Source: an uncultured Clostridia bacterium
Lineage (GTDB): Bacteria; Bacillota; Clostridia; RUG12999
Assembly: GCA_946555455.1 (NCBI GenBank)
Contig: CAMNSU010000010.1
Location: 1-50,203 of the forward strand
Direction of reading: 5' to 3'
Length of the DNA: 50,203 bases
Part shown: positions 1-50,203 of the stretch, one piece after another
Position numbering within the stretch: the first letter of the stretch is position 1
How the letters are laid out: every line of letters begins with the position of its first letter
Made by a program: the position numbers and the translations under genes
Notes under the pieces: model-generated
What the model saw: only the letters and a program-made list of their open reading frames with translations
Databases searched by the model: none
What the model was told of the DNA's origin: nothing

Positions 1-97
1 CTGTGAAAATGTAGACTGTATAAAAAAAGAACGATTGCACAGGAAAATGCAGATGTGGTAAGATAAAATTGTAAAACAGACACAGTCTGCACAAGAG

Positions 98-179
98 AAC
101 AAAGGCACGTGCCTTTGTTGTTATGTCTGGTGACATAACAACAAATACTTTTAATGATAATGCGGCTGCATGTCAGCCG
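98..179 (+). promoter_or_regulatory. Three consecutive hairpins in the leader of the first AraC-type gene
   Basis: A perfect 22 bp palindrome (98-119, centre CACGTG) is followed by an 11 bp perfect stem with loop TGGT (117-127 with 132-142). The two share three bases, so as RNA they compete slightly. A 6 bp GC stem CGGCTG/CAGCCG with loop CATGT follows (163-168 with 174-179). None is followed by a T-run, so they do not look like ordinary terminators. They lie 40-120 bp before the chosen start of the regulator gene and could be an operator, a structured 5' UTR or a small palindromic repeat. No convincing sigma-A promoter was found upstream of them in the 97 bases available. Confidence 0.6.
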
Positions 180-220
180 ATAACATAGTTAGTATTGATA
201 GAAACGGGGGTATGAAATAC

Positions 221-2503
221 ATGCACAAGATGAAATATCAATGGTTTATTTCTTATCTATTGATTTTATGTATTCCCATTGGGCTGTGCGTTGGGCTTTG
301 GGTCAACATGCAGGTATTAATCAACAAAGAACGCGTATTTGAAGGAAAGCTGCAAACAAAAAATCTGGTGCTGCAACTGGAAACAAAGGCGGAGAACAAT
401 GAAACAATTGTAAAATATTTTGAAAACGAACCTGTTTTTAATGCAGCTTATCAGATGGGAGAGATAAAAAGCGAAGGGAATATACAAAAAGTCCGGCAGC
501 TGTCGGAGTTGATTGCAGACTATATGGAGCGGTTTGGAAAGGGAGACACGCTGTTTATTTATTTGCGGCGGCTGGATTTGATTGTTACCGCGGACGGCTA
601 CTGGCGACCGTTTGATTATTGGAAACGCTATTACATAAACAGCGACGTGAACTATTCGGATTGGAAATCGGCGCTTACCCGAAACTATGATATACAGTAT
701 ATGCTATGTTCGGTGTTGTTCCACAGCGAGAACGAAATGGATGTGCGCAATTTTCTGTATACCATGCCGGTACAATTGCAGGACGGCGGCGGTCTCGGCG
801 CAATGATTGCCCTGCAAAGCGCAGAGGAGATTCGTTATTGGGATGAGAAGAAAAGCACGTATTTTATCATTTATGATAAAGAAGGAAAACTGATTTACGA
901 TTCCGGTAATTTTAGCAGGGAAATGGTGCCGGTGCTGGTGAGCACCAAGAAAGATGAAACCATAAAAGTTGACGGCAAACGGTATGCAATTGGACGCGAA
1001 ATATCAGAAAGGCTGGGGTATCAATATGTTGCGGCGGTGGAATTATATGAAATTTTGTCGCCCGCTGCATTACTGATGCTGCTGGGGCTGTTGGTGGTTT
1101 GTATTCTGCTGTGTATCTGGCTGACATGGAAGGTTTCTTCCAAAAATTATGTGGTGTTTGAACAGATTATTGACCGGCTGCAAAAGTTCCAGAAACAAAC
1201 GGATTCAAGGGACGAAAAAAGTATGATTGACAGCATGATTGACAATCTGCTTCTGGAAAACCGAAACAGGGAGAAACGACTGTTTAAACAAAAGAACCAA
1301 ATTACAACCTTCAATGTAAGTATGCTGTGCAACGGACATATTCAGGCGTTTGAAGCCGCACAGGAGGAACTGATTGAAAGCGAACGCATGACGTTTTTGA
1401 GTGATTGCTTTGTGGTGGTTGTCATTATGCTGGAGGATTATATCGAATTTTTGGAGGAGGACAACATAGAAGCAGCGGCAAATGAAGCGGAATTGGTACG
1501 GTTTGCTGTCAAAAACATTGCAACAGAAATCATTTCCCGCCAGGGAGATGTGACCTATTCCATGGGTATGGAAGAAAATGTGACCATATTGGTTTCCGTT
1601 TCGCCCGAGCATATTCCGGAGGTACAGGAAAAACTAACAGAAAATTGCAGATACATACAACGTTTTTTGAAAGAACAGCTTAAGATTATCACAACTGTTT
1701 CCATCAGCGCGCCGGAGTCTGGCGTCAGCAGGATTCAAATTGCCTACAGCCAAGCGCTGGAAATTGCAAAATATAAGGATGCGCTGGGCAAAGAAGTCAT
1801 CACGCCGGAGGACGTCAACATTTTGAACCATGCCGGCTATCGTTACACGAAGGAACGGGAAGAATGGCTGATTAGCCTGCTCAAATCAGCTGATGAGGTG
1901 GGGGCAGAAGCATTGGTGCAAGATATTTTAACCGTCAAAGACAAACAAAAATTGCAAGATATCAAACGGTTGCAGCACATGGCGTATTGCATTGTCGGCA
2001 CGCTCGTCCGGTTTTGTGAGGAAAACGGACTGGGCGATTTGGTGGGAGACGAATTTTTAGATATATTCATGAATGCGGAGGATTTAGAAACCATGAAACA
2101 AACCATCATGGAACTGGTGGAACAAATTTGTACGCAGGCAGAGAAAAAGCCAAAGAGTTTGGAGATTGCGCAGAGCGTGATGCAGTATATTGACGACAAT
2201 TTTACGGACAGCGATCTCACGGTGACAGTGATTGCCGACCAATACCGGCTCCATCCGACCTATCTTTCCAACATCTTTAAAAAAGAAATGAACATCGGTA
2301 TGCTGGAATATATCAATAAACAGCGTATCAATTTAGCGTCGGAACTGCTGCTGAAAACAAACTACAGCGTGAACACCATTTCAGACAAAGTGGGATATTT
2401 GAACGTGAACTCGTTCATTCGGGTGTTCAAAAAAATTATGGGTACAACGCCGAGTAAATACAGAAGCGTTAAAAAAATATTAAACATAAGGGAAGGAAAG
2501 TGA
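221..2503 (+). CDS. Membrane-anchored AraC-family sensor-regulator (YesN-like), 760 aa
   Basis: Likely transcription activator of the following transport and lyase genes. A transmembrane helix (residues about 8-30) and a second at about 280-303 flank an extracellular sensor region of about 250 residues. A cytoplasmic linker follows, then a central region with the length and position of the degenerate GGDEF-like segment of YesN relatives. The C-terminus is a double helix-turn-helix AraC domain (about 645-755, with LHPTYLSNIFKKEM and VGYLNVNSFIRVFKK). The start at 221 is favoured because a G-rich stretch (206-210) lies 10 bases upstream and the protein then begins directly with its membrane segment. 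ATG 212 is possible; ATG 170 has no ribosome site. The stop overlaps the start region of the binding-protein gene, so the regulator is the first gene of its own operon and may be autoregulated. The ligand is unknown. Confidence 0.9.
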   Translation: MHKMKYQWFISYLLILCIPIGLCVGLWVNMQVLINKERVFEGKLQTKNLVLQLETKAENNETIVKYFENEPVFNAAYQMGEIKSEGNIQKVRQLSELIADYMERFGKGDTLFIYLRRLDLIVTADGYWRPFDYWKRYYINSDVNYSDWKSALTRNYDIQYMLCSVLFHSENEMDVRNFLYTMPVQLQDGGGLGAMIALQSAEEIRYWDEKKSTYFIIYDKEGKLIYDSGNFSREMVPVLVSTKKDETIKVDGKRYAIGREISERLGYQYVAAVELYEILSPAALLMLLGLLVVCILLCIWLTWKVSSKNYVVFEQIIDRLQKFQKQTDSRDEKSMIDSMIDNLLLENRNREKRLFKQKNQITTFNVSMLCNGHIQAFEAAQEELIESERMTFLSDCFVVVVIMLEDYIEFLEEDNIEAAANEAELVRFAVKNIATEIISRQGDVTYSMGMEENVTILVSVSPEHIPEVQEKLTENCRYIQRFLKEQLKIITTVSISAPESGVSRIQIAYSQALEIAKYKDALGKEVITPEDVNILNHAGYRYTKEREEWLISLLKSADEVGAEALVQDILTVKDKQKLQDIKRLQHMAYCIVGTLVRFCEENGLGDLVGDEFLDIFMNAEDLETMKQTIMELVEQICTQAEKKPKSLEIAQSVMQYIDDNFTDSDLTVTVIADQYRLHPTYLSNIFKKEMNIGMLEYINKQRINLASELLLKTNYSVNTISDKVGYLNVNSFIRVFKKIMGTTPSKYRSVKKILNIREGK

Positions 2504-2508
2504 AAGGA

Positions 2509-4122
2509 ATGAAAAAAATGAAAAAATGGGCAATCGTTTTTCTGGCAATTGTTTTGGCAGCTTCCGCGCTTGCGGGCTGCGGTGGTGGAAACAGTCAGAC
2601 GGCAAACGTGGATTTCGAGGTGACGACAGACGGAAACTATCCGCTTGACACAGACGAGACAGTGACCTATTGGGTGCAGATGCACGAAAGCGTTGCTGCC
2701 AATTTCGGCAGCCTGAATGAAACGGTGTTTCATGACGAATTGGTCAAACAAAGCGGTATCAACGTAGAGTTTCAGCATCCGCCGGTAACGCAGGTGGTGG
2801 AACAGTTTAATTTGATGATTGCGTCCCGAGAGTTCCCTGATATCATCGAATGGGGCTGGTATAACTTCACAGGCGGCCCACACAAAGCAATTGAAGATGA
2901 AATTATTCTGCCGCTGAACAAAGTCTTTGACAAAGCAGCCCCCAATCTGCTGGCGTTTATGGACAAACATGAGGACTGGAAAAAAGACGTGATGACGGAC
3001 GAAGGAGAATATTATTGCTTCCCGATGTTCCGCGAAACCGATTATTTGAACACCTTCTATGGTCCGATGATTCGCAAAGACTATCTGGACAAAGCGGGAC
3101 TGGACGTACCGGAAACCATAGACGAATGGGAAAAAATGCTCTATGCGTTTAAAGAACAGGGCGTGGAGGTGCCGCTGAGTCTGCCACTGGATAAGGGGAA
3201 AATGGATGCGAATTCTGCATTTTTGGGCGCTTATGGCGTAAAAGGCGGCATGTATGTAGAAGACGGAAAAGTAAAATATGGTCCGATAGAAGAAGCGGCA
3301 TTTACACCGTTTGTTGAAAAGATGACAAAATGGTATGCCGACGGGATTCTCGACCCTAACTTTGTGGATGTGGATAACAGCCGTTTGACACAACTGGGTA
3401 TCAGCGGTACATGGGGCGTTCTGTTCTCCTCCTGCGGCGGTGGTTTTGGTTCCTATATTCCGACTATCAAATCAAAAAATCCGCAGGCGGAATTTGTACC
3501 AGCGAAATATCCGGTGATGAACAAAGGCGAACGTCCGAAATTCGGTCAGAAGAATTTTAATGCAACGACCACCGGCGGCTCGGCAGCAATCACAACGCAG
3601 TGCAAAAATGTAGAACTGGCAGCGCGGCTGTTAGACTTTGGCTATAGCGATGCGGGATTTATGCTCTATGGTTTCGGAAAAGAAGGCGAGTCCTACGAGA
3701 TGAAGGACGGCATACCGACCTATACAAAGACTGTCACAGACAATGAGGACGGACAGCCGATGAGTTACATGATTGCAAAATATGCACGCGCAAGTTATTT
3801 CGGCCCCATGATTCAACCGGAAAACTATATGAAACAATATGCGAAATTGGATGTACAAAAAGCAGGAATTGAAGCATGGGCGCAAAACGACAACACGGAT
3901 TATGCACTTCCGGCAGTGACCTTGACAGCAGAAGAAAACAGTGAATATTCCAAGATTATGAACGACGTTGGTACCTATATGGAAGAAACCATGTATAAAT
4001 TTATCACAGGCGTTACCAGCCTTGACGAACTGCCGGGCTACTATGCAGAGATGAAACGTCTGGGTATTGAACGTGCCATTGAAATCAATCAAACGGCTTA
4101 CGAACGGTATATTGCACGGTAA
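2509..4122 (+). CDS. Extracellular sugar-binding lipoprotein of an ABC importer, 537 aa
   Basis: Captures oligosaccharides outside the cell and hands them to the two permeases encoded next. A lipoprotein signal peptide ends in the lipobox LAGC with the lipidated Cys at residue 24. The mature part has family 1 extracellular solute-binding features of the long LipO/YtcQ type (about 500-560 residues), including QFNLMIASREFPDIIEWGW and a GPMIRKDYLDKAG segment. The start region overlaps the stop of the regulator gene (stop at 2501-2503). GTG 2500, ATG 2509 and ATG 2518 are all possible, and I take 2509, which lies 12 bases after GGAAGG. It is a paralogue of the binding protein at 31170-32741, sharing for example EQFN.MI.S...PDII.W. 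The substrate is inferred from context to be a lyase product. Confidence 0.92.
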   Translation: MKKMKKWAIVFLAIVLAASALAGCGGGNSQTANVDFEVTTDGNYPLDTDETVTYWVQMHESVAANFGSLNETVFHDELVKQSGINVEFQHPPVTQVVEQFNLMIASREFPDIIEWGWYNFTGGPHKAIEDEIILPLNKVFDKAAPNLLAFMDKHEDWKKDVMTDEGEYYCFPMFRETDYLNTFYGPMIRKDYLDKAGLDVPETIDEWEKMLYAFKEQGVEVPLSLPLDKGKMDANSAFLGAYGVKGGMYVEDGKVKYGPIEEAAFTPFVEKMTKWYADGILDPNFVDVDNSRLTQLGISGTWGVLFSSCGGGFGSYIPTIKSKNPQAEFVPAKYPVMNKGERPKFGQKNFNATTTGGSAAITTQCKNVELAARLLDFGYSDAGFMLYGFGKEGESYEMKDGIPTYTKTVTDNEDGQPMSYMIAKYARASYFGPMIQPENYMKQYAKLDVQKAGIEAWAQNDNTDYALPAVTLTAEENSEYSKIMNDVGTYMEETMYKFITGVTSLDELPGYYAEMKRLGIERAIEINQTAYERYIAR

Positions 4123-4170
4123 ACAAAAAGACTACACGAAGTTTTAGATTTTATGAGGAGCAAAGTAACC

Positions 4171-5130
4171 ATGAGAAATACAACAACCATCCGCCAGGCG
4201 GATACGCTGTCTGCCAGTAGCAGCTTTGGCGCGCGGTGTGCACGAGACTTTCGCAAAAACTATGCGCTGTACCTACTGGTGCTGCCGGTCATTGTGTTCT
4301 ACATTGTCGTACATTATGTACCGATGTATGGAGCAATTATCGCATTCAAAAGCTATTCGCCCGGAAAAGGAATTTTAAAAAGCGCTTGGTGCGGACTGGA
4401 GCATTTTAAGAGTTTTTTTGGCAGCGTATATTTTGGCAGAACGCTGACGAATACGCTGCGCATCAGTCTGGTCAGCATTTTGTTTGGCTTTACCAGCCCA
4501 ATTATTTTAGCGCTGTTGATTAACGAATTACGCAGTAAACTCTATTCCAGAGTGGTGCAAACCATTACTTACTTGCCGCATTTCATTTCGCTGGTCGTTA
4601 TCTGTGGTATGCTGTCCGATTTTTTGGAACCGGACGGCATCATCACAACGGTTTGTACTTGGTTTGGCATGGACCGGCAAAATCTGCTGCGCGTGCCCGG
4701 ATATTTTACCACAATCTATGTGGCGTCTGACGTGTGGCAGGGCGTCGGCTGGGGTTCCATCATCTATCTGGCAGCGCTGGCGGGCATTGACCCAACGCTC
4801 TATGAAGCGGCGCGCATGGACGGCGCGAATCGTTGGAAACAGATTTGGGCGGTGGATATTCCCTGCATTCTGCCCACCATTATCACACTGTTGATTTTGC
4901 GTATGGGAAGCGTGATGAGTGTTGGATATGAAAAGATTATTTTGCTCTATAACTCGCTCACCATGGAAAAAGCGGACGTCATTTCTTCGTTCGTTTACCG
5001 CAAAGGATTGCTGGAATCCAACTATGGCTACTCCACCGCAGTTGGATTGTTCAACTCCTTCGTCAATATGGTGCTGGTGGTTGCAGCGAACACAATCAGT
5101 AAAAAAACCAATGAAACCAGCTTGTGGTAA
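4171..5130 (+). CDS. ABC sugar transporter permease, LplB/YtcP type, 319 aa
   Basis: Inner-membrane permease subunit of a carbohydrate importer (CUT1-type). The first membrane helix (LYLLVLPVIVFYIVVHYV) is followed by YGAIIAFKSYSPGKGI, typical of LplB. The cytoplasmic EAA loop that contacts the ATPase is at about residues 211-236 (YEAARMDGANRWKQIW). ATG 4171 is chosen because GAGGAG lies 10 bases upstream; the in-frame ATG at 4153 overlaps that ribosome site. It pairs with the next gene, 18 bases downstream. No ATPase gene is present in the window, as is usual when a shared MsmK/UgpC-type ATPase is encoded elsewhere. Confidence 0.95.
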   Translation: MRNTTTIRQADTLSASSSFGARCARDFRKNYALYLLVLPVIVFYIVVHYVPMYGAIIAFKSYSPGKGILKSAWCGLEHFKSFFGSVYFGRTLTNTLRISLVSILFGFTSPIILALLINELRSKLYSRVVQTITYLPHFISLVVICGMLSDFLEPDGIITTVCTWFGMDRQNLLRVPGYFTTIYVASDVWQGVGWGSIIYLAALAGIDPTLYEAARMDGANRWKQIWAVDIPCILPTIITLLILRMGSVMSVGYEKIILLYNSLTMEKADVISSFVYRKGLLESNYGYSTAVGLFNSFVNMVLVVAANTISKKTNETSLW

Positions 5131-5148
5131 CGGGGGAGGGATGAGAAA

Positions 5149-6030
5149 ATGAAAATAAAAGTTTCGTGGCAGCAGCGGTGTTTTGATGTGTTTAATGTGC
5201 TGTTTATGCTGCTGCTTATGGTGATAACACTGTACCCCATGATTCATGTGCTCATGGCGTCGTTTTCAGACGGAGAAGAACTTTTGGCGCATACAGGCGT
5301 TTTGCTGTGGCCCAAGGGCTTCAGCTTGGAAGGTTATACGCGCGCGTTGGGGAATTCGGCAATTGTAAGCGGATATAAGTCTACGCTGTTCATCTTGGTG
5401 GTAGGGTGTTTGGTGAACATGGCGCTGACCATTGCGGGAGCCTATTTCCTGTCCCGCAAGGACGTGATGTGGAAAAAACCGATTTCCATGTTCATCATGT
5501 TTACCATGTTTTTCAGCGGCGGACTGATTCCGCAATATCTGACGATTAAAGGCATCGGACTGATGGATTCTCTGTGGGCGGTCATTGTGGTGGGCGCTAT
5601 CAGTACCTATAACATGATTATCATGCGCACCGGCTTTGATTCCATACCGGAAAGCCTGCATGAATCCGCCGTTATTGACGGCGCGGGGCATTTGACGATA
5701 TTGGCGCGGATTATGGTGCCGCTTGCCATGCCGACCATTGCCGTGATTTTGCTCTACTACGGCGTGGCGCATTGGAATGCATGGTTTAACGCGTCCATCT
5801 ATCTGAGAAGTCCTAATAAATATCCATTGCAGCTGGTGCTGCGTGGGATTCTTTTGGTAAACGACACCACCGCTATGACGCAAGGCATGGGTGATTCGGA
5901 AACATGGGCGGCAGGTGAAACGATTAAATATGCAGTGATTATCATTGCAACCGTACCAATTTTGTGTATCTATCCGTTTTTGCAGAAATATTTTGTCAAA
6001 GGCGTGATGATTGGTGCGGTCAAAGGATAA
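5149..6030 (+). CDS. ABC sugar transporter permease, LplC/YtcP type, 293 aa
   Basis: Second permease half of the importer. It has six predicted hydrophobic segments, beginning with FNVLFMLLLMVITLYPMIHV. The EAA loop is at about 171-196 (HESAVIDGAGHLTILARI), followed by VPLAMPTIAVILLYYGV. The C-terminus FVKGVMIGAVKG is the characteristic ending of LplC-type permeases. A strong ribosome site (GGGGGAGGG) precedes the start. Only 24 bases separate its stop from the next start codon, so it is cotranscribed with the SLH protein gene that follows. This links import directly to the surface machinery. Confidence 0.95.
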   Translation: MKIKVSWQQRCFDVFNVLFMLLLMVITLYPMIHVLMASFSDGEELLAHTGVLLWPKGFSLEGYTRALGNSAIVSGYKSTLFILVVGCLVNMALTIAGAYFLSRKDVMWKKPISMFIMFTMFFSGGLIPQYLTIKGIGLMDSLWAVIVVGAISTYNMIIMRTGFDSIPESLHESAVIDGAGHLTILARIMVPLAMPTIAVILLYYGVAHWNAWFNASIYLRSPNKYPLQLVLRGILLVNDTTAMTQGMGDSETWAAGETIKYAVIIIATVPILCIYPFLQKYFVKGVMIGAVKG

Positions 6031-6054
6031 CGACAGTTTAAAGGAGTGAGAAAC

Positions 6055-9000
6055 TTGAAAAAATGTTGGAATTTATTGTTGGCGCTGAGTATGCTGCTGA
6101 CAATGTGCGTGTGCTCGCTGCCGGTCAGTGCGGCGGAACCTGCGCCGGGGACGAACCTCTTAAAAGGCGGCTATGGCTGGGTCGGAAACAGCGGTTGGGG
6201 CAGAGCTACAAATGAGATTGTGGATGGCGATATGACAACGTCAAACAGAGTGTCTAGGAATAAAGGCGGCTCTTATATGGCTGTTGCCATGCCAACGGCA
6301 TTGGGCGTGCAGAAGTTTAATAAAGTACGTCTCTTTTTTCAAAAACCTGCCGACATGTCGCCCAGCGATTATTATATCAATACTTATACAGGGGCGGGAG
6401 ACGCAGACCCGCAGGAAAGCTGTTTTTATGAAACATATACGGCGGCAAACCGAGGGAAGGATTGGAGTTTTATTCGATATGCCGGCAGCCAGTTGGAGGG
6501 AACACGGGAGAATCTCATCACTTATAACAATACTACAGACGGAACATGTCAAGACAAGATGGTATATGAGTTTACCGAACCGGTAGAAGGTAGAATTTTT
6601 TATTTTTTCTATAATTATCAAACAGCGAGCAGCATTACGTTCGGTCTTTATGAGATGGAAGCTTACTATGTCACGCCGGTGAATGTGAAATGGGACAGTG
6701 AAACCAAAACAGTGGTGAAACCGGCGGCAGGCGCAACAAGCGAACTGGATATCTCTGACTATAGCGTCTATGACCAGCTGGGCGACAAACTGGGCGACAA
6801 TCTGAAAGCGGCGTTTCCGGCGACGTTGGAGCTGAAAGAAAGCTATGCGGGCGTGACAATGGAGGACGGCAAGCTGAAGCTAACCTCCGATTGCACGGCG
6901 GATACGATTGAACTGAACTACATAGCGCGAGACAGCGAAGGAACGGTTGTGCTGGAAAAAACGTTAAGCGTTAGTGTTGTAGATGAAATATCGGCAACGA
7001 TTACCTATTTGGAAGGGCAGATTCCCGCAGAAACACAAACAAATCTGACGTTGCCGACAAGCTATGAAGTGGATGGCAAAACCGTTTCCATTGCGTGGGC
7101 GTCAAGCGACACAAATTATATTGCGGCGAACGGAACCGTGACGCGCCCCACCTATGAAACAGGGGATCAGACGGTGACACTGACGGCAACCATAACGCCT
7201 TCGAGCGGCGGAACCGCACAGACAAAAACATTTGCAGTGAAGGTTGTTAAGCTGGACAGCGCGGCGAGAGTGACGCTGGACGCGGCAAAAGCGGCGCTGA
7301 AATGGGAGGTTCTTTCTACAGAAACGACAAAGACTGTAACCAAAAATCTGACACTGCCCGTGTCGGCGGACGGAAAACTGACCATTGCCGGAACCGACTA
7401 CGAGGGTGTAAACATTTCTTGGGCGAGCAGCGATGAATCGGTCATTTCCACTACAGGCGAAGTGACAAGAAAACGCGGTGGCGGGCGAAGCACCCTCACG
7501 GCAACACTTTCCATTGCAAACGGCAGTGAAGAAACATTAACGGAAACAGTGAAGTTTTCCAACATCGTTGTCCTTGCAGTGGGAACAGAACAAAATATCA
7601 TGTACGGCGGCTATAGCTGGGCCGCATGGGGACATTGGAACAACGCATTGGACGGCTGCACAGTAACAACCAGTGGTATTGGTAAACATTCTGCGCAGAC
7701 CAATCCTGATTATCCGGTTGCTTTTGTGACCGGCGGCGATCATACTGCGAAAAAATATAATAAAGTGGTTCTCCATTTTTCAAAGAATAAAGCCGCTACA
7801 GACGGCAGTTTTAATATTGACAACTTCCGCCTGGTTGGTTATACGGCGGGACTCAGCAATGACCCTGGGCAGGGCGCCAGTCTAAAACCGACCATCAGCA
7901 ATCCGGAGGGAGAAGTTGAACTTCTTTCCTATGCGCAAGGCGAAGCGTTGCTGGTGGAAGCGGAGAAAAATGCCGCCAACGGTTACCGGGTTGTTGTGAA
8001 CCTTGATGCGCCGCAGCAAAGCAAATATTTTGTTTTTGGCTGGCAGAACGCGAACAATCTGCCTGCCGGTGGACTGAGCGAATTTGAAGCGTTCTATGCC
8101 AAACCGGCAAGTGTGAAATGGAACAATCCGGATAGCATTTCCATGGTAGCGCCCCAAACAGGAACGCAGGAATATGACCTTCCGGCATATACGGTCTATG
8201 ATGAATTGGGCGACGAGGTGCCAAAAGGCTTCGGCGGCGCATGGACGCTGGCAGATAGCTATGAGGGCGTGACTTTGACAAATAATAAAATCACGTTAAG
8301 CAGCGATTGCAGCGTGGAAGAGATTGCATTGACCTATACTGCAACGGATAATAGCGACAGCAGCACTTGCCTGACGCAGCAACTGACAATTCCGGTCACG
8401 CCCGCCTCCAACGATTACGCGGATGTGGCAGCAGCAGCAGATTATTTGCAGACACTGATTCCGACGGAAACAACGCAGGATATTACACTACCAATAAGTT
8501 ATAAAGGCGTGAGCACCGTCAATATTTCCTGGGCAACAGATAGTGAAGCCTATCTTACAGCAGCCGGAAAAGTGACGCGTCCAAGCGGTGCGACAGGCGA
8601 TGTGACGGTGAAATTAACTGCGACCATTACATGCGGAACGGAGACTGCCACACGGGAGTTTTCCGTTAAGGTAATAGCAGAGGAAGTGACGGACGTCGAT
8701 GAATTGCTGAAGGAAGCGGGCGCGGCACTGACATGGGACGCGATTTCCGGCGGACAGCAGCAGACGGCGGTCGGAAAAGCGCTGGCGCTGCCCAGAGCAA
8801 AGGACGGCATATTAACGCTGGGCGGAAAAAGCTACCCGGGCATGAATATTTCGTGGAACAGCAGCAATCCTGCGGCGCTGAATGAAAAAGGAAACGTCGC
8901 GCGGCAGGCGGAGGCAACACCGCTGACGCTGACGGCAACGCTTTCCGTAGTCTCCGGCGGACAGCAAATAACACTGGACATACCGTTTGACATTACGGTT

Positions 9001-11025
9001 GCGGCGGCGGGAACCGCTGTGAACACGAAAAACATCATGGCGGGAGGCTATGGCTGGGCTCTCGGCGGCTGGGGTACTGCGACAAAAGCAGTGGACGGCA
9101 AAATGAATACGGCGTGGTCATTGGGAAATCACAGCGGCGATTCCGGCGCTCAGCCGGCGGCTTTAAAAACCGCAAGTGGAAACATCGAAAAATATAATAA
9201 GATCAACGTCTATTTCTACTCATTGCCCAATTTGGCAGGCTATGATGTGACAGGATATGAAACGATGCCCAACGATCCGGGCAAGGGTACAAACCAGACT
9301 TTTATCGCTGGCGGTGGCGCAACGCCTGTTGTCAGTTATGACGCGGCCGACGCATCTACCCATTGGGACGAAAACGGCAAACTGACAGTGTCGCTGAAAA
9401 CAGCAAAGAAAAGCAGATATTTCGGCGTTACGCTGAACTGGATAAGAGCCGGCGGCGGTACTAGCACCGGCGTATCCGAATTTGAGGCATACTATCTCAC
9501 ACCGAATGAAGTGCGCTGGAGTGAGGAAAACGCAAAAGTATATAAACCACTGGCAGCAGGAGAAACGACAAACTATGACTTGCCGGAATATACTGTCTTT
9601 GACGAGTTCGGCGACGAAATGGTGGATAAAAGTTTCACAGGCGAATGGTCGCTTGCGCAGCCCTATGCGGGCGTGACCTTTGCAGACGGAAAAATCAGTC
9701 TGACGAATGCCTGCAATGCGGAGGGAATTGATTTTGTCTATACGGCAAAGGACGACGAAAAAACATGGCTGCAACAGACGATCACCATTCCGGTCGGCGT
9801 GGTGAACGATGACTACTATACCATGATGAACGTGGCGGATTATCTGGACACGCAGATTCCGGCGCAGGTCACGGGCAATTTGAATATGATAACAAACAAA
9901 GACGGCGTTTCTGTTGTATGGACATCTGATGATGAAACGTGTATTGCGCTGGACGGTACCGTCTCGCGCCCTGCCTATGATACAGAAGATAAGACTGTAA
10001 CATTGACGGCGGCGCTGTCAATAGGAGAATTTAAACTCACAAAAACCTATACGGTGAAGGTAATCCAGAATGCCACAGATGAACAAATCGCGCTCATGGA
10101 CGCAAACCGCATTGATTTGGGCGTGAAAGGCGTCGTATCTTCTGATATTGTATTGCCGACGACCGGATATTACGGCAGCACCATCACTTGGTCGAGCGAC
10201 AAACCGAATGTGATTTCGGCGGAAGGGAAATATACGCTGACGCAGGGAACCGGAAACAGCACGCCGGTGAAACTGACGGCAACCGTAACCTTTAACGGAA
10301 AAACCGTGAAAAAAGAGATTCCTGTCTATGCGAAAACAACGCCTTCCGGCGGCGGCACCGGCGGTGGAGGCACTGGCGGCGGAGGACGCGGCACCGGCAG
10401 TACAATCGTGGCGGGCGGCGGCACAGCAGTCGCTACACCGCCGGAGCCATTGACAGACGAGCAGCTGCAGCAGGGTCTGTTTGCAGACGTACCCGCCGGT
10501 CATTGGGCAAAATCCTATATTGAAGAATTGGCGGATAGAAAAATTATCAGCGGTGTGGACAGCAGCCACTATGAACCGGAACGGTCAATTACCCGCGAAG
10601 AATTTCTGAAACTGATTATCACGGCGTTCGGATTTACCTTGAAACCTGACAACATTGCGTTTACCGATGTAGCAAGCGGCGAATGGTATGCGGACTATGT
10701 GGCGACAGCCTATAAAGAAGGGCTTGTTAACGGAATAACAGAAACGGAGTTCGGCGTTGGGCGCAATATTACCAGACAGGACGCAATTGTGATTTTGGAA
10801 CGCGTGCTCACAAAACGCGGTATGGAATATAGCGGCGGCGGCAAAACGTATACGGATATGGACGATATTGCGGATTATGCGGCAAAAGCGGTGGAAAATC
10901 TGACTTCTATCGGTATTATACAAGGCGATGAAGCAGGAAACTTCCTGCCGCAAAGTCAAACAACACGGGCAGCCGCTGCGAAAATGATCTATGCAGCCAT
11001 GAAACAAGGGGGACTGTGGTCATGA
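6055..11025 (+). CDS. S-layer-anchored modular protein with three lectin/Ig-like repeats, 1656 aa
   Basis: Large cell-surface protein without a recognisable catalytic domain, probably a glycan-binding scaffold. After a signal peptide come three long units. Each starts with a discoidin-like sandwich (GGYGW or GGYSW near 6154, 7594 and 9031). A roughly 100-residue beta domain follows (VKW or VRW, then YDLP.YTV.DE.GDE), then two bacterial Ig-like domains of the aBig_2 type (pattern I.W.SS....I...G.VTRP). A Gly-rich linker follows at about 1430-1460. Three SLH domains close the protein (about 1474-1650: FADVPAGHWAKSYIEEL, FTDVASGEWYADYV, YTDMDDIADYAAKAV, each with an ITRE- or TR-type motif), which would bind the secondary cell-wall polymer. 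The TTG at 6055 is chosen because AAAGGAG ends 8 bases before it; the in-frame GTG at 6046 overlaps that site. The stop overlaps the next start (ATGA). Confidence 0.85.
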   Translation: MKKCWNLLLALSMLLTMCVCSLPVSAAEPAPGTNLLKGGYGWVGNSGWGRATNEIVDGDMTTSNRVSRNKGGSYMAVAMPTALGVQKFNKVRLFFQKPADMSPSDYYINTYTGAGDADPQESCFYETYTAANRGKDWSFIRYAGSQLEGTRENLITYNNTTDGTCQDKMVYEFTEPVEGRIFYFFYNYQTASSITFGLYEMEAYYVTPVNVKWDSETKTVVKPAAGATSELDISDYSVYDQLGDKLGDNLKAAFPATLELKESYAGVTMEDGKLKLTSDCTADTIELNYIARDSEGTVVLEKTLSVSVVDEISATITYLEGQIPAETQTNLTLPTSYEVDGKTVSIAWASSDTNYIAANGTVTRPTYETGDQTVTLTATITPSSGGTAQTKTFAVKVVKLDSAARVTLDAAKAALKWEVLSTETTKTVTKNLTLPVSADGKLTIAGTDYEGVNISWASSDESVISTTGEVTRKRGGGRSTLTATLSIANGSEETLTETVKFSNIVVLAVGTEQNIMYGGYSWAAWGHWNNALDGCTVTTSGIGKHSAQTNPDYPVAFVTGGDHTAKKYNKVVLHFSKNKAATDGSFNIDNFRLVGYTAGLSNDPGQGASLKPTISNPEGEVELLSYAQGEALLVEAEKNAANGYRVVVNLDAPQQSKYFVFGWQNANNLPAGGLSEFEAFYAKPASVKWNNPDSISMVAPQTGTQEYDLPAYTVYDELGDEVPKGFGGAWTLADSYEGVTLTNNKITLSSDCSVEEIALTYTATDNSDSSTCLTQQLTIPVTPASNDYADVAAAADYLQTLIPTETTQDITLPISYKGVSTVNISWATDSEAYLTAAGKVTRPSGATGDVTVKLTATITCGTETATREFSVKVIAEEVTDVDELLKEAGAALTWDAISGGQQQTAVGKALALPRAKDGILTLGGKSYPGMNISWNSSNPAALNEKGNVARQAEATPLTLTATLSVVSGGQQITLDIPFDITVAAAGTAVNTKNIMAGGYGWALGGWGTATKAVDGKMNTAWSLGNHSGDSGAQPAALKTASGNIEKYNKINVYFYSLPNLAGYDVTGYETMPNDPGKGTNQTFIAGGGATPVVSYDAADASTHWDENGKLTVSLKTAKKSRYFGVTLNWIRAGGGTSTGVSEFEAYYLTPNEVRWSEENAKVYKPLAAGETTNYDLPEYTVFDEFGDEMVDKSFTGEWSLAQPYAGVTFADGKISLTNACNAEGIDFVYTAKDDEKTWLQQTITIPVGVVNDDYYTMMNVADYLDTQIPAQVTGNLNMITNKDGVSVVWTSDDETCIALDGTVSRPAYDTEDKTVTLTAALSIGEFKLTKTYTVKVIQNATDEQIALMDANRIDLGVKGVVSSDIVLPTTGYYGSTITWSSDKPNVISAEGKYTLTQGTGNSTPVKLTATVTFNGKTVKKEIPVYAKTTPSGGGTGGGGTGGGGRGTGSTIVAGGGTAVATPPEPLTDEQLQQGLFADVPAGHWAKSYIEELADRKIISGVDSSHYEPERSITREEFLKLIITAFGFTLKPDNIAFTDVASGEWYADYVATAYKEGLVNGITETEFGVGRNITRQDAIVILERVLTKRGMEYSGGGKTYTDMDDIADYAAKAVENLTSIGIIQGDEAGNFLPQSQTTRAAAAKMIYAAMKQGGLWS
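6154..10335 (+). repeat. Three tandem lectin/Ig module repeats inside the SLH protein gene
   Basis: At protein level the segments starting near 6154, 7594 and 9031 repeat the same order: a sandwich beginning N.(L/M).GGY(G/S)W, a ...VKW/VRW... domain, and two Ig-like domains. The repeats are diverged at DNA level, so they are old duplications. A fourth, single copy of the sandwich (VGWTVQGWGKVSGAVDG) is found in the lyase encoded at 18067-22554, which shows that modules have moved between neighbouring genes. Confidence 0.75.
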
Positions 11026-13685
11026 GAAAAAAATTAATCTATTTATTATTGGCGCTTATGCTGCTGTGCACAGCCGGTTTTCCGGCTGGCGCAGCGGGCT
11101 TTACCGACACGACAGGCACCAGATATGAAACGGCGGCAAATGTGCTTTCTGCACTGGGCTTTGTATCAGGACAGGGGGACGGCGCGTTTGATGTGAACAG
11201 CCCCATGACGCGGGCAGAATTCGCTTCCGTGATGTCGAAAATCTCCAAAAGCTGGGGGCTGAGCATCGGCAGCGACGAAACCTATTTCTATGATGTGCGC
11301 GAAGGTCACTGGGCGAAAGATGCAATCGACAGTGTGGCAAACGCGGGATTGATGACGGGAGAAAACAATTATTTCCGTCCGGATGCGCCAATTACAACAG
11401 AAGAAGCGGCGCGCACGCTTGTGATTCTGCTGGGCTACGACTACCTTGCGCAGAAACAGTCCTATACGCTGGCGGCGGTGCAAATCGGTCTGCTGCGCTC
11501 CGTGCAAACAGGCAGTCAAATCACGCGCGGCGAACTTTTAATCATGCTCTATAATGCGCTGGACATTGATTTGCTTTCCGTGACAAAGATTGTGCAGGGT
11601 GCAAACGGCGTATTGACAACGCAAAGGGAAGCGGTGAAAGACGCAACCATTTTAACAGAATATTTTGATATCTACAAAAGCCGCGGTCAGGTGACAGCTG
11701 CCGGCAATTTGGATATGGTGACCTATACCAATGACGAAACGGACATCGTCCGTATTGACAACGAGGAATATCGGTTGGCGGAGGGGGTACTGGCGGACAG
11801 CAGTGCGCTGGGATGTATCGTAGATTTCTACTATCGCGCGGCGACAGACGACGACATACCGACGCTGCTGTACTACAAGGTACGCAAAGAAAATGAAATC
11901 ATTGAAGTGTCCGCTGAAAATGTGGCGGCAGGAAGCACAACAACCAGTTTCATCTATTTTGACGAGGACGGACGCAGACAAACACAAAAGCTGTCCGCCG
12001 GTGCGCGGTTTATCCTCAATGGCTATTTCATTCCGGATTCCGCCAAAAAAGACAGTTTGTTTGACCTTGCAGCCGGTTCCGTGCGGATTGTCATTCCGTC
12101 GGACGACAGCACGGAATTGGTGTGGATTCAAAGCTATGCGTACCATCTTGTAAAAGCGGCGGGGAATGACGGAATCTATCTCAAAGATGGCGGCTATATT
12201 GATTTAGATGATACGAATAGCGATATAGAAGCGTTTTGCTACATGGCAAACGGTACGCCGACGGCATTGAGCAAGATTGTTTCAGACAGCGCCGTTGCGC
12301 TGGCGGAGGTACAGGCGGCAGACGGTAAAACCTACCGCAGCGTTTATATTCTGAAAAGCGTCACAGGCAAAGTGGAGGAAATCGGCGGCGATACCGGCAG
12401 GGAAAAAATTACGCTGGACGGCGTGCAATATGACGCAGCGGATGGCATTATGAACTGGGGGCTGCGCATAGGACTCAGTTACAAGTTCTACATTGGCATG
12501 GATGGCGAAATCTGTCTGTTTCAGGAAGCAAAATCCGGCAGCTTGCGCTACGGATATTTGATTGAAGCAGGAACGAGCGGCGGCATCAGCACAGCGCTGC
12601 AAATGAAAATCCTGAACGAAGGCGGTTCGGTTTCGCTTTTGGAGGTTGCAAGCACGTTTACTATCAACGATATCGCGGTGAAAGAAGGCGGCGCCGGCAG
12701 CGCGCAGGCATATAATCAATATTTATATGACGCAGCGCAGGGCAAGGCAATCCGTCAGGTTGTGGCATACATGATAAACGACCAAAACGAAGTCACCCGC
12801 ATTTATACGGCGTTAGATAATGAGGATGCGGTGCTCTCTCTGGACGTACCAAAAGCGCTGCGGCGGCTCAAAGGAAGTTCTATCTTTAATTTTAACGGCG
12901 AGTTAGCGCCCAAAAGAGAAGGTATCATATTTGTGGTGCCCAGCGACACTAATGCGGACGAAACAGATTATGCCGTTTGGCCGCAGTCGGCGTTTCAAAA
13001 TGACGCCAGCTATACCGTAGAGGGATATAATGTGAATGATTTACGCGAGGCGGACGTCATTGTGGTGACGCTTGCCAACACAGACGTCACAAACTTTATT
13101 GCCAACGGCTATACCTGCGTGTTTGACAAAAAGAGCCGCGTGGTGCTGGAGGACGGTACAGAAACATGGGCAATCACCTACTGGCAGCAGAACCAAAAAC
13201 GGACAATGACCATTTTGCCCAGAGACGGCAAATCCACCTATGAAAAAACAATGGAAACAGCAAGAGACATCAAACGCGGCGACTGTTTCAAGATGGAACT
13301 CACGAGCGACAGCACACAGATTAAAAACATGGCGATTGAGTTCAGCAATGCGCAGCGAACGACAATGACGAGCAACTATAATGATGCGCGGCTGTTGTAT
13401 TACGGACAGATGACGGCAATCGGACCGCTGTCTTTTGTGGCAACGGCATATGCTGAAAAACCGGAAAACGGATATCTGGGCACGACGAGTTGGTTGTTTA
13501 AAAATGCCGCGCGCGTGAGTACCTACCTCTATACAGGTGATGATGAAGAAATCCAGTATTGTCCCAACGGACTGGCGGACGTGAAAGTCGGCGACTGGAT
13601 TTTGTATCAGGCATATTGCGGCGGCGGACGGTCAATGGTGATTTATCGTGATGATGACAGGCTTCCCAGCGGCGCGCTGAAATAA
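11022..13685 (+). CDS. Surface protein with N-terminal SLH domains and repeated beta modules, 887 aa
   Basis: A signal peptide is followed by three SLH domains at about residues 25-190 (FTDTTGTRYETAANVLSALG, FYDVREGHWAKDAID, and a shorter third with ITRGELLIMLYNALD). The remainder has no named family I can recognise. It contains repeated segments of the form G.V..........I.(I/L)D...Y.........G....FY, at about residues 220-290 and 445-500, suggesting a string of small beta-barrel-like domains. It is a full-length paralogue of the protein encoded at 32773-35427; both lie beside heparinase-type lyases. ATG 11022 overlaps the previous stop (ATGA), with AAGGGGGA 8 bases before it, so translation is probably coupled. 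A structural or docking role in the S-layer is inference. Confidence 0.85.
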   Translation: MRKKLIYLLLALMLLCTAGFPAGAAGFTDTTGTRYETAANVLSALGFVSGQGDGAFDVNSPMTRAEFASVMSKISKSWGLSIGSDETYFYDVREGHWAKDAIDSVANAGLMTGENNYFRPDAPITTEEAARTLVILLGYDYLAQKQSYTLAAVQIGLLRSVQTGSQITRGELLIMLYNALDIDLLSVTKIVQGANGVLTTQREAVKDATILTEYFDIYKSRGQVTAAGNLDMVTYTNDETDIVRIDNEEYRLAEGVLADSSALGCIVDFYYRAATDDDIPTLLYYKVRKENEIIEVSAENVAAGSTTTSFIYFDEDGRRQTQKLSAGARFILNGYFIPDSAKKDSLFDLAAGSVRIVIPSDDSTELVWIQSYAYHLVKAAGNDGIYLKDGGYIDLDDTNSDIEAFCYMANGTPTALSKIVSDSAVALAEVQAADGKTYRSVYILKSVTGKVEEIGGDTGREKITLDGVQYDAADGIMNWGLRIGLSYKFYIGMDGEICLFQEAKSGSLRYGYLIEAGTSGGISTALQMKILNEGGSVSLLEVASTFTINDIAVKEGGAGSAQAYNQYLYDAAQGKAIRQVVAYMINDQNEVTRIYTALDNEDAVLSLDVPKALRRLKGSSIFNFNGELAPKREGIIFVVPSDTNADETDYAVWPQSAFQNDASYTVEGYNVNDLREADVIVVTLANTDVTNFIANGYTCVFDKKSRVVLEDGTETWAITYWQQNQKRTMTILPRDGKSTYEKTMETARDIKRGDCFKMELTSDSTQIKNMAIEFSNAQRTTMTSNYNDARLLYYGQMTAIGPLSFVATAYAEKPENGYLGTTSWLFKNAARVSTYLYTGDDEEIQYCPNGLADVKVGDWILYQAYCGGGRSMVIYRDDDRLPSGALK

Positions 13686-13729
13686 GGCGCATGGAGCGTA
13701 TGGGAAAACCGGAAAGGTTAGGGTATGGT

Positions 13730-16700
13730 ATGAGAAAAAAGAGTAGAATCAAACGGCAACTCCTTTTATGGACGGCAGCGGCAATGCTGCTCCAGCCCAT
13801 GATGTTTCAACTCCCTGCCGCAGCAAGCGAAACTGTCATCAGTGAATTCAGCGATCAGTTCGAGGATTATGCACATGACGGCGGTATGCTTTACGCGAAA
13901 AAATGGGACAATGTGAAACAAGGAATGGCAGCGGACAGCCGCGTGAGCATAGAACATGACGGCGGCAATGGTTTTGCGGCGTTCTATGTCAAAGGCGGCG
14001 TGGAAAACGGGCAGGCGTCTTATCCGAGTGTGGCTGTGAGAAAAAACAATATCAACAATCAGGGCAGAACGTTGGTCTATGAAGGCAGCTTCTATACATT
14101 TGACCAAAATGCGAAAATGACGTTTGCATTCACAAACGGAAAAACATCGGAACTACAGGAAATGTTTGTGCTGCAAGGCAGTGAGATTAGCACAAAAACG
14201 GCAAACGGTCAGTTTCAGGCAGTCAGCAGTGCGGCTGAAACAAAAAAATGGAACCGTATTGCATTGGCGCTGGACGGCGCGGCGGGCACTTATCGAATCT
14301 ATCTGAACGGACAGGCGGTCACAGACAGCGTTCCCGTTTCGCTGGGCAAGCTGGACATCAGCGCGCTTTCTATGCAGATTTCTGTCAAAAATCCCACGGG
14401 TATTGCCTATGCGGAGGGCAGAATTTATATGGACGACGTATATGTCTATGAAGCGGCGGCGCCGGTGGAAAACACAGATAGCATTATCAGTCAAACCACT
14501 GATATCACAACTTATTTAAACCGGCAGTTTACCAGCGTCGGAGAGGATAGCAGGGCGCACGGCGTAGCGATGTTTACCGGCACGGTGAACATTGTGGATA
14601 CGCCGTCGGCGACCAACAAAAGCGCCAAGATTATGGTGGGTACAGACGGCGCCTATTTCCCGCTGGAACAAATAGCGGTGGAGAATTTTAACGCGAAAAT
14701 CATTTATCAGGCAGACAGGGACGTGACGCTGTGTGCGAAAGACAAAAACGGTAAAACAGAAAATCTCGTCACAGTGCCCGCACGCAGCGGTTTTGGCAGC
14801 GTCAAAGCGGCGTTTGACATGGAAACAGGCGCCTGCACGCTGACAGACGAAAACGGCAAGACGCACAGCGCGCCGATCACGCTGAAAAACATCATGAGCA
14901 TTGGCTTTGACGGCGAAGGTGCAAGTCTCACGCTGAATAAACTCTTTGCCTACAGCGGCGCGGAGGACGTGGACGATTCCTATTTCAAGGATTACGCCTA
15001 CCAGAAAAAAGCCCGAGATATTCTGGTGACAGACACTTGGAAAGCCAACTATGACGTTTTGGAACAAGGCGTTTTAATGGGAATTGACTTCTATCAAGCG
15101 TCTGTGTTCGGCAATAAAATCAGGCTCAGCGGTCAGCCGCCGCGCGTGTTTGACGGCAAACCTTATGTGCCGGCGGAGGATACGGCAGTTTATTTGGGCG
15201 GCGAGGTGCTGGAGCCGTCGGAGACTGCGCCGGTACGCATTGCAGTAAACGGTAAAACCGTGGAAATCGGCAGCGGGGAAATCCGCCGCGAAAAAGACAC
15301 CAACTATATTTCGGCGCAGCGCATGGCGGCTATCTTTGGACTGGAACTTGCGTGGGACGGCGAATATTTGCTGGGATTCGGCAAAAAGACGCTGTTTAAC
15401 GGTGCAAAGGAACAGGACGAACTGAAAAACGCACTCTATTTCCAGCGCCCGACCGGCGCAGAAATTTATGACCGCATTCAAAAGAAGGGCAGCCTGCACC
15501 CGCGTATTTATGTAGGTGCGGAACGGTTTGCCGAAGTGCGTGAAAACATAGAGAACAATCCAACCATGCAAGCATGGTATGATAAAATCATGAAAGAGGC
15601 AGAAGGCTATCTCGATACCTATGCGCTCTATTTTGAACGCTCGGACGGCGTACGTCTGCTGGCGGTGTCTAATACAATGGTGGCGCGTATGACGGCACTG
15701 GGAGTCGCTTATCAAATGACAGGCGACACCAAGTATGCAGAGGCGGCATGGCGCGACTTGGAGGCGGTGTCGAACTTCAGCGACTGGAACCCCTCTCACT
15801 ATCTGGACGTCACCACCATGTCGCACGGCGTTGCAATCGGCTATAGCTGGTTCTATGACTGGCTGAGCGAAGACCAGAAAAACATCATTGTGGAAGGATT
15901 CATTCGCTGCGGTCTGAACAGTTACATTGAAGGACTGGATATGGATGACTGGTGGGCGCATGTCAATTCCAACTGGAATCCATGGTGCCACAGCGGGCTG
16001 ATGTCGGCGATTGTCGCCATGAGCGACCGGCTGGGCGAACGGGGCATGTATGCGCTGGACAGAGCGTTTCCCTATCTGGAATATCTCTATCCGGAATTTT
16101 TGCCGGACGGCGCGTGGGTAGAAGGTATTTCCTATCACGCGACAACGTTAATCTATCTGTCGGAGTGGTGCGCTACCATGGAAACCGCAACAGGAAAAGA
16201 TTTCGGTTATTGGGATTTGCCCGGCATGGAACTCACGCCCTACTACGGCGAAGCGCTCAGCGGCGCGGGCGGCGTGTATAACTACGGCGATAACACGGAA
16301 GTGGTGTCAAACTGTGCGGCGCAGGCATGGTTTGCCTATAAATATCACGACAACGGTCTCATGCAAATGCGCTACAGCAATATCCTGTCCCGTGGTCTTA
16401 CGACAAACTGGTACGATTTATTGATGCTGCGTCCGGAAATGATGAACGGCTCAAGTTCTATGGCGAACGATATGCTCTATCAGGATAAAAACATTGTTTC
16501 CCTGCGCACCAGTTGGACGGATTCTCTCAACGGCTTCTTTGTAGGCGCAAAAGGCGGACAGAATGGTGAAAGTCATTTCCACTATGATTTGGGCGGCTTT
16601 GTCATGGATGTCGGCGGCGTCCGTTTTGCCTATGAATTGGGGCGTGAGAGTTATGCAACAACAGCGAATGATACGGAAACCTATCAATATAAAAAACGTG

Positions 16701-17941
16701 CCGAAGGTCACAATACCTATGTGATTAATCCCGATGAAACGCCGGGGCAAGGCGACACCGCACTTGCGGAGGTTACGGAATTTGTGAGCAAAGACAAAGG
16801 CAGTTATGCGGTCATTGACCTGACGCAGGCATATGGTGAAGCGCTGGACATGAAACGTGGATTCATGCTTACAAACGACCGTCAATCTTTAATTATTCAA
16901 GATGAAGTTTCTCTTGCGGGCGCAAGTGAAGTCTATTGGTTCATGCACACCGCCGGAGACATTGAAGTGGCGGAGGACGGCAAAAGCGTGTATATCACCA
17001 ATTCCGGCGTCACCATCAAAATGGAAATGCTGGAGAGCGACGACGGCGGTGCGAAATTTGAAGTGCGCGACCCGCTGCCGCTGGATACCACGCCATGGCT
17101 GGAAGGTCAGGGACGCAACGAAAAATTTAAAAAGCTGGCGATTCATTGGGACAATGTCCAGAGTTACACACTGGCAATTGCGGTTTCTCAAGTGATTGAC
17201 CGCGCGGTACCAACCTATACGCAGGAGGTTGTACCAATCAGCAATTGGGAAATTCCGGACGGTGAAATCGTACCGCTGCCCAAGCTAACCGGTATCACGA
17301 TGAACGGCGCAGCGCTGCAAGGCTTTAAGCCGGAGCAATATACCTATTCTGTGAACCTGCCGTATGACGTCGAAGAAAAACCGGTTTATGCCTACACGGC
17401 AGACAGTAGTCTGGAGGTCACTGTAGAAGAAAGCGAAAAGATTATCGGTAACACGAAATTCATTGTGCATGACAAAGAAACCGGAAAATATGCGGTTTAT
17501 GTTGTCAGCACGCATGTGAATAGCTACATTGGTCAGATTCCGGGCAGCAAAGAACTGAATATTGTCGGCGTGACAGCAAGCGATGAACAGGCAGCGGAAG
17601 GAAACTATGCAGTCGGCGTATTGGATAACGACTACATGACGCGTTGGGCTGCTATGTATGACGCATGGCTCACGGTGGAACTGGAAGAGCCGACAGAAAT
17701 TTATGCACTTGGACTCTCATGGTATCTGGGAGACCAACGCAGCTACATTTATGATGTGGAAATTTCCATGGACGGTGAAAACTGGACGCAGGTATATTCC
17801 GGTGTATCCTCCGGAACGACAAAAGACATCGAAAGCATATTGCTGGGCAACCAGAAAGCAAAATATGTGAGATATCAAGGTCATGGACATTCCACCGGAG
17901 ATTGGAACAATCTCTCGACGGTCAGAGTCTATGGGAAATAG
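13730..17941 (+). CDS. Secreted heparinase II/III-family polysaccharide lyase with discoidin tail, 1403 aa
   Basis: Probably cleaves uronic-acid polysaccharide outside the cell by beta-elimination. After a signal peptide come a LamG-like sandwich (about 40-243) and a second sandwich (257-410). A copper-amine-oxidase-N-like segment follows (PPRVFDGKPYVPAED... then NYISAQRMAAIFGL). The alpha/alpha-toroid lies at about 587-903 and the heparinase II/III C-terminal sandwich at about 917-1123. Candidate catalytic residues in family order are Asn750/His754 in NWNPWCH, Tyr802 in GISYHA and His949/His951 in SHFHYD. A cadherin-like domain (1185-1261) and an F5/8 discoidin domain (1272-1403) end the protein. 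It has no SLH domain, so it is free or bound through its lectin parts. ATG 13730 is chosen because it directly starts the signal peptide; ATG 13691 would add 13 residues. The substrate (heparan sulfate, alginate-like or other) cannot be read from the sequence. Confidence 0.88.
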   Translation: MRKKSRIKRQLLLWTAAAMLLQPMMFQLPAAASETVISEFSDQFEDYAHDGGMLYAKKWDNVKQGMAADSRVSIEHDGGNGFAAFYVKGGVENGQASYPSVAVRKNNINNQGRTLVYEGSFYTFDQNAKMTFAFTNGKTSELQEMFVLQGSEISTKTANGQFQAVSSAAETKKWNRIALALDGAAGTYRIYLNGQAVTDSVPVSLGKLDISALSMQISVKNPTGIAYAEGRIYMDDVYVYEAAAPVENTDSIISQTTDITTYLNRQFTSVGEDSRAHGVAMFTGTVNIVDTPSATNKSAKIMVGTDGAYFPLEQIAVENFNAKIIYQADRDVTLCAKDKNGKTENLVTVPARSGFGSVKAAFDMETGACTLTDENGKTHSAPITLKNIMSIGFDGEGASLTLNKLFAYSGAEDVDDSYFKDYAYQKKARDILVTDTWKANYDVLEQGVLMGIDFYQASVFGNKIRLSGQPPRVFDGKPYVPAEDTAVYLGGEVLEPSETAPVRIAVNGKTVEIGSGEIRREKDTNYISAQRMAAIFGLELAWDGEYLLGFGKKTLFNGAKEQDELKNALYFQRPTGAEIYDRIQKKGSLHPRIYVGAERFAEVRENIENNPTMQAWYDKIMKEAEGYLDTYALYFERSDGVRLLAVSNTMVARMTALGVAYQMTGDTKYAEAAWRDLEAVSNFSDWNPSHYLDVTTMSHGVAIGYSWFYDWLSEDQKNIIVEGFIRCGLNSYIEGLDMDDWWAHVNSNWNPWCHSGLMSAIVAMSDRLGERGMYALDRAFPYLEYLYPEFLPDGAWVEGISYHATTLIYLSEWCATMETATGKDFGYWDLPGMELTPYYGEALSGAGGVYNYGDNTEVVSNCAAQAWFAYKYHDNGLMQMRYSNILSRGLTTNWYDLLMLRPEMMNGSSSMANDMLYQDKNIVSLRTSWTDSLNGFFVGAKGGQNGESHFHYDLGGFVMDVGGVRFAYELGRESYATTANDTETYQYKKRAEGHNTYVINPDETPGQGDTALAEVTEFVSKDKGSYAVIDLTQAYGEALDMKRGFMLTNDRQSLIIQDEVSLAGASEVYWFMHTAGDIEVAEDGKSVYITNSGVTIKMEMLESDDGGAKFEVRDPLPLDTTPWLEGQGRNEKFKKLAIHWDNVQSYTLAIAVSQVIDRAVPTYTQEVVPISNWEIPDGEIVPLPKLTGITMNGAALQGFKPEQYTYSVNLPYDVEEKPVYAYTADSSLEVTVEESEKIIGNTKFIVHDKETGKYAVYVVSTHVNSYIGQIPGSKELNIVGVTASDEQAAEGNYAVGVLDNDYMTRWAAMYDAWLTVELEEPTEIYALGLSWYLGDQRSYIYDVEISMDGENWTQVYSGVSSGTTKDIESILLGNQKAKYVRYQGHGHSTGDWNNLSTVRVYGK

Positions 17942-17972
17942 TACGCGGAAGCGGTAAAACGAAATCATGATG

Positions 17973-18016
17973 TATGCCCGAAACGACAAAGAGAAATCCG
18001 CGTTGTTTCGGGCATA
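17973..18016 (+). promoter_or_regulatory. Hairpin between the two lyase genes
   Basis: A 12 bp perfect stem (TATGCCCGAAAC at 17973-17984 with its complement at 18005-18016) can extend inward by a G-T, an A-T and a C-G pair. There is no following T-run, so it is not a typical terminator. It lies in the 125-base gap between the paralogous lyase genes and ends 50 bases before the next start. It could stabilise, process or attenuate the message and so set the ratio of the two lyases. Confidence 0.55.
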
Positions 18017-18066
18017 TTATCAGGCGTTTCCTGCAAAGAACTTTAAGAAAACGGAGGTGAGGGGCA

Positions 18067-21000
18067 ATGAGAGGAAAAAAGGGCAGCGTATGGACACTGT
18101 TCCTTCTGCTGACGCTGTTATTACCATCTATGTCCGGCTATGCGGCAGGCGGCAGTGCAGCGGCTTCTATTGAAATTGAACATTTACCGGATTTTATTAT
18201 GACCAACAGGGAACAACAATCCACTGCCACCTTTTATCCGTCTGCTGCCGCCTATGATGCGGATGGCAAACGGCTGGAGGGACAGACGTTTATCTGGTCG
18301 CTGAAAGAGCAGGCAGAGGGCGTGACGCTGCTGGATAGGGCGACAGGGGCATTTTCTGTGGAGGGCGGTGCGGCGGCGGAAGAATTTACCCTACTGTGCC
18401 GCACGGCGGACAGCACGGCAGTGTCCGCGCAGGTCACGATACCGCTGAACCGCCAGGTGAATCTGGTAGAGGATAAAGTGGGCTGGACGGTGCAGGGCTG
18501 GGGCAAAGTGAGCGGCGCGGTGGACGGATATCACTGGACACGCTGGGATTCCGGCAAGCATTCCAGAGGCGGCGCGCTGGCGTTTTATGATGCCGGGAAA
18601 CAGGTGAAAGCAAACTATTTCCGGTTGAAATTGGGTAACATTAAAAATTCCAGTTCGCTGCGGATTGCGGGCAGCGATGCTTTAGTGGGTGCGGACGGCG
18701 CACCGGCAGCGCCGCCGGGAAAAACGGATACGGTCTATAACACAGCTGCAAGCGTCCTGCCGGTGCTTTCTCCGCGAAATGGAAACAATCGAAACTGCGG
18801 CGAGACCTATTGGTCGGCGCGTTCGGCAAACGCCGCTGTGGAGCCGTCTTTAGAGCAGGAACAGGTACTGACGGAAAAAGACAATCACGGTTATTGGGGG
18901 GAGCGGGAATTTCAATATATCGGCATATTGAACTATGCCGCCGATACCACAGCAAATCTTGGCAATTTCACAGTATATGATTTCGGCGTATATTACACTG
19001 CGCCCAACTATGTCAATATTGCACTGCCGGAAGAAGCGGAACCGGGCGCGGCGGTGCAGCTGACGGCGGAGGTCTATAACGGCGTTGCTGCGGAGGAAAA
19101 AACAGGCGTGGGGACATGGAGCGCACAAGGATTCGAGATTGACACGCGCACCGGCGTGTTGACGGTGCCTTCGGCGCAGCGCGTCGGCGCTGTCACCTAT
19201 ACCTATGAAACGGAAGGATTCCGTGCGCAGACCACGGTGTATGCCTGTGCGGAGCGCGGCAAAGTGAAATTTGCAAACGCACCCGACACGTTTTGGGACT
19301 TGCAAATGAAACGCGGTTTTGTATGCAAAGGAAACACCTTGACGGTTCCGGCAGGCACAACGGCAAAGCAGCTTCGGGCGGGAATTGTGTCTCCCAAATG
19401 CGACGTCAAAGTGCAGTGCGTTGATATGGAAGGGACGGAAATAACAGAAGGAACGCTGAAAAAAGGCGACGCTGTTTGGCTGACCGACGGCGCGGCGGCG
19501 GTACGATATAAGATTGACACGGCAAAGAGCGGACAGGGCAGCGCGGAGTTGGTGAAATCGGACGGAAGTTATACGGCAACCGCCGAACTGGACGCGGCGG
19601 TTCCGGAAGCGGTTTTGATTTTAGCCGCTTATGATGAGAATAAAATGACAGAAATGAAGGCTATGGAAAAAACACGGGCGGAGGAAACGCTGACAGTAAC
19701 ATTGCCGGAAACCAAAAAAGGGAATGGGGTAAGAACAATGGTATGGGATTCGTTTGAAAACATGCAGCCTCTGCGGGCGCAGGAAAAGACCGAGATTTAT
19801 GTAAATCGGCAGTTCACCGGCATTGCAAAAGACGAGCGTGCGCATGGCGTGGCGACGTTTACCGGCGCGGTGGACATTGTGGATACACCGTCGGCGGACA
19901 GCAAAAGCGCCCGCATAACGCTGGGAACGGACGGCGCATATATTCCGCTGGACAAAGCGGCGACGGGAAGTTTTACAGCCAAAATCGTTTATCAGGCGGA
20001 CAGTGATGTGACATTGTTTGCCAAAAATGAAAACGGGAGAAAAGAAACGCTGTTCACCTTGCCTGTCAAAAACGCGCTCTCCGGCGTCAAAGTAGCGTTT
20101 GATACAGACCATGGCGTTTGCACGCTGACAGACGAAACAGGAGCGGAAACGAGCGCGGCGGTTTCCCTTGAAAAAATTGCAGGTCTTGGGTTTGTAGGCG
20201 AAGGAGTAAGTCTCACGCTGCATAAACTCTTTGCTTACAGCGGCGCGGCGGCATTGGAGGATTCCTATTTTCAGGACTATGCCTATCAGGAAAAAGCGAG
20301 GAACCGGCTGGTGACGGAGAAGTGGAAATCTGCTTATAAAACGTTGGAACAGGGCGTTTTAATGGGCATTGATTTTTACCAAATCTCCCTGTTTGGCAAC
20401 AAACTGCGAATCGACGGTCAGCCGCCGCGTGTATTTGATGGCACGCCTTATGTACCGGCGGAACAGACGGCAATCTGTCTGGGCGGCGAAGTGCTGGAGG
20501 CGACAGAATCCGCGCCGGTACGTATTGCAGTAAACGGCAGGACGCTGGAACTTGGCAGCAGCGAAATCTATCGGACAAGGGATACCAACTATGTTTCAGC
20601 GCAGCGCATGGCGAACCTGTTCGGATTGACACTTTCGTGGGACGGTGAATATTTGCTGGGGTTTGGCAGAGAAAAACTGTTTGATGAAACCAAAGACCAG
20701 AGTGATTTGAAAGCGGCGCTCTATTATCAGCGTCCGACAGGGGCAGAAATTTTTGATAGGATGCAAAAGAACGGCGATAAACATCCGCGTGTGTTTGCAG
20801 ACGCGGCGCGGCTGGACGAAGTGCGGGACAATATCGCGCGCTATCCCATTCTGCGGCAGTGGTATAACAGTTTGGTGGAGAAAGCGGAGGGATATGCTAA
20901 CGCGGAAACATTATATTACACAAAGCCGGACGGTATTCGTCTGCTGTCGGTATCGGTTGAACTGCTGCGCCGCATGGAGAATTTGGGGATTGCCTATCAA

Positions 21001-22554
21001 ATGACGGGCGATGCCAAATATGCACAAACAGCATGGCGGGATTTGGAAGCGGTGTCAAATTTTGGCGACTGGAATCCCTCGCACTATTTAGACGTTGCCA
21101 CCATGTCCATGGGCGTAGCGGTGGGCTATAGCTGGTTTTATGACTATCTGACAGACGCGCAGAAAGACACGATTGCGGAAGGGTTTACCCGCTGCGCGCT
21201 GAATACCTATATAGAAGCAGTGGACAGAGGTACCTGGTGGACATATGTGAATTCTAACTGGAATCCATGGTGCCACGGCGGTTTGCTGGAGGGCATTGTT
21301 GCCATGAGCGACCGGCTGAATGCGGCAGACGCAATGTATGCACTGGACCGTATGTTCCCTTATATGGAATACCTCTATCCCGAATTTATACCGGACGGCG
21401 GCTGGGCGGAGGGTACGGCATACCATGCGACCACGCTGCGCTATTTATCGCTGTGGTGCGCCACATTGGAAGCCGCCACAGGAAAAGATTTTGGATATTG
21501 GGATTTGCCCGGTATGGATACGACGGCATATTTCAGTGAAGTGCTGTCGGGAGCGGACGGTGTGTATAACTATGGCGATAACACAGAAACGCTTTCTCAA
21601 TGCGAAGCGCAGGAATGGTTTGCCACAAAATATAACGACCCTGCGCTGGCGAAAATGCGTTATCATAATTTGCTGGAGGGCGGGCGCGATATCTATCTGT
21701 ATGATTTGCTGATGACACAGCCGGAGGACATGGGCGGCACAAGTGCAATTGCGCCGGATACGTATTATCAAAAGATGAACATTGTTTCCATGCGGACGAG
21801 CTGGACAGATTTATCGGACGGATTCTTTTTGGCGGCGAAAGGCGGAGAACATGGCGTGAGCCATTTCCACTATGACCACGGCGGATTTGTCATGGACGTG
21901 GGCGGCGTGCGGTTCGCTTATGAATTGGGGCGCGAAAGCTATTCGATAACGGGAAACGATACCAAGACCTATCAATATAAAAAGCGCGCCGAGGGACACA
22001 ACACCTATGTCATCAATCCTGATGAAACGCCGGGACAAGTGGATAAGGCGGTTGCACCGGTAATCGGTTTTGACAGCAGCGAGAGCGGCTGTTATGCCAT
22101 CATTGACCTGTCGCAGAGTTACAAAGAAGCGCAGGACATGAAACGCGGCTTTTGGCTCACAGATGACCGACGGAAACTTTTGATTCAGGACGAAGTGAAG
22201 CTATCCGAACCGTCTGAAGTCTATTGGTTCATGCATACACAAGGGAACATTGAAGTGCAGGACGACGGAAAAACGGTGTATATCACCAAAGATGGCGTCA
22301 CAGTGCGGCTGGATATTTTGGACAGCGCAAACGGCGGCGCGAAATTTGAAGTGCGGGACGCACTGCCGCTGGAAACCACCCCATGGCTGGAGGGACAGGG
22401 ACGCAACGAGGCGTTCAAAAAGCTGACCATTCATTGGGACAGTGTGCAGGATTTCACGCTTTGCGTCATGGCGACACAGGTGAAAGATTCTGCCGTTTCA
22501 CCTGATATTCCGGCAGTGGTTCCCATGGACACATGGGAAGTCTCGAGTCGGTAA
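18067..22554 (+). CDS. Secreted heparinase II/III-family polysaccharide lyase, paralogue of the previous gene, 1495 aa
   Basis: A signal peptide leads into a domain pair unlike its neighbour's. An Ig-like segment is followed by a discoidin-like sandwich (about 134-306, VGWTVQGWGKVSGAVDG) closely resembling the modules of the SLH protein at 6055-11025, then further beta domains to about 570. From about residue 577 it is collinear with the upstream lyase: sandwich (577-728), amine-oxidase-N-like segment (765-868), toroid (902-1218) and C-terminal sandwich (1237-1445). Long shared runs include GKDFGYWDLPGM and KRAEGHNTYVINPDETPG. Candidate catalytic residues are His1070 (NPWCH), Tyr1119 (GTAYHA) and His1266/1268 (SHFHYD). 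It lacks the cadherin-like and F5/8 tail and ends soon after the sandwich. A strong ribosome site (GGAGGTGAGGGG) precedes ATG 18067. It is the last gene of the operon. Confidence 0.88.
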   Translation: MRGKKGSVWTLFLLLTLLLPSMSGYAAGGSAAASIEIEHLPDFIMTNREQQSTATFYPSAAAYDADGKRLEGQTFIWSLKEQAEGVTLLDRATGAFSVEGGAAAEEFTLLCRTADSTAVSAQVTIPLNRQVNLVEDKVGWTVQGWGKVSGAVDGYHWTRWDSGKHSRGGALAFYDAGKQVKANYFRLKLGNIKNSSSLRIAGSDALVGADGAPAAPPGKTDTVYNTAASVLPVLSPRNGNNRNCGETYWSARSANAAVEPSLEQEQVLTEKDNHGYWGEREFQYIGILNYAADTTANLGNFTVYDFGVYYTAPNYVNIALPEEAEPGAAVQLTAEVYNGVAAEEKTGVGTWSAQGFEIDTRTGVLTVPSAQRVGAVTYTYETEGFRAQTTVYACAERGKVKFANAPDTFWDLQMKRGFVCKGNTLTVPAGTTAKQLRAGIVSPKCDVKVQCVDMEGTEITEGTLKKGDAVWLTDGAAAVRYKIDTAKSGQGSAELVKSDGSYTATAELDAAVPEAVLILAAYDENKMTEMKAMEKTRAEETLTVTLPETKKGNGVRTMVWDSFENMQPLRAQEKTEIYVNRQFTGIAKDERAHGVATFTGAVDIVDTPSADSKSARITLGTDGAYIPLDKAATGSFTAKIVYQADSDVTLFAKNENGRKETLFTLPVKNALSGVKVAFDTDHGVCTLTDETGAETSAAVSLEKIAGLGFVGEGVSLTLHKLFAYSGAAALEDSYFQDYAYQEKARNRLVTEKWKSAYKTLEQGVLMGIDFYQISLFGNKLRIDGQPPRVFDGTPYVPAEQTAICLGGEVLEATESAPVRIAVNGRTLELGSSEIYRTRDTNYVSAQRMANLFGLTLSWDGEYLLGFGREKLFDETKDQSDLKAALYYQRPTGAEIFDRMQKNGDKHPRVFADAARLDEVRDNIARYPILRQWYNSLVEKAEGYANAETLYYTKPDGIRLLSVSVELLRRMENLGIAYQMTGDAKYAQTAWRDLEAVSNFGDWNPSHYLDVATMSMGVAVGYSWFYDYLTDAQKDTIAEGFTRCALNTYIEAVDRGTWWTYVNSNWNPWCHGGLLEGIVAMSDRLNAADAMYALDRMFPYMEYLYPEFIPDGGWAEGTAYHATTLRYLSLWCATLEAATGKDFGYWDLPGMDTTAYFSEVLSGADGVYNYGDNTETLSQCEAQEWFATKYNDPALAKMRYHNLLEGGRDIYLYDLLMTQPEDMGGTSAIAPDTYYQKMNIVSMRTSWTDLSDGFFLAAKGGEHGVSHFHYDHGGFVMDVGGVRFAYELGRESYSITGNDTKTYQYKKRAEGHNTYVINPDETPGQVDKAVAPVIGFDSSESGCYAIIDLSQSYKEAQDMKRGFWLTDDRRKLLIQDEVKLSEPSEVYWFMHTQGNIEVQDDGKTVYITKDGVTVRLDILDSANGGAKFEVRDALPLETTPWLEGQGRNEAFKKLTIHWDSVQDFTLCVMATQVKDSAVSPDIPAVVPMDTWEVSSR

Positions 22555-22578
22555 ACCAATGGAAAATGAAAAAACAAG

Positions 22579-22617
22579 TAAGTCTCTGCCCGCCTGATAT
22601 GGGCAGGGACTTATTTT
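22579..22617 (+). terminator. Intrinsic terminator after the second lyase gene
   Basis: A 13 bp stem (22579-22591 with 22601-22613, one G-T pair, GC-rich core TGCCC/GGGCA), a 9-base loop and a following TTTTG tract, 25 bases after the stop codon. It ends the first operon. Confidence 0.85.
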
Positions 22618-22642
22618 GTTGCGGGAAGAAATAACCGGACTA

Positions 22643-22671
22643 TTGTAAATGAAATCATTTTATGCTATAAT
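22643..22671 (+). promoter_or_regulatory. Sigma-A promoter upstream of the second AraC-type gene
   Basis: TTGTAA (22643-22648), 17 bp spacer, TATAAT (22666-22671) preceded by TG at the extended -10 position. Transcription would start near 22678 and give a leader of about 160 nt containing four hairpins. Confidence 0.65.
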
Positions 22672-22809
22672 GATTACAGAAATCTTGCTTTGCAAGATTT
22701 AGCGGCTTTGCCGCTGCGTGTGCAGTGCACACGCCTGTATCATTGAATCACAGCGTAAAAATGCCCTTGCAAGCAAGCATTTTTACTTATGCTATAATGA
22801 CTACAGAAA
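22661..22809 (+). repeat. Hairpin chain between two copies of a promoter-like 22 bp direct repeat
   Basis: The segments 22661-22682 and 22788-22809 are identical except for one T/C change, and each contains an extended -10 box (TATGCTATAAT). Between them lie three back-to-back hairpins with three-base loops: AATCTTGC/GCAAGATT (22681-22699), AGCGGC/GCCGCT (22701-22715) and GCGTGTGC/GCACACGC (22716-22734). A fourth stem, GTAAAAATGC/GCATTTTTAC, spans 22755-22786. The layout fits a small palindromic element inserted with duplication of its target, or a duplicated promoter. The second -10 copy has only a poor -35 at the right distance. Confidence 0.65.
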
Positions 22810-22837
22810 AGAAAATGCATTGCAAGGAGGGAACAAT

Positions 22838-25132
22838 ATGCTAAAAAAATGGCGGCAGTTGTTGACGCAGAAAAACAGTCTGTTTCATAAATATTTGTTG
22901 GCGCTGCTGGCGCTTTTGATTGTTCCTACATTGCTGGGCGTGGCGATGTTCCAAGTTTCCATGCGCGCCATGGAAAAGGAAGTGCGGGAAAACAGCCGCA
23001 AAACGCTGGAACAGGTGCAAAAAACACTGGACAGAGATTTGGAAAATATCCGCCGTATTGCCATGGATTTGGCGGAAAGCGAAGAGTTAATCAATTTTAC
23101 CTACAATAAAGATGATGTGGAGAGCCTATATCGTTTGGCAAAGCTGACGGAAAAAACAGGGAAAAACTATAATGACCAAAATGCGTTGATTGTGGAAAGT
23201 TTCGTCTATATGAAAGAAAACGAAGTGGTGTTGTCAGGACGCGCGAAATATACGCCGCGGGAGTTTTATAACTATTTTATGAAAATGGAAGAGTGGAGTT
23301 ATGACGAATGGATTTTACATATGGACGGACAGTATTTTAACGACACGCTTCCGGCGCAGATTGTAGAATTCAAATCGGGTGAAGGGAAAAAACGTGTGAT
23401 TCCCTATATTCATTCCTATCCGATGGGTGGCAGCAGTCAAGGAAATATTGTGATTTTTTTGGATTATGATAAAATCACCGCTGCATTTGAAAGTGTTTAT
23501 GGCAGTGAACAAAGCTGTATGTATTATATCAATCAAAACGGAAACGTGGTATTCACGGTCGGCAATGAAACGCTGCGGCAGGAGGGGTTTGCGTCTCTGG
23601 AGGAGGGCAGCCATACCGGAAAAGCAGGCAGCAAAAGCGTGCTGGTATTTAAACAGAACGGAGAAAACAGAAACAGTCAATATATCAGTGTGGAAGATAG
23701 GAAAAAAATCAAAGCGCAGACAGCGCCGGTGCGTAACGTAGTTGTGATTTATTTTTTGCTCATGCTGCTGGTCGGCGTGGCGCTGGCAGCTTATGTCGCC
23801 TATCGGGGCAGCAAACCGGTGGAGGAACTGGCAAGGTCGCTGGGCGCGGGAGAGAAAGAAAACGAAAAACATTCCGGCGGTGAATTTGCCTATATTTCCA
23901 GCCGCGTGAAACAATTGGTGCAAGAGAAAAATGAAGCGGAGAATATCATGCGAAGGCAGCAGCCGGCGCTGCGGAAAAATTTGTTGGTGAAAATGATGAA
24001 CGGCAACTTAGGCGATATTGAGGATTTGGACACAGCGTGCAGGGCAGTGGGACTGGAGTTTCGATATCCGCTTTATTGCGTTGTGGCATTTGACGTGCAG
24101 TTGCCGGACGAACAATCGGATTCCGATTTGGCGTTGGTGAAATATGCGCTGCAAAATGTGGCGGAGGAAGTGTTTGCAGATATTGCAGACCCCTATATTG
24201 TCGATAATGGGTGGTCGCAGATATCCATGTTGCTGAATTTTGCGGCGGAGAACCGAACGCAGCAGACCATCTTGGAAAAATGCCGTTTCATGCAACATTT
24301 CATGCAGGAACAATTGGAGGCAGACGTTGGCGTCGGCGTTGGAGAAAGCGGCGCAGTGAAAACGATTTCGCTGAGTTTTGCGCAGGCAAAAGAAGCGCTG
24401 GACTACCGGACGCTAAGCGGCAAAGAAGGCGTGATATGTTTTAGCGATTTGGCGCAGCAAAGCCATAAATATTATTATTCCATGCAGCAGGAGAATCAGT
24501 TGCTCAGCAGCGTTATGATGGGCGACGAGGAAGGTGTGGCGCGGCTGCTGGACGAAATTATTCAGATGAACCATAATGCGTCGCTGGATATGAGTAAATG
24601 TTTGTTTTTCGATTTGATGAGTACCGCGCTGAAAGTGATGAACAGTGAAGAAATTGATATGAACGCGATTTTTCCGCAAGAGTCGCCGTTTGAAAAGTTG
24701 GTGGGCTGTTCTTCTATCGGTGAACTGCGCGACAATACCAAAGCATTGCTGGGCGAAATTTGCCGCTATATGAAAGCCAACCGAACAGGAAAAAAAGAAA
24801 TGCTGGGACAGGCGATTTTAGAATATGTGAAAAATAATTGTGAAAACAACGCCATGTCGCTGGAGATGGTGGCGAACGCCTTTTCCCTCAACTATACCTA
24901 TGTTTCCCATTTCTTCAAGGACTATATCGGAGAAAATTTTAGCAACTATGTAACGGGCGTGAAAGTGGAAAAAGCGATTGAATATTTGAAACAAACGGAT
25001 TTACCGGTCAGTGAAATTGCAGGAAAACTGGGCTATGCCAACAGCGCGGTGCTGATTCGTAATTTCAAGAAGGTAACGGGCGTCACGCCGGGACAGTTCC
25101 GTAAAATGGAAGGAAAAACGGGCAGAGAATAA
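22838..25132 (+). CDS. Membrane-anchored AraC-family sensor-regulator (YesN-like), 764 aa
   Basis: Second regulator of the locus, with the same architecture as the one at 221-2503. A membrane helix at about 19-38 (YLLALLALLIVPTLLGVAMF) and another at about 298-325 enclose an extracellular sensor region. A central degenerate GGDEF-like region follows, with QEQLEADVGVGVGESG and SLSFAQAKEALDYR. The C-terminal AraC domain is at about 661-757 (YTYVSHFFKDYIGENFSNYV and LGYANSAVLIRNFKKVTGVTP). ATG 22838 is chosen because AAGGAGGG ends 6 bases upstream. It is probably monocistronic: it follows a terminator, and the toxin-like cassette starts two bases after its stop. It may control the unit starting at 31170, the minus-strand gene, or both. 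Confidence 0.9.
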   Translation: MLKKWRQLLTQKNSLFHKYLLALLALLIVPTLLGVAMFQVSMRAMEKEVRENSRKTLEQVQKTLDRDLENIRRIAMDLAESEELINFTYNKDDVESLYRLAKLTEKTGKNYNDQNALIVESFVYMKENEVVLSGRAKYTPREFYNYFMKMEEWSYDEWILHMDGQYFNDTLPAQIVEFKSGEGKKRVIPYIHSYPMGGSSQGNIVIFLDYDKITAAFESVYGSEQSCMYYINQNGNVVFTVGNETLRQEGFASLEEGSHTGKAGSKSVLVFKQNGENRNSQYISVEDRKKIKAQTAPVRNVVVIYFLLMLLVGVALAAYVAYRGSKPVEELARSLGAGEKENEKHSGGEFAYISSRVKQLVQEKNEAENIMRRQQPALRKNLLVKMMNGNLGDIEDLDTACRAVGLEFRYPLYCVVAFDVQLPDEQSDSDLALVKYALQNVAEEVFADIADPYIVDNGWSQISMLLNFAAENRTQQTILEKCRFMQHFMQEQLEADVGVGVGESGAVKTISLSFAQAKEALDYRTLSGKEGVICFSDLAQQSHKYYYSMQQENQLLSSVMMGDEEGVARLLDEIIQMNHNASLDMSKCLFFDLMSTALKVMNSEEIDMNAIFPQESPFEKLVGCSSIGELRDNTKALLGEICRYMKANRTGKKEMLGQAILEYVKNNCENNAMSLEMVANAFSLNYTYVSHFFKDYIGENFSNYVTGVKVEKAIEYLKQTDLPVSEIAGKLGYANSAVLIRNFKKVTGVTPGQFRKMEGKTGRE

Positions 25133-25162
25133 GAGGCGGACGCGGGTTGTTTGATTTTGAGC

Positions 25163-25191
25163 TTGATTTATATACATATATATGATATAAT
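25163..25191 (+). promoter_or_regulatory. Sense promoter of the left cassette
   Basis: TTGATT (25163-25168), 17 bp spacer, TATAAT (25186-25191). It has the same boxes and spacing as the right copy, although the spacer sequence differs, so the promoter appears to have been kept under selection. Confidence 0.8.
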
Positions 25192-25260
25192 AAACTTTAG
25201 GCAGATAAAGAGTGTATCGGAAGGCGGTTTACCCATCTCCTGTAGAAAGGGGGTGGTTGT

Positions 25261-25615
25261 ATGGAGAATATCCTACCCTCTCTTGACAAGAGCACATACG
25301 CCTTTCACAAGAGAAAAATTAGGGCTAGCGGCGTTCTCGTCCTTGACTTGCGGAAAGCAAGCCTTCGTCCTCGGTCTTGCCAGTCCTAATTTTTCTTCTT
25401 GGAAAGGTCAGGAGGAGTTTTTCAGACACAAATTTTGGAAGTGACTAGGAAGACGAGAGAGCAGGGCTCGTGCCCGCGAACGAGGATGACAACGTCAATT
25501 TCAAAATTTGTGTCTGAAAAACCGTGTGTGCCTTTGTCAAGAGAGGGTAGAGTATACAATGATAATCATTGTTCTATTGCTACTTAAAGAGATATTGAAA
25601 TACATAAAAAAGTAG
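25261..25615 (+). pseudogene. Small hydrophobic toxin-like peptide gene split by an inserted element
   Basis: ATG 25261 with ribosome site GGGGGTGG four bases before it begins MENILPSLDK and then runs into the inserted element (25273-25550), where it is out of context. After the element an ATG at 25559 opens a frame encoding 18 residues, MIIIVLLLLKEILKYIKK. Its TAG stop (25613-25615) falls at the same place in the terminator stem as the stop of the intact copy. The gene is therefore probably inactive, unless the downstream ATG is translated. Confidence 0.7.
25273..25550. mobile_element. 278 bp MITE-like element with terminal inverted repeats
   Basis: Perfect 17 bp terminal inverted repeats (CTACCCTCTCTTGACAA at 25273-25289, complement at 25534-25550) extend imperfectly to about 28 bp through a GCACAYACG motif. 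Inside are two long hairpins. One pairs 25312-25323 with 25385-25396 (12 bp perfect) and carries the apical hairpin CTTGC/GCAAG. The other pairs 25417-25437 with 25502-25522 (21 bp perfect) and carries the apical hairpin GGGC/GCCC. There is no transposase frame. The element is absent from the right copy of the cassette, which defines its ends to within a few bases. No clear target duplication is visible. Confidence 0.75.
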
Positions 25616-25651
25616 CCGCCCTCCAGCCAAAGAGTAAGCAGCTACTTTTTT
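25606..25651. terminator. Bidirectional terminator of the left cassette
   Basis: An 11 bp perfect stem (AAAAAAGTAGC at 25606-25616 with GCTACTTTTTT at 25641-25651) has an A-run on one arm and a T-run on the other. It can therefore stop both the peptide message and the antisense RNA. The stop codon of the peptide frame is inside the left arm. Confidence 0.8.
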
Positions 25652-25700
25652 AAGTAACCAATTATTCGGGCAAACCGCCAAAAACGGTTCACTTTTGTCT
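25606..25700 (-). ncRNA. Predicted antisense antitoxin RNA, left copy
   Basis: An RNA starting near 25700 from the minus-strand consensus promoter and ending at the stem at 25606-25651 would be about 95 nt. It would overlap the 3' end of the peptide message and carry a small hairpin AACCG/CGGTT (25673-25677 with 25685-25689). The arrangement matches antisense RNAs of type I toxin-antitoxin systems. The RNA itself is inferred. Confidence 0.6.
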
Positions 25701-25706
25701 GCCTTT

Positions 25707-25735
25707 ATTATATACCATCGTGCAAGGTTTGTCAA
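25707..25735 (-). promoter_or_regulatory. Perfect consensus antisense promoter, left copy
   Basis: Read on the minus strand: TTGACA (25735-25730), 17 bp, TATAAT (25712-25707). Both boxes and the spacing are exact consensus for sigma-A. It points back into the peptide gene. Confidence 0.85.
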
Positions 25736-25790
25736 GGGTGTAGACACGAATAGGGTGCAGGGGCGGACGCGGATTTGTTTGATTTTGAGC

Positions 25791-25819
25791 TTGATTTATA
25801 TACATAACTGTAGTATAAT
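25791..25819 (+). promoter_or_regulatory. Sense promoter of the right cassette
   Basis: TTGATT (25791-25796), 17 bp spacer, TATAAT (25814-25819). Transcription would start near 25826, giving a leader of about 60 nt before the peptide. Confidence 0.8.
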
Positions 25820-25860
25820 GAACTTTAGGCAGATAAAGAGTGTATCGGAAGGCGGTTTGT

Positions 25861-25883
25861 CCATCCCTTTAGAAAGGGGGTGG
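25861..25883 (+). promoter_or_regulatory. Hairpin masking the ribosome site of the small peptide
   Basis: CCATCCCTT (25861-25869) can pair with AGGGGGTGG (25875-25883), which is the ribosome site four bases before the ATG. The left copy preserves the same nine pairs (25233-25241 with 25248-25256) despite base changes, one of which swaps C-G for T-G. Hidden ribosome sites of this kind are known in type I toxin messages. Confidence 0.7.
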
Positions 25884-25887
25884 AGCT

Positions 25888-25959
25888 ATGAAATACATAC
25901 TAAAGATTATCGTTTTTGTCATGATAATTCTTTTAGTTTTTTCTATAAAAGCACAATAG
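25888..25959 (+). CDS. Predicted type I toxin: 23-residue hydrophobic membrane peptide
   Basis: The frame encodes MKYILKIIVFVMIILLVFSIKAQ, a single hydrophobic helix with Lys at both ends. That is the usual make-up of type I toxins, which insert in the membrane. The ribosome site GGGGGTGG lies four bases upstream and is paired in a hairpin. The TAG stop is inside the left arm of the terminator (CAATAGCCGC). A perfect-consensus antisense promoter lies downstream, so an antisense RNA would pair with the 3' end of the message. I do not recognise the peptide as a member of a named family (not TxpA, BsrG or Fst by eye). A leader peptide with no toxic role remains possible. Confidence 0.65.
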   Translation: MKYILKIIVFVMIILLVFSIKAQ

Positions 25960-25991
25960 CCGCCCTCCCAACCAAAGAATAGCGGCTATTG
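25954..25991. terminator. Shared terminator stem of the right cassette
   Basis: A 10 bp perfect stem, CAATAGCCGC (25954-25963) with GCGGCTATTG (25982-25991), and an 18-base loop. T-runs on either side are weaker than in the left copy (TTCGTT on plus; TGCTTTT on minus). It also overlaps the peptide stop codon. Confidence 0.7.
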
Positions 25992-26038
25992 TTCGTTATC
26001 ATTTTGGCAAACCGCCAAAAACGGTTCACTCTTATCTG
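25954..26038 (-). ncRNA. Predicted antisense antitoxin RNA, right copy
   Basis: Expected to start near 26038 and end at the stem at 25954-25991, about 85 nt, overlapping the terminator part of the peptide message. It contains the conserved AACCG/CGGTT hairpin shared with the left copy. Existence is inferred from the promoter and terminator only. Confidence 0.6.
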
Positions 26039-26044
26039 TCTTTC

Positions 26045-26073
26045 ATTATATACCATCATGCAAGGTTTGTCAA
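26045..26073 (-). promoter_or_regulatory. Perfect consensus antisense promoter, right copy
   Basis: On the minus strand: TTGACA (26073-26068), 17 bp, TATAAT (26050-26045), identical in boxes and spacing to the left copy. Confidence 0.85.
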
Positions 26074-26158
26074 GGGTGTAGACCCGAATGGGGTGCAGAG
26101 ACACAAAAGCGTGTGCGTACTTGGAAAGAAGATGATTGGTATTGCAGAACAATAATAA

Positions 26159-26188
26159 CAAAGCCACCGGATTTTTCCGGTGGCTTTG
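26159..26188 (-). terminator. Intrinsic terminator of the minus-strand surface-protein gene
   Basis: A 12 bp perfect stem (CAAAGCCACCGG at 26159-26170 with its complement at 26177-26188) has a six-base loop. Read on the minus strand it is followed by TTATTATT. It lies about 95 bases after the stop of the gene at 26283-30449. On the plus strand it is followed by CTTTAT, so it may act weakly both ways. Confidence 0.75.
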
Positions 26189-26282
26189 CTTTATCATTTC
26201 TATGAAAAACATTGTGCTGTTCCCCATGAAGCAGCTGTTTTTTTCATAAACACCATCAAACGGTGAACGTTCCTATGTGGGA

Positions 26283-29200
26283 CTAGTCCACTAACCATGG
26301 GGTATAATCAGAAGTCAAAGCGCCCATACGCATGTTAATCAGCATCAAATCGTTGATGTTGATAATGGTTGCGCCGTTTTCGTCTGAACCATCATAGAAA
26401 TTGAAACTTTCCAGCAGCACGCCGTTTTCGTTACGGCTGTTGTAGCGTCCCACCCAATTGATACGGTATTCGTTGAAATCGTCATACTGAATGCCGCGTT
26501 TACCGTCCAAATCGCCAGGATAGAGCACAATTGGTTTTTCTGCTGTGGAAATCTTAAAATCTTCTGTTGCCGGCATGGTGAACGTCACCTGCCGCGTCAG
26601 ATAGTTGGTTTTGCTGATGGTCATGGTGTGCGGTTTTGCAGAGATATATTCTTCAAACTCAAAATATCCATGCAGCACGCCGTTTGCCTTTGTGGTGGTC
26701 GAAATTGATTTTCCGTCGCTGCCCACAACATCGTTGATGGTAATGGTAATACCGTCGTGGGTGGCTTTGGTTAATGATTTCGTGTCCAATTTAATATAAC
26801 CGGAAAGTTTGAGCGCTTTGGGGTTATACATGACAGGCGTCTTTTTGTAGACGGTTCCGTCTGCTTTTGTCAGGCGATAACCAATCGTACCACCGACAGG
26901 ATTTAATGCATAAACTTTAGCCTCTGAACCGGAGCCGACTGTCCGCGACGGAACATTATAACCGGGACTGAACAGCATTCTGATTTGGTCTGCTGTTAAA
27001 GAAGCATAAGTGACAATCGCTGCTGTATCAGCATAGTCACGGTAAATTTCCAGTTTGTCGCCCACTTCCAGTTGAGATTTGTTAGTCCCGATGGAGAACT
27101 TGATATAGTCATAGTCCGTACCTTTGGAGTTGATAACGTCAACATACATGTTGGGGGGCGGTACCGCGTCCACAGTATAGACTTTCAGTTTTTTCTGCAA
27201 TGTCAGCGGCGTACCGTTCAGCGTCTGCTGAATCTGCACGGTCACTTCATCATAGGACTGCGCGTGGAAATCCTTGTCGGCGCGCACCGGTTCAATCACG
27301 CCGGCATCTGTGACAATGACGTTGGGCGCAACACGTTTGGCATCGTCGCCGCGGTCTGCGTCGGAACGGTTGTCAACCGCCGTTACCGTTTTGACATATT
27401 CAATCGTATAATCTTTTGCATCGCCCGGTGCAACCTTCACTTTGTCCGCCAAATCATAGGTCTGTTTCAGCCCTTCGCCGTATACCAACGTGATGGTGTC
27501 GCTCGGCAGAACGATTTCATAAGGCGCGAGACGTACTTTCACGTTCACGTAGTCGTAAATCGTCGGGTCAACGCTGGAAGAAATTTTCAGAATAATGTCA
27601 TCGTCATCCTCCGTCGAGTTTTGTGCAATCACTTTGCAGCTGGGTGTTTTTGGATTGGTGTTTGAACTGTCTGCTGCAATTACCATTGGCGCTTTCGCGT
27701 CAGTACCCAGTGCTTCGGTGGTTTTGGGAGAACCATCGTCATTGCGGTCTAATACCCGCAGCAGCTGCCATTTCACGTCTGTGCTAAAATCGTCTTCATT
27801 TTCCGCTGTAAAAGCAGCCTGGAACGTATAGGTATCTTCTAAATCCTCAATGCCCTGATCGTTGAATTCCAACTTGGTGGAAGCGTTTACCAGGAACTTA
27901 CCGCCCATGCCGGTCAAATAGCCGTCTTTGTTAGTAATGGTAATTCCGGTCGGTGCAGGAACATCGTTTGTAATTTTAATATAGGCAACACGGAAGCCCT
28001 CGGGATTGTTGTCTTTGTTTGGAATGTGAGAGCCGTAACCGGTAATTTTAATATATCCCGGAACAAAATTGCCCTCGTCGTCCAGCACCGCGTCCGACAT
28101 CGAAATATTCGGCGCAATCGTAAATTCAAAGGATTTTGAGTCATTGTCCGATTTTGTCACAGTGATATAGTCGCTGACCGTAGCGCCGGAAGCGTGGGAC
28201 GTGGAATCCATAAATTCGCATTCCCAGCGATCAATATTCGGCCACGAAGCATTGGTGGGGTCTACCTCCGCCTTGAGTTGATAGGTTGAATCGGTGCTTC
28301 GTTTGTCAATCCGGTAGTAGTCCGGTTTTCCGCTGCCGTCGCTCGCAATATCCGTCACCAGAGAATCGTTGTCACGATAGAGGTTCAAAATCATATCTTT
28401 GATTTCCACTACCTTGAATTTGGATTCAAAGAAGCTGACGTTGTCGAATTCCCAAACAGCGTCTTTTCCGACATCAAGGTCGGAGCTGATATCTAAATCC
28501 GTAGAATACCATTTCGCCGGTTTGTCCGCCCACATCGGGTCGTTGGGAGTACCGTCCAGATGAAAGCCGGTGGTTTGCGGCGTCGGCACGGTTGCCGTCG
28601 GCTGAATGGCTTTAAATTCAATGCTAAACATTTTCACCTGACCGGTGATACGGCTGATGAGCCCTTTGTCCAGCAATGCAGTACCCATCACGGAGACATA
28701 ACCGCTGCCATTGTCAACAACCGGCATACGGCTGTTGTTAGTTAGAACACCGTTGACCCAGCTTGTGCTGATGGAATCCGGGTCATTGCTGCCGCTGGTG
28801 AGATTGGTGCGCAGACCGGAGCCGTTGTTGAAGCCGGGACGTATAACGTTGTCCGCACTGTAGGGAACGCCGTTCATATTCACGACCTGCAAAATGGACG
28901 GGTCAAAGGTAATCGGGATATAGAAACCGGTCAATTTTGCAAAGTCTTCCATATAGATATTCAGTGTAAATTGCTGTCCGACACGGATGGACAAATCGTT
29001 GATGTTGTTTGCCTGCGCGGAATATTCAATCGGCATACCACTGTCTGTAGTGGTGCTGATGGTCATAAACAATTTGTTTGCAGAGGACGGTTTGGTTGGC
29101 GGAATGTTCGAGGGTTTTGTTACCTCCGGATCTTTGGTCGGTACGGTACTGGTGGAACCGTTTCCTGCCAGACCGCCGCTGTTGTCACCTGCAAAATAGT

Positions 29201-30449
29201 CGTCCTGCGACTGCGTGGTAATATAAAATGCTTTGTTGGTAGCACGCACTGCCAACACGGTTTCTTTTTCCGTCACGCTTTCAAAAATCGGCTGCGGAAT
29301 CAGATAATCTTTTTCATAAAATGCATTAACGTTGCCGCCCCAGCCATAGAGTTCGTTGTCTGTTGTCATAACAACAACGGAATGGTCCGCCGAAGTCATG
29401 ATATAATGCGCGCGCTTGTTGGGATAATTTACGCTGCCGGGACCAAATGCAGCATAGGGAGTCGGACGGTCGTTGGGATGCACATAATATTCGTGAATTC
29501 GCCCACTGGTTTCTTGAGATACCATCCATTCGCCGTTTCCGAGTTTTCCGCCGGCGCTGCTGCCCCATGTCCAGATGGTGCCTTTGTCGTCCAGCGCAAC
29601 AACGGTATTATATTCTAAAGAAAGTTGTTTGATTTTCCTGCCGCTGAATTCGGAGCGACCTGTTACCCGATAAGGGGTTGTTTTGGGGATTTCCGTTTTG
29701 GTTTTGCCGTCCGAGCCCCAGCCGTTTGGAATCTGCCCACGGAGATTTTCTCCCCAACCAAATACCTCACCGCTTTCCATCAGCACTAGAACTGCGTTGA
29801 TTGGTGTAGTAGGTATACTGGGGGTAAGAGTAGCCGGACCGGAAACCCAAACTTCTTTAATCTTTTCGTCTCTTCCGGTTGCGCTTTTAAACCGCGCCAT
29901 CATTTCCGGCGTATCCACGCGGTATTGGTTGTTTGCAGTTCTCGGAAGAACCCACCACTGAATGCTGCCGTCTTTGGCTTTCACTTTCGCGCCCATACCA
30001 AAATAAGCGCCGAAGGTTACATCTAAAATCTGTCCGCCGTCAAACAGTTCAGAGCCGTTTGATGGTTTCACTTCCGTCCATGTTGCGGTGGAAGCTTGAT
30101 ACAGTTTTCCTTCTTCACTCACAGCCATACAGCCGGTATCGTGGAAACCGGCTTTAATCACACCAAAACCGCCAAAGACAGAACGGTCAATTTTCATAGG
30201 ACTGGGATAGTTTTTCGTTTCGCCGAGTCCAAGCGGTGAGTTAGGACCATTGGTTCCCCACACGTAAAGGTCGCCGTCAACCAGCTTTGCCATGAGAGGA
30301 TATCCCACCGATACAGAATGCGCGTCATGCAGCTCGTCCACCGTAGCCGTACGCGGTCGGGTCGAAGCTGCTGAAGCAGCCATATTCGGCAGAACAAAAG
30401 CAGAACAAAGCAGCGTCAACGCTAAGATAAGACTTACTTGTTTCTTCAT
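26283..30449 (-). CDS. Secreted RCC1-repeat protein with cohesin-like and dockerin-like parts, 1388 aa
   Basis: Large exported protein of unknown role, transcribed against all its neighbours. A signal peptide (MKKQVSLILALTLLCSAF) precedes a predicted beta-propeller of RCC1-type repeats at about residues 30-430 (LYVWGTN, VFGWGENLRGQ, IWTWGSSAGGKLGNG, LYGWGGN). A cohesin-like domain follows at about 461-612 (LTGFYIPITFDPSILQV). Several Ig-like regions come next, then a C-terminal segment with dockerin features (about 1308-1388: GDLDGKRGIQYDDFNEY and NINDLMLINMRMG). These features suggest protein-protein or protein-glycan docking at the cell surface, but a true cellulosome is not shown. ATG 30449 follows AAAAAGGAGT by about 11 bases; an upstream ATG at 30491 is less likely because it precedes that site. 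Confidence 0.8.
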   Translation of the reverse strand: MKKQVSLILALTLLCSAFVLPNMAASAASTRPRTATVDELHDAHSVSVGYPLMAKLVDGDLYVWGTNGPNSPLGLGETKNYPSPMKIDRSVFGGFGVIKAGFHDTGCMAVSEEGKLYQASTATWTEVKPSNGSELFDGGQILDVTFGAYFGMGAKVKAKDGSIQWWVLPRTANNQYRVDTPEMMARFKSATGRDEKIKEVWVSGPATLTPSIPTTPINAVLVLMESGEVFGWGENLRGQIPNGWGSDGKTKTEIPKTTPYRVTGRSEFSGRKIKQLSLEYNTVVALDDKGTIWTWGSSAGGKLGNGEWMVSQETSGRIHEYYVHPNDRPTPYAAFGPGSVNYPNKRAHYIMTSADHSVVVMTTDNELYGWGGNVNAFYEKDYLIPQPIFESVTEKETVLAVRATNKAFYITTQSQDDYFAGDNSGGLAGNGSTSTVPTKDPEVTKPSNIPPTKPSSANKLFMTISTTTDSGMPIEYSAQANNINDLSIRVGQQFTLNIYMEDFAKLTGFYIPITFDPSILQVVNMNGVPYSADNVIRPGFNNGSGLRTNLTSGSNDPDSISTSWVNGVLTNNSRMPVVDNGSGYVSVMGTALLDKGLISRITGQVKMFSIEFKAIQPTATVPTPQTTGFHLDGTPNDPMWADKPAKWYSTDLDISSDLDVGKDAVWEFDNVSFFESKFKVVEIKDMILNLYRDNDSLVTDIASDGSGKPDYYRIDKRSTDSTYQLKAEVDPTNASWPNIDRWECEFMDSTSHASGATVSDYITVTKSDNDSKSFEFTIAPNISMSDAVLDDEGNFVPGYIKITGYGSHIPNKDNNPEGFRVAYIKITNDVPAPTGITITNKDGYLTGMGGKFLVNASTKLEFNDQGIEDLEDTYTFQAAFTAENEDDFSTDVKWQLLRVLDRNDDGSPKTTEALGTDAKAPMVIAADSSNTNPKTPSCKVIAQNSTEDDDDIILKISSSVDPTIYDYVNVKVRLAPYEIVLPSDTITLVYGEGLKQTYDLADKVKVAPGDAKDYTIEYVKTVTAVDNRSDADRGDDAKRVAPNVIVTDAGVIEPVRADKDFHAQSYDEVTVQIQQTLNGTPLTLQKKLKVYTVDAVPPPNMYVDVINSKGTDYDYIKFSIGTNKSQLEVGDKLEIYRDYADTAAIVTYASLTADQIRMLFSPGYNVPSRTVGSGSEAKVYALNPVGGTIGYRLTKADGTVYKKTPVMYNPKALKLSGYIKLDTKSLTKATHDGITITINDVVGSDGKSISTTTKANGVLHGYFEFEEYISAKPHTMTISKTNYLTRQVTFTMPATEDFKISTAEKPIVLYPGDLDGKRGIQYDDFNEYRINWVGRYNSRNENGVLLESFNFYDGSDENGATIININDLMLINMRMGALTSDYTPWLVD

Positions 30450-30663
30450 AGTTTTGCCACACTCCTTTTTTAATAAATAAACAAAGAACATTCTCCCGCA
30501 ATCATATACTTTTCAAAAATTTACCGGTTTCAAGATTTCGGCAAATCAATAAAAGTATCCCCACAGACTGCACGAGAAACGGATAACGGCTGCCCCACGC
30601 AGACACCATATCCATCTGCGTATACAGCCCAGTCTATGCATTTGCATAGAACTATCCTTGTAC

Positions 30664-30692
30664 ATTTTACTACGTTTTAAAAGAAATGTCTA
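30664..30692 (-). promoter_or_regulatory. Possible promoter of the minus-strand surface-protein gene
   Basis: On the minus strand: TAGACA (30692-30687), 17 bp, TAAAAT (30669-30664). This would give a leader of about 205 nt. The leader holds two more hairpins, CTATGCA/TGCATAG (30634-30649) and ACGCAGA/TCTGCGT (30597-30621). Neither promoter box is a perfect match. Confidence 0.4.
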
Positions 30693-30941
30693 CATGTTTT
30701 TGGCTTTTTATACCTTTATAGTATGAAATCGCAAAAAATGAGATTTTTAGGGGAGGGTTCCGCAGATGAATGGAAATGAATCGGAATGGGCAGGAACGAA
30801 AGAGGAGAAAAAACGGAAATTGCGTATTTTTGACTGCTGAAAATGCCTATGAAATAAGGGTTTTGCGCATGGGACAAAAAAAGAGAGCAAAAATAGGCAA
30901 TGCAATTCACAAGCAGAAATAACAATCAAAAATATAGGGAA
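30693..30941. other. Intergenic stretch with no gene recognised
   Basis: About 250 AT-rich bases between the divergent promoters of the minus-strand gene and the second binding-protein unit. Short open frames here have no ribosome site and no recognisable sequence. Upstream activator sites for the AraC-type regulators would be expected in this stretch, but none can be defined by eye. Confidence 0.5.
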
Positions 30942-30971
30942 TTGCGTTTCGCCGGCGGGGCATGTTACAAT
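30942..30971 (+). promoter_or_regulatory. Sigma-A-like promoter of the second binding-protein unit
   Basis: TTGCGT (30942-30947), 18 bp spacer, TACAAT (30966-30971) with TG at the extended -10 position. Transcription would start near 30978, leaving a leader of about 190 nt before the binding-protein gene. Confidence 0.65.
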
Positions 30972-30988
30972 AAAAGCAAAGCTTTCGA

Positions 30989-31135
30989 AAGGGGGACTTA
31001 TTCCGGTCTGATGACCGTCATACCGTCCCCCTTGTCGGAATCCCCCATGCAGACGCGTTTGTTCGCACTGCGTTCCTATAGAAACGCCCGCGTCTGAAAG
31101 GTATGAAATCTTCGGCACATGTCCGAAGATTTCAT
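30989..31135 (+). promoter_or_regulatory. Structured 5' leader with three hairpins
   Basis: The first structure is a 9 bp stem AAGGGGGAC/GTCCCCCTT (30989-30997 with 31025-31033) enclosing CGGTC-TGAT-GACCG (31004-31017). The second is CAGACGCG/CGCGTCTG (31050-31057 with 31089-31096). The third is a 13 bp perfect stem (31103-31115 with 31123-31135, loop CACATGT). The third ends about 20 bases before the ribosome site and has no T-run. The leader could be an attenuator, RNA-binding-protein target or mRNA stabiliser. It does not match a riboswitch class I know. Confidence 0.6.
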
Positions 31136-31169
31136 GAATAACGAAAGGAAACCGAGAGGAGGAAAGGTT

Positions 31170-32741
31170 TTGAGAAAATCAAAGAAGCCTATTGCAGCAG
31201 CATTGGCGGCAGGACTTGCCATCGGCGCACTGTGCGGCTGCAGCGGCGTGAGCGAAAATGCAGCGGGAGAAGAAAATTTGAAACTCACTTGGTGGACAAT
31301 CAATCACCAGTCGGCGTACATATCGAATTATAATGAAGTGGCGGCGTTCCGGCAAATGCAGGAGAAAACCGGCGTGGAAATTGCATTTTTGCATCCGGCG
31401 GCAGGACAGGAGACAGAACAGTTTAACGTGATGATTTCCTCGAAAGATTATCCGGATATCATTGACTGGCAGTGGGAAACGGAATATCCGGGCGGCATGA
31501 ACAAGGCGGTCAGCGACGGCGTGATTATTAAACTCGACGACTACATGCAATATGCGCCAAACTATGGGAAACTGCTGGAACAGCAGCCGGAGTTCCGAAA
31601 CAGCGTGAAAACAACGGACGGCGCAATTTTAACCTTTAATGAATTGAAAGACGACATTGGTATCAATTCCTATTTGGGGCCCTGCATTCGGAAAGATTGG
31701 CTTGACAAATTGGGGCTGGCGGTGCCGCTGACTACCGACGATTGGCACAACGTTTTGAAAGCGTTCAAAACAATGGACCCCAACGGCAACGGCAAAGCGG
31801 ACGAAATCCCGCTGGTGGATTCGCAGGAGGACAGCCTGCAATATTTGTCAGTCGCGTGGGGTGCATTCAAAGGAAAGTTCTATGAAAAAGACGGAAAAAT
31901 GGTGTATGGCAGCGTTCAGCCGGAATATAAAGACTTTTTGCAAACCATGCATGATTGGTATGCGGAAGGGCTGATTGATGCGGAATTTGCTTCTTCAAGC
32001 AGAACCAACATTGACGCCAAAATGCTAGGCGGCACGGCGGGCGCGTTTGTGGGATATATGGGCAGTCAAATGGGAAGTTATTTGGCGCAGCAGCCGGAGA
32101 TGAATCTGGTCGGCGCGCCTTGGCCCAAAGGTCCGTCCGGCATTTCTTATATCGGTATGCCGGAAATGCTCAAAACAGCCATTCCGGGCTTTGGAAGCGC
32201 GATTTCCACGGCAAACAGCCATGTGAAGGAAACCATGGCGTTGCTGGACTATAACTACAGTGAAGAAGGCATTATCGCGCAAAACTGGGGCGTGGAAGGC
32301 GTTACATTTGAGAAAAACGGAGAACAGCTTCAGTTTTTGGACAGTGTGCTGCACGACGGCAGCGGGAAAAATCCCATTGAAGCCATGAGCCCCTATACGT
32401 TGACGACATGGGGCGGTTATGGAAAAGTGATGAACGGCGCGGCATATAAAGCCTTGATGCAGACCTATGAGCAGCAAAAAGAAGCGTCCAAAATCTGGAC
32501 GCAGGGCGACACCAGTTTGCTGCTGCCGGCATTTCCGCTCACAGCGGAGGAGTCGCTGCGTATCAGCAATATCATGACGGAGGCGCGGCTCTATGAAAAC
32601 GAAATGTATGTCAAGATGATGATGGGCATTGAACCCATTTCAGGGTTTGAAGAATATGTCGCGCGCATGGAAGCCATTGGCGTGAATGAAGCGGCGCGGC
32701 TTTATGAAATTGCATATACCAGATATAAGGCGCAGCAATAA
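31170..32741 (+). CDS. Extracellular sugar-binding lipoprotein without cognate permeases, 523 aa
   Basis: Family 1 extracellular solute-binding protein, paralogous to the one at 2509-4122. The signal peptide ends in LCGC, with the lipidated Cys at residue 24. The mature part has QFNVMISSKDYPDIIDWQW, GPCIRKDWLDKLG and the DPNGNGKADEIP loop seen in this family. The start is a TTG at 31170, seven bases after GAGAGGAGG; the in-frame ATG at 31119 lies inside the leader hairpin. No permease or ATPase genes follow: the next gene (31 bases later) is an SLH protein. It probably uses the permeases at 4171-6030, or serves as a surface receptor for the regulators. Both are inference. Confidence 0.9.
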   Translation: MRKSKKPIAAALAAGLAIGALCGCSGVSENAAGEENLKLTWWTINHQSAYISNYNEVAAFRQMQEKTGVEIAFLHPAAGQETEQFNVMISSKDYPDIIDWQWETEYPGGMNKAVSDGVIIKLDDYMQYAPNYGKLLEQQPEFRNSVKTTDGAILTFNELKDDIGINSYLGPCIRKDWLDKLGLAVPLTTDDWHNVLKAFKTMDPNGNGKADEIPLVDSQEDSLQYLSVAWGAFKGKFYEKDGKMVYGSVQPEYKDFLQTMHDWYAEGLIDAEFASSSRTNIDAKMLGGTAGAFVGYMGSQMGSYLAQQPEMNLVGAPWPKGPSGISYIGMPEMLKTAIPGFGSAISTANSHVKETMALLDYNYSEEGIIAQNWGVEGVTFEKNGEQLQFLDSVLHDGSGKNPIEAMSPYTLTTWGGYGKVMNGAAYKALMQTYEQQKEASKIWTQGDTSLLLPAFPLTAEESLRISNIMTEARLYENEMYVKMMMGIEPISGFEEYVARMEAIGVNEAARLYEIAYTRYKAQQ

Positions 32742-32772
32742 TATAGGAAGAAATCAAAAGGAGGAAAAAAGA

Positions 32773-35427
32773 GTGAAGAGAATAGTAGCGATGGTGATGG
32801 CGGCGGTAATGTTGTTTGCGGCTGCCGGCGTATGTGCCGCAGGGGAAAACAACAAGGCGGCATTTGAACTACAATCCCTCGGGATTTTGATTGCGGGCGA
32901 GGACGGCGATTTTGCACTTCCGCGGGAGGTGACCCGCGCGGAGTTTGCGGCAATGATTGTACGGACACTGGACATGGAGAGCGCGGCGCAGAGCATGACA
33001 TATGAACCGCGGTACCGTGACGTGCCGCAAAGCGAATGGTTTGCAGGATATGTGAATCTGCTGTCACAGCTTGGTATGGTAAACGGTAGCGGAGACGGTC
33101 TGTTTCAGCCGCTGGATACCGTGAGCCTGCCGGAAGCGGCAAAAATTATGGTAAGTTGTTTGGGCTACGGCGCAGTGGCAAACGAAGCGGGCGGATATCC
33201 GAACGGATTCATGAACTGGGCGGCGCAGCTGGGATTGCTGAAAAACGTTGGCGCGGCGGGCGTTATGACGCGCGCGGACGCGGTGCAGCTTATCTATAAC
33301 GCGCTGGACGTGAAAACCATGCAGGCGTCGTTTGGCGTGGCAGGCAAAACCGAATATACGGTTTCGGACAATGATACGCTGCGCGGCAGGTTTGAAGACC
33401 GCGTGAAAATGACCGGTATTGTGACGGCGAACTACGAAAGCTATCTGGTACTGCCGGTGCAGGGGCTGCGGGAAGATGAAATCGTCATTGACGACGTCAT
33501 TTATCGGACGGGCGGACTGGAAGCGGCTTCTCTGCTGGGACAAAAAGTGGAATTTTATGTGCAGGAAAATGAGGAAACCGGACGGGATACGCTGGTATCT
33601 ATCCGTGCGGCAAAAGAAAATGAGATTTTGACAGTAGATGGGGAAGATATTTCCTCTCTCACCGAAACGCAGCTACAATATATGCAGGACGGACGGGGGA
33701 ACGTGACGGAAAAAATCAAGTCCGGCGCGGCGTTGCTGCGCAACGGCCGTCCGCTGACGCGTCCCGAAAACGAAGATTTTGAAGTGAAAAACGGCAGTGT
33801 GACGCTGCTGGACAACGACGGCGACAGCGTTTATGACATTGTGATGATAGAAGATTATGAAGCGGCGCGGGTAGACCGTGTGAGCGGCGACAGTATTTAT
33901 TTGAAAGACGACATTGGCAAAGAGAAAAAACGGTCTTTGTTATTAGATGAAAACGACAAAGATTTGACTTTCACGCTGCGCATGGCGGACGGAACCGCAG
34001 TGAAACCGGCAGAACTGAAACCGGACGACATTGTCAGCATTGCGTCCAGCATAGACGGACAACTGGTGCGGATTATCGTCAGCCGAAACGCGGTGGAAGG
34101 GACGCTGACGGAAATCGGCGAGGATACCATTTCCGTGGACGCGGTCGCCTACAAAACGCTGGAGGAGGACATCAAAGCGGAGCCGGGCGATGATATCCGT
34201 GCTTATTTGGATTTCCGCGGAAAAGTTGTGATGACGGAGAAAGTGAAAAATGCGCGGCGGCAGTTCGGCTATGTGCTGGAATGCGGCGGCAGCGGTATGT
34301 CGCTGGGACAGATTAAAATTTTGCAGCCGGGCGATTTCCGCGAAGAAATGGTGTCCAACAAGGACGAGAACAATCCGGTGGAAACGGCAGTGCTGCGCGG
34401 ACGCAACAAAGAGGTTCTGGTGCTGGATTTGGCAGGCAAGGTAAACGTGAATGGGTCGTCCATGTCCCTGTCCGATTTGCAAGCCTATTTCGGCGAACCG
34501 CACAGCGGCATTTTAAGCAACAAACGCGTCATTCGCTACACGCTGAACGCGGAAGGCAAAGTGAACAACATCACGCAGCCGGAACGGATTTATGACCCTG
34601 ACCGCGGCGTGGACAAAAACAAAACCTATAATTCCTATGAAAAAACGTTTGGCAACAGCGGCAACACGCCGTTTGGTGCGAATGAAACCACCAAAGTACT
34701 TTGTATTCCGGACAACAAAGGCGTGAAAACGGAAGAGGACTATTTGGCGACCATTGACCTCAACAACGGTTCCACTTATGTGGTTTCCGGTTTTGATATG
34801 GATGAAGAAACCGGAATTGCGGATTTGATTGTGATTACCACAACGCTGGACGCGGCGGCAACCGGCGTGATTAACGATAAGAGCGAATTTGCCGTTGTGG
34901 CAGGCATGAAAAAACGTATGGACGAAACGACGGGCGACACGGTTACCGTGGTTTCCATGTGGTCGGAGGGGATTTTGCAGTCCCGCACACCGGCGGATAT
35001 TGCGGAAGTGAAAACTGCTGCTGCGAATTTAAAACTGGGCGACGTGATTTACTACAGCGAGGATTCCGACAAGAACCTGAACAAAATTCAGCGTATCGGC
35101 AGACTGACACCGTCTCCGGCGCTTTATTCGGACGGCAGCGCTTCCAATGAAAGAACGTTGTTCGGACAGGTGGATTCCATCAAGTTTAACCAGATTGACG
35201 ACGTACTCAACCGCCGTGTGGATATTGTGACGGCGTGGACGGCGGAGGACAGAAGCGCGAGCGCGGATATTCTGCTGAATTGCCGCAATCCGATTCCACT
35301 CTATTTGATTGACAATCAAACGGAAGAAATTACCAAAATTGAGACGGAGGATATCCGTCAAGGCGACAAGATTTTTGCACATATCGTGAACTATAAATTG
35401 CGCTGTGCCGTTATCGTGCGCGATTAA
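32773..35427 (+). CDS. Surface protein with N-terminal SLH domains and repeated beta modules, 884 aa
   Basis: A paralogue of the protein at 11022-13685 over its whole length. A signal peptide (IVAMVMAAVMLFAAAGVCAA) is followed by SLH domains at about residues 25-190 (VTRAEFAAMIVRTL, YRDVPQSEWFAGYVNLLSQL, MTRADAVQLIYNALD). The rest repeats a small beta module: VKMTGIVTANYESYLVL...IVIDDVIYRTG, then EGTLTEIGEDTISVDAVAYK, then FGYVLECGGSGMSLGQIKIL. There is no catalytic signature. The start is GTG 32773, eight bases after AAAAGGAGG. Genes for this protein type sit directly beside glycan-capture or lyase genes in both operons, suggesting a fixed partnership. Its function is unknown. Confidence 0.85.
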   Translation: MKRIVAMVMAAVMLFAAAGVCAAGENNKAAFELQSLGILIAGEDGDFALPREVTRAEFAAMIVRTLDMESAAQSMTYEPRYRDVPQSEWFAGYVNLLSQLGMVNGSGDGLFQPLDTVSLPEAAKIMVSCLGYGAVANEAGGYPNGFMNWAAQLGLLKNVGAAGVMTRADAVQLIYNALDVKTMQASFGVAGKTEYTVSDNDTLRGRFEDRVKMTGIVTANYESYLVLPVQGLREDEIVIDDVIYRTGGLEAASLLGQKVEFYVQENEETGRDTLVSIRAAKENEILTVDGEDISSLTETQLQYMQDGRGNVTEKIKSGAALLRNGRPLTRPENEDFEVKNGSVTLLDNDGDSVYDIVMIEDYEAARVDRVSGDSIYLKDDIGKEKKRSLLLDENDKDLTFTLRMADGTAVKPAELKPDDIVSIASSIDGQLVRIIVSRNAVEGTLTEIGEDTISVDAVAYKTLEEDIKAEPGDDIRAYLDFRGKVVMTEKVKNARRQFGYVLECGGSGMSLGQIKILQPGDFREEMVSNKDENNPVETAVLRGRNKEVLVLDLAGKVNVNGSSMSLSDLQAYFGEPHSGILSNKRVIRYTLNAEGKVNNITQPERIYDPDRGVDKNKTYNSYEKTFGNSGNTPFGANETTKVLCIPDNKGVKTEEDYLATIDLNNGSTYVVSGFDMDEETGIADLIVITTTLDAAATGVINDKSEFAVVAGMKKRMDETTGDTVTVVSMWSEGILQSRTPADIAEVKTAAANLKLGDVIYYSEDSDKNLNKIQRIGRLTPSPALYSDGSASNERTLFGQVDSIKFNQIDDVLNRRVDIVTAWTAEDRSASADILLNCRNPIPLYLIDNQTEEITKIETEDIRQGDKIFAHIVNYKLRCAVIVRD

Positions 35428-35442
35428 GGGAGGATGAAAAGC

Positions 35443-38400
35443 ATGAAAAAAAGAATTTACGCATTTGCGCTGGCAGTTGCTATGCTGCTGGGCAGCGCTG
35501 CACTACCGGCGGCAGCGGAGACAGGAGACGTGTCCGGCACCCTTCCGGTGAGTCTGCCGGGCGACGTACTGGACGACGAAATGGGTTATGCGGATATTAA
35601 TGCAGTACCGTTTGGTTATTGGAAAAACGGCGGCGTGGGAAACGGTACGGAAACCCCTGCACCGTATCTGTTCATGTACACCACAGGCGGCGTGAACCAG
35701 CCGGCAGGATTCACAGGGGAAACCTGGTATGATGATGAATCCAAAGCGACAAAATCCGGAACCATTGCGGTGGAAAACGGCAATTTGAAATTGACGCGCA
35801 CCGCAGCAGCAAATACGGGCGATACAGTCAGTTTGAATAAATTTTTGTCAACAGGCGCGCAGCCGGCGGACAAAATGACGCTGGAGTTTGAATATGTGCG
35901 GGAAGCGGGCGTCAAAATGCAGATTGGTGTTCAGTACCATAACAATTGGCGTGGGCCGATTGCCTTGACACAAAATGCAAACGGAAGTTTTTCGTCATCG
36001 GGAAACAGCAGCGGTTCCGTTAATAGCGGCGTTACCAGTACCGGAACCACGAAAGTCACGGTGCATTTGGATAAAGCGGCAAAAAAGGCGGATATCTATG
36101 TCAATGACCAGCCGTTGGTAAAAGGGTATACCTACGATAACCGTTATGACGGATATTATGACGCAGGAAAATTGGGATTTACCATTTTAAAAGACAGCGA
36201 ACAAAATAAAGGCATTACGCTTCGTTATGTCCGTTACATGGAAACGGCGGAATATGCAACCATTGCTTTAACAAAAGACGCGGAGGCCACCATTGATACA
36301 TCGGCGCTGCCGGCGGACGGCGCGACGTTGGAAAACGACCTCGCGCTGCCGGAACTGAGCGCGCTTCCCTATGGCAGTGTTCCCTATCTGGAATCCTCGG
36401 ATGACAGCATTTTGAACGCGCAGACGGGCGCGGTGACGCGGCGGCTGGAAGCGCAAAATGTGACGCTGACGCTGAAACTGAAAAAACTGAATGAAGCCGG
36501 AGAATATGTTTCTTCCGATGTAATAGAACAATGGAACTATACCGTGGCAAAATCTACCGCGACTTTGCAGGACGATGTGAACGCGCTAAGCATGAACGAT
36601 TTGCTGGGACAAAACGCGGCGGCAGACCAAATTACCACAGCGTTGACGCTGCCGGCTGCCGGAAAATATGCGGGTAGCGATATCGCATGGAGCATGACGC
36701 CGGAGGACGCGCCCATTGACCTTGCGACAGGCGCAGTGACGCGCCCTGTCTATGGGGACGACCTGCCGGTGAAGCTGACGGCAACATTTACCAGCGGAGA
36801 AGAGACGCTGACCAAAGACTTTGATATTGTGATTTTAACACAGCCGTCGTTTGTGAGCAATTTGGCGCTGGGTAAAGCGGCGACCACCAGTGTGGACTAT
36901 TCCAATACCATGTTTCTGGCGGCGGAAGCAACGGACGGAAACACGACGTCAACACGCTGGGCGTCCAGAGGAACGAACAACTGGATTTATGTTGATTTGG
37001 GCGCGCCGACAAAAGTAAGCGCAATGCGGTTTTATGAATGGAACTATCGTATTACCGGATTTGTGGCGGAATATTCGGACGACGCACAAAACTGGACTGC
37101 GGCAAAAACGGTGACGGGACTGCCGGCGAGCGGAACAGCAACGCACCGCCCTGGATATACAACGGAATTTCCGGCAGTAACCGCGCGCTATTGGCGGCTG
37201 CGGCAAACGGCAGGCAGCGCAGATATTTCCATTTTTGAATTGGAACTCTATGACACCACACAGCGGTTCTATGAATCGGCAGTTTCCGTGAACGAGGAAA
37301 CGCTGGGCAGCGTGCAGAGAACCGGCGGCCCTGGATACGCGCTGGGCGCGGAGGTCGCTCTCAGTGCACAGCCGACGACCATGGGAAAATTTGTCCGCTG
37401 GCAGCTTCCGGAGGGTTTGACATTAACAGAAGGCACAGCACAGTCGCCGAACATCAAATATGCACAGCCGCAAAAGAACATCAAACTTGTGGCGGAATTT
37501 GAAGAAAAAACAGCCGCGTCCATTGACATGGAAACCGCGGTGTATGACAAACATGAAGGTTCAGAGAATCATAAAAGCATTGTGGTGAACTTCGCGGCGG
37601 GAGACTATACGTTGCAAAGCATTCGCTGCGGCAAAGATACTTTGGAAGAAGGAATACACTATACAAAAGAAGAAAACGTTATCACGCTGCTGCAAAGCTG
37701 GCTGGAAACGCTGAGCGGAGAACAGACCGTTGTGTTCCAGACGGACGGCGGCGCGCAGCCGTCGCTGAAAGTGAACATCAGCGACAGCAATCCGGCTGTG
37801 CTGATTCAGGAGGATTTGGCAGCCATTACCAAACCGGAATATCAGCTTCAGGACGGTATGACCATTCCGGCAGTGGGACCGCTGCACGGCTCGGATATCA
37901 CCGTAACCAGCAGCAACGAGAGCGTATTGCAAGTGGTGCGTGAGACGCAGAACGGACAATTGGTGAACAAACTTGTGGTGAAAGCGACTGCAAGCGCTAA
38001 TGTTACGCTGGTCATTTCTGGAAAGCTGGGCGAGGGCTCAGCAAGTCTGCCGGAAATCCGCTGCGCTGTCCGCGGCAAAGGAAGCGGTAGCGGTTCCGGC
38101 GGCGGTGGCGGCGGTAACACCGTGCGTCCTTCCGGCTCCGGCGTGGTGAACTATGGCACCGGAACACCGGTGGCGCCGCCGCAGCAGGGCAATACAGAAA
38201 CCACACAGCCCGGACGGTTTAGCGATATGCCGAGAGATTACTGGGCGCACGACTACGTGGAATTGTTGGTAGAAAAAGGTATTGTGTCGGGCGACGACAA
38301 AGGAAATTTTTCGCCGGAACAGCAAGTGACCAGAGAAGAATTTGTGAAAATGATTGTGCTGACGCTGGGACTGAAAACGGACAGCGCGGCGGCGCTGCCC

Positions 38401-38766
38401 TTTGAGGACGTTGCGGCAGGGGACTGGAGTTATCCCTACATTGTGGCGGCATATCAGGCGGGCGTTATCAGTGGAACAGACGAAAACACGTTTGGCATGG
38501 GAACGACAATGAGCCGTCAGGACATTGCGGTGGTAACGGCGCGTGCGCTGGACGCGGCACAGGTGAAAATTTTGCCTGTGACAGAACTGGTTCAGTTCAC
38601 AGACGCAGCAGCGGCAGCGGACTATGCGGCGGAAAGTATTGCGCGTATTGCGCGCAGCGGCATTGTCGGCGGATATCCGGACGGGTCATTCCAGCCGCAG
38701 GGAACCATTACCCGCGCGGAAGCGGCGAAAGTGCTGGCGCAGGTTATTCGGTTAAAGGAGGAATAA
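35443..38766 (+). CDS. S-layer-anchored multi-domain glycan-binding protein, 1107 aa
   Basis: A signal peptide precedes a LamG/concanavalin-like sandwich (about 52-272), two Ig-like domains (280-466, the second of aBig type) and an F5/8 discoidin domain (471-604, starting NLALGKAATTSV). An InlB-like beta repeat (607-688) and a CBM_X2-like domain (692-784, ending VVFQTDGG.QPSLKVNI) follow. After a further Ig-like part and a Gly/Ser linker come three C-terminal SLH domains (925-1107: FSDMPRDYWAHDYVELL, FEDVAAGDWSYPYIVAAYQ, FTDAAAAADYAAESIARIA). No catalytic domain is apparent, so it is probably a wall-bound adhesin for the substrate. ATG 35443 follows AAGGGAGG by nine bases; ATG 35434 abuts it. 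The next gene starts four bases after the stop. Confidence 0.85.
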   Translation: MKKRIYAFALAVAMLLGSAALPAAAETGDVSGTLPVSLPGDVLDDEMGYADINAVPFGYWKNGGVGNGTETPAPYLFMYTTGGVNQPAGFTGETWYDDESKATKSGTIAVENGNLKLTRTAAANTGDTVSLNKFLSTGAQPADKMTLEFEYVREAGVKMQIGVQYHNNWRGPIALTQNANGSFSSSGNSSGSVNSGVTSTGTTKVTVHLDKAAKKADIYVNDQPLVKGYTYDNRYDGYYDAGKLGFTILKDSEQNKGITLRYVRYMETAEYATIALTKDAEATIDTSALPADGATLENDLALPELSALPYGSVPYLESSDDSILNAQTGAVTRRLEAQNVTLTLKLKKLNEAGEYVSSDVIEQWNYTVAKSTATLQDDVNALSMNDLLGQNAAADQITTALTLPAAGKYAGSDIAWSMTPEDAPIDLATGAVTRPVYGDDLPVKLTATFTSGEETLTKDFDIVILTQPSFVSNLALGKAATTSVDYSNTMFLAAEATDGNTTSTRWASRGTNNWIYVDLGAPTKVSAMRFYEWNYRITGFVAEYSDDAQNWTAAKTVTGLPASGTATHRPGYTTEFPAVTARYWRLRQTAGSADISIFELELYDTTQRFYESAVSVNEETLGSVQRTGGPGYALGAEVALSAQPTTMGKFVRWQLPEGLTLTEGTAQSPNIKYAQPQKNIKLVAEFEEKTAASIDMETAVYDKHEGSENHKSIVVNFAAGDYTLQSIRCGKDTLEEGIHYTKEENVITLLQSWLETLSGEQTVVFQTDGGAQPSLKVNISDSNPAVLIQEDLAAITKPEYQLQDGMTIPAVGPLHGSDITVTSSNESVLQVVRETQNGQLVNKLVVKATASANVTLVISGKLGEGSASLPEIRCAVRGKGSGSGSGGGGGGNTVRPSGSGVVNYGTGTPVAPPQQGNTETTQPGRFSDMPRDYWAHDYVELLVEKGIVSGDDKGNFSPEQQVTREEFVKMIVLTLGLKTDSAAALPFEDVAAGDWSYPYIVAAYQAGVISGTDENTFGMGTTMSRQDIAVVTARALDAAQVKILPVTELVQFTDAAAAADYAAESIARIARSGIVGGYPDGSFQPQGTITRAEAAKVLAQVIRLKEE

Positions 38767-38770
38767 ACGC

Positions 38771-41700
38771 ATGAAGAAATTAGTATCCTTGTTGCTCTGC
38801 ACCGCGCTTGCCGCGGGCGGAGCGACAGGTTTTGGATATGGAAGGGAGAGAAATGCGGTGATTGCGGCAGATACAGAAAACACCTCCTTTGTGACGCTGC
38901 CGGAAACCGGTGTGACGGTGGAAACCAATCCTACCGGCTATGCATATCAATCTCCGTATAACGAAGAAACAACGCTGGATTTCACCGACCCGCAGTATAT
39001 GAGCGACGAAGCGTTTTTCGGCGTGCGGGACGGCGAAAAATGGACAACAGCGCCGAAGCTGGACTATGAGAACTATATGGGTCTCAGTCAGGTGGAAAGC
39101 TATGCTATGGTCGGTGATTATGAGAGCGCCAAAAGCGCGTTGCTGCAATATTATCAGGAGCGGGAACTGCAATATGCCAGACCGACCATTGGCGCGAACA
39201 ACAAAAAAGAAATTTTGACGGCGCAGCTTTTGAAACATAATTATACCTATAATGAAAACAGTAATGCGCAGCTGATTGACATTGCCACGGTGGAAAGCCA
39301 TGAATACAATGAACAGCAGCCGGTGGAGGTGGACGTCACTTCATTTGTCAAAACGGTGCTGGATTCCACCACTACCGTGATGCCGCTGTATTTGACGGCG
39401 CGCAACAAAGACGGCGCACAAATTTCTATTTTATCCAAAGAATACGGCGCGGGGAATTTGGGTGCGCGTATCAGTATTGTCAGCAACGGCGTCACCACAG
39501 ACTATGAAGTGAAAGAGGACGCTATGATTGCGGGTGGATATGGCAAAAATGCAAGTTACAACTACAAAGGCGCGACGGAACTTTTGCTGGAAGAAAGCCT
39601 TTCTTCTATCAATACGCGCACGCCCAAAGAAGAAGGGACGGGACAGCCGACAACCTTTCCGGTAGATGAAAATACGCGGCGCGTGCATCTGAAGTTTGAT
39701 TTGGCGGGCGCGGGTGCGTCCGGCAACGTTGCCAGCGCGACGCTGAAACTATATGCCAAAATCAACGACAAGGAAAACCATGTGGACAGAAAAGATATGG
39801 TGTTGTTCGTCACAAAAAACACCGATTGGAACGAGGACACCGTTTCCTTTAACAGCACCAACCAATATATCTTTTCCTATGAACACGAACCTTCCCTGCG
39901 GTGGCACCGTCCGTGGCTGGGCGCGGCGGGACACCGTTATACGGACGAATTGTATCGGTTCAACACCTATTTGAAACACCCTATCGGACAGTATAACTAT
40001 ACGACCGAGGACAAAGAAGAATATGCCTATACTGCCCTGCGGCAGTGGGCGGAATTTATCCGCTGGAACGGCAGCAGCGCGGTAGCGCCGCAGAAACATT
40101 GGGCGGAAGGAAATGGCAGCGAGGTGATTGACTCCTATTTGGGCGTTGCCTGCCGGAATCAGTTCATGCCGCAGGCGCTCTTTGCACTGATTCATTCCAA
40201 GCACATGACGCCGGATTTGCTGACGGCTTCCATGAAATATTTGACGCTGACAGCGGACTATTCCTATAATCGTACGCCGAATAAAAATAACATTGGGGCG
40301 CAGGAGATTTCAGGACTGTATAATGTAGGGCTCTGTTTCCGCGAAATGAAACGCGGCTCCGTTTGGCAGGAGCGGGCAATCAGCCGTCTGCCCTCCTATA
40401 CGCAGGGGTATATGATGAACGACGGCACCATCAAAGAGGTGGCGCTGGGCTATGTGGACTATGCACTGAACGGTATTTGGTCTGTGCAGGACTATGCGGA
40501 GCAAATGGACGAACGCGTGGAATACAGCGACGAAGTAAAAAATGTCATGAAAACCATGGCATATTACCTCATGCACGCCTCCGGCCCGGGCGGACGGGAG
40601 ATTCAGCAGGGGGACGCTTATGGGTATTCCTCCACGGGTGTGAAAAACCAACTCAAAATCATTGCAGAATTGACAGACGACCCCTATATTTGGTATGTGG
40701 CGACAGACGGACAGCGGGGACTGAAACCGGAGGATACCTCGGCAATGTATGCGGACGGCAAAAAATATACCATGCGCAGCGACTGGAACAAAGCGGCGGT
40801 CTTTTTGCAGACCAATGCGGATAACGCCTATGAAAGCCATGGACACAAAGATGATTTATCCATTATTTTGTGGGGCTATGACCAGTATTTGTTGGCAGAT
40901 CCGCTCTATTCCAGCTATCAGGGCGGTACGGCGTCCACTTGGCTGACCGGTACCATGGGGCACAACACGGTTGTGGTGAACAACGCCAGCCAGTCGGCTT
41001 CGGGAAAAACGGACAATCAGGGAATTACCAACAAATGGGAAGCAAATGATATCTATGATTTTGCGGACATCACCACCAAAAACTATGGCGGACAGGGCGT
41101 GAGCCATTCCAGAAAAATTTTGTTTGTGCGCCCGGGCTATTTTTTGGTGTTTGACCACATGAAACCAAACAATGATACCGCGAAAAACTATAAACAATAT
41201 TGGCATTTTCTGCCCGACGCGGACGTCACCATGAACGAAGAAACGGGCGTAGTGCGGACGAATTTTCCGCGTGCGAACGTTCAGATAGCGACGGCGCTGA
41301 AGGACGGCGTCACACCAACGATACGGGAGGACGGCTATTACGGTCTGGGACACTCCGGCGTTATTAACAACGTGAAATATGCCTATTATGAACAAAACGC
41401 CGCAGAAGCGGCAACATATGAAACGCTGATTTATCCCGAAGAAGTCGGGAAACGCGGCTTGGTGCAAACCAAAGCGGAGGAAATTCCGCTGACCGGCGTG
41501 GCAGCCGGCGCGGCAAGTGCAATGCAATATGTCATTGACGACCGCGCGGACGGTGAAAAAATAGAAGGAACTGCCTATCTGGTGCATGAGAGCAGCGCAC
41601 GGACCAGCCGTATGGTGGGCGATTATGTGACGGATGCATCCTTGCTGCACGTTTCCCACAAAGCAGGAAAACTTTCCGAAATTACTTTTTCCGGTGGGAA

Positions 41701-42703
41701 AACCCTGACTGCACCGGATGGCGCGGCATATATCAGCGCGCCGCAAACGGTGACGGATTTGGGCGTGCGCTATGGCACTTCAACGCTGGAATTGGCAACC
41801 TCGGCAGAGGTGGAACGCGAGGGACTGACCATTTATGCGCCTAAGGCAATCACGACCGTTACATGGAACGGAGAAGAAGTGAACGTACAGCGCAGCGGGA
41901 ACTACATCTACTTTGGTGCGGCGTCTTCGGTAGCGGATACCTCTAAAACACCCGAACCCGAAGACGGAAGCACGCCGGTGAAAACGCCGGAACCTGCCCC
42001 GACGCTGCCTTCTCACGGCGGCGGAGGAGGTGGCGGCGGCGGAGCCGCAGTGGCGCCAAAACCAACGCCTACACCGGAAAATACGCCCACACCGACTGTA
42101 ACGCCGCAGCCGACCGTAACGCCGGACAATCATGAATCGGGGACGTTAAGCGACGGCATGAAAGCGGAACTGGAAGGACATTGGGCGCAAAAAGAAATCA
42201 GTGAAATGGTGGAAAAAGGAATTGTCAAAGGCGTTAGCGCAGATTCGCTGGGACTGGGCAACGCAACGACCCGCGCGGAATTTGCCGCTATGCTGGTGCG
42301 CGCATTGGGTCTGCCGGAAACGCCGCAGCAAGGCGCATTTTCCGATGTGCCGACAGACGCTTGGTATGCCGGTGCGCTTGCTGCCGCAAAAGAAGCAGGA
42401 ATTCTGCAAGGCGCGGACGGCAAAGCCAATCCGGAGGACAACATTTCCAGAGAGGAAATGGCAAAAATGCTGGCGGCTGTTTGTGCAGGTCGCGGCATAG
42501 AAGCGGCGGGAGAAATGAAAGCATTCACCGACAGCGGCGCTGTGAGCGATTGGGCGCAGCAGGGCGTGGCGGATTCCGTGAAATTGGGGCTGATGAACGG
42601 CATGGAGGACGGTTCATTTGCACCCAAAGAAGCGGCGCTGCGCGAACAGGTCATTGTTGTGCTGGAGAGACTGCTGCACTTGCTGGAAAATACATCAAAA
42701 TGA
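38771..42703 (+). CDS. S-layer-anchored heparinase II/III-family polysaccharide lyase, 1310 aa
   Basis: Third lyase of the locus and the only one fused to SLH domains, so catalysis is fixed to the cell wall. A signal peptide precedes a DNRLRE/CBM96-like sandwich region (about 170-360, with RRVHLKFDLAGAG and ATLKLYAKI). The toroid follows (about 390-640), then the heparinase II/III sandwich with the signature ESHGHKDDLSI (His690, His692) and GHNTVVVN. A Pro/Thr/Gly-rich linker (about 1059-1121) separates it from three SLH domains (about 1135-1310: HWAQKEISEMVEKGIVKG, FSDVPTDAWYAGALAAAKEAG, FTDSGAVSDWAQQGVADSV). It is only distantly related to the lyases at 13730-22554 and may cut a different bond. 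AAAGGAGG precedes ATG 38771 with a normal gap, within the end of the previous gene. Confidence 0.87.
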   Translation: MKKLVSLLLCTALAAGGATGFGYGRERNAVIAADTENTSFVTLPETGVTVETNPTGYAYQSPYNEETTLDFTDPQYMSDEAFFGVRDGEKWTTAPKLDYENYMGLSQVESYAMVGDYESAKSALLQYYQERELQYARPTIGANNKKEILTAQLLKHNYTYNENSNAQLIDIATVESHEYNEQQPVEVDVTSFVKTVLDSTTTVMPLYLTARNKDGAQISILSKEYGAGNLGARISIVSNGVTTDYEVKEDAMIAGGYGKNASYNYKGATELLLEESLSSINTRTPKEEGTGQPTTFPVDENTRRVHLKFDLAGAGASGNVASATLKLYAKINDKENHVDRKDMVLFVTKNTDWNEDTVSFNSTNQYIFSYEHEPSLRWHRPWLGAAGHRYTDELYRFNTYLKHPIGQYNYTTEDKEEYAYTALRQWAEFIRWNGSSAVAPQKHWAEGNGSEVIDSYLGVACRNQFMPQALFALIHSKHMTPDLLTASMKYLTLTADYSYNRTPNKNNIGAQEISGLYNVGLCFREMKRGSVWQERAISRLPSYTQGYMMNDGTIKEVALGYVDYALNGIWSVQDYAEQMDERVEYSDEVKNVMKTMAYYLMHASGPGGREIQQGDAYGYSSTGVKNQLKIIAELTDDPYIWYVATDGQRGLKPEDTSAMYADGKKYTMRSDWNKAAVFLQTNADNAYESHGHKDDLSIILWGYDQYLLADPLYSSYQGGTASTWLTGTMGHNTVVVNNASQSASGKTDNQGITNKWEANDIYDFADITTKNYGGQGVSHSRKILFVRPGYFLVFDHMKPNNDTAKNYKQYWHFLPDADVTMNEETGVVRTNFPRANVQIATALKDGVTPTIREDGYYGLGHSGVINNVKYAYYEQNAAEAATYETLIYPEEVGKRGLVQTKAEEIPLTGVAAGAASAMQYVIDDRADGEKIEGTAYLVHESSARTSRMVGDYVTDASLLHVSHKAGKLSEITFSGGKTLTAPDGAAYISAPQTVTDLGVRYGTSTLELATSAEVEREGLTIYAPKAITTVTWNGEEVNVQRSGNYIYFGAASSVADTSKTPEPEDGSTPVKTPEPAPTLPSHGGGGGGGGGAAVAPKPTPTPENTPTPTVTPQPTVTPDNHESGTLSDGMKAELEGHWAQKEISEMVEKGIVKGVSADSLGLGNATTRAEFAAMLVRALGLPETPQQGAFSDVPTDAWYAGALAAAKEAGILQGADGKANPEDNISREEMAKMLAAVCAGRGIEAAGEMKAFTDSGAVSDWAQQGVADSVKLGLMNGMEDGSFAPKEAALREQVIVVLERLLHLLENTSK

Positions 42704-42806
42704 ACAAAAATAAACAAAAACAAAGATAAAAACAGGTAAAAAAAGAGAAAACAAGAAAAAAGAAGGACTTTTATCCGTCGGCAGAGAATAAAATAAATAA
42801 TCAAAT

Positions 42807-42840
42807 AAGGCTGAAGCTGTCAAATGGCAGTTTCAGCCTT
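42807..42840 (+). terminator. Hairpin just before the GH95 gene, weak terminator or attenuator
   Basis: A 13-pair stem (42807-42819 with 42828-42840, one G-T pair) with an 8-base loop and only a short T-run (TTTT across the stem end). It lies in a very A-rich gap and ends 23 bases before the GH95 start codon. A downstream promoter cannot fit, so GH95 must be read through it. It probably lowers GH95 expression relative to the surface genes. Confidence 0.55.
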
Positions 42841-42863
42841 TTGCAATACGAAAGGAGAACACC

Positions 42864-45131
42864 ATGGAACATCAATTGTGGTACAAAACCCCTGCAAAGG
42901 ACTGGAATCATGCGCTGCCGATTGGAAACGGACGCTTGGGCGGTATGGTCTGGGGCGGCGGTGGCGGCGGAAAAGGTGGACGCGAAACCGTGAACCTGAA
43001 TGAGGACACGCTGTGGTATGGCAAATACCAAGACCGCAACAGCCGCGCTGCAAAAGAACATTTGCCGGAAATCCGCCGCTTGCTGATGGAAGGAAAACCA
43101 CGGGAAGCGCTGGATTTGGCGCGTATGAGCATGACCTCCCAGCCGAAATATTTCGGGCCCTATCAGCCGCTGGGTAATCTCGTGATGGAGGAACACTATC
43201 AGAAAACCATGGAAAACTACCGCCGCGCGCTGGATTTGGATAACGCAGTGGTAACGGTGGAATATGATTTAGAAGGCGTACATGTCAAACGGGAATATTT
43301 CGCCAGCCATCCGGATAATGTGTTGGTGATGCGCGTTTGCGCAGATAAACCGATTTTGGATTTTTCCTGCAACCTGATACGCCGTCCGTTTGACGGAAGC
43401 TGTGTGAAAATCGCGGAGGATACCGTTATCATGAACGGAGACTGCGGGAAGGGCGGCGTGGAGTTTACCGCTGCCATGCTGGGACGCTGCAATGGGAAAG
43501 TGGAAGTGATTGGCGACTACCTGCATTTGTCGGAGTGTTCGCAGGCGGAGGTTATCATTGCGGCGCATTCCGATTTTGCGGGAGAAGACCCGCAGGCGGC
43601 ATGTCTGCATACATTGGAAGGCGTGAAAGAAAAAACAGCGGAAGAACTGCTTGCGCGGCACATACAGGACTATCAGGCGCTTGAAAAACGCGTGGCGTTA
43701 GACCTCGGCGCGCCGGAAAATCCGCTGCCGACAGATGAACGGCTGGAACGTGTGAAAGAGGGCGGAGAAGATAACGGACTGCTGGAACTATATTATCGGT
43801 TCGGTCGGTATATCATCATTTCCGCTTCGCGGCCCGGCACCATTGCAATGAATTTGCAGGCAATTTGGAATCATGTTTTTACACCGTCGTGGGAAAGCAA
43901 CTATACCATCAATATCAACACGGAAATGAACTATTGGCCGGTGGAAGCGGCGAATTTGTCGGAATGTCATTTGCCGCTGTTTGATTTGTTAGACCGTATG
44001 CTGCCCAACGGACAAAAGACGGCGCAAATTATTTATGGCTGTAATGGGTTTGTGGCGCACCACTGCACCAACATCTGGGGTGACACGTCCATGGAGGGCA
44101 ACCTGTTTCCGTCCCCCATTTGGCCCATGGGCGGCGCATGGCTGGCGCTGCATTTGATGGAGCACTATGAATTCACGCAGGACAAAGCATTTTTGCGGCA
44201 GCGCGCCTATCCCATTTTGCGCGAAGCGGCGCTCTTTTTCCATGAATATATGATAGAAGATGCAGAAGGATATCTGGTGACAGGGCCTTCTACATCGCCG
44301 GAGAATACCTATATTTTGGAGGACGGAACGCAAGGTTCACTGTGCATGGGGCCGGAGATGGATATGCAGATTGTGAAACAGCTCTACCGCAGCTGTATTA
44401 CGTGCAGCGAGATTTTAGGAGAGGACAGCGCGTTTGCGGACGCGTTAAAGAAGGATTTGGAAAAAATCCGTCCGCCGCGTATTAATTCCTATGGCGGACT
44501 CATGGAATGGCAAAAAGACTATGCGGAACTGGATCCGGGACACCGGCATATTTCCCATTTGTTCGGTCTGCATCCCGGAAGGGAAATCAACTACCGCAAG
44601 CCGGAACTGATGGAAGCTTGCCGCACAACGCTGGCGCACCGATTGGAAAACGGTGGTGGACATACCGGCTGGAGCTGTGCATGGATTGTGAATTTCTATG
44701 CGCGCCTGCTGGACGGAGAAAAAGCACTGGATATGCTGTATCAGTTATTGCGCCGGTCTACCTATCCCAATTTGTTTGACGTACACCCGCCGTTTCAAGT
44801 GGACGGCAACCTCGGCGGAACTGCCGCGATGATGGAATTGCTGCTGCAAAGTCAGTTAGAGGAACTCTATTTGCTGCCCGCCCTGCCAAAAGCATGGAAA
44901 GACGGAAGCGTCCGCGGACTGCGCGCGCGCGGCGGATTTGAAGTGAATCTGTCGTGGCAGGAGGGGAAACTGACACAGGCGGAGATTCTGCCTTCTGCGG
45001 ATGGCATGTGCCGCGTGAAACTGCCCTGCAAAATGAATGTGGAACTGAATGGTTTACCGCTGGGTAGCGTGGAGGAATTTTCGCTGGATACCGAAGCGGG
45101 AAAAACGTATGTTTTGCATTGCAAAGCATAG
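42864..45131 (+). CDS. GH95-family glycoside hydrolase (alpha-L-fucosidase/alpha-L-galactosidase type), 755 aa
   Basis: Likely removes terminal alpha-L-fucose (or L-galactose) from imported oligosaccharides by inversion. The full family length and order are present: N-terminal sandwich ([24 protein letters not shown], split here as [10 protein letters not shown] and [11 protein letters not shown]), then an alpha/alpha barrel. Residues that line up with the catalytic set of bifidobacterial AfcA are Asn350/Asn352 in NINTEMNYW, Glu480 in TSPENTY and Asp647 in FQVDGN. There is no signal peptide, so it acts in the cytoplasm, unlike the lyases upstream. GAAAGGAG precedes ATG 42864. It is the last gene of its unit and is followed by a strong terminator. 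Fucose versus other specificity cannot be settled by eye. Confidence 0.9.
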
Positions 45132-45161
45132 GCAAACAAAAGTTGTACGCTTACAATAAAG

Positions 45162-45193
45162 GGAACCGCCTTTGGGCGGTTCCTGTTTTTTTT
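45162..45193 (+). terminator. Intrinsic terminator after the GH95 gene
   Basis: A 9 bp GC-rich perfect stem GGAACCGCC (45162-45170) with GGCGGTTCC (45175-45183), loop TTTG, then TG and eight T residues. It is a textbook terminator, 31 bases after the stop codon. Confidence 0.95.
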
Positions 45194-45234
45194 GCCTATA
45201 TGGAAAATTGCAGCATGATATTGCTTTTTGTATG

Positions 45235-45263
45235 TTGCAGTCCCTGCGCAGATAGACTATAAT
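45235..45263 (+). promoter_or_regulatory. Sigma-A promoter of the SGNH hydrolase-GH89 pair
   Basis: TTGCAG (45235-45240), 17 bp spacer, TATAAT (45258-45263). Transcription would start near 45270, 34 bases before the GTG start of the first gene. Confidence 0.8.
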
Positions 45264-45303
45264 AATTGCAGCGGACAGAAAAAGCAGGAAAGGGGAACTT
45301 GCA

Positions 45304-45939
45304 GTGCAGGAAAATGATTTTACCTACGAATCATCACAGCCGTCGGAAAAACTTGAGACCTATGAATGGGATAATATCTGGTGGGAACATGCGCCGGAAC
45401 AGGGCGCGCCGCGGGGATTGATTATCGGCGATTCTATTTCTTGCGGTTATCGGAGAATGGTAACGCGGGAACTGAATGAAACGCTGTATATCGACGGTCT
45501 GGGAACTTCTAAAGCGCTTGATAATGCATTTTATCCGGCGTTGATAGATTATGTCATTTGTCAACAAGGGGAGAGTGAAATTCTACAGTTTAATAACGGA
45601 CTGCACGGATGGCATCTGACGGCGGAGGAATACCGGTATCACTATAGAAAAATCATAGAATATATTATGAAAAAATACAGTGAAAAACGAATTATTCTTG
45701 CGCTGACTACGCCGGTGCGCGAGCGCGACAATCAAAATCATTTTGCAGCCCGTAATGCCATTGTTTTGGAGCGCAACAGAATTGTCAAAGAATTGGCAGA
45801 GGAAAAGGGACTGGTGGTAAACGACTTGTATGCGGCGATTGTAGATAAACCGGAATTGTGGCGTCCGGACGGCGTGCATTTGCTGGAAGAAGGTTATGCT
45901 GTTCTGGCGAAACAAACGGCGGCAGTCATGCGAAAATAA
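45304..45939 (+). CDS. SGNH/GDSL-family hydrolase (probable carbohydrate esterase), 211 aa
   Basis: Probably removes acyl (for example acetyl) groups from sugars before or alongside GH89 action. The block I motif GDSIS carries the nucleophile Ser44. The block V motif DGVHLLEEGY carries Asp189 and His192 of the triad. The length (about 210 residues) fits a single-domain SGNH enzyme. There is no signal peptide, so it is cytoplasmic. GTG 45304 follows AGGGGA by seven bases. It is first in a short operon with the GH89 gene, 94 bases ahead of it. Confidence 0.88.
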   Translation: MQENDFTYESSQPSEKLETYEWDNIWWEHAPEQGAPRGLIIGDSISCGYRRMVTRELNETLYIDGLGTSKALDNAFYPALIDYVICQQGESEILQFNNGLHGWHLTAEEYRYHYRKIIEYIMKKYSEKRIILALTTPVRERDNQNHFAARNAIVLERNRIVKELAEEKGLVVNDLYAAIVDKPELWRPDGVHLLEEGYAVLAKQTAAVMRK

Positions 45940-46033
45940 GCAGGCATTTGTGCGTCGGCGCAGAGAAGTTTTTGACGAATTGGAAGCGAAGTTTACGTTT
46001 GATATCTGAAGAATGAGAAAGGGGAAATGGACA

Positions 46034-48145
46034 ATGAAAAAAGCAATGGAAGTGCTGGAACGCGTACTGCCCGGGCGCGGTCGGGCGTTTGTGATGGAAA
46101 CAATAGAGCCGGACGACGGACGGGACGTATTTGAGGTGGATAGACAGGACGGAAACATATTGCTGCGCGGCAATAACACCATTAGCCTGTGTATGGCGCT
46201 GCACTGGTATTTGAAATATGTAGCGCAGGTGCATCTGTCGTGGTGCGGCAGCAATATGGATTTGCCGGAGCAATTACCGCTGCCGGAGCAGAATTACAGG
46301 CAGGTTGTGGCGCAGAAATACCGTTCTTATATGAACTACTGTACCTTTAACTATTCCGCCAGTTGGTGGGATTTTGAGCGTTGGGAGAAAGAACTTGATT
46401 TCATGGCACTGTGCGGCGTGAATTTGCCGCTGTTTACCGTAGGCATGGAGGGCGTATGGCAGGTGGCGCTGCTGGAACTGGGGTTCACAGAACAGGAGAC
46501 GCGGGAATTTTTGTGCGGACCGGCGTTTTTGGCGTGGCAGTGGATGACCAATATTGAAGGATTTTGCGGCCCCTTGCCGCAAAGCTGGATTGATTCCCAT
46601 GTGGAAATGGGACAAAAAATCATGAACCGTATGCTGGAACTGGGTATGCAGCCCATTCAGCAAGGATTTTCGGGATATGTGCCGCGCGGCATGAAAGAGA
46701 AATTCCCGCAGGCGCGCATTGAACTAAAAAAGGATTGGTGCGCACTGCCCGGCACGGCGCAGCTTGACCCCACAGACCCGCTGTTTCAAAAGATGGGACG
46801 TGTCTTTTTGGAAAAACAAAAAGAACTCTTCGGCGCGCATGGATACTATGCGGCAGACCCCTTTCATGAGGGTGTGCCGCCGGAGGACACGAAAGATTAT
46901 CTGAACGCGGTGGGACGCGCAGTACATAAGTTGTTTACGGATTTCGACAAAAATGCTGTTTGGGTCATGCAGTCGTGGTCTATCCGCAAAGAAATTGTGA
47001 TGCCGGTTCCCAAAGAGGATTTATTGATTCTGGATTTGGGCGGCTGGAAACATGAACAGACGGAACAGTTCTGGGGCTATCCGTTTGTGACAGGAAACCT
47101 GCATAATTTCGGCGGACGCATCAATTTGCACGGCGATATGCCGCGGCTGGCGGAAAATCAATTTTATACCCTAAAAAAACAGGCAGACAATGTCTGCGGG
47201 ACAGGGTTGTTTATGGAAGGTATTGTGCAAAATCCTGTTTATTATGACTTGGCATTTGAAATGCTCACGTATCCGAAGGAGCGGAATTTGACAGAATGGA
47301 TGCAGGGATATATCCGCCGCCGCTATGGCAAGAGCAGCGCCGCATGGGAAAAAGCGTGGGACGTTTTGCTGAAAACGGTCTACGCGTCCGGCACAAACGG
47401 CGTGGAACGCAGTTCCATGATTTGTGCCCGCCCCGCGCTGGATGTGCAAAAATCAGGCCCCAATGCAGGATTTTTGGTGCCGTATGGCAACAAGCGGCTG
47501 CTGGGCGCGCTCAAGGTGTTGTTGGAGACGGAATCGGACGCGGACGGTTATTGGTATGACGCGGCGGATTTATTGCGGCAGGTGCTGAGCAACTATGCGC
47601 AGGAGTTGCAGCGGCAAACGGCGCAGGCATTTAAAAACCGGCAGCAGGATACGTTTGAAACATGTGCAGACGCGTTTTTGGAACTGCTGGAGGATGTGGA
47701 CGCATTGCTGGACGGACGGGAAGAATTTTCTTTGGAAAAATGGATTCGGGAGGCGCGCCGCTGGGGACAGACGGAAGCGGAACAAGATTTCTATGAATAT
47801 AACGCAAGCGTGTTGGTGACGCTGTGGGGAGAAGCAGAAAATCCGGGCATTTTCGACTATTCCTGGCGGGAATGGTCGGGCATGATTTCCGGTTTTTACA
47901 AAGTGCGCTGGGAAAAATTTTTTGCATTTTTGCGCGGGCATTTGCAGGCGGGAACAGAATATAACGGCATGGGGCTGGAACAGGCCTATGGACGGGAGGT
48001 GTTCCGTGCCAATGCGTTTTATGAAGAACTTGCTGAATTTGAAGTGGCGTGGACGCGACAGCGGAAAACGTTTCCGCAGGAAAACCGCGGCGGCATGGAT
48101 GCTGTCCGCCGGCTGCTGAAAAAATATGAAGATGTGATTCGGTAA
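46034..48145 (+). CDS. GH89 alpha-N-acetylglucosaminidase, 703 aa
   Basis: Hydrolyses terminal alpha-linked N-acetylglucosamine, as in heparan sulfate ends or the GlcNAc-alpha-1,4-Gal cap of some mucins, with retention. The three NAGLU domains are visible: the N-terminal sandwich (about 1-75, with LLRGNNTISLCMALHWYLKY, 20 residues), a TIM barrel (about 80-400) and a helical C-terminal domain. Probable acid/base and nucleophile are Glu279 in DPFHEG and Glu395 in GLFMEG; their spacing agrees with that of the two catalytic Glu residues of clostridial GH89. There is no signal peptide, so it acts in the cytoplasm on imported sugars, whereas several GH89 enzymes of gut Clostridia are secreted. AAAGGGGA lies nine bases before ATG 46034. 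Confidence 0.92.
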   Translation: MKKAMEVLERVLPGRGRAFVMETIEPDDGRDVFEVDRQDGNILLRGNNTISLCMALHWYLKYVAQVHLSWCGSNMDLPEQLPLPEQNYRQVVAQKYRSYMNYCTFNYSASWWDFERWEKELDFMALCGVNLPLFTVGMEGVWQVALLELGFTEQETREFLCGPAFLAWQWMTNIEGFCGPLPQSWIDSHVEMGQKIMNRMLELGMQPIQQGFSGYVPRGMKEKFPQARIELKKDWCALPGTAQLDPTDPLFQKMGRVFLEKQKELFGAHGYYAADPFHEGVPPEDTKDYLNAVGRAVHKLFTDFDKNAVWVMQSWSIRKEIVMPVPKEDLLILDLGGWKHEQTEQFWGYPFVTGNLHNFGGRINLHGDMPRLAENQFYTLKKQADNVCGTGLFMEGIVQNPVYYDLAFEMLTYPKERNLTEWMQGYIRRRYGKSSAAWEKAWDVLLKTVYASGTNGVERSSMICARPALDVQKSGPNAGFLVPYGNKRLLGALKVLLETESDADGYWYDAADLLRQVLSNYAQELQRQTAQAFKNRQQDTFETCADAFLELLEDVDALLDGREEFSLEKWIREARRWGQTEAEQDFYEYNASVLVTLWGEAENPGIFDYSWREWSGMISGFYKVRWEKFFAFLRGHLQAGTEYNGMGLEQAYGREVFRANAFYEELAEFEVAWTRQRKTFPQENRGGMDAVRRLLKKYEDVIR

Positions 48146-48158
48146 TGCATAGAAATGA

Positions 48159-48194
48159 AAAGGGGACACTTGCTTTTTGGCAGGCGTCCCCTTT
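48159..48194 (+). terminator. Intrinsic terminator after the GH89 gene
   Basis: AAAGGGGAC (48159-48167) pairs with GTCCCCTTT (48186-48194). The T residues lie in the stem end, followed by GTTTG. It is 13 bases after the stop codon. Confidence 0.75.
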
Positions 48195-48239
48195 GTTTGA
48201 AACTGCATAATAAAATACAAAATATAAAAAGATTTTACA

Positions 48240-48268
48240 TTGACAATGAAAAAAAGACAGTATATAGT
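48240..48268 (+). promoter_or_regulatory. Sigma-A promoter of the uroporphyrinogen-decarboxylase-family gene
   Basis: TTGACA (48240-48245, perfect), 17 bp spacer, TATAGT (48263-48268). The start of transcription would be near 48275, about 41 bases before the ATG, so this gene is expressed independently of the glycan genes. Confidence 0.8.
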
Positions 48269-48315
48269 GAGTATTGTATCTATTCATTCCAAAAATAAAT
48301 AAGGAGAGAAACTAT

Positions 48316-49566
48316 ATGACTTCGAGAGAAAGGTTTATGAAAGCTATAAACCATATTGAAACAGACAGACCGCCGATTGACTTAGGTGCAACCACGACCA
48401 CAGGTATTTCAGCTTACGCCCTTCATCATCTCAGAACAAAACTTGGTATCAACAAAACTGTTAAGATAGACGAACCATTCCAAATACTGGGAAAAGTGGA
48501 AGAGGAAGACCGTCAGGCTCTCGGCGTTGATATAATGGGGATATTTGACAGAAATACATTTTGGGGCAATCAGAACAACGGAAAATATCAGCCTTGGAAT
48601 TTTAAAGGTATAGATATGCTGATTGGAGAAGATTTCAGATACACAAAGGCAGAAAATGGTGATATCTTTGCTTATCCGAAAGGCAATTTAAACCTAAAAC
48701 CATCAGGCAAACTCCCATCAAGCGGTTATTTTTTTGATGGTCTTCTAAGAAGTGAGCCTGTTGATGAAGACCATTTAACGCCGGTTGAGGATTTTAAGGA
48801 ACAATTTTGTCTGATGCGTGATGAAGACCTCCGTTATATAGAAGCGCAAGCTGAGGATATTTATAAAAATACGCAATACGGTGCAATCTTTGCATGGGGC
48901 GGCGGAGCATTAGGCGACGTTGCTTTTCTGCCGGGCACAGGGCTTGAAAATCCTGTAGGTCTTCGTGATATAGAAGAATGGTATATGTTTCATCTTCTTC
49001 ATCCGGAATACATGGAGGAGTTATTTGACTATCAAGTTGAAATTGCTGTTAAAAACCTCGAAATGATTAAGCAGGCGCTCGGAAATAAAATTCAAGCTAT
49101 CTTTGTGAGCGGAACAGACTTTGGAACACAACTGGATGCGATTATATCTCTTGATGTTTTTAAAGAACTGTATAAACCACGATATCAAAAAGTGAACGAC
49201 TGGATTCACCAAAATACGGAATGGAAAACATTCTATCACTCATGCGGCGCAATTAAAAAATTCATACCTGAATTTATAGATATGGGCGTAGATATTTTAA
49301 ATCCGGTACAATGTTCCGCTGTTGGAATGGATGCAAAAGAATTAAAAGAAACATATGGAAAAGATATTGTTTTCTGGGGCGGTGCTGTTGATACGCAAAA
49401 AACACTTCCTTTTGGAACGCCGGAAGAAGTATATAACGAAGCCAAAGAGAGAGTTGAGATATTCTCAAAAGGCGGCGGTTTTGTATTCAACTCGGTACAT
49501 AATATTCAAGCGAATTCTTCTCCCGAGAACATACTATCCTTTTTCAAAGCCGGAAGAGGTGAATAA
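48316..49566 (+). CDS. Uroporphyrinogen-decarboxylase-family protein (MtaA-like methyltransferase?), 416 aa
   Basis: URO-D fold protein. The likely zinc ligands of the cobamide methyltransferase branch are present: His308 and Cys310 in FYHSCGAIKKF and Cys333 in NPVQCSAVGM. The conserved GGAVDTQKTLPFGTPEEV segment follows. Together these point to the MtaA/MtbA-like group that moves methyl groups between corrinoid and a thiol, rather than to haem synthesis. ATG 48316 follows AAGGAGAG by about eight bases. Codon use is visibly more AT-rich (many ATA, AAA, TTT and GAT) than in its neighbours, which suggests separate origin. No partner corrinoid protein is in the window, so the substrate is unknown. 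Confidence 0.85.
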   Translation: MTSRERFMKAINHIETDRPPIDLGATTTTGISAYALHHLRTKLGINKTVKIDEPFQILGKVEEEDRQALGVDIMGIFDRNTFWGNQNNGKYQPWNFKGIDMLIGEDFRYTKAENGDIFAYPKGNLNLKPSGKLPSSGYFFDGLLRSEPVDEDHLTPVEDFKEQFCLMRDEDLRYIEAQAEDIYKNTQYGAIFAWGGGALGDVAFLPGTGLENPVGLRDIEEWYMFHLLHPEYMEELFDYQVEIAVKNLEMIKQALGNKIQAIFVSGTDFGTQLDAIISLDVFKELYKPRYQKVNDWIHQNTEWKTFYHSCGAIKKFIPEFIDMGVDILNPVQCSAVGMDAKELKETYGKDIVFWGGAVDTQKTLPFGTPEEVYNEAKERVEIFSKGGGFVFNSVHNIQANSSPENILSFFKAGRGE

Positions 49567-49570
49567 TTCA

Positions 49571-49605
49571 AAAAAACAAGCCGCATATAAGCGGCTTGTT
49601 TTTTT
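49571..49605. terminator. Bidirectional terminator between convergent genes
   Basis: AAAAAACAAGCCGC (49571-49584) pairs with GCGGCTTGTTTTTT (49591-49604), loop ATATAA, with T-runs in both directions. The minus-strand stop codon (49604-49606) lies at the edge of the structure, so the two genes share it tightly. Confidence 0.92.
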
Positions 49606-50203
49606 ATCGAACCACGCGGAATTGTCCGTTTTCCAGCCCTGTCACGCTGCCGCCCAGCCGCTGCACTTCTGATAAACAGTCGATATGCGCCTGTGTGATT
49701 TCTTCGCCCGGCGCGAGGATAGGGACGCAGGGCGGGAAGCTGGTCACTGCCGCCGCACTGGTTCTGCCCGCCGCTTTTTCCGGCGGCAGCAGTTCAGCAG
49801 AGACGAGAAAGGCTTCCCGCGGCAGCAGGACCTGCCGCGCGGGCGGCGGCGTGAGAAAGAGCGGCGCGGCGTCTGTGCGCGGACAGGCGGAAAGCGCGGT
49901 TGCCAACGCGGCGAAATCTTCGTCCGTGTTGCCGCCCGTGGCAATACAAACCACGTTGTTGCAGTCCGCCATTTCAACGTCAACGCCCTGTTCGTCCAGA
50001 TATGCCGCTGCGTCATATCCATGGATACCAAACGCCGCTGTGTGGAATACTAAGCGGGTGAAATCGTGGGCTGCCGCACTGCCGGACAGCATGGGAAACG
50101 GCGTGTGCAAACGGCTGATTTGTTCTTGCAGAGTTTGATAGACTGCTGCGCCGTGGGTTTCCATAAACCGCACGGCATAGTCGGTGAGCGCCATCAGCGG
50201 ATA
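49604..50203 (-). CDS. Orn/Lys/Arg decarboxylase family, C-terminal part (5' end beyond the window)
   Basis: The last 199 codons of a PLP-dependent decarboxylase of the Orn/Lys/Arg (SpeA/CadA-like) group. The frame stays open to the window edge and begins YPLMALTDYA, which corresponds to the SPSYPLMASLD segment just after the PLP lysine of these enzymes, so the catalytic half lies outside. The C-terminal domain shows KAAGRTSAAAVTSFPP and VPILAPGEEIT, the usual ending of the family. It makes polyamine precursors or serves acid resistance and is not obviously related to the glycan locus. Its GC-rich codons contrast with the gene before it. Confidence 0.88.
   Translation of the reverse strand, partial: YPLMALTDYAVRFMETHGAAVYQTLQEQISRLHTPFPMLSGSAAAHDFTRLVFHTAAFGIHGYDAAAYLDEQGVDVEMADCNNVVCIATGGNTDEDFAALATALSACPRTDAAPLFLTPPPARQVLLPREAFLVSAELLPPEKAAGRTSAAAVTSFPPCVPILAPGEEITQAHIDCLSEVQRLGGSVTGLENGQFRVVR

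Follow-up and report, generated by a model that had tools for sequence, protein, structure and literature searches.

A short stretch of DNA upstream of an AraC-type regulator gene in an uncultured Clostridia bacterium is probably a mobile, non-autonomous element that spans about 127 bp, counted from one TATAAT to the next, and goes precisely into the −10 box of host promoters. It appears to prefer TRTGnTATAAT as its target and to be oriented with a second TRTGnTATAAT downstream. At the level of sequence, comparison of copies within and between genomes demonstrates the insertion, its exact site, its orientation, the −10 box on either side, a covarying structure, and a core shared with other elements. 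The window referred to below is the whole 50,203-nucleotide stretch of DNA that we analyzed, and all features are given on its forward strand.

Promoter, direct repeat, and folded structure in the window

The regulator gene (22838 to 25132) encodes a protein with Pfam matches to HTH_18 and HTH_AraC and weak matches to dCache and GGDEF_2. A promoter scan placed the host −35 box, TTGTAA, at 22643 to 22648, 17 bp 5′ of the left −10; the promoter has 10 of 12 matches, with TG preceding the −10, and the orthologous promoter of a congener (G002) has TTGTCA at the −35 position. The left, host extended −10, TATGCTATAAT, was located by the scan and a motif count at 22661 to 22671. An identical right extended −10, TATGCTATAAT, at 22788 to 22798, is the end of the element where it joins host DNA; it reads TGTGGTATAAT in the ortholog of a second congener (G001) and GTGGTATAAT in the genus consensus. 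A preliminary description of this DNA had proposed two 22-bp segments with one mismatch, each holding an extended −10. Repeat comparison agrees: positions 22661 to 22682 (TATGCTATAATGATTACAGAAA) and 22788 to 22809 (TATGCTATAATGACTACAGAAA) are identical at 21 of 22 bases (22 of 23 when extended by one base) at a spacing of 127, and both contain TGnTATAAT. TRTGNTATAAT occurs three times in the window, versus 0.15 expected. A repeat of this length is unusual, being shorter in the sister species, where the right copy in G001, TGTGGTATAATGACTACAG, differs from the left copy 5′ of TATAAT. Around the core, the right end of the element reads TTTTTACTTRTGG before TATAAT and the left end GATTACAG after it.

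Folding placed three hairpins one after another: hairpin 1 at 22680 to 22700 (AAATCTTGC-TTT-GCAAGATTT, 9 bp), hairpin 2 at 22701 to 22715 (AGCGGC-TTT-GCCGCT, 6 bp), and hairpin 3 at 22716 to 22734 (GCGTGTGC-AGT-GCACACGC, 8 bp). Stems of 8, 6, and 8 bp with three-base loops had been described earlier; the positions and the second and third lengths were correct, and the first stem is 9 bp rather than 8 bp. The fourth stem of 10 bp in that description was recovered by folding at 22755 to 22786, and an alignment of 36 copies defined this hairpin 4 as GTAAAAATGC-CC-TTG-CAAG-CAA-GCATTTTTAC, a 10-bp stem with a bulged CC and, further in, a TTG/CAA step. Overlooked until now was an outer stem, P1, supported by folding and covariation, whose 5′ arm (AATGATTACAG, 22669 to 22679) begins within the left −10 and whose 3′ arm (CTGTATCATT, 22735 to 22744) pairs its ATT with the AAT of the left TATAAT. 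P1 thus closes hairpins 1 to 3 into a four-way junction, or cloverleaf, that takes in part of the promoter; hairpin 4 stands outside it. The segment ATTGAATCAC (22742 to 22751) may form an alternative, imperfect pairing with the right extended −10, as suggested by the fold of a sister copy (L110). The window element folded as DNA with a z score of −6.8 (0 of 200 shuffles), and three perfect stems of at least 6 bp with three-base loops within 60 bases were seen at one place in the window and in none of 100 shuffles.

Among 36 deduplicated copies, the architecture is retained while the sequences differ. In P1, the 8 bases after TATAAT pair with their own 3′ arm at a mean of −6.0 kcal/mol, versus −3.0 kcal/mol with swapped arms; own-arm pairing was matched in 0 of 20,000 permutations, which ignore relatedness, and the result holds after collapse to 24 distinct left arms. 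Copies L083, L108, L119, and L090 have complementary P1 arms despite unlike sequences. The 8 bases after a −10 box lie at or before the transcription start. RNA made from the left promoter would therefore lack most of them, and because the covariation lies upstream of the expected start, selection probably acts on folded DNA rather than on a leader RNA, assuming no transcript from further upstream. Interior mismatches weakly favor the bottom strand (24 A·C versus 11 G·T), and a larger strand bias in fold energy comes mostly from outside the cloverleaf, so that the strand asymmetry of the folds is suggestive, not conclusive. The covariance model that we built (R1) contains the hairpin-4 pairs only, with the cloverleaf outside its test. 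A small ORF in the core was considered and rejected as noncoding, as reading frames differ between copies.

A second small repeat family lies 3′ of the regulator gene, where positions 25160 to 25270 and 25785 to 25895 form a near-identical pair, GCTTGATTTATATACATA..TATAAT..ACTTTAGGCAGATAAAGAGTGTATCGGAAGGCGG; each member has a short ORF and a TATAAT that resembles a −10 box.

Dispersed copies and empty orthologous sites

The genome that contains the window (G000) carries four full copies and one half copy, all at unrelated promoters: besides the window, full copies lie on contigs C103, C108, and C45, and a left half on C9. Five copies are present in G001 and three in G002. The copies have unrelated flanks, their likeness extending from the left TATAAT through the right one. 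The half copy (L023 6099 to 6231; C9:20098) has a perfect TTGACA −35, with the right half replaced, and precedes a gene that reads like one for a Veg-family protein.

Orthologous promoters were found by searching the starts of four downstream genes across the genus, with gene functions assigned by Pfam. At gdh, G000 is empty (TTTTTGC-GATATAATAATGACAG-ATAAATT) and G001 and G002 are filled, with GATATAATAATGACAGA on both sides; here a host-specific stretch of 16 to 17 bp is common to the two sides of the element. The promoter of an EF-G homolog is filled in G000 and empty in G001 and G002, and that of a second araC gene is filled in G002 and empty in G000 and G001. Upstream of a gene for meso-DAP dehydrogenase (an identity as gap was ruled out by its Pfam match), G000 is filled, G002 is empty, and G001 has the right end of another element. 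The comparison with relatives lacking the element that had been suggested earlier thus yielded clean empty sites at four orthologous promoters. Together with recurrence at unrelated promoters, these precise empty sites bear out the original idea of a small palindromic insertion, and the window element is supported as a dispersed insertion.

It had also been pointed out that the same hairpins, if conserved at the regulator gene in distant relatives, would indicate a dedicated leader. The G001 ortholog does carry the same element. In G002, the upstream terminator, the promoter (TTGTCA .. TATGGTATAAT), and the ribosome site are kept, and a quite different element of about 320 bp, X, occupies exactly the same −10, again ending in TATGGTATAAT, which points to insertion. 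A cis-regulatory leader or riboswitch of the araC-type regulator, or an RNA regulon common to the downstream genes, would account for a stable structure in the 5′ region that is mostly co-oriented with the gene. Such a role is nevertheless very improbable: the downstream genes are unrelated and include a tRNA gene, orthologous promoters are empty, the regulator gene has a different element in G002, the covarying bases precede the expected start of the RNA, and a search of 11 element loci at Rfam gathering thresholds gave no match. A dedicated leader RNA is ruled out by the empty sites, the unrelated genes, and the other element in G002.

The closest RNA family in appearance is Gut-1 (RF01706; PMC2864571), which resembles the element in being a chain of small hairpins, in occurring in gut bacteria, and in being multicopy in relatives G248, G086, and G172. 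In contrast to the element, the Gut-1 copies that we inspected lack TATAAT at either end and frequently stand after a terminator. The Gut-1 model scored 14.9 bits (E = 2) on the window against a gathering score of 50 bits, which rules out membership. Gut-1 itself gave 36 matches in G248 and 16 in G086 (L234 to L242), many matches being below the gathering score and several lying directly after a terminator; in these genomes it behaves as a multicopy repeat rather than as a single noncoding RNA gene.

Beyond the genus, a core pattern fixed on hairpin 4 found 72 stretches in the species-level genome set (about 70 contigs of gut or rumen Clostridia). By title, all come from metagenome-assembled genomes (MAGs) of Clostridia, Clostridiales, or Oscillospiraceae except one labeled “uncultured bacterium,” and where a title gives a source, it is mostly gut or feces; the named relatives are almost all MAGs. 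The exact core is present in 18 of 391 genomes of the class, and carrier genomes have one to nine copies each. The hairpin-4 core is near-invariant across families. Since the search patterns were fixed on that hairpin, independent evidence of conservation comes from a DNA query without the fixed pattern, which matched the right end in other families at 89 to 96% across about 47 bases. The plasmid and phage records searched gave no match to the core. One IMG/VR viral contig (L147) and one Clostridia MAG contig (L086) have a copy in front of the same gene; the viral contig is probably host DNA or a prophage edge. Four copies (L113, L082, L101, and L130, in G086 and G344) lie inside a longer repeat of about 400 bp, the right end of which lacks TATAAT; no transposase was recognized in this larger repeat around the G086 copies.

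The −10 box as target and the origin of the repeat

We compared deduplicated left sites with a background of 77 other TATAAT sites that precede a ribosome site on the same contigs. TGnTATAAT was present at 56 of 67 left sites and 16 of 77 background sites, and TRTGnTATAAT at 47 of 67 and 10 of 77; left sites were selected by TATAAT and right sites by a TG-requiring pattern, so that those parts of the motif are not themselves evidence. The −35 box behaved differently at the two ends, with at least four of six matches to TTGACA at 46 of 67 left ends, 24 of 77 background sites, and 1 of 23 right ends. The element does not bring a −35 of its own, and the native one remains beside the left −10. At 57 of 67 loci the following ORF runs in the same direction, and two copies, judged by eye, precede a tRNA gene. 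TRTGGTATAAT occurs 52 times in G000 and 51 times in G001, versus 3 and 2 times for a reversed control. A second promoter for the regulator gene, as first proposed, is plausible at the right end, which keeps an extended −10.

The preliminary description attributed the repeat to duplication of the target. With TATAAT as the fixed anchor, the base before it is the same at the left and right ends in 24 of 29 copies of the window's kind (A-type; P = 0.005 when shuffled within genus), and so is the base after it, also in 24 of 29 (P = 0.07 within genus); agreement at +3 and beyond is at chance level in these 29 copies. In a subgroup of copies, B, agreement at −1 is mostly absent by eye. At the junction, the copies read have TATAAT or a close variant of it. 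The attribution is therefore partly supported, by the flanking base at −1 and marginally by that at +1, and is not supported as a plain 22-bp duplication, TATAAT being a constant element end in all copies. Host bases may be duplicated over about 7 to 8 bp, with the core belonging both to the target and to the element end.

These observations bear on whether the element is an ordinary miniature inverted-repeat transposable element (MITE) of a DDE transposase, with imperfect terminal inverted repeats, an ~8-bp duplication nTATAATn, a lost parent transposon, and palindromes that are a by-product. The agreement at −1 is better explained by a short target duplication than by a fixed end of the element, that at +1 points the same way, and the gdh promoter with its 16 to 17 host-specific base pairs on both sides and a weak resemblance between the ends, judged by eye (both have AGTAAn..CTTGCnnnGCAAG), are consistent with it. 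We count this explanation as a serious rival, though it is unlikely, as an 8-bp duplication tied to one hexamer is unusually strict, unlike elements have only the TATAAT core in common, P1 covaries in every lineage though plain terminal repeats do not need it, and no parent with these ends was found.

In a wider sense the element does resemble MITEs, as both dispersed near-identical copies and empty orthologous sites were found. Several MITE families carry σ70-like promoters, and a Correia copy lies directly 3′ of the mtrCDE promoter (PMC10969869). Like those, the element is short, noncoding, palindromic, dispersed, and located beside promoters. It differs in targeting one promoter part, TRTGnTATAAT, in a fixed orientation with a −10 on both sides, in having ends that are not clear inverted repeats, and in that unlike units are arrayed with one core.

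Other elements at the same core and possible mechanisms

An unrelated element with TATAAT ends of its own, D, lies upstream of one of the A copies in G001. Matches to D number 36, 39, and 18 in the three genomes of the genus, some of which are partial or read the same palindrome on the opposite strand; D often precedes a gene, and both of its ends can pair with internal ATTATA segments. The unlike elements D, E, and X have the TATAAT core in common with A, and tandem arrays built of D, E, X, and A units have a single core per junction. On the right, two D copies (L178 and L185) are flanked by the left target in reverse complement (AAAATAAGATATAAT .. ATTATATCTTATTTT) and look like insertions midway in a host palindrome. 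Subgroup B copies (L126, L133, L145, and L100) are often followed by chains of small Gut-1-like hairpins. A recombinase gene near a D copy (G000, C39) is a doubtful candidate for the enzyme: it reads like XerD and lies among unrelated housekeeping genes.

The pairing in D bears on a relationship to IS200/IS605 elements, which make no target duplication, have hairpin ends, and insert 3′ of a fixed tetra- or pentanucleotide read by a guide at the hairpin foot (PMC7290912). An ends-only relative of this Y1 HUH group would be excised as single-stranded DNA and inserted 3′ of TATAAT read by an internal guide; the element would end in its target motif, and the repeat would therefore not be a duplication. 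The element shares with IS200/IS605 ends and palindrome-associated transposable elements (PMC7290912) hairpins beside a fixed insertion motif and guide-like pairing, which in D takes the form of pairs (TATAAT..ATTATA and ATTATACCA..TGGTATAAT) around bulged hairpins, with matching changes in both partners, e.g., TATACT/AGTATA in L173. We consider such an origin quite unlikely, because the repeat partly follows host bases, as the left/right correlation at −1 indicates, and several carriers have no Y1 transposase: a Y1_Tnp search of 17 carrier genomes gave no match in 7 (G000, G001, G002, G054, G059, G278, and G344), including all three of the genus.

Integron cassettes and their attC sites (PMC2727003) are alike in poor sequence but strong structural conservation, a folded single strand with extrahelical bases, tandem units joined by one core, and differing occupants at one site. 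The element differs from them in having no coding sequence and in its core, TRTGnTATAAT; no GTT/AAC R box is found at the junction, where TATAAT or a close variant stands. A search of 12 genomes for the integron integrase (TIGR02249) gave no match over the cutoff, with general tyrosine recombinases present. As Y1 is absent from the three genomes of the genus and no integron integrase exceeded the cutoff, we claim membership in neither family. On present comparisons, the element seems to work like a MITE or an integron-like cassette, yet it fails or leaves open defining features of each.

For the element as a promoter-targeted insertion, we envisage that one DNA strand folds into the cloverleaf and the invariant bulged hairpin, that a trans-acting enzyme would recognize the folded strand, and that cutting or exchange between element and target would take place at the TATAAT core, as in a folded-single-strand cassette system. 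The −10 is perhaps a favored target because the DNA there is melted when a promoter complex is open. Once the element is in place, the native −35/−10 would fire into it, and the right-end extended −10, about 40 bp 5′ of the start codon, would keep the gene expressed, so that the insertion is tolerated. Most simply, then, the host function would be tolerance, with the far-side −10 keeping the gene on.

A more far-reaching version, which we put forward tentatively and with more doubt than belief, is that, in gut Clostridia, unrelated noncoding hairpin cassettes are swapped and stacked at housekeeping −10 boxes via TRTGnTATAAT by some recombinase acting on folded single strands. This would be an undescribed system in which the core is itself a promoter and each insertion repairs the promoter that it interrupts. 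No gene-bearing relative or autonomous parent with the same ends occurs among all copies found, close same-strand TRTGGTATAAT pairs in G000 and G001 enclose about 113 to 270 bp and nothing gene-sized, and no excision or circles of the element were seen. Our literature search, with the terms used, found no description of short elements targeted to the −10. We accordingly regard the element first as a new variant of mobile noncoding repeat, a new recombination system being the lesser chance.

Related and unlike elements at many housekeeping promoters of gut Clostridia point to undescribed promoter-targeted mobile DNA. Such elements may pass for regulatory RNA leaders. The arrays, and the way in which one element has taken another's place at a single promoter, suggest a recombination system that could be traced by its enzyme and by a circular junction. 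If our reading is true, a mobile element that targets the −10 and restores a −10 on its other side would be a clear example of an insertion that the host tolerates, and it would directly rewire promoters in gut bacteria that are abundant.

Follow-up and report, generated by a model that had tools for sequence, protein, structure and literature searches.

A predicted RCC1-propeller protein with a type II-like cohesin and a predicted type II dockerin in an uncultured Clostridia bacterium: a putative adaptor scaffoldin

The window analyzed here, that is, the whole 50,203-nucleotide stretch of contig CAMNSU010000010.1 from an uncultured Clostridia bacterium, carries on its minus strand a gene (26283-30449; start at 30449, stop codon at 26283-26285) for P0001, a predicted secreted RCC1-cohesin-Ig-XDoc protein. 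The surrounding open reading frame (26283-30491) is uninterrupted and would yield 1402 amino acids counted from its first ATG; the ATG at 30449, preceded by a ribosome site (AAAAAGGAGT, 30461-30470, by eye) and followed by a signal peptide-like stretch (residues 1-28, 30366-30449, by eye), gives 1388 amino acids. Next in the chain come a predicted RCC1-type beta-propeller (about residues 29-430, 29160-30365), a Pro/Thr/Ser-rich linker recognized in the sequence (residues 431-454, 29088-29159), a type II-like cohesin domain (residues 455-690, 28380-29087), a beta-rich, probably Ig-like string (residues 691-1195, 26865-28379), a predicted X-module (about residues 1210-1309, 26523-26822) and a predicted type II dockerin (residues 1310-1388, 26286-26522); a strong terminator-like stem of 15 pairs (26157-26190, minus strand) lies 3′ of the gene. 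The earlier note on this DNA had read the same order of propeller, cohesin-like domain, Ig-like string and dockerin-like end, and profiles, together with a model of the cohesin, bear it out. The note had also placed the gene opposite to, and between, two glycan units, and plus-strand glycan genes indeed flank it on both sides. Its statement that the window enzymes hold no second dockerin-like part agrees with the Pfam scan, which found none in the 15 window proteins scanned; moreover, the cohesin and XDoc profiles made in this analysis matched no further open reading frame of the window, and Pfam detected no SLH repeats in P0001. The lineage of P0001 also has SLH-bound heparinase-like and fucosidase/NAGLU-type gene clusters.

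Pfam found no cohesin at E <= 1 in full-length P0001, and neither the cohesin nor the dockerin was picked up by NCBIfam; sequence profiles and a structure model were therefore needed. When the cohesin domain was searched alone, PF00963 was the sole Pfam family to match (E 0.0021, 18.7 bits, below the cut-off of 24.1), and the same model matched 17 of the 21 rows of the cohesin alignment (A5) at E <= 1. All 13 matches of the cohesin family profile among solved chains are type II cohesins. An HMM built from cohesins outside the P0001 family (nine rows, one of them an SLH protein of the same genome) matched residues 469-621 with an E-value of 8e-16, and an HMM from two genomes with multi-cohesin scaffoldins matched residues 466-543 (E 2.6e-7); three cohesin profiles run against 200 shuffled versions of P0001 gave no match at E <= 10. 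The structure predicted from 21 sequences (pLDDT 69, pTM 0.71) retrieved by VIA type II cohesins at ranks 1-17 (Z 11.9-13.0, rmsd 2.7-3.2, 151-156 aligned residues), and a structure search with the same model returned 31 chains at E <= 0.001, all of them cohesins, with type II leading. Thus profile matches and model both give a type II cohesin where the earlier note had suspected a cohesin-like part and had called for a check of its fold, and P0001 carries a type II-like cohesin.

By profile, the dockerin-like end is more specific than had been claimed, namely an X-module with a type II dockerin. The XDoc family profile matched six solved type II XDocs from CipA, ScaA and CipB (E 5.7e-14 to 1.7e-11, over about 140-170 columns), the CipB structures 5k39 and 5m0y among them, and P0001 as a single sequence matched solved type II XDocs at E 4.2e-8; the type I dockerin model PF00404 found nothing in P0001 at E <= 1. 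These matches indicate that the C-terminal end is a complete type II XDoc pair. The paired calcium loops expected by the earlier note are present in part. By eye, loop 1 (residues 1313-1324, 26478-26513) retains D1, D3 and D12, with Q9, and departs from expectation in K5; loop 2 (residues 1353-1367, 26349-26393) retains D1, N9 and D12 and departs in a three-residue insertion. All eight rows of the XDoc alignment (A3) share the same D1 and D12 in loop 1 and the same D1, N9 and D12 in loop 2, and the solved type II dockerin of Acetivibrio cellulolyticus ScaA tolerates a four-residue loop insert, according to the portion of PMC5141474 consulted. Given these atypical loops, binding of the P0001 dockerin to a cohesin stays putative.

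The head of P0001 is predicted to be an RCC1-like propeller, given Pfam matches of the RCC1 repeats above cut-off (PF13540, 44.6 bits against 22; PF00415, 33.4 bits against 21.7) and matches of this part to the solved chains of UVR8, HERC and RCC2. For the middle part (residues 691-1195) Pfam gave no family, and the model of the whole cohesin-to-XDoc part (949 residues, 7 sequences) was too poor for use (mean pLDDT 53.7, and below 50 over the dockerin at model residues 873-949); its Foldseek matches, of very low TM, were mainly Ig-like domain strings and are indicative at most. The Ig-like string of the earlier note thus holds as far as a beta-rich part with a low-confidence resemblance to such strings is concerned and lacks a Pfam family, and, the supporting model being of low confidence, we call the middle part only likely Ig-like.

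P0001 belongs to a gene family carried by three genomes, all of one genus. Its own genome, a draft of 181 contigs, holds at least five family genes, some in tandem (on C10, C155 and C88, plus two distinct N-terminal copies on C151 and C160), and the paralogs have a common chassis with differing heads. On contig C169 of a second genome (G002), three dockerin genes come next after a family member, with SLH genes behind them, and the last SLH gene bears the same cohesin. The counterpart of this SLH-cohesin gene in the P0001 genome lies at C9:8562-9131, within a 708-aa frame, and matches profile A5, which includes it, at E 2.9e-49 and profile A2, which excludes it, at E 3.7e-8. The third genome, G001 (96% complete), has a P0001 orthologue of 95% identity; in it, the A5 profile found neither the SLH-cohesin gene nor any cohesin besides that of the orthologue. 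Thus the SLH anchor would be inessential, unless the assembly misses it. Across all domains of the family tested, dN/dS lies between 0.025 and 0.19, and all parts of P0001 are under purifying selection; positive selection on the propeller (dN/dS 0.09-0.19) is ruled out. In four of five pairs, conservation is lower in the propeller than from cohesin to dockerin (Fisher p 0.036 to 2e-15), but in the fifth, C88/C169, the propeller is the more conserved of the two (p 0.008); a "variable head" is thus what the pairs tend to show and not something that always holds.

Across 391 genomes of the class, the cohesin profile matched in 9 and the XDoc profile in 12. Comparison by eye of the 26 XDoc matches outside the genus with the RCC1 matches listed, in 15 genomes, revealed no frame that combines the two, a weak negative, and 15 RCC1 loci (pieces of about 3 kb) gave no match to our cohesin or XDoc profiles. 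One of the RCC1 loci, L107, shows by eye an apparent type I dockerin at its beginning, ahead of the RCC1 repeats. Plasmid records yielded only two RCC1-type matches, at 29-30%. In the literature within reach, which left out most subscription papers, RCC1 ("regulator of chromosome condensation") combined with dockerin led to PMC6083626 only.

The earlier note had considered the partner of P0001 unknown, a view now superseded in part, as three kinds of candidates have emerged: the SLH-cohesin protein of C9, the siblings of P0001 and a dockerin-bearing M60 peptidase. In the P0001 genome, PF00404 detects four dockerin frames, one of which is the M60 peptidase, with no glycoside hydrolase family found in any of the four; cohesins number at most two per frame (C132), and a type I-like cohesin on C142 matches PF00963 below the cut-off (E 1.3e-4, 23.4 bits) and is missed by A5. 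Each of the three genomes of the genus has an M60-type dockerin frame (G000:C87, G001:C83 and G002:C226, with the M60 domain scanned in G000), and, the P0001 orthologue apart, no other dockerin frame was found in all three. By eye, the calcium loops of the M60-type dockerin appear canonical. This dockerin is matched by the type I model PF00404 and missed by the P0001 XDoc profile, so that the types of the M60 dockerin and the P0001 cohesin may differ. The gene adjoining the M60 gene encodes a small SLH protein; for its N-terminal half, which looks cohesin-like by eye, a PDB sequence search gave no cohesin match.

With one cohesin and one dockerin per chain, P0001 agrees with the definition of a monovalent adaptor scaffoldin. 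The domain order, which the earlier note had thought unusual, is less so than claimed because secreted chains of this kind are already known (PMC11557425), including ScaO and ScaP of P. cellulosolvens (PMC5590126), as far as the sections consulted describe them; the novelty of P0001 lies in its RCC1 head and in the lack of a cellulosome around it. According to the same sections, P0001 differs from these adaptors also in its long Ig-like string and tandem paralogs, and ScaO and ScaP, unlike P0001, have predicted peptidase modules (PMC5590126). CipB of Clostridium thermocellum likewise ends in an X-module and a type II dockerin, preceded by modules of unassigned role, although, as described in the consulted portion of PMC5141474, its modules include neither cohesin nor propeller. 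The Coh2-Doc2 proteins of C. pasteurianum and Clostridium sp. CT7 resemble P0001 in being repeat-rich with a type II cohesin and a dockerin; however, their repeats are FN3, the Coh2-Doc2 module is C-terminal and a propeller goes unmentioned in the consulted text of PMC11557425. Cthe_0258, listed as cellulosomal, shares the RCC1 repeats, but it has five of them in 51 kDa and no listed cohesin in the part of PMC6083626 seen. The mucinolysome of Limousia and the X82/dockerin enzymes of C. perfringens similarly represent gut-organism cohesin/dockerin systems acting on host glycans, and one C. perfringens GH31 bears both modules; the dockerins there, in the consulted sections of PMC12997984, sit on many glycosidases, whereas in the P0001 genome they were found on none. 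Finally, the C9 protein, with one type II-like cohesin and SLH, is akin to SLH-anchoring scaffoldins such as SdbA (2bm3), whereas P0001 itself has no SLH.

With a confidence somewhat better than even, we favor the view that P0001 serves, within a small type II cohesin/dockerin surface system that is not a cellulosome, as an adaptor scaffoldin with a single cohesin. The XDoc of P0001 would dock on a type II-like cohesin, either that of the SLH-anchored C9 protein or that of a sibling, and the P0001 cohesin would receive another dockerin, from a sibling or from the M60-peptidase protein. The RCC1 propeller, displayed on the Ig-like string at what we infer to be the cell surface, may serve as a variable binding head whose ligand is probably a host glycoprotein or another surface component.

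Self-assembly or partner capture, as the earlier note had suggested, is the natural reading of the domain order. In the head-to-tail version, which we regard as possible though not probable, successive P0001 molecules would be linked XDoc to cohesin into propeller-studded chains or a lattice, which the SLH-cohesin protein, where present, only anchors. Consistent with it, G001 has one cohesin (by A5) and one XDoc (by A3), both in the P0001 orthologue, the paralogs share a chassis and differ in their heads, and the orphan Coh2-Doc2 proteins of C. pasteurianum and Clostridium sp. CT7 are described as having no other genomic partner (PMC11557425, consulted in part). However, the cohesin count in G001 covers what A5 can detect, a profile that misses the type I-like cohesin of C142 in the P0001 genome, the M60-type dockerin of G001 is equally available as a partner, and known monovalent adaptors are thought to be type switchers rather than self-binders, in the same part of PMC11557425. 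The fuller picture of a self-assembling fiber or lattice, in which each subunit is joined by its XDoc to the type II cohesin of an identical or sibling one, with an SLH-cohesin wall anchor where present, interchangeable propellers on tandem paralogs and a recruited M60 peptidase, seems to us rather unlikely.

That P0001 is instead a receptor for a single enzyme, its cohesin taking the dockerin of the M60 (mucin-type) peptidase and its propeller targeting the pair to substrate, is doubtful: the M60-type dockerin frame is kept in all three genomes and has canonical-looking loops, but the dockerin types may not match and the N-terminal half of the adjoining small SLH protein may itself be the partner. 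Equally doubtful is a surface adhesin in which cohesin and XDoc are leftovers serving as structural beta domains; the atypical calcium loops and the window enzymes devoid of dockerin or cohesin fit such a protein, and yet the four orthologue pairs examined give the XDoc a dN/dS of 0.025-0.11, the loop residues D1 and D12, and D1, N9 and D12, do not vary in the eight aligned sequences, and the same cohesin is clustered with SLH and dockerins. Membership in an ordinary cellulosome is highly improbable: domain types are shared with cellulosomes, and RCC1 repeats occur in Cthe_0258 of the C. thermocellum cellulosomal list (PMC6083626, in the part seen), but none of the four PF00404 dockerin frames has a glycoside hydrolase match and no protein of the draft genome was found with more than two cohesins. 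This gut bacterium appears to have no cellulose-digesting complex.

Cohesin/dockerin pairs are known best from cellulose breakdown; here, they are found on proteins that seemingly bear heads instead of enzymes. Because the cohesin and XDoc of the orthologue are the only ones found in G001, this genome makes head-to-tail assembly testable, and the question of orphan Coh2-Doc2 proteins, as raised in the consulted sections of PMC11557425, can be addressed directly there. If the cohesin/XDoc lock works, it would offer engineers a modular display system of natural origin. With an RCC1 head and both cohesin and dockerin halves on secreted proteins, P0001-type proteins therefore probably form a modular coat on the bacterial surface.

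The RCC1 repeats that the earlier note read in P0001, the secreted 1388-aa protein under study, are clear in Pfam, which matches the propeller, and its cohesin-like part is borne out both by profile searches and by predicted fold, each of which leads to type II cohesins. As a single sequence, P0001 gives a weak match to the type II cohesin 3l8q (E 0.008); Pfam at E ≤ 1 found neither cohesin nor dockerin in the whole protein, and the isolated cohesin domain retrieved a single family, PF00963, under the cut-off (E 0.0021). The cohesin profile matched 13 chains, all type II cohesins, but across only about 55 columns. Our cohesin alignment (21 rows) includes cohesins from other genomes; an HMM of the nine rows that do not belong to the P0001 family, among them an SLH protein on contig C9 of the same genome, matches residues 469-621 (E 8e-16), and a second leave-out HMM, built from the cohesins (five) of genomes that have multi-cohesin scaffoldins, matches residues 466-543 (E 2.6e-7). 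Against the cohesin profiles, 200 shuffled versions of P0001 yielded no listed match at E ≤ 10. In the structure model of the domain (pLDDT 69, pTM 0.71), VIA ranks 1-17 are type II cohesins (Z 11.9-13.0, rmsd 2.7-3.2, 151-156 residues), with most remaining cohesins, types I and III included, coming next (Z 8.2-11.1), and all 31 Foldseek chains at E ≤ 0.001 are cohesins.

The dockerin-like end corresponds by sequence to an X-module plus type II dockerin (XDoc): the single sequence matches solved chains of this kind (4wi0, E 4.2e-8; also 2b59, 4u3s and 3kcp), and with a profile of eight family sequences (E 5.7e-14) type II XDocs take all of the top six places. The first, poor structure model did not resolve the dockerin part. 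Residues 691-1195 matched no Pfam family; the poor model shows this middle as almost entirely beta, and strings of Ig-like domains make up most of the Foldseek matches to that model, such that an Ig-like nature is likely.

With respect to the paired calcium loops, the expectation was sustained in part. Loops 1 and 2 both retain D1 and D12, and loop 2 also retains N9; all of these are invariant in the eight aligned XDoc sequences. Loop 1 reads D1-L-D3-G-K5-R-G-I-Q9-Y-D-D12, and the lysine at position 5 implies the loss of one side-chain ligand; loop 2 exceeds the canonical 12 residues by three. Given the ligands kept, and given that loop 1 of A. cellulolyticus ScaA still holds calcium despite four inserted residues (PMC5141474), calcium binding by P0001 is plausible from its sequence.

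The open reading frame (26283-30491, minus strand) encodes 1402 aa counted from the first ATG. The ATG at 30449, the start taken in the earlier note, has by eye a good ribosome site, AAAAAGGAGT, and a signal peptide-like stretch begins there; thus, the 1388-aa form was used. As had been noted, the gene runs opposite to its neighbors: it is the sole minus-strand gene there, flanked on both sides by plus-strand genes, among them those for heparinase-like (PF07940) and SLH proteins, GH95 and NAGLU. The divergent arrangement with a far-side 540-aa frame is conserved in both relatives compared. A strong terminator-like stem (26157-26190) lies 3′ of the stop. Separately, a type I toxin-antitoxin-like unit occupies 25147-26190 in two tandem copies, with a BsrG match in Rfam at 25832-26064 (43.2 bits, E 6.4e-8; gathering score 55 not reached). 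A frame for a short hydrophobic peptide runs along the plus strand from about 25888 (read by hand), and the minus strand bears two perfect TTGACA-17-TATAAT sites; by eye, a palindromic MITE-like insert (about 25280-25555) splits copy 2 a few codons past its start.

P0001 belongs to a gene family, with relatives on contigs C155, C151, C160 and C88 of its own genome (3.13 Mb, 181 contigs). The C155 relative is full length (1369 aa, 44%). C151 carries a tandem array, in which the C-terminal part of one copy is followed, after a spacer of ~0.6 kb, by the N-terminal part of the next, and C160 carries another family N-terminus after an hppA-type gene (named by eye); the C151 and C160 signal peptides are identical and the propellers 55% identical. 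Counting P0001 itself, there are at least five different family genes. Across all domains and pairs dN/dS is 0.025-0.19, which indicates that these parts are being used; compared with the remainder of the protein, the propeller shows lower conservation in four of five pairs and higher conservation in one. Family genes occur in 3 of the 9 genomes examined from the taxonomic family, all three of this genus: the own genome, G001 and G002. Near the hppA-type gene, RCC1-cohesin-XDoc genes stand in tandem (L026 on C151, L027 on C160); the equivalent spot in G001 (L044, contig C54) has only a family remnant adjoining apparent transposase sequence (by eye).

The genome search for other dockerin-like proteins was productive, yielding four PF00404 frames: an M60-peptidase protein (C87), a protein on C174 in which an XDoc precedes RCC1 remnants, and two genes of the cluster described below (C132, C9). 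No glycoside hydrolase was matched in any of the four, so this is not the setting of a conventional cellulosome. G001 and G002 each have a counterpart of the M60-type frame. In C87 (L021, 2677-8723) its dockerin is internal, near the N-terminus, and the N-terminal half of the small SLH protein directly following is cohesin-like by eye and matches nothing. On C174 (L015, 1-2013, minus strand) the XDoc lies near the N-terminus and RCC1-like repeats follow, the reverse of the P0001 order. An SLH protein on C142 (L024, 1-5304) has a cohesin-like stretch directly before its SLH repeats (PF00963, 23.4 bits; cut-off 24.1) and is a possible further anchor.

The cluster is seen on contig C169 of G002. 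After a C88-type RCC1-cohesin-XDoc member come, in order, a gene encoding two cohesins and a dockerin, a further pair of genes ending in dockerins, an SLH gene and one with a cohesin similar to the P0001 cohesin (E 1.8e-8); the own-genome counterpart of this last gene ends in three SLH repeats. In the own genome the cluster is split over C88, C132 and C9, with the XDoc tail of the C88 gene apparently at C132:2-73 (E 0.004). The C169 stretch 14052-28726 (L039/L040) encodes three large dockerin-ended proteins and one SLH-ended, whose N-terminal parts are mostly without a Pfam family, as scanned in own-genome counterparts.

G001, which is 96% complete, retains the P0001 orthologue (95% identity); besides the orthologue's own, the cohesin profile (E ≤ 0.01) and the XDoc profile found no further cohesin or XDoc there. 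Its one PF00404 frame is M60-type, and C54 starts with a 36-residue family remnant (72% identity) adjoining an hppA-type gene. Either genes were missed by the assembly or, as these searches would have it, the only partners found for the orthologue are itself and the M60-type protein.

Among 391 genomes of the class, the cohesin profile (E ≤ 1e-4) matched 9 and the XDoc profile (E ≤ 1e-6) 12. Genomes G178 and G325 carry single cohesins of the P0001 type on SLH proteins (SLH by eye), and a W-x-G...P..(N/D)N..G stretch is common to these and the P0001 family and absent from multi-cohesin scaffoldins. No RCC1-cohesin-XDoc protein was seen outside the genus among the matches listed and compared. 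The domain content of P0001 fits a monovalent adaptor scaffoldin, the term in PMC11557425 for chains that bear a single cohesin and a single dockerin; bridging of partners is putative. RCC1 repeats are shared with Cthe_0258, listed as cellulosomal in PMC6083626. In the passages covered of the papers listed by our literature search, no description was seen of a propeller combined with cohesin and XDoc, of tandem paralogs or of the lack of dockerin enzymes.

From the parts demonstrated in P0001, we infer each contact of the following assembly as the most likely. The XDoc would tether P0001 to the cohesin of an SLH-anchored protein or of a sibling, with the Ig-like string serving as a stalk, and the cohesin would offer a socket for another subunit or the M60 protein. 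The propeller would bind something outside, which the gene neighborhood suggests is probably a host glycoprotein.
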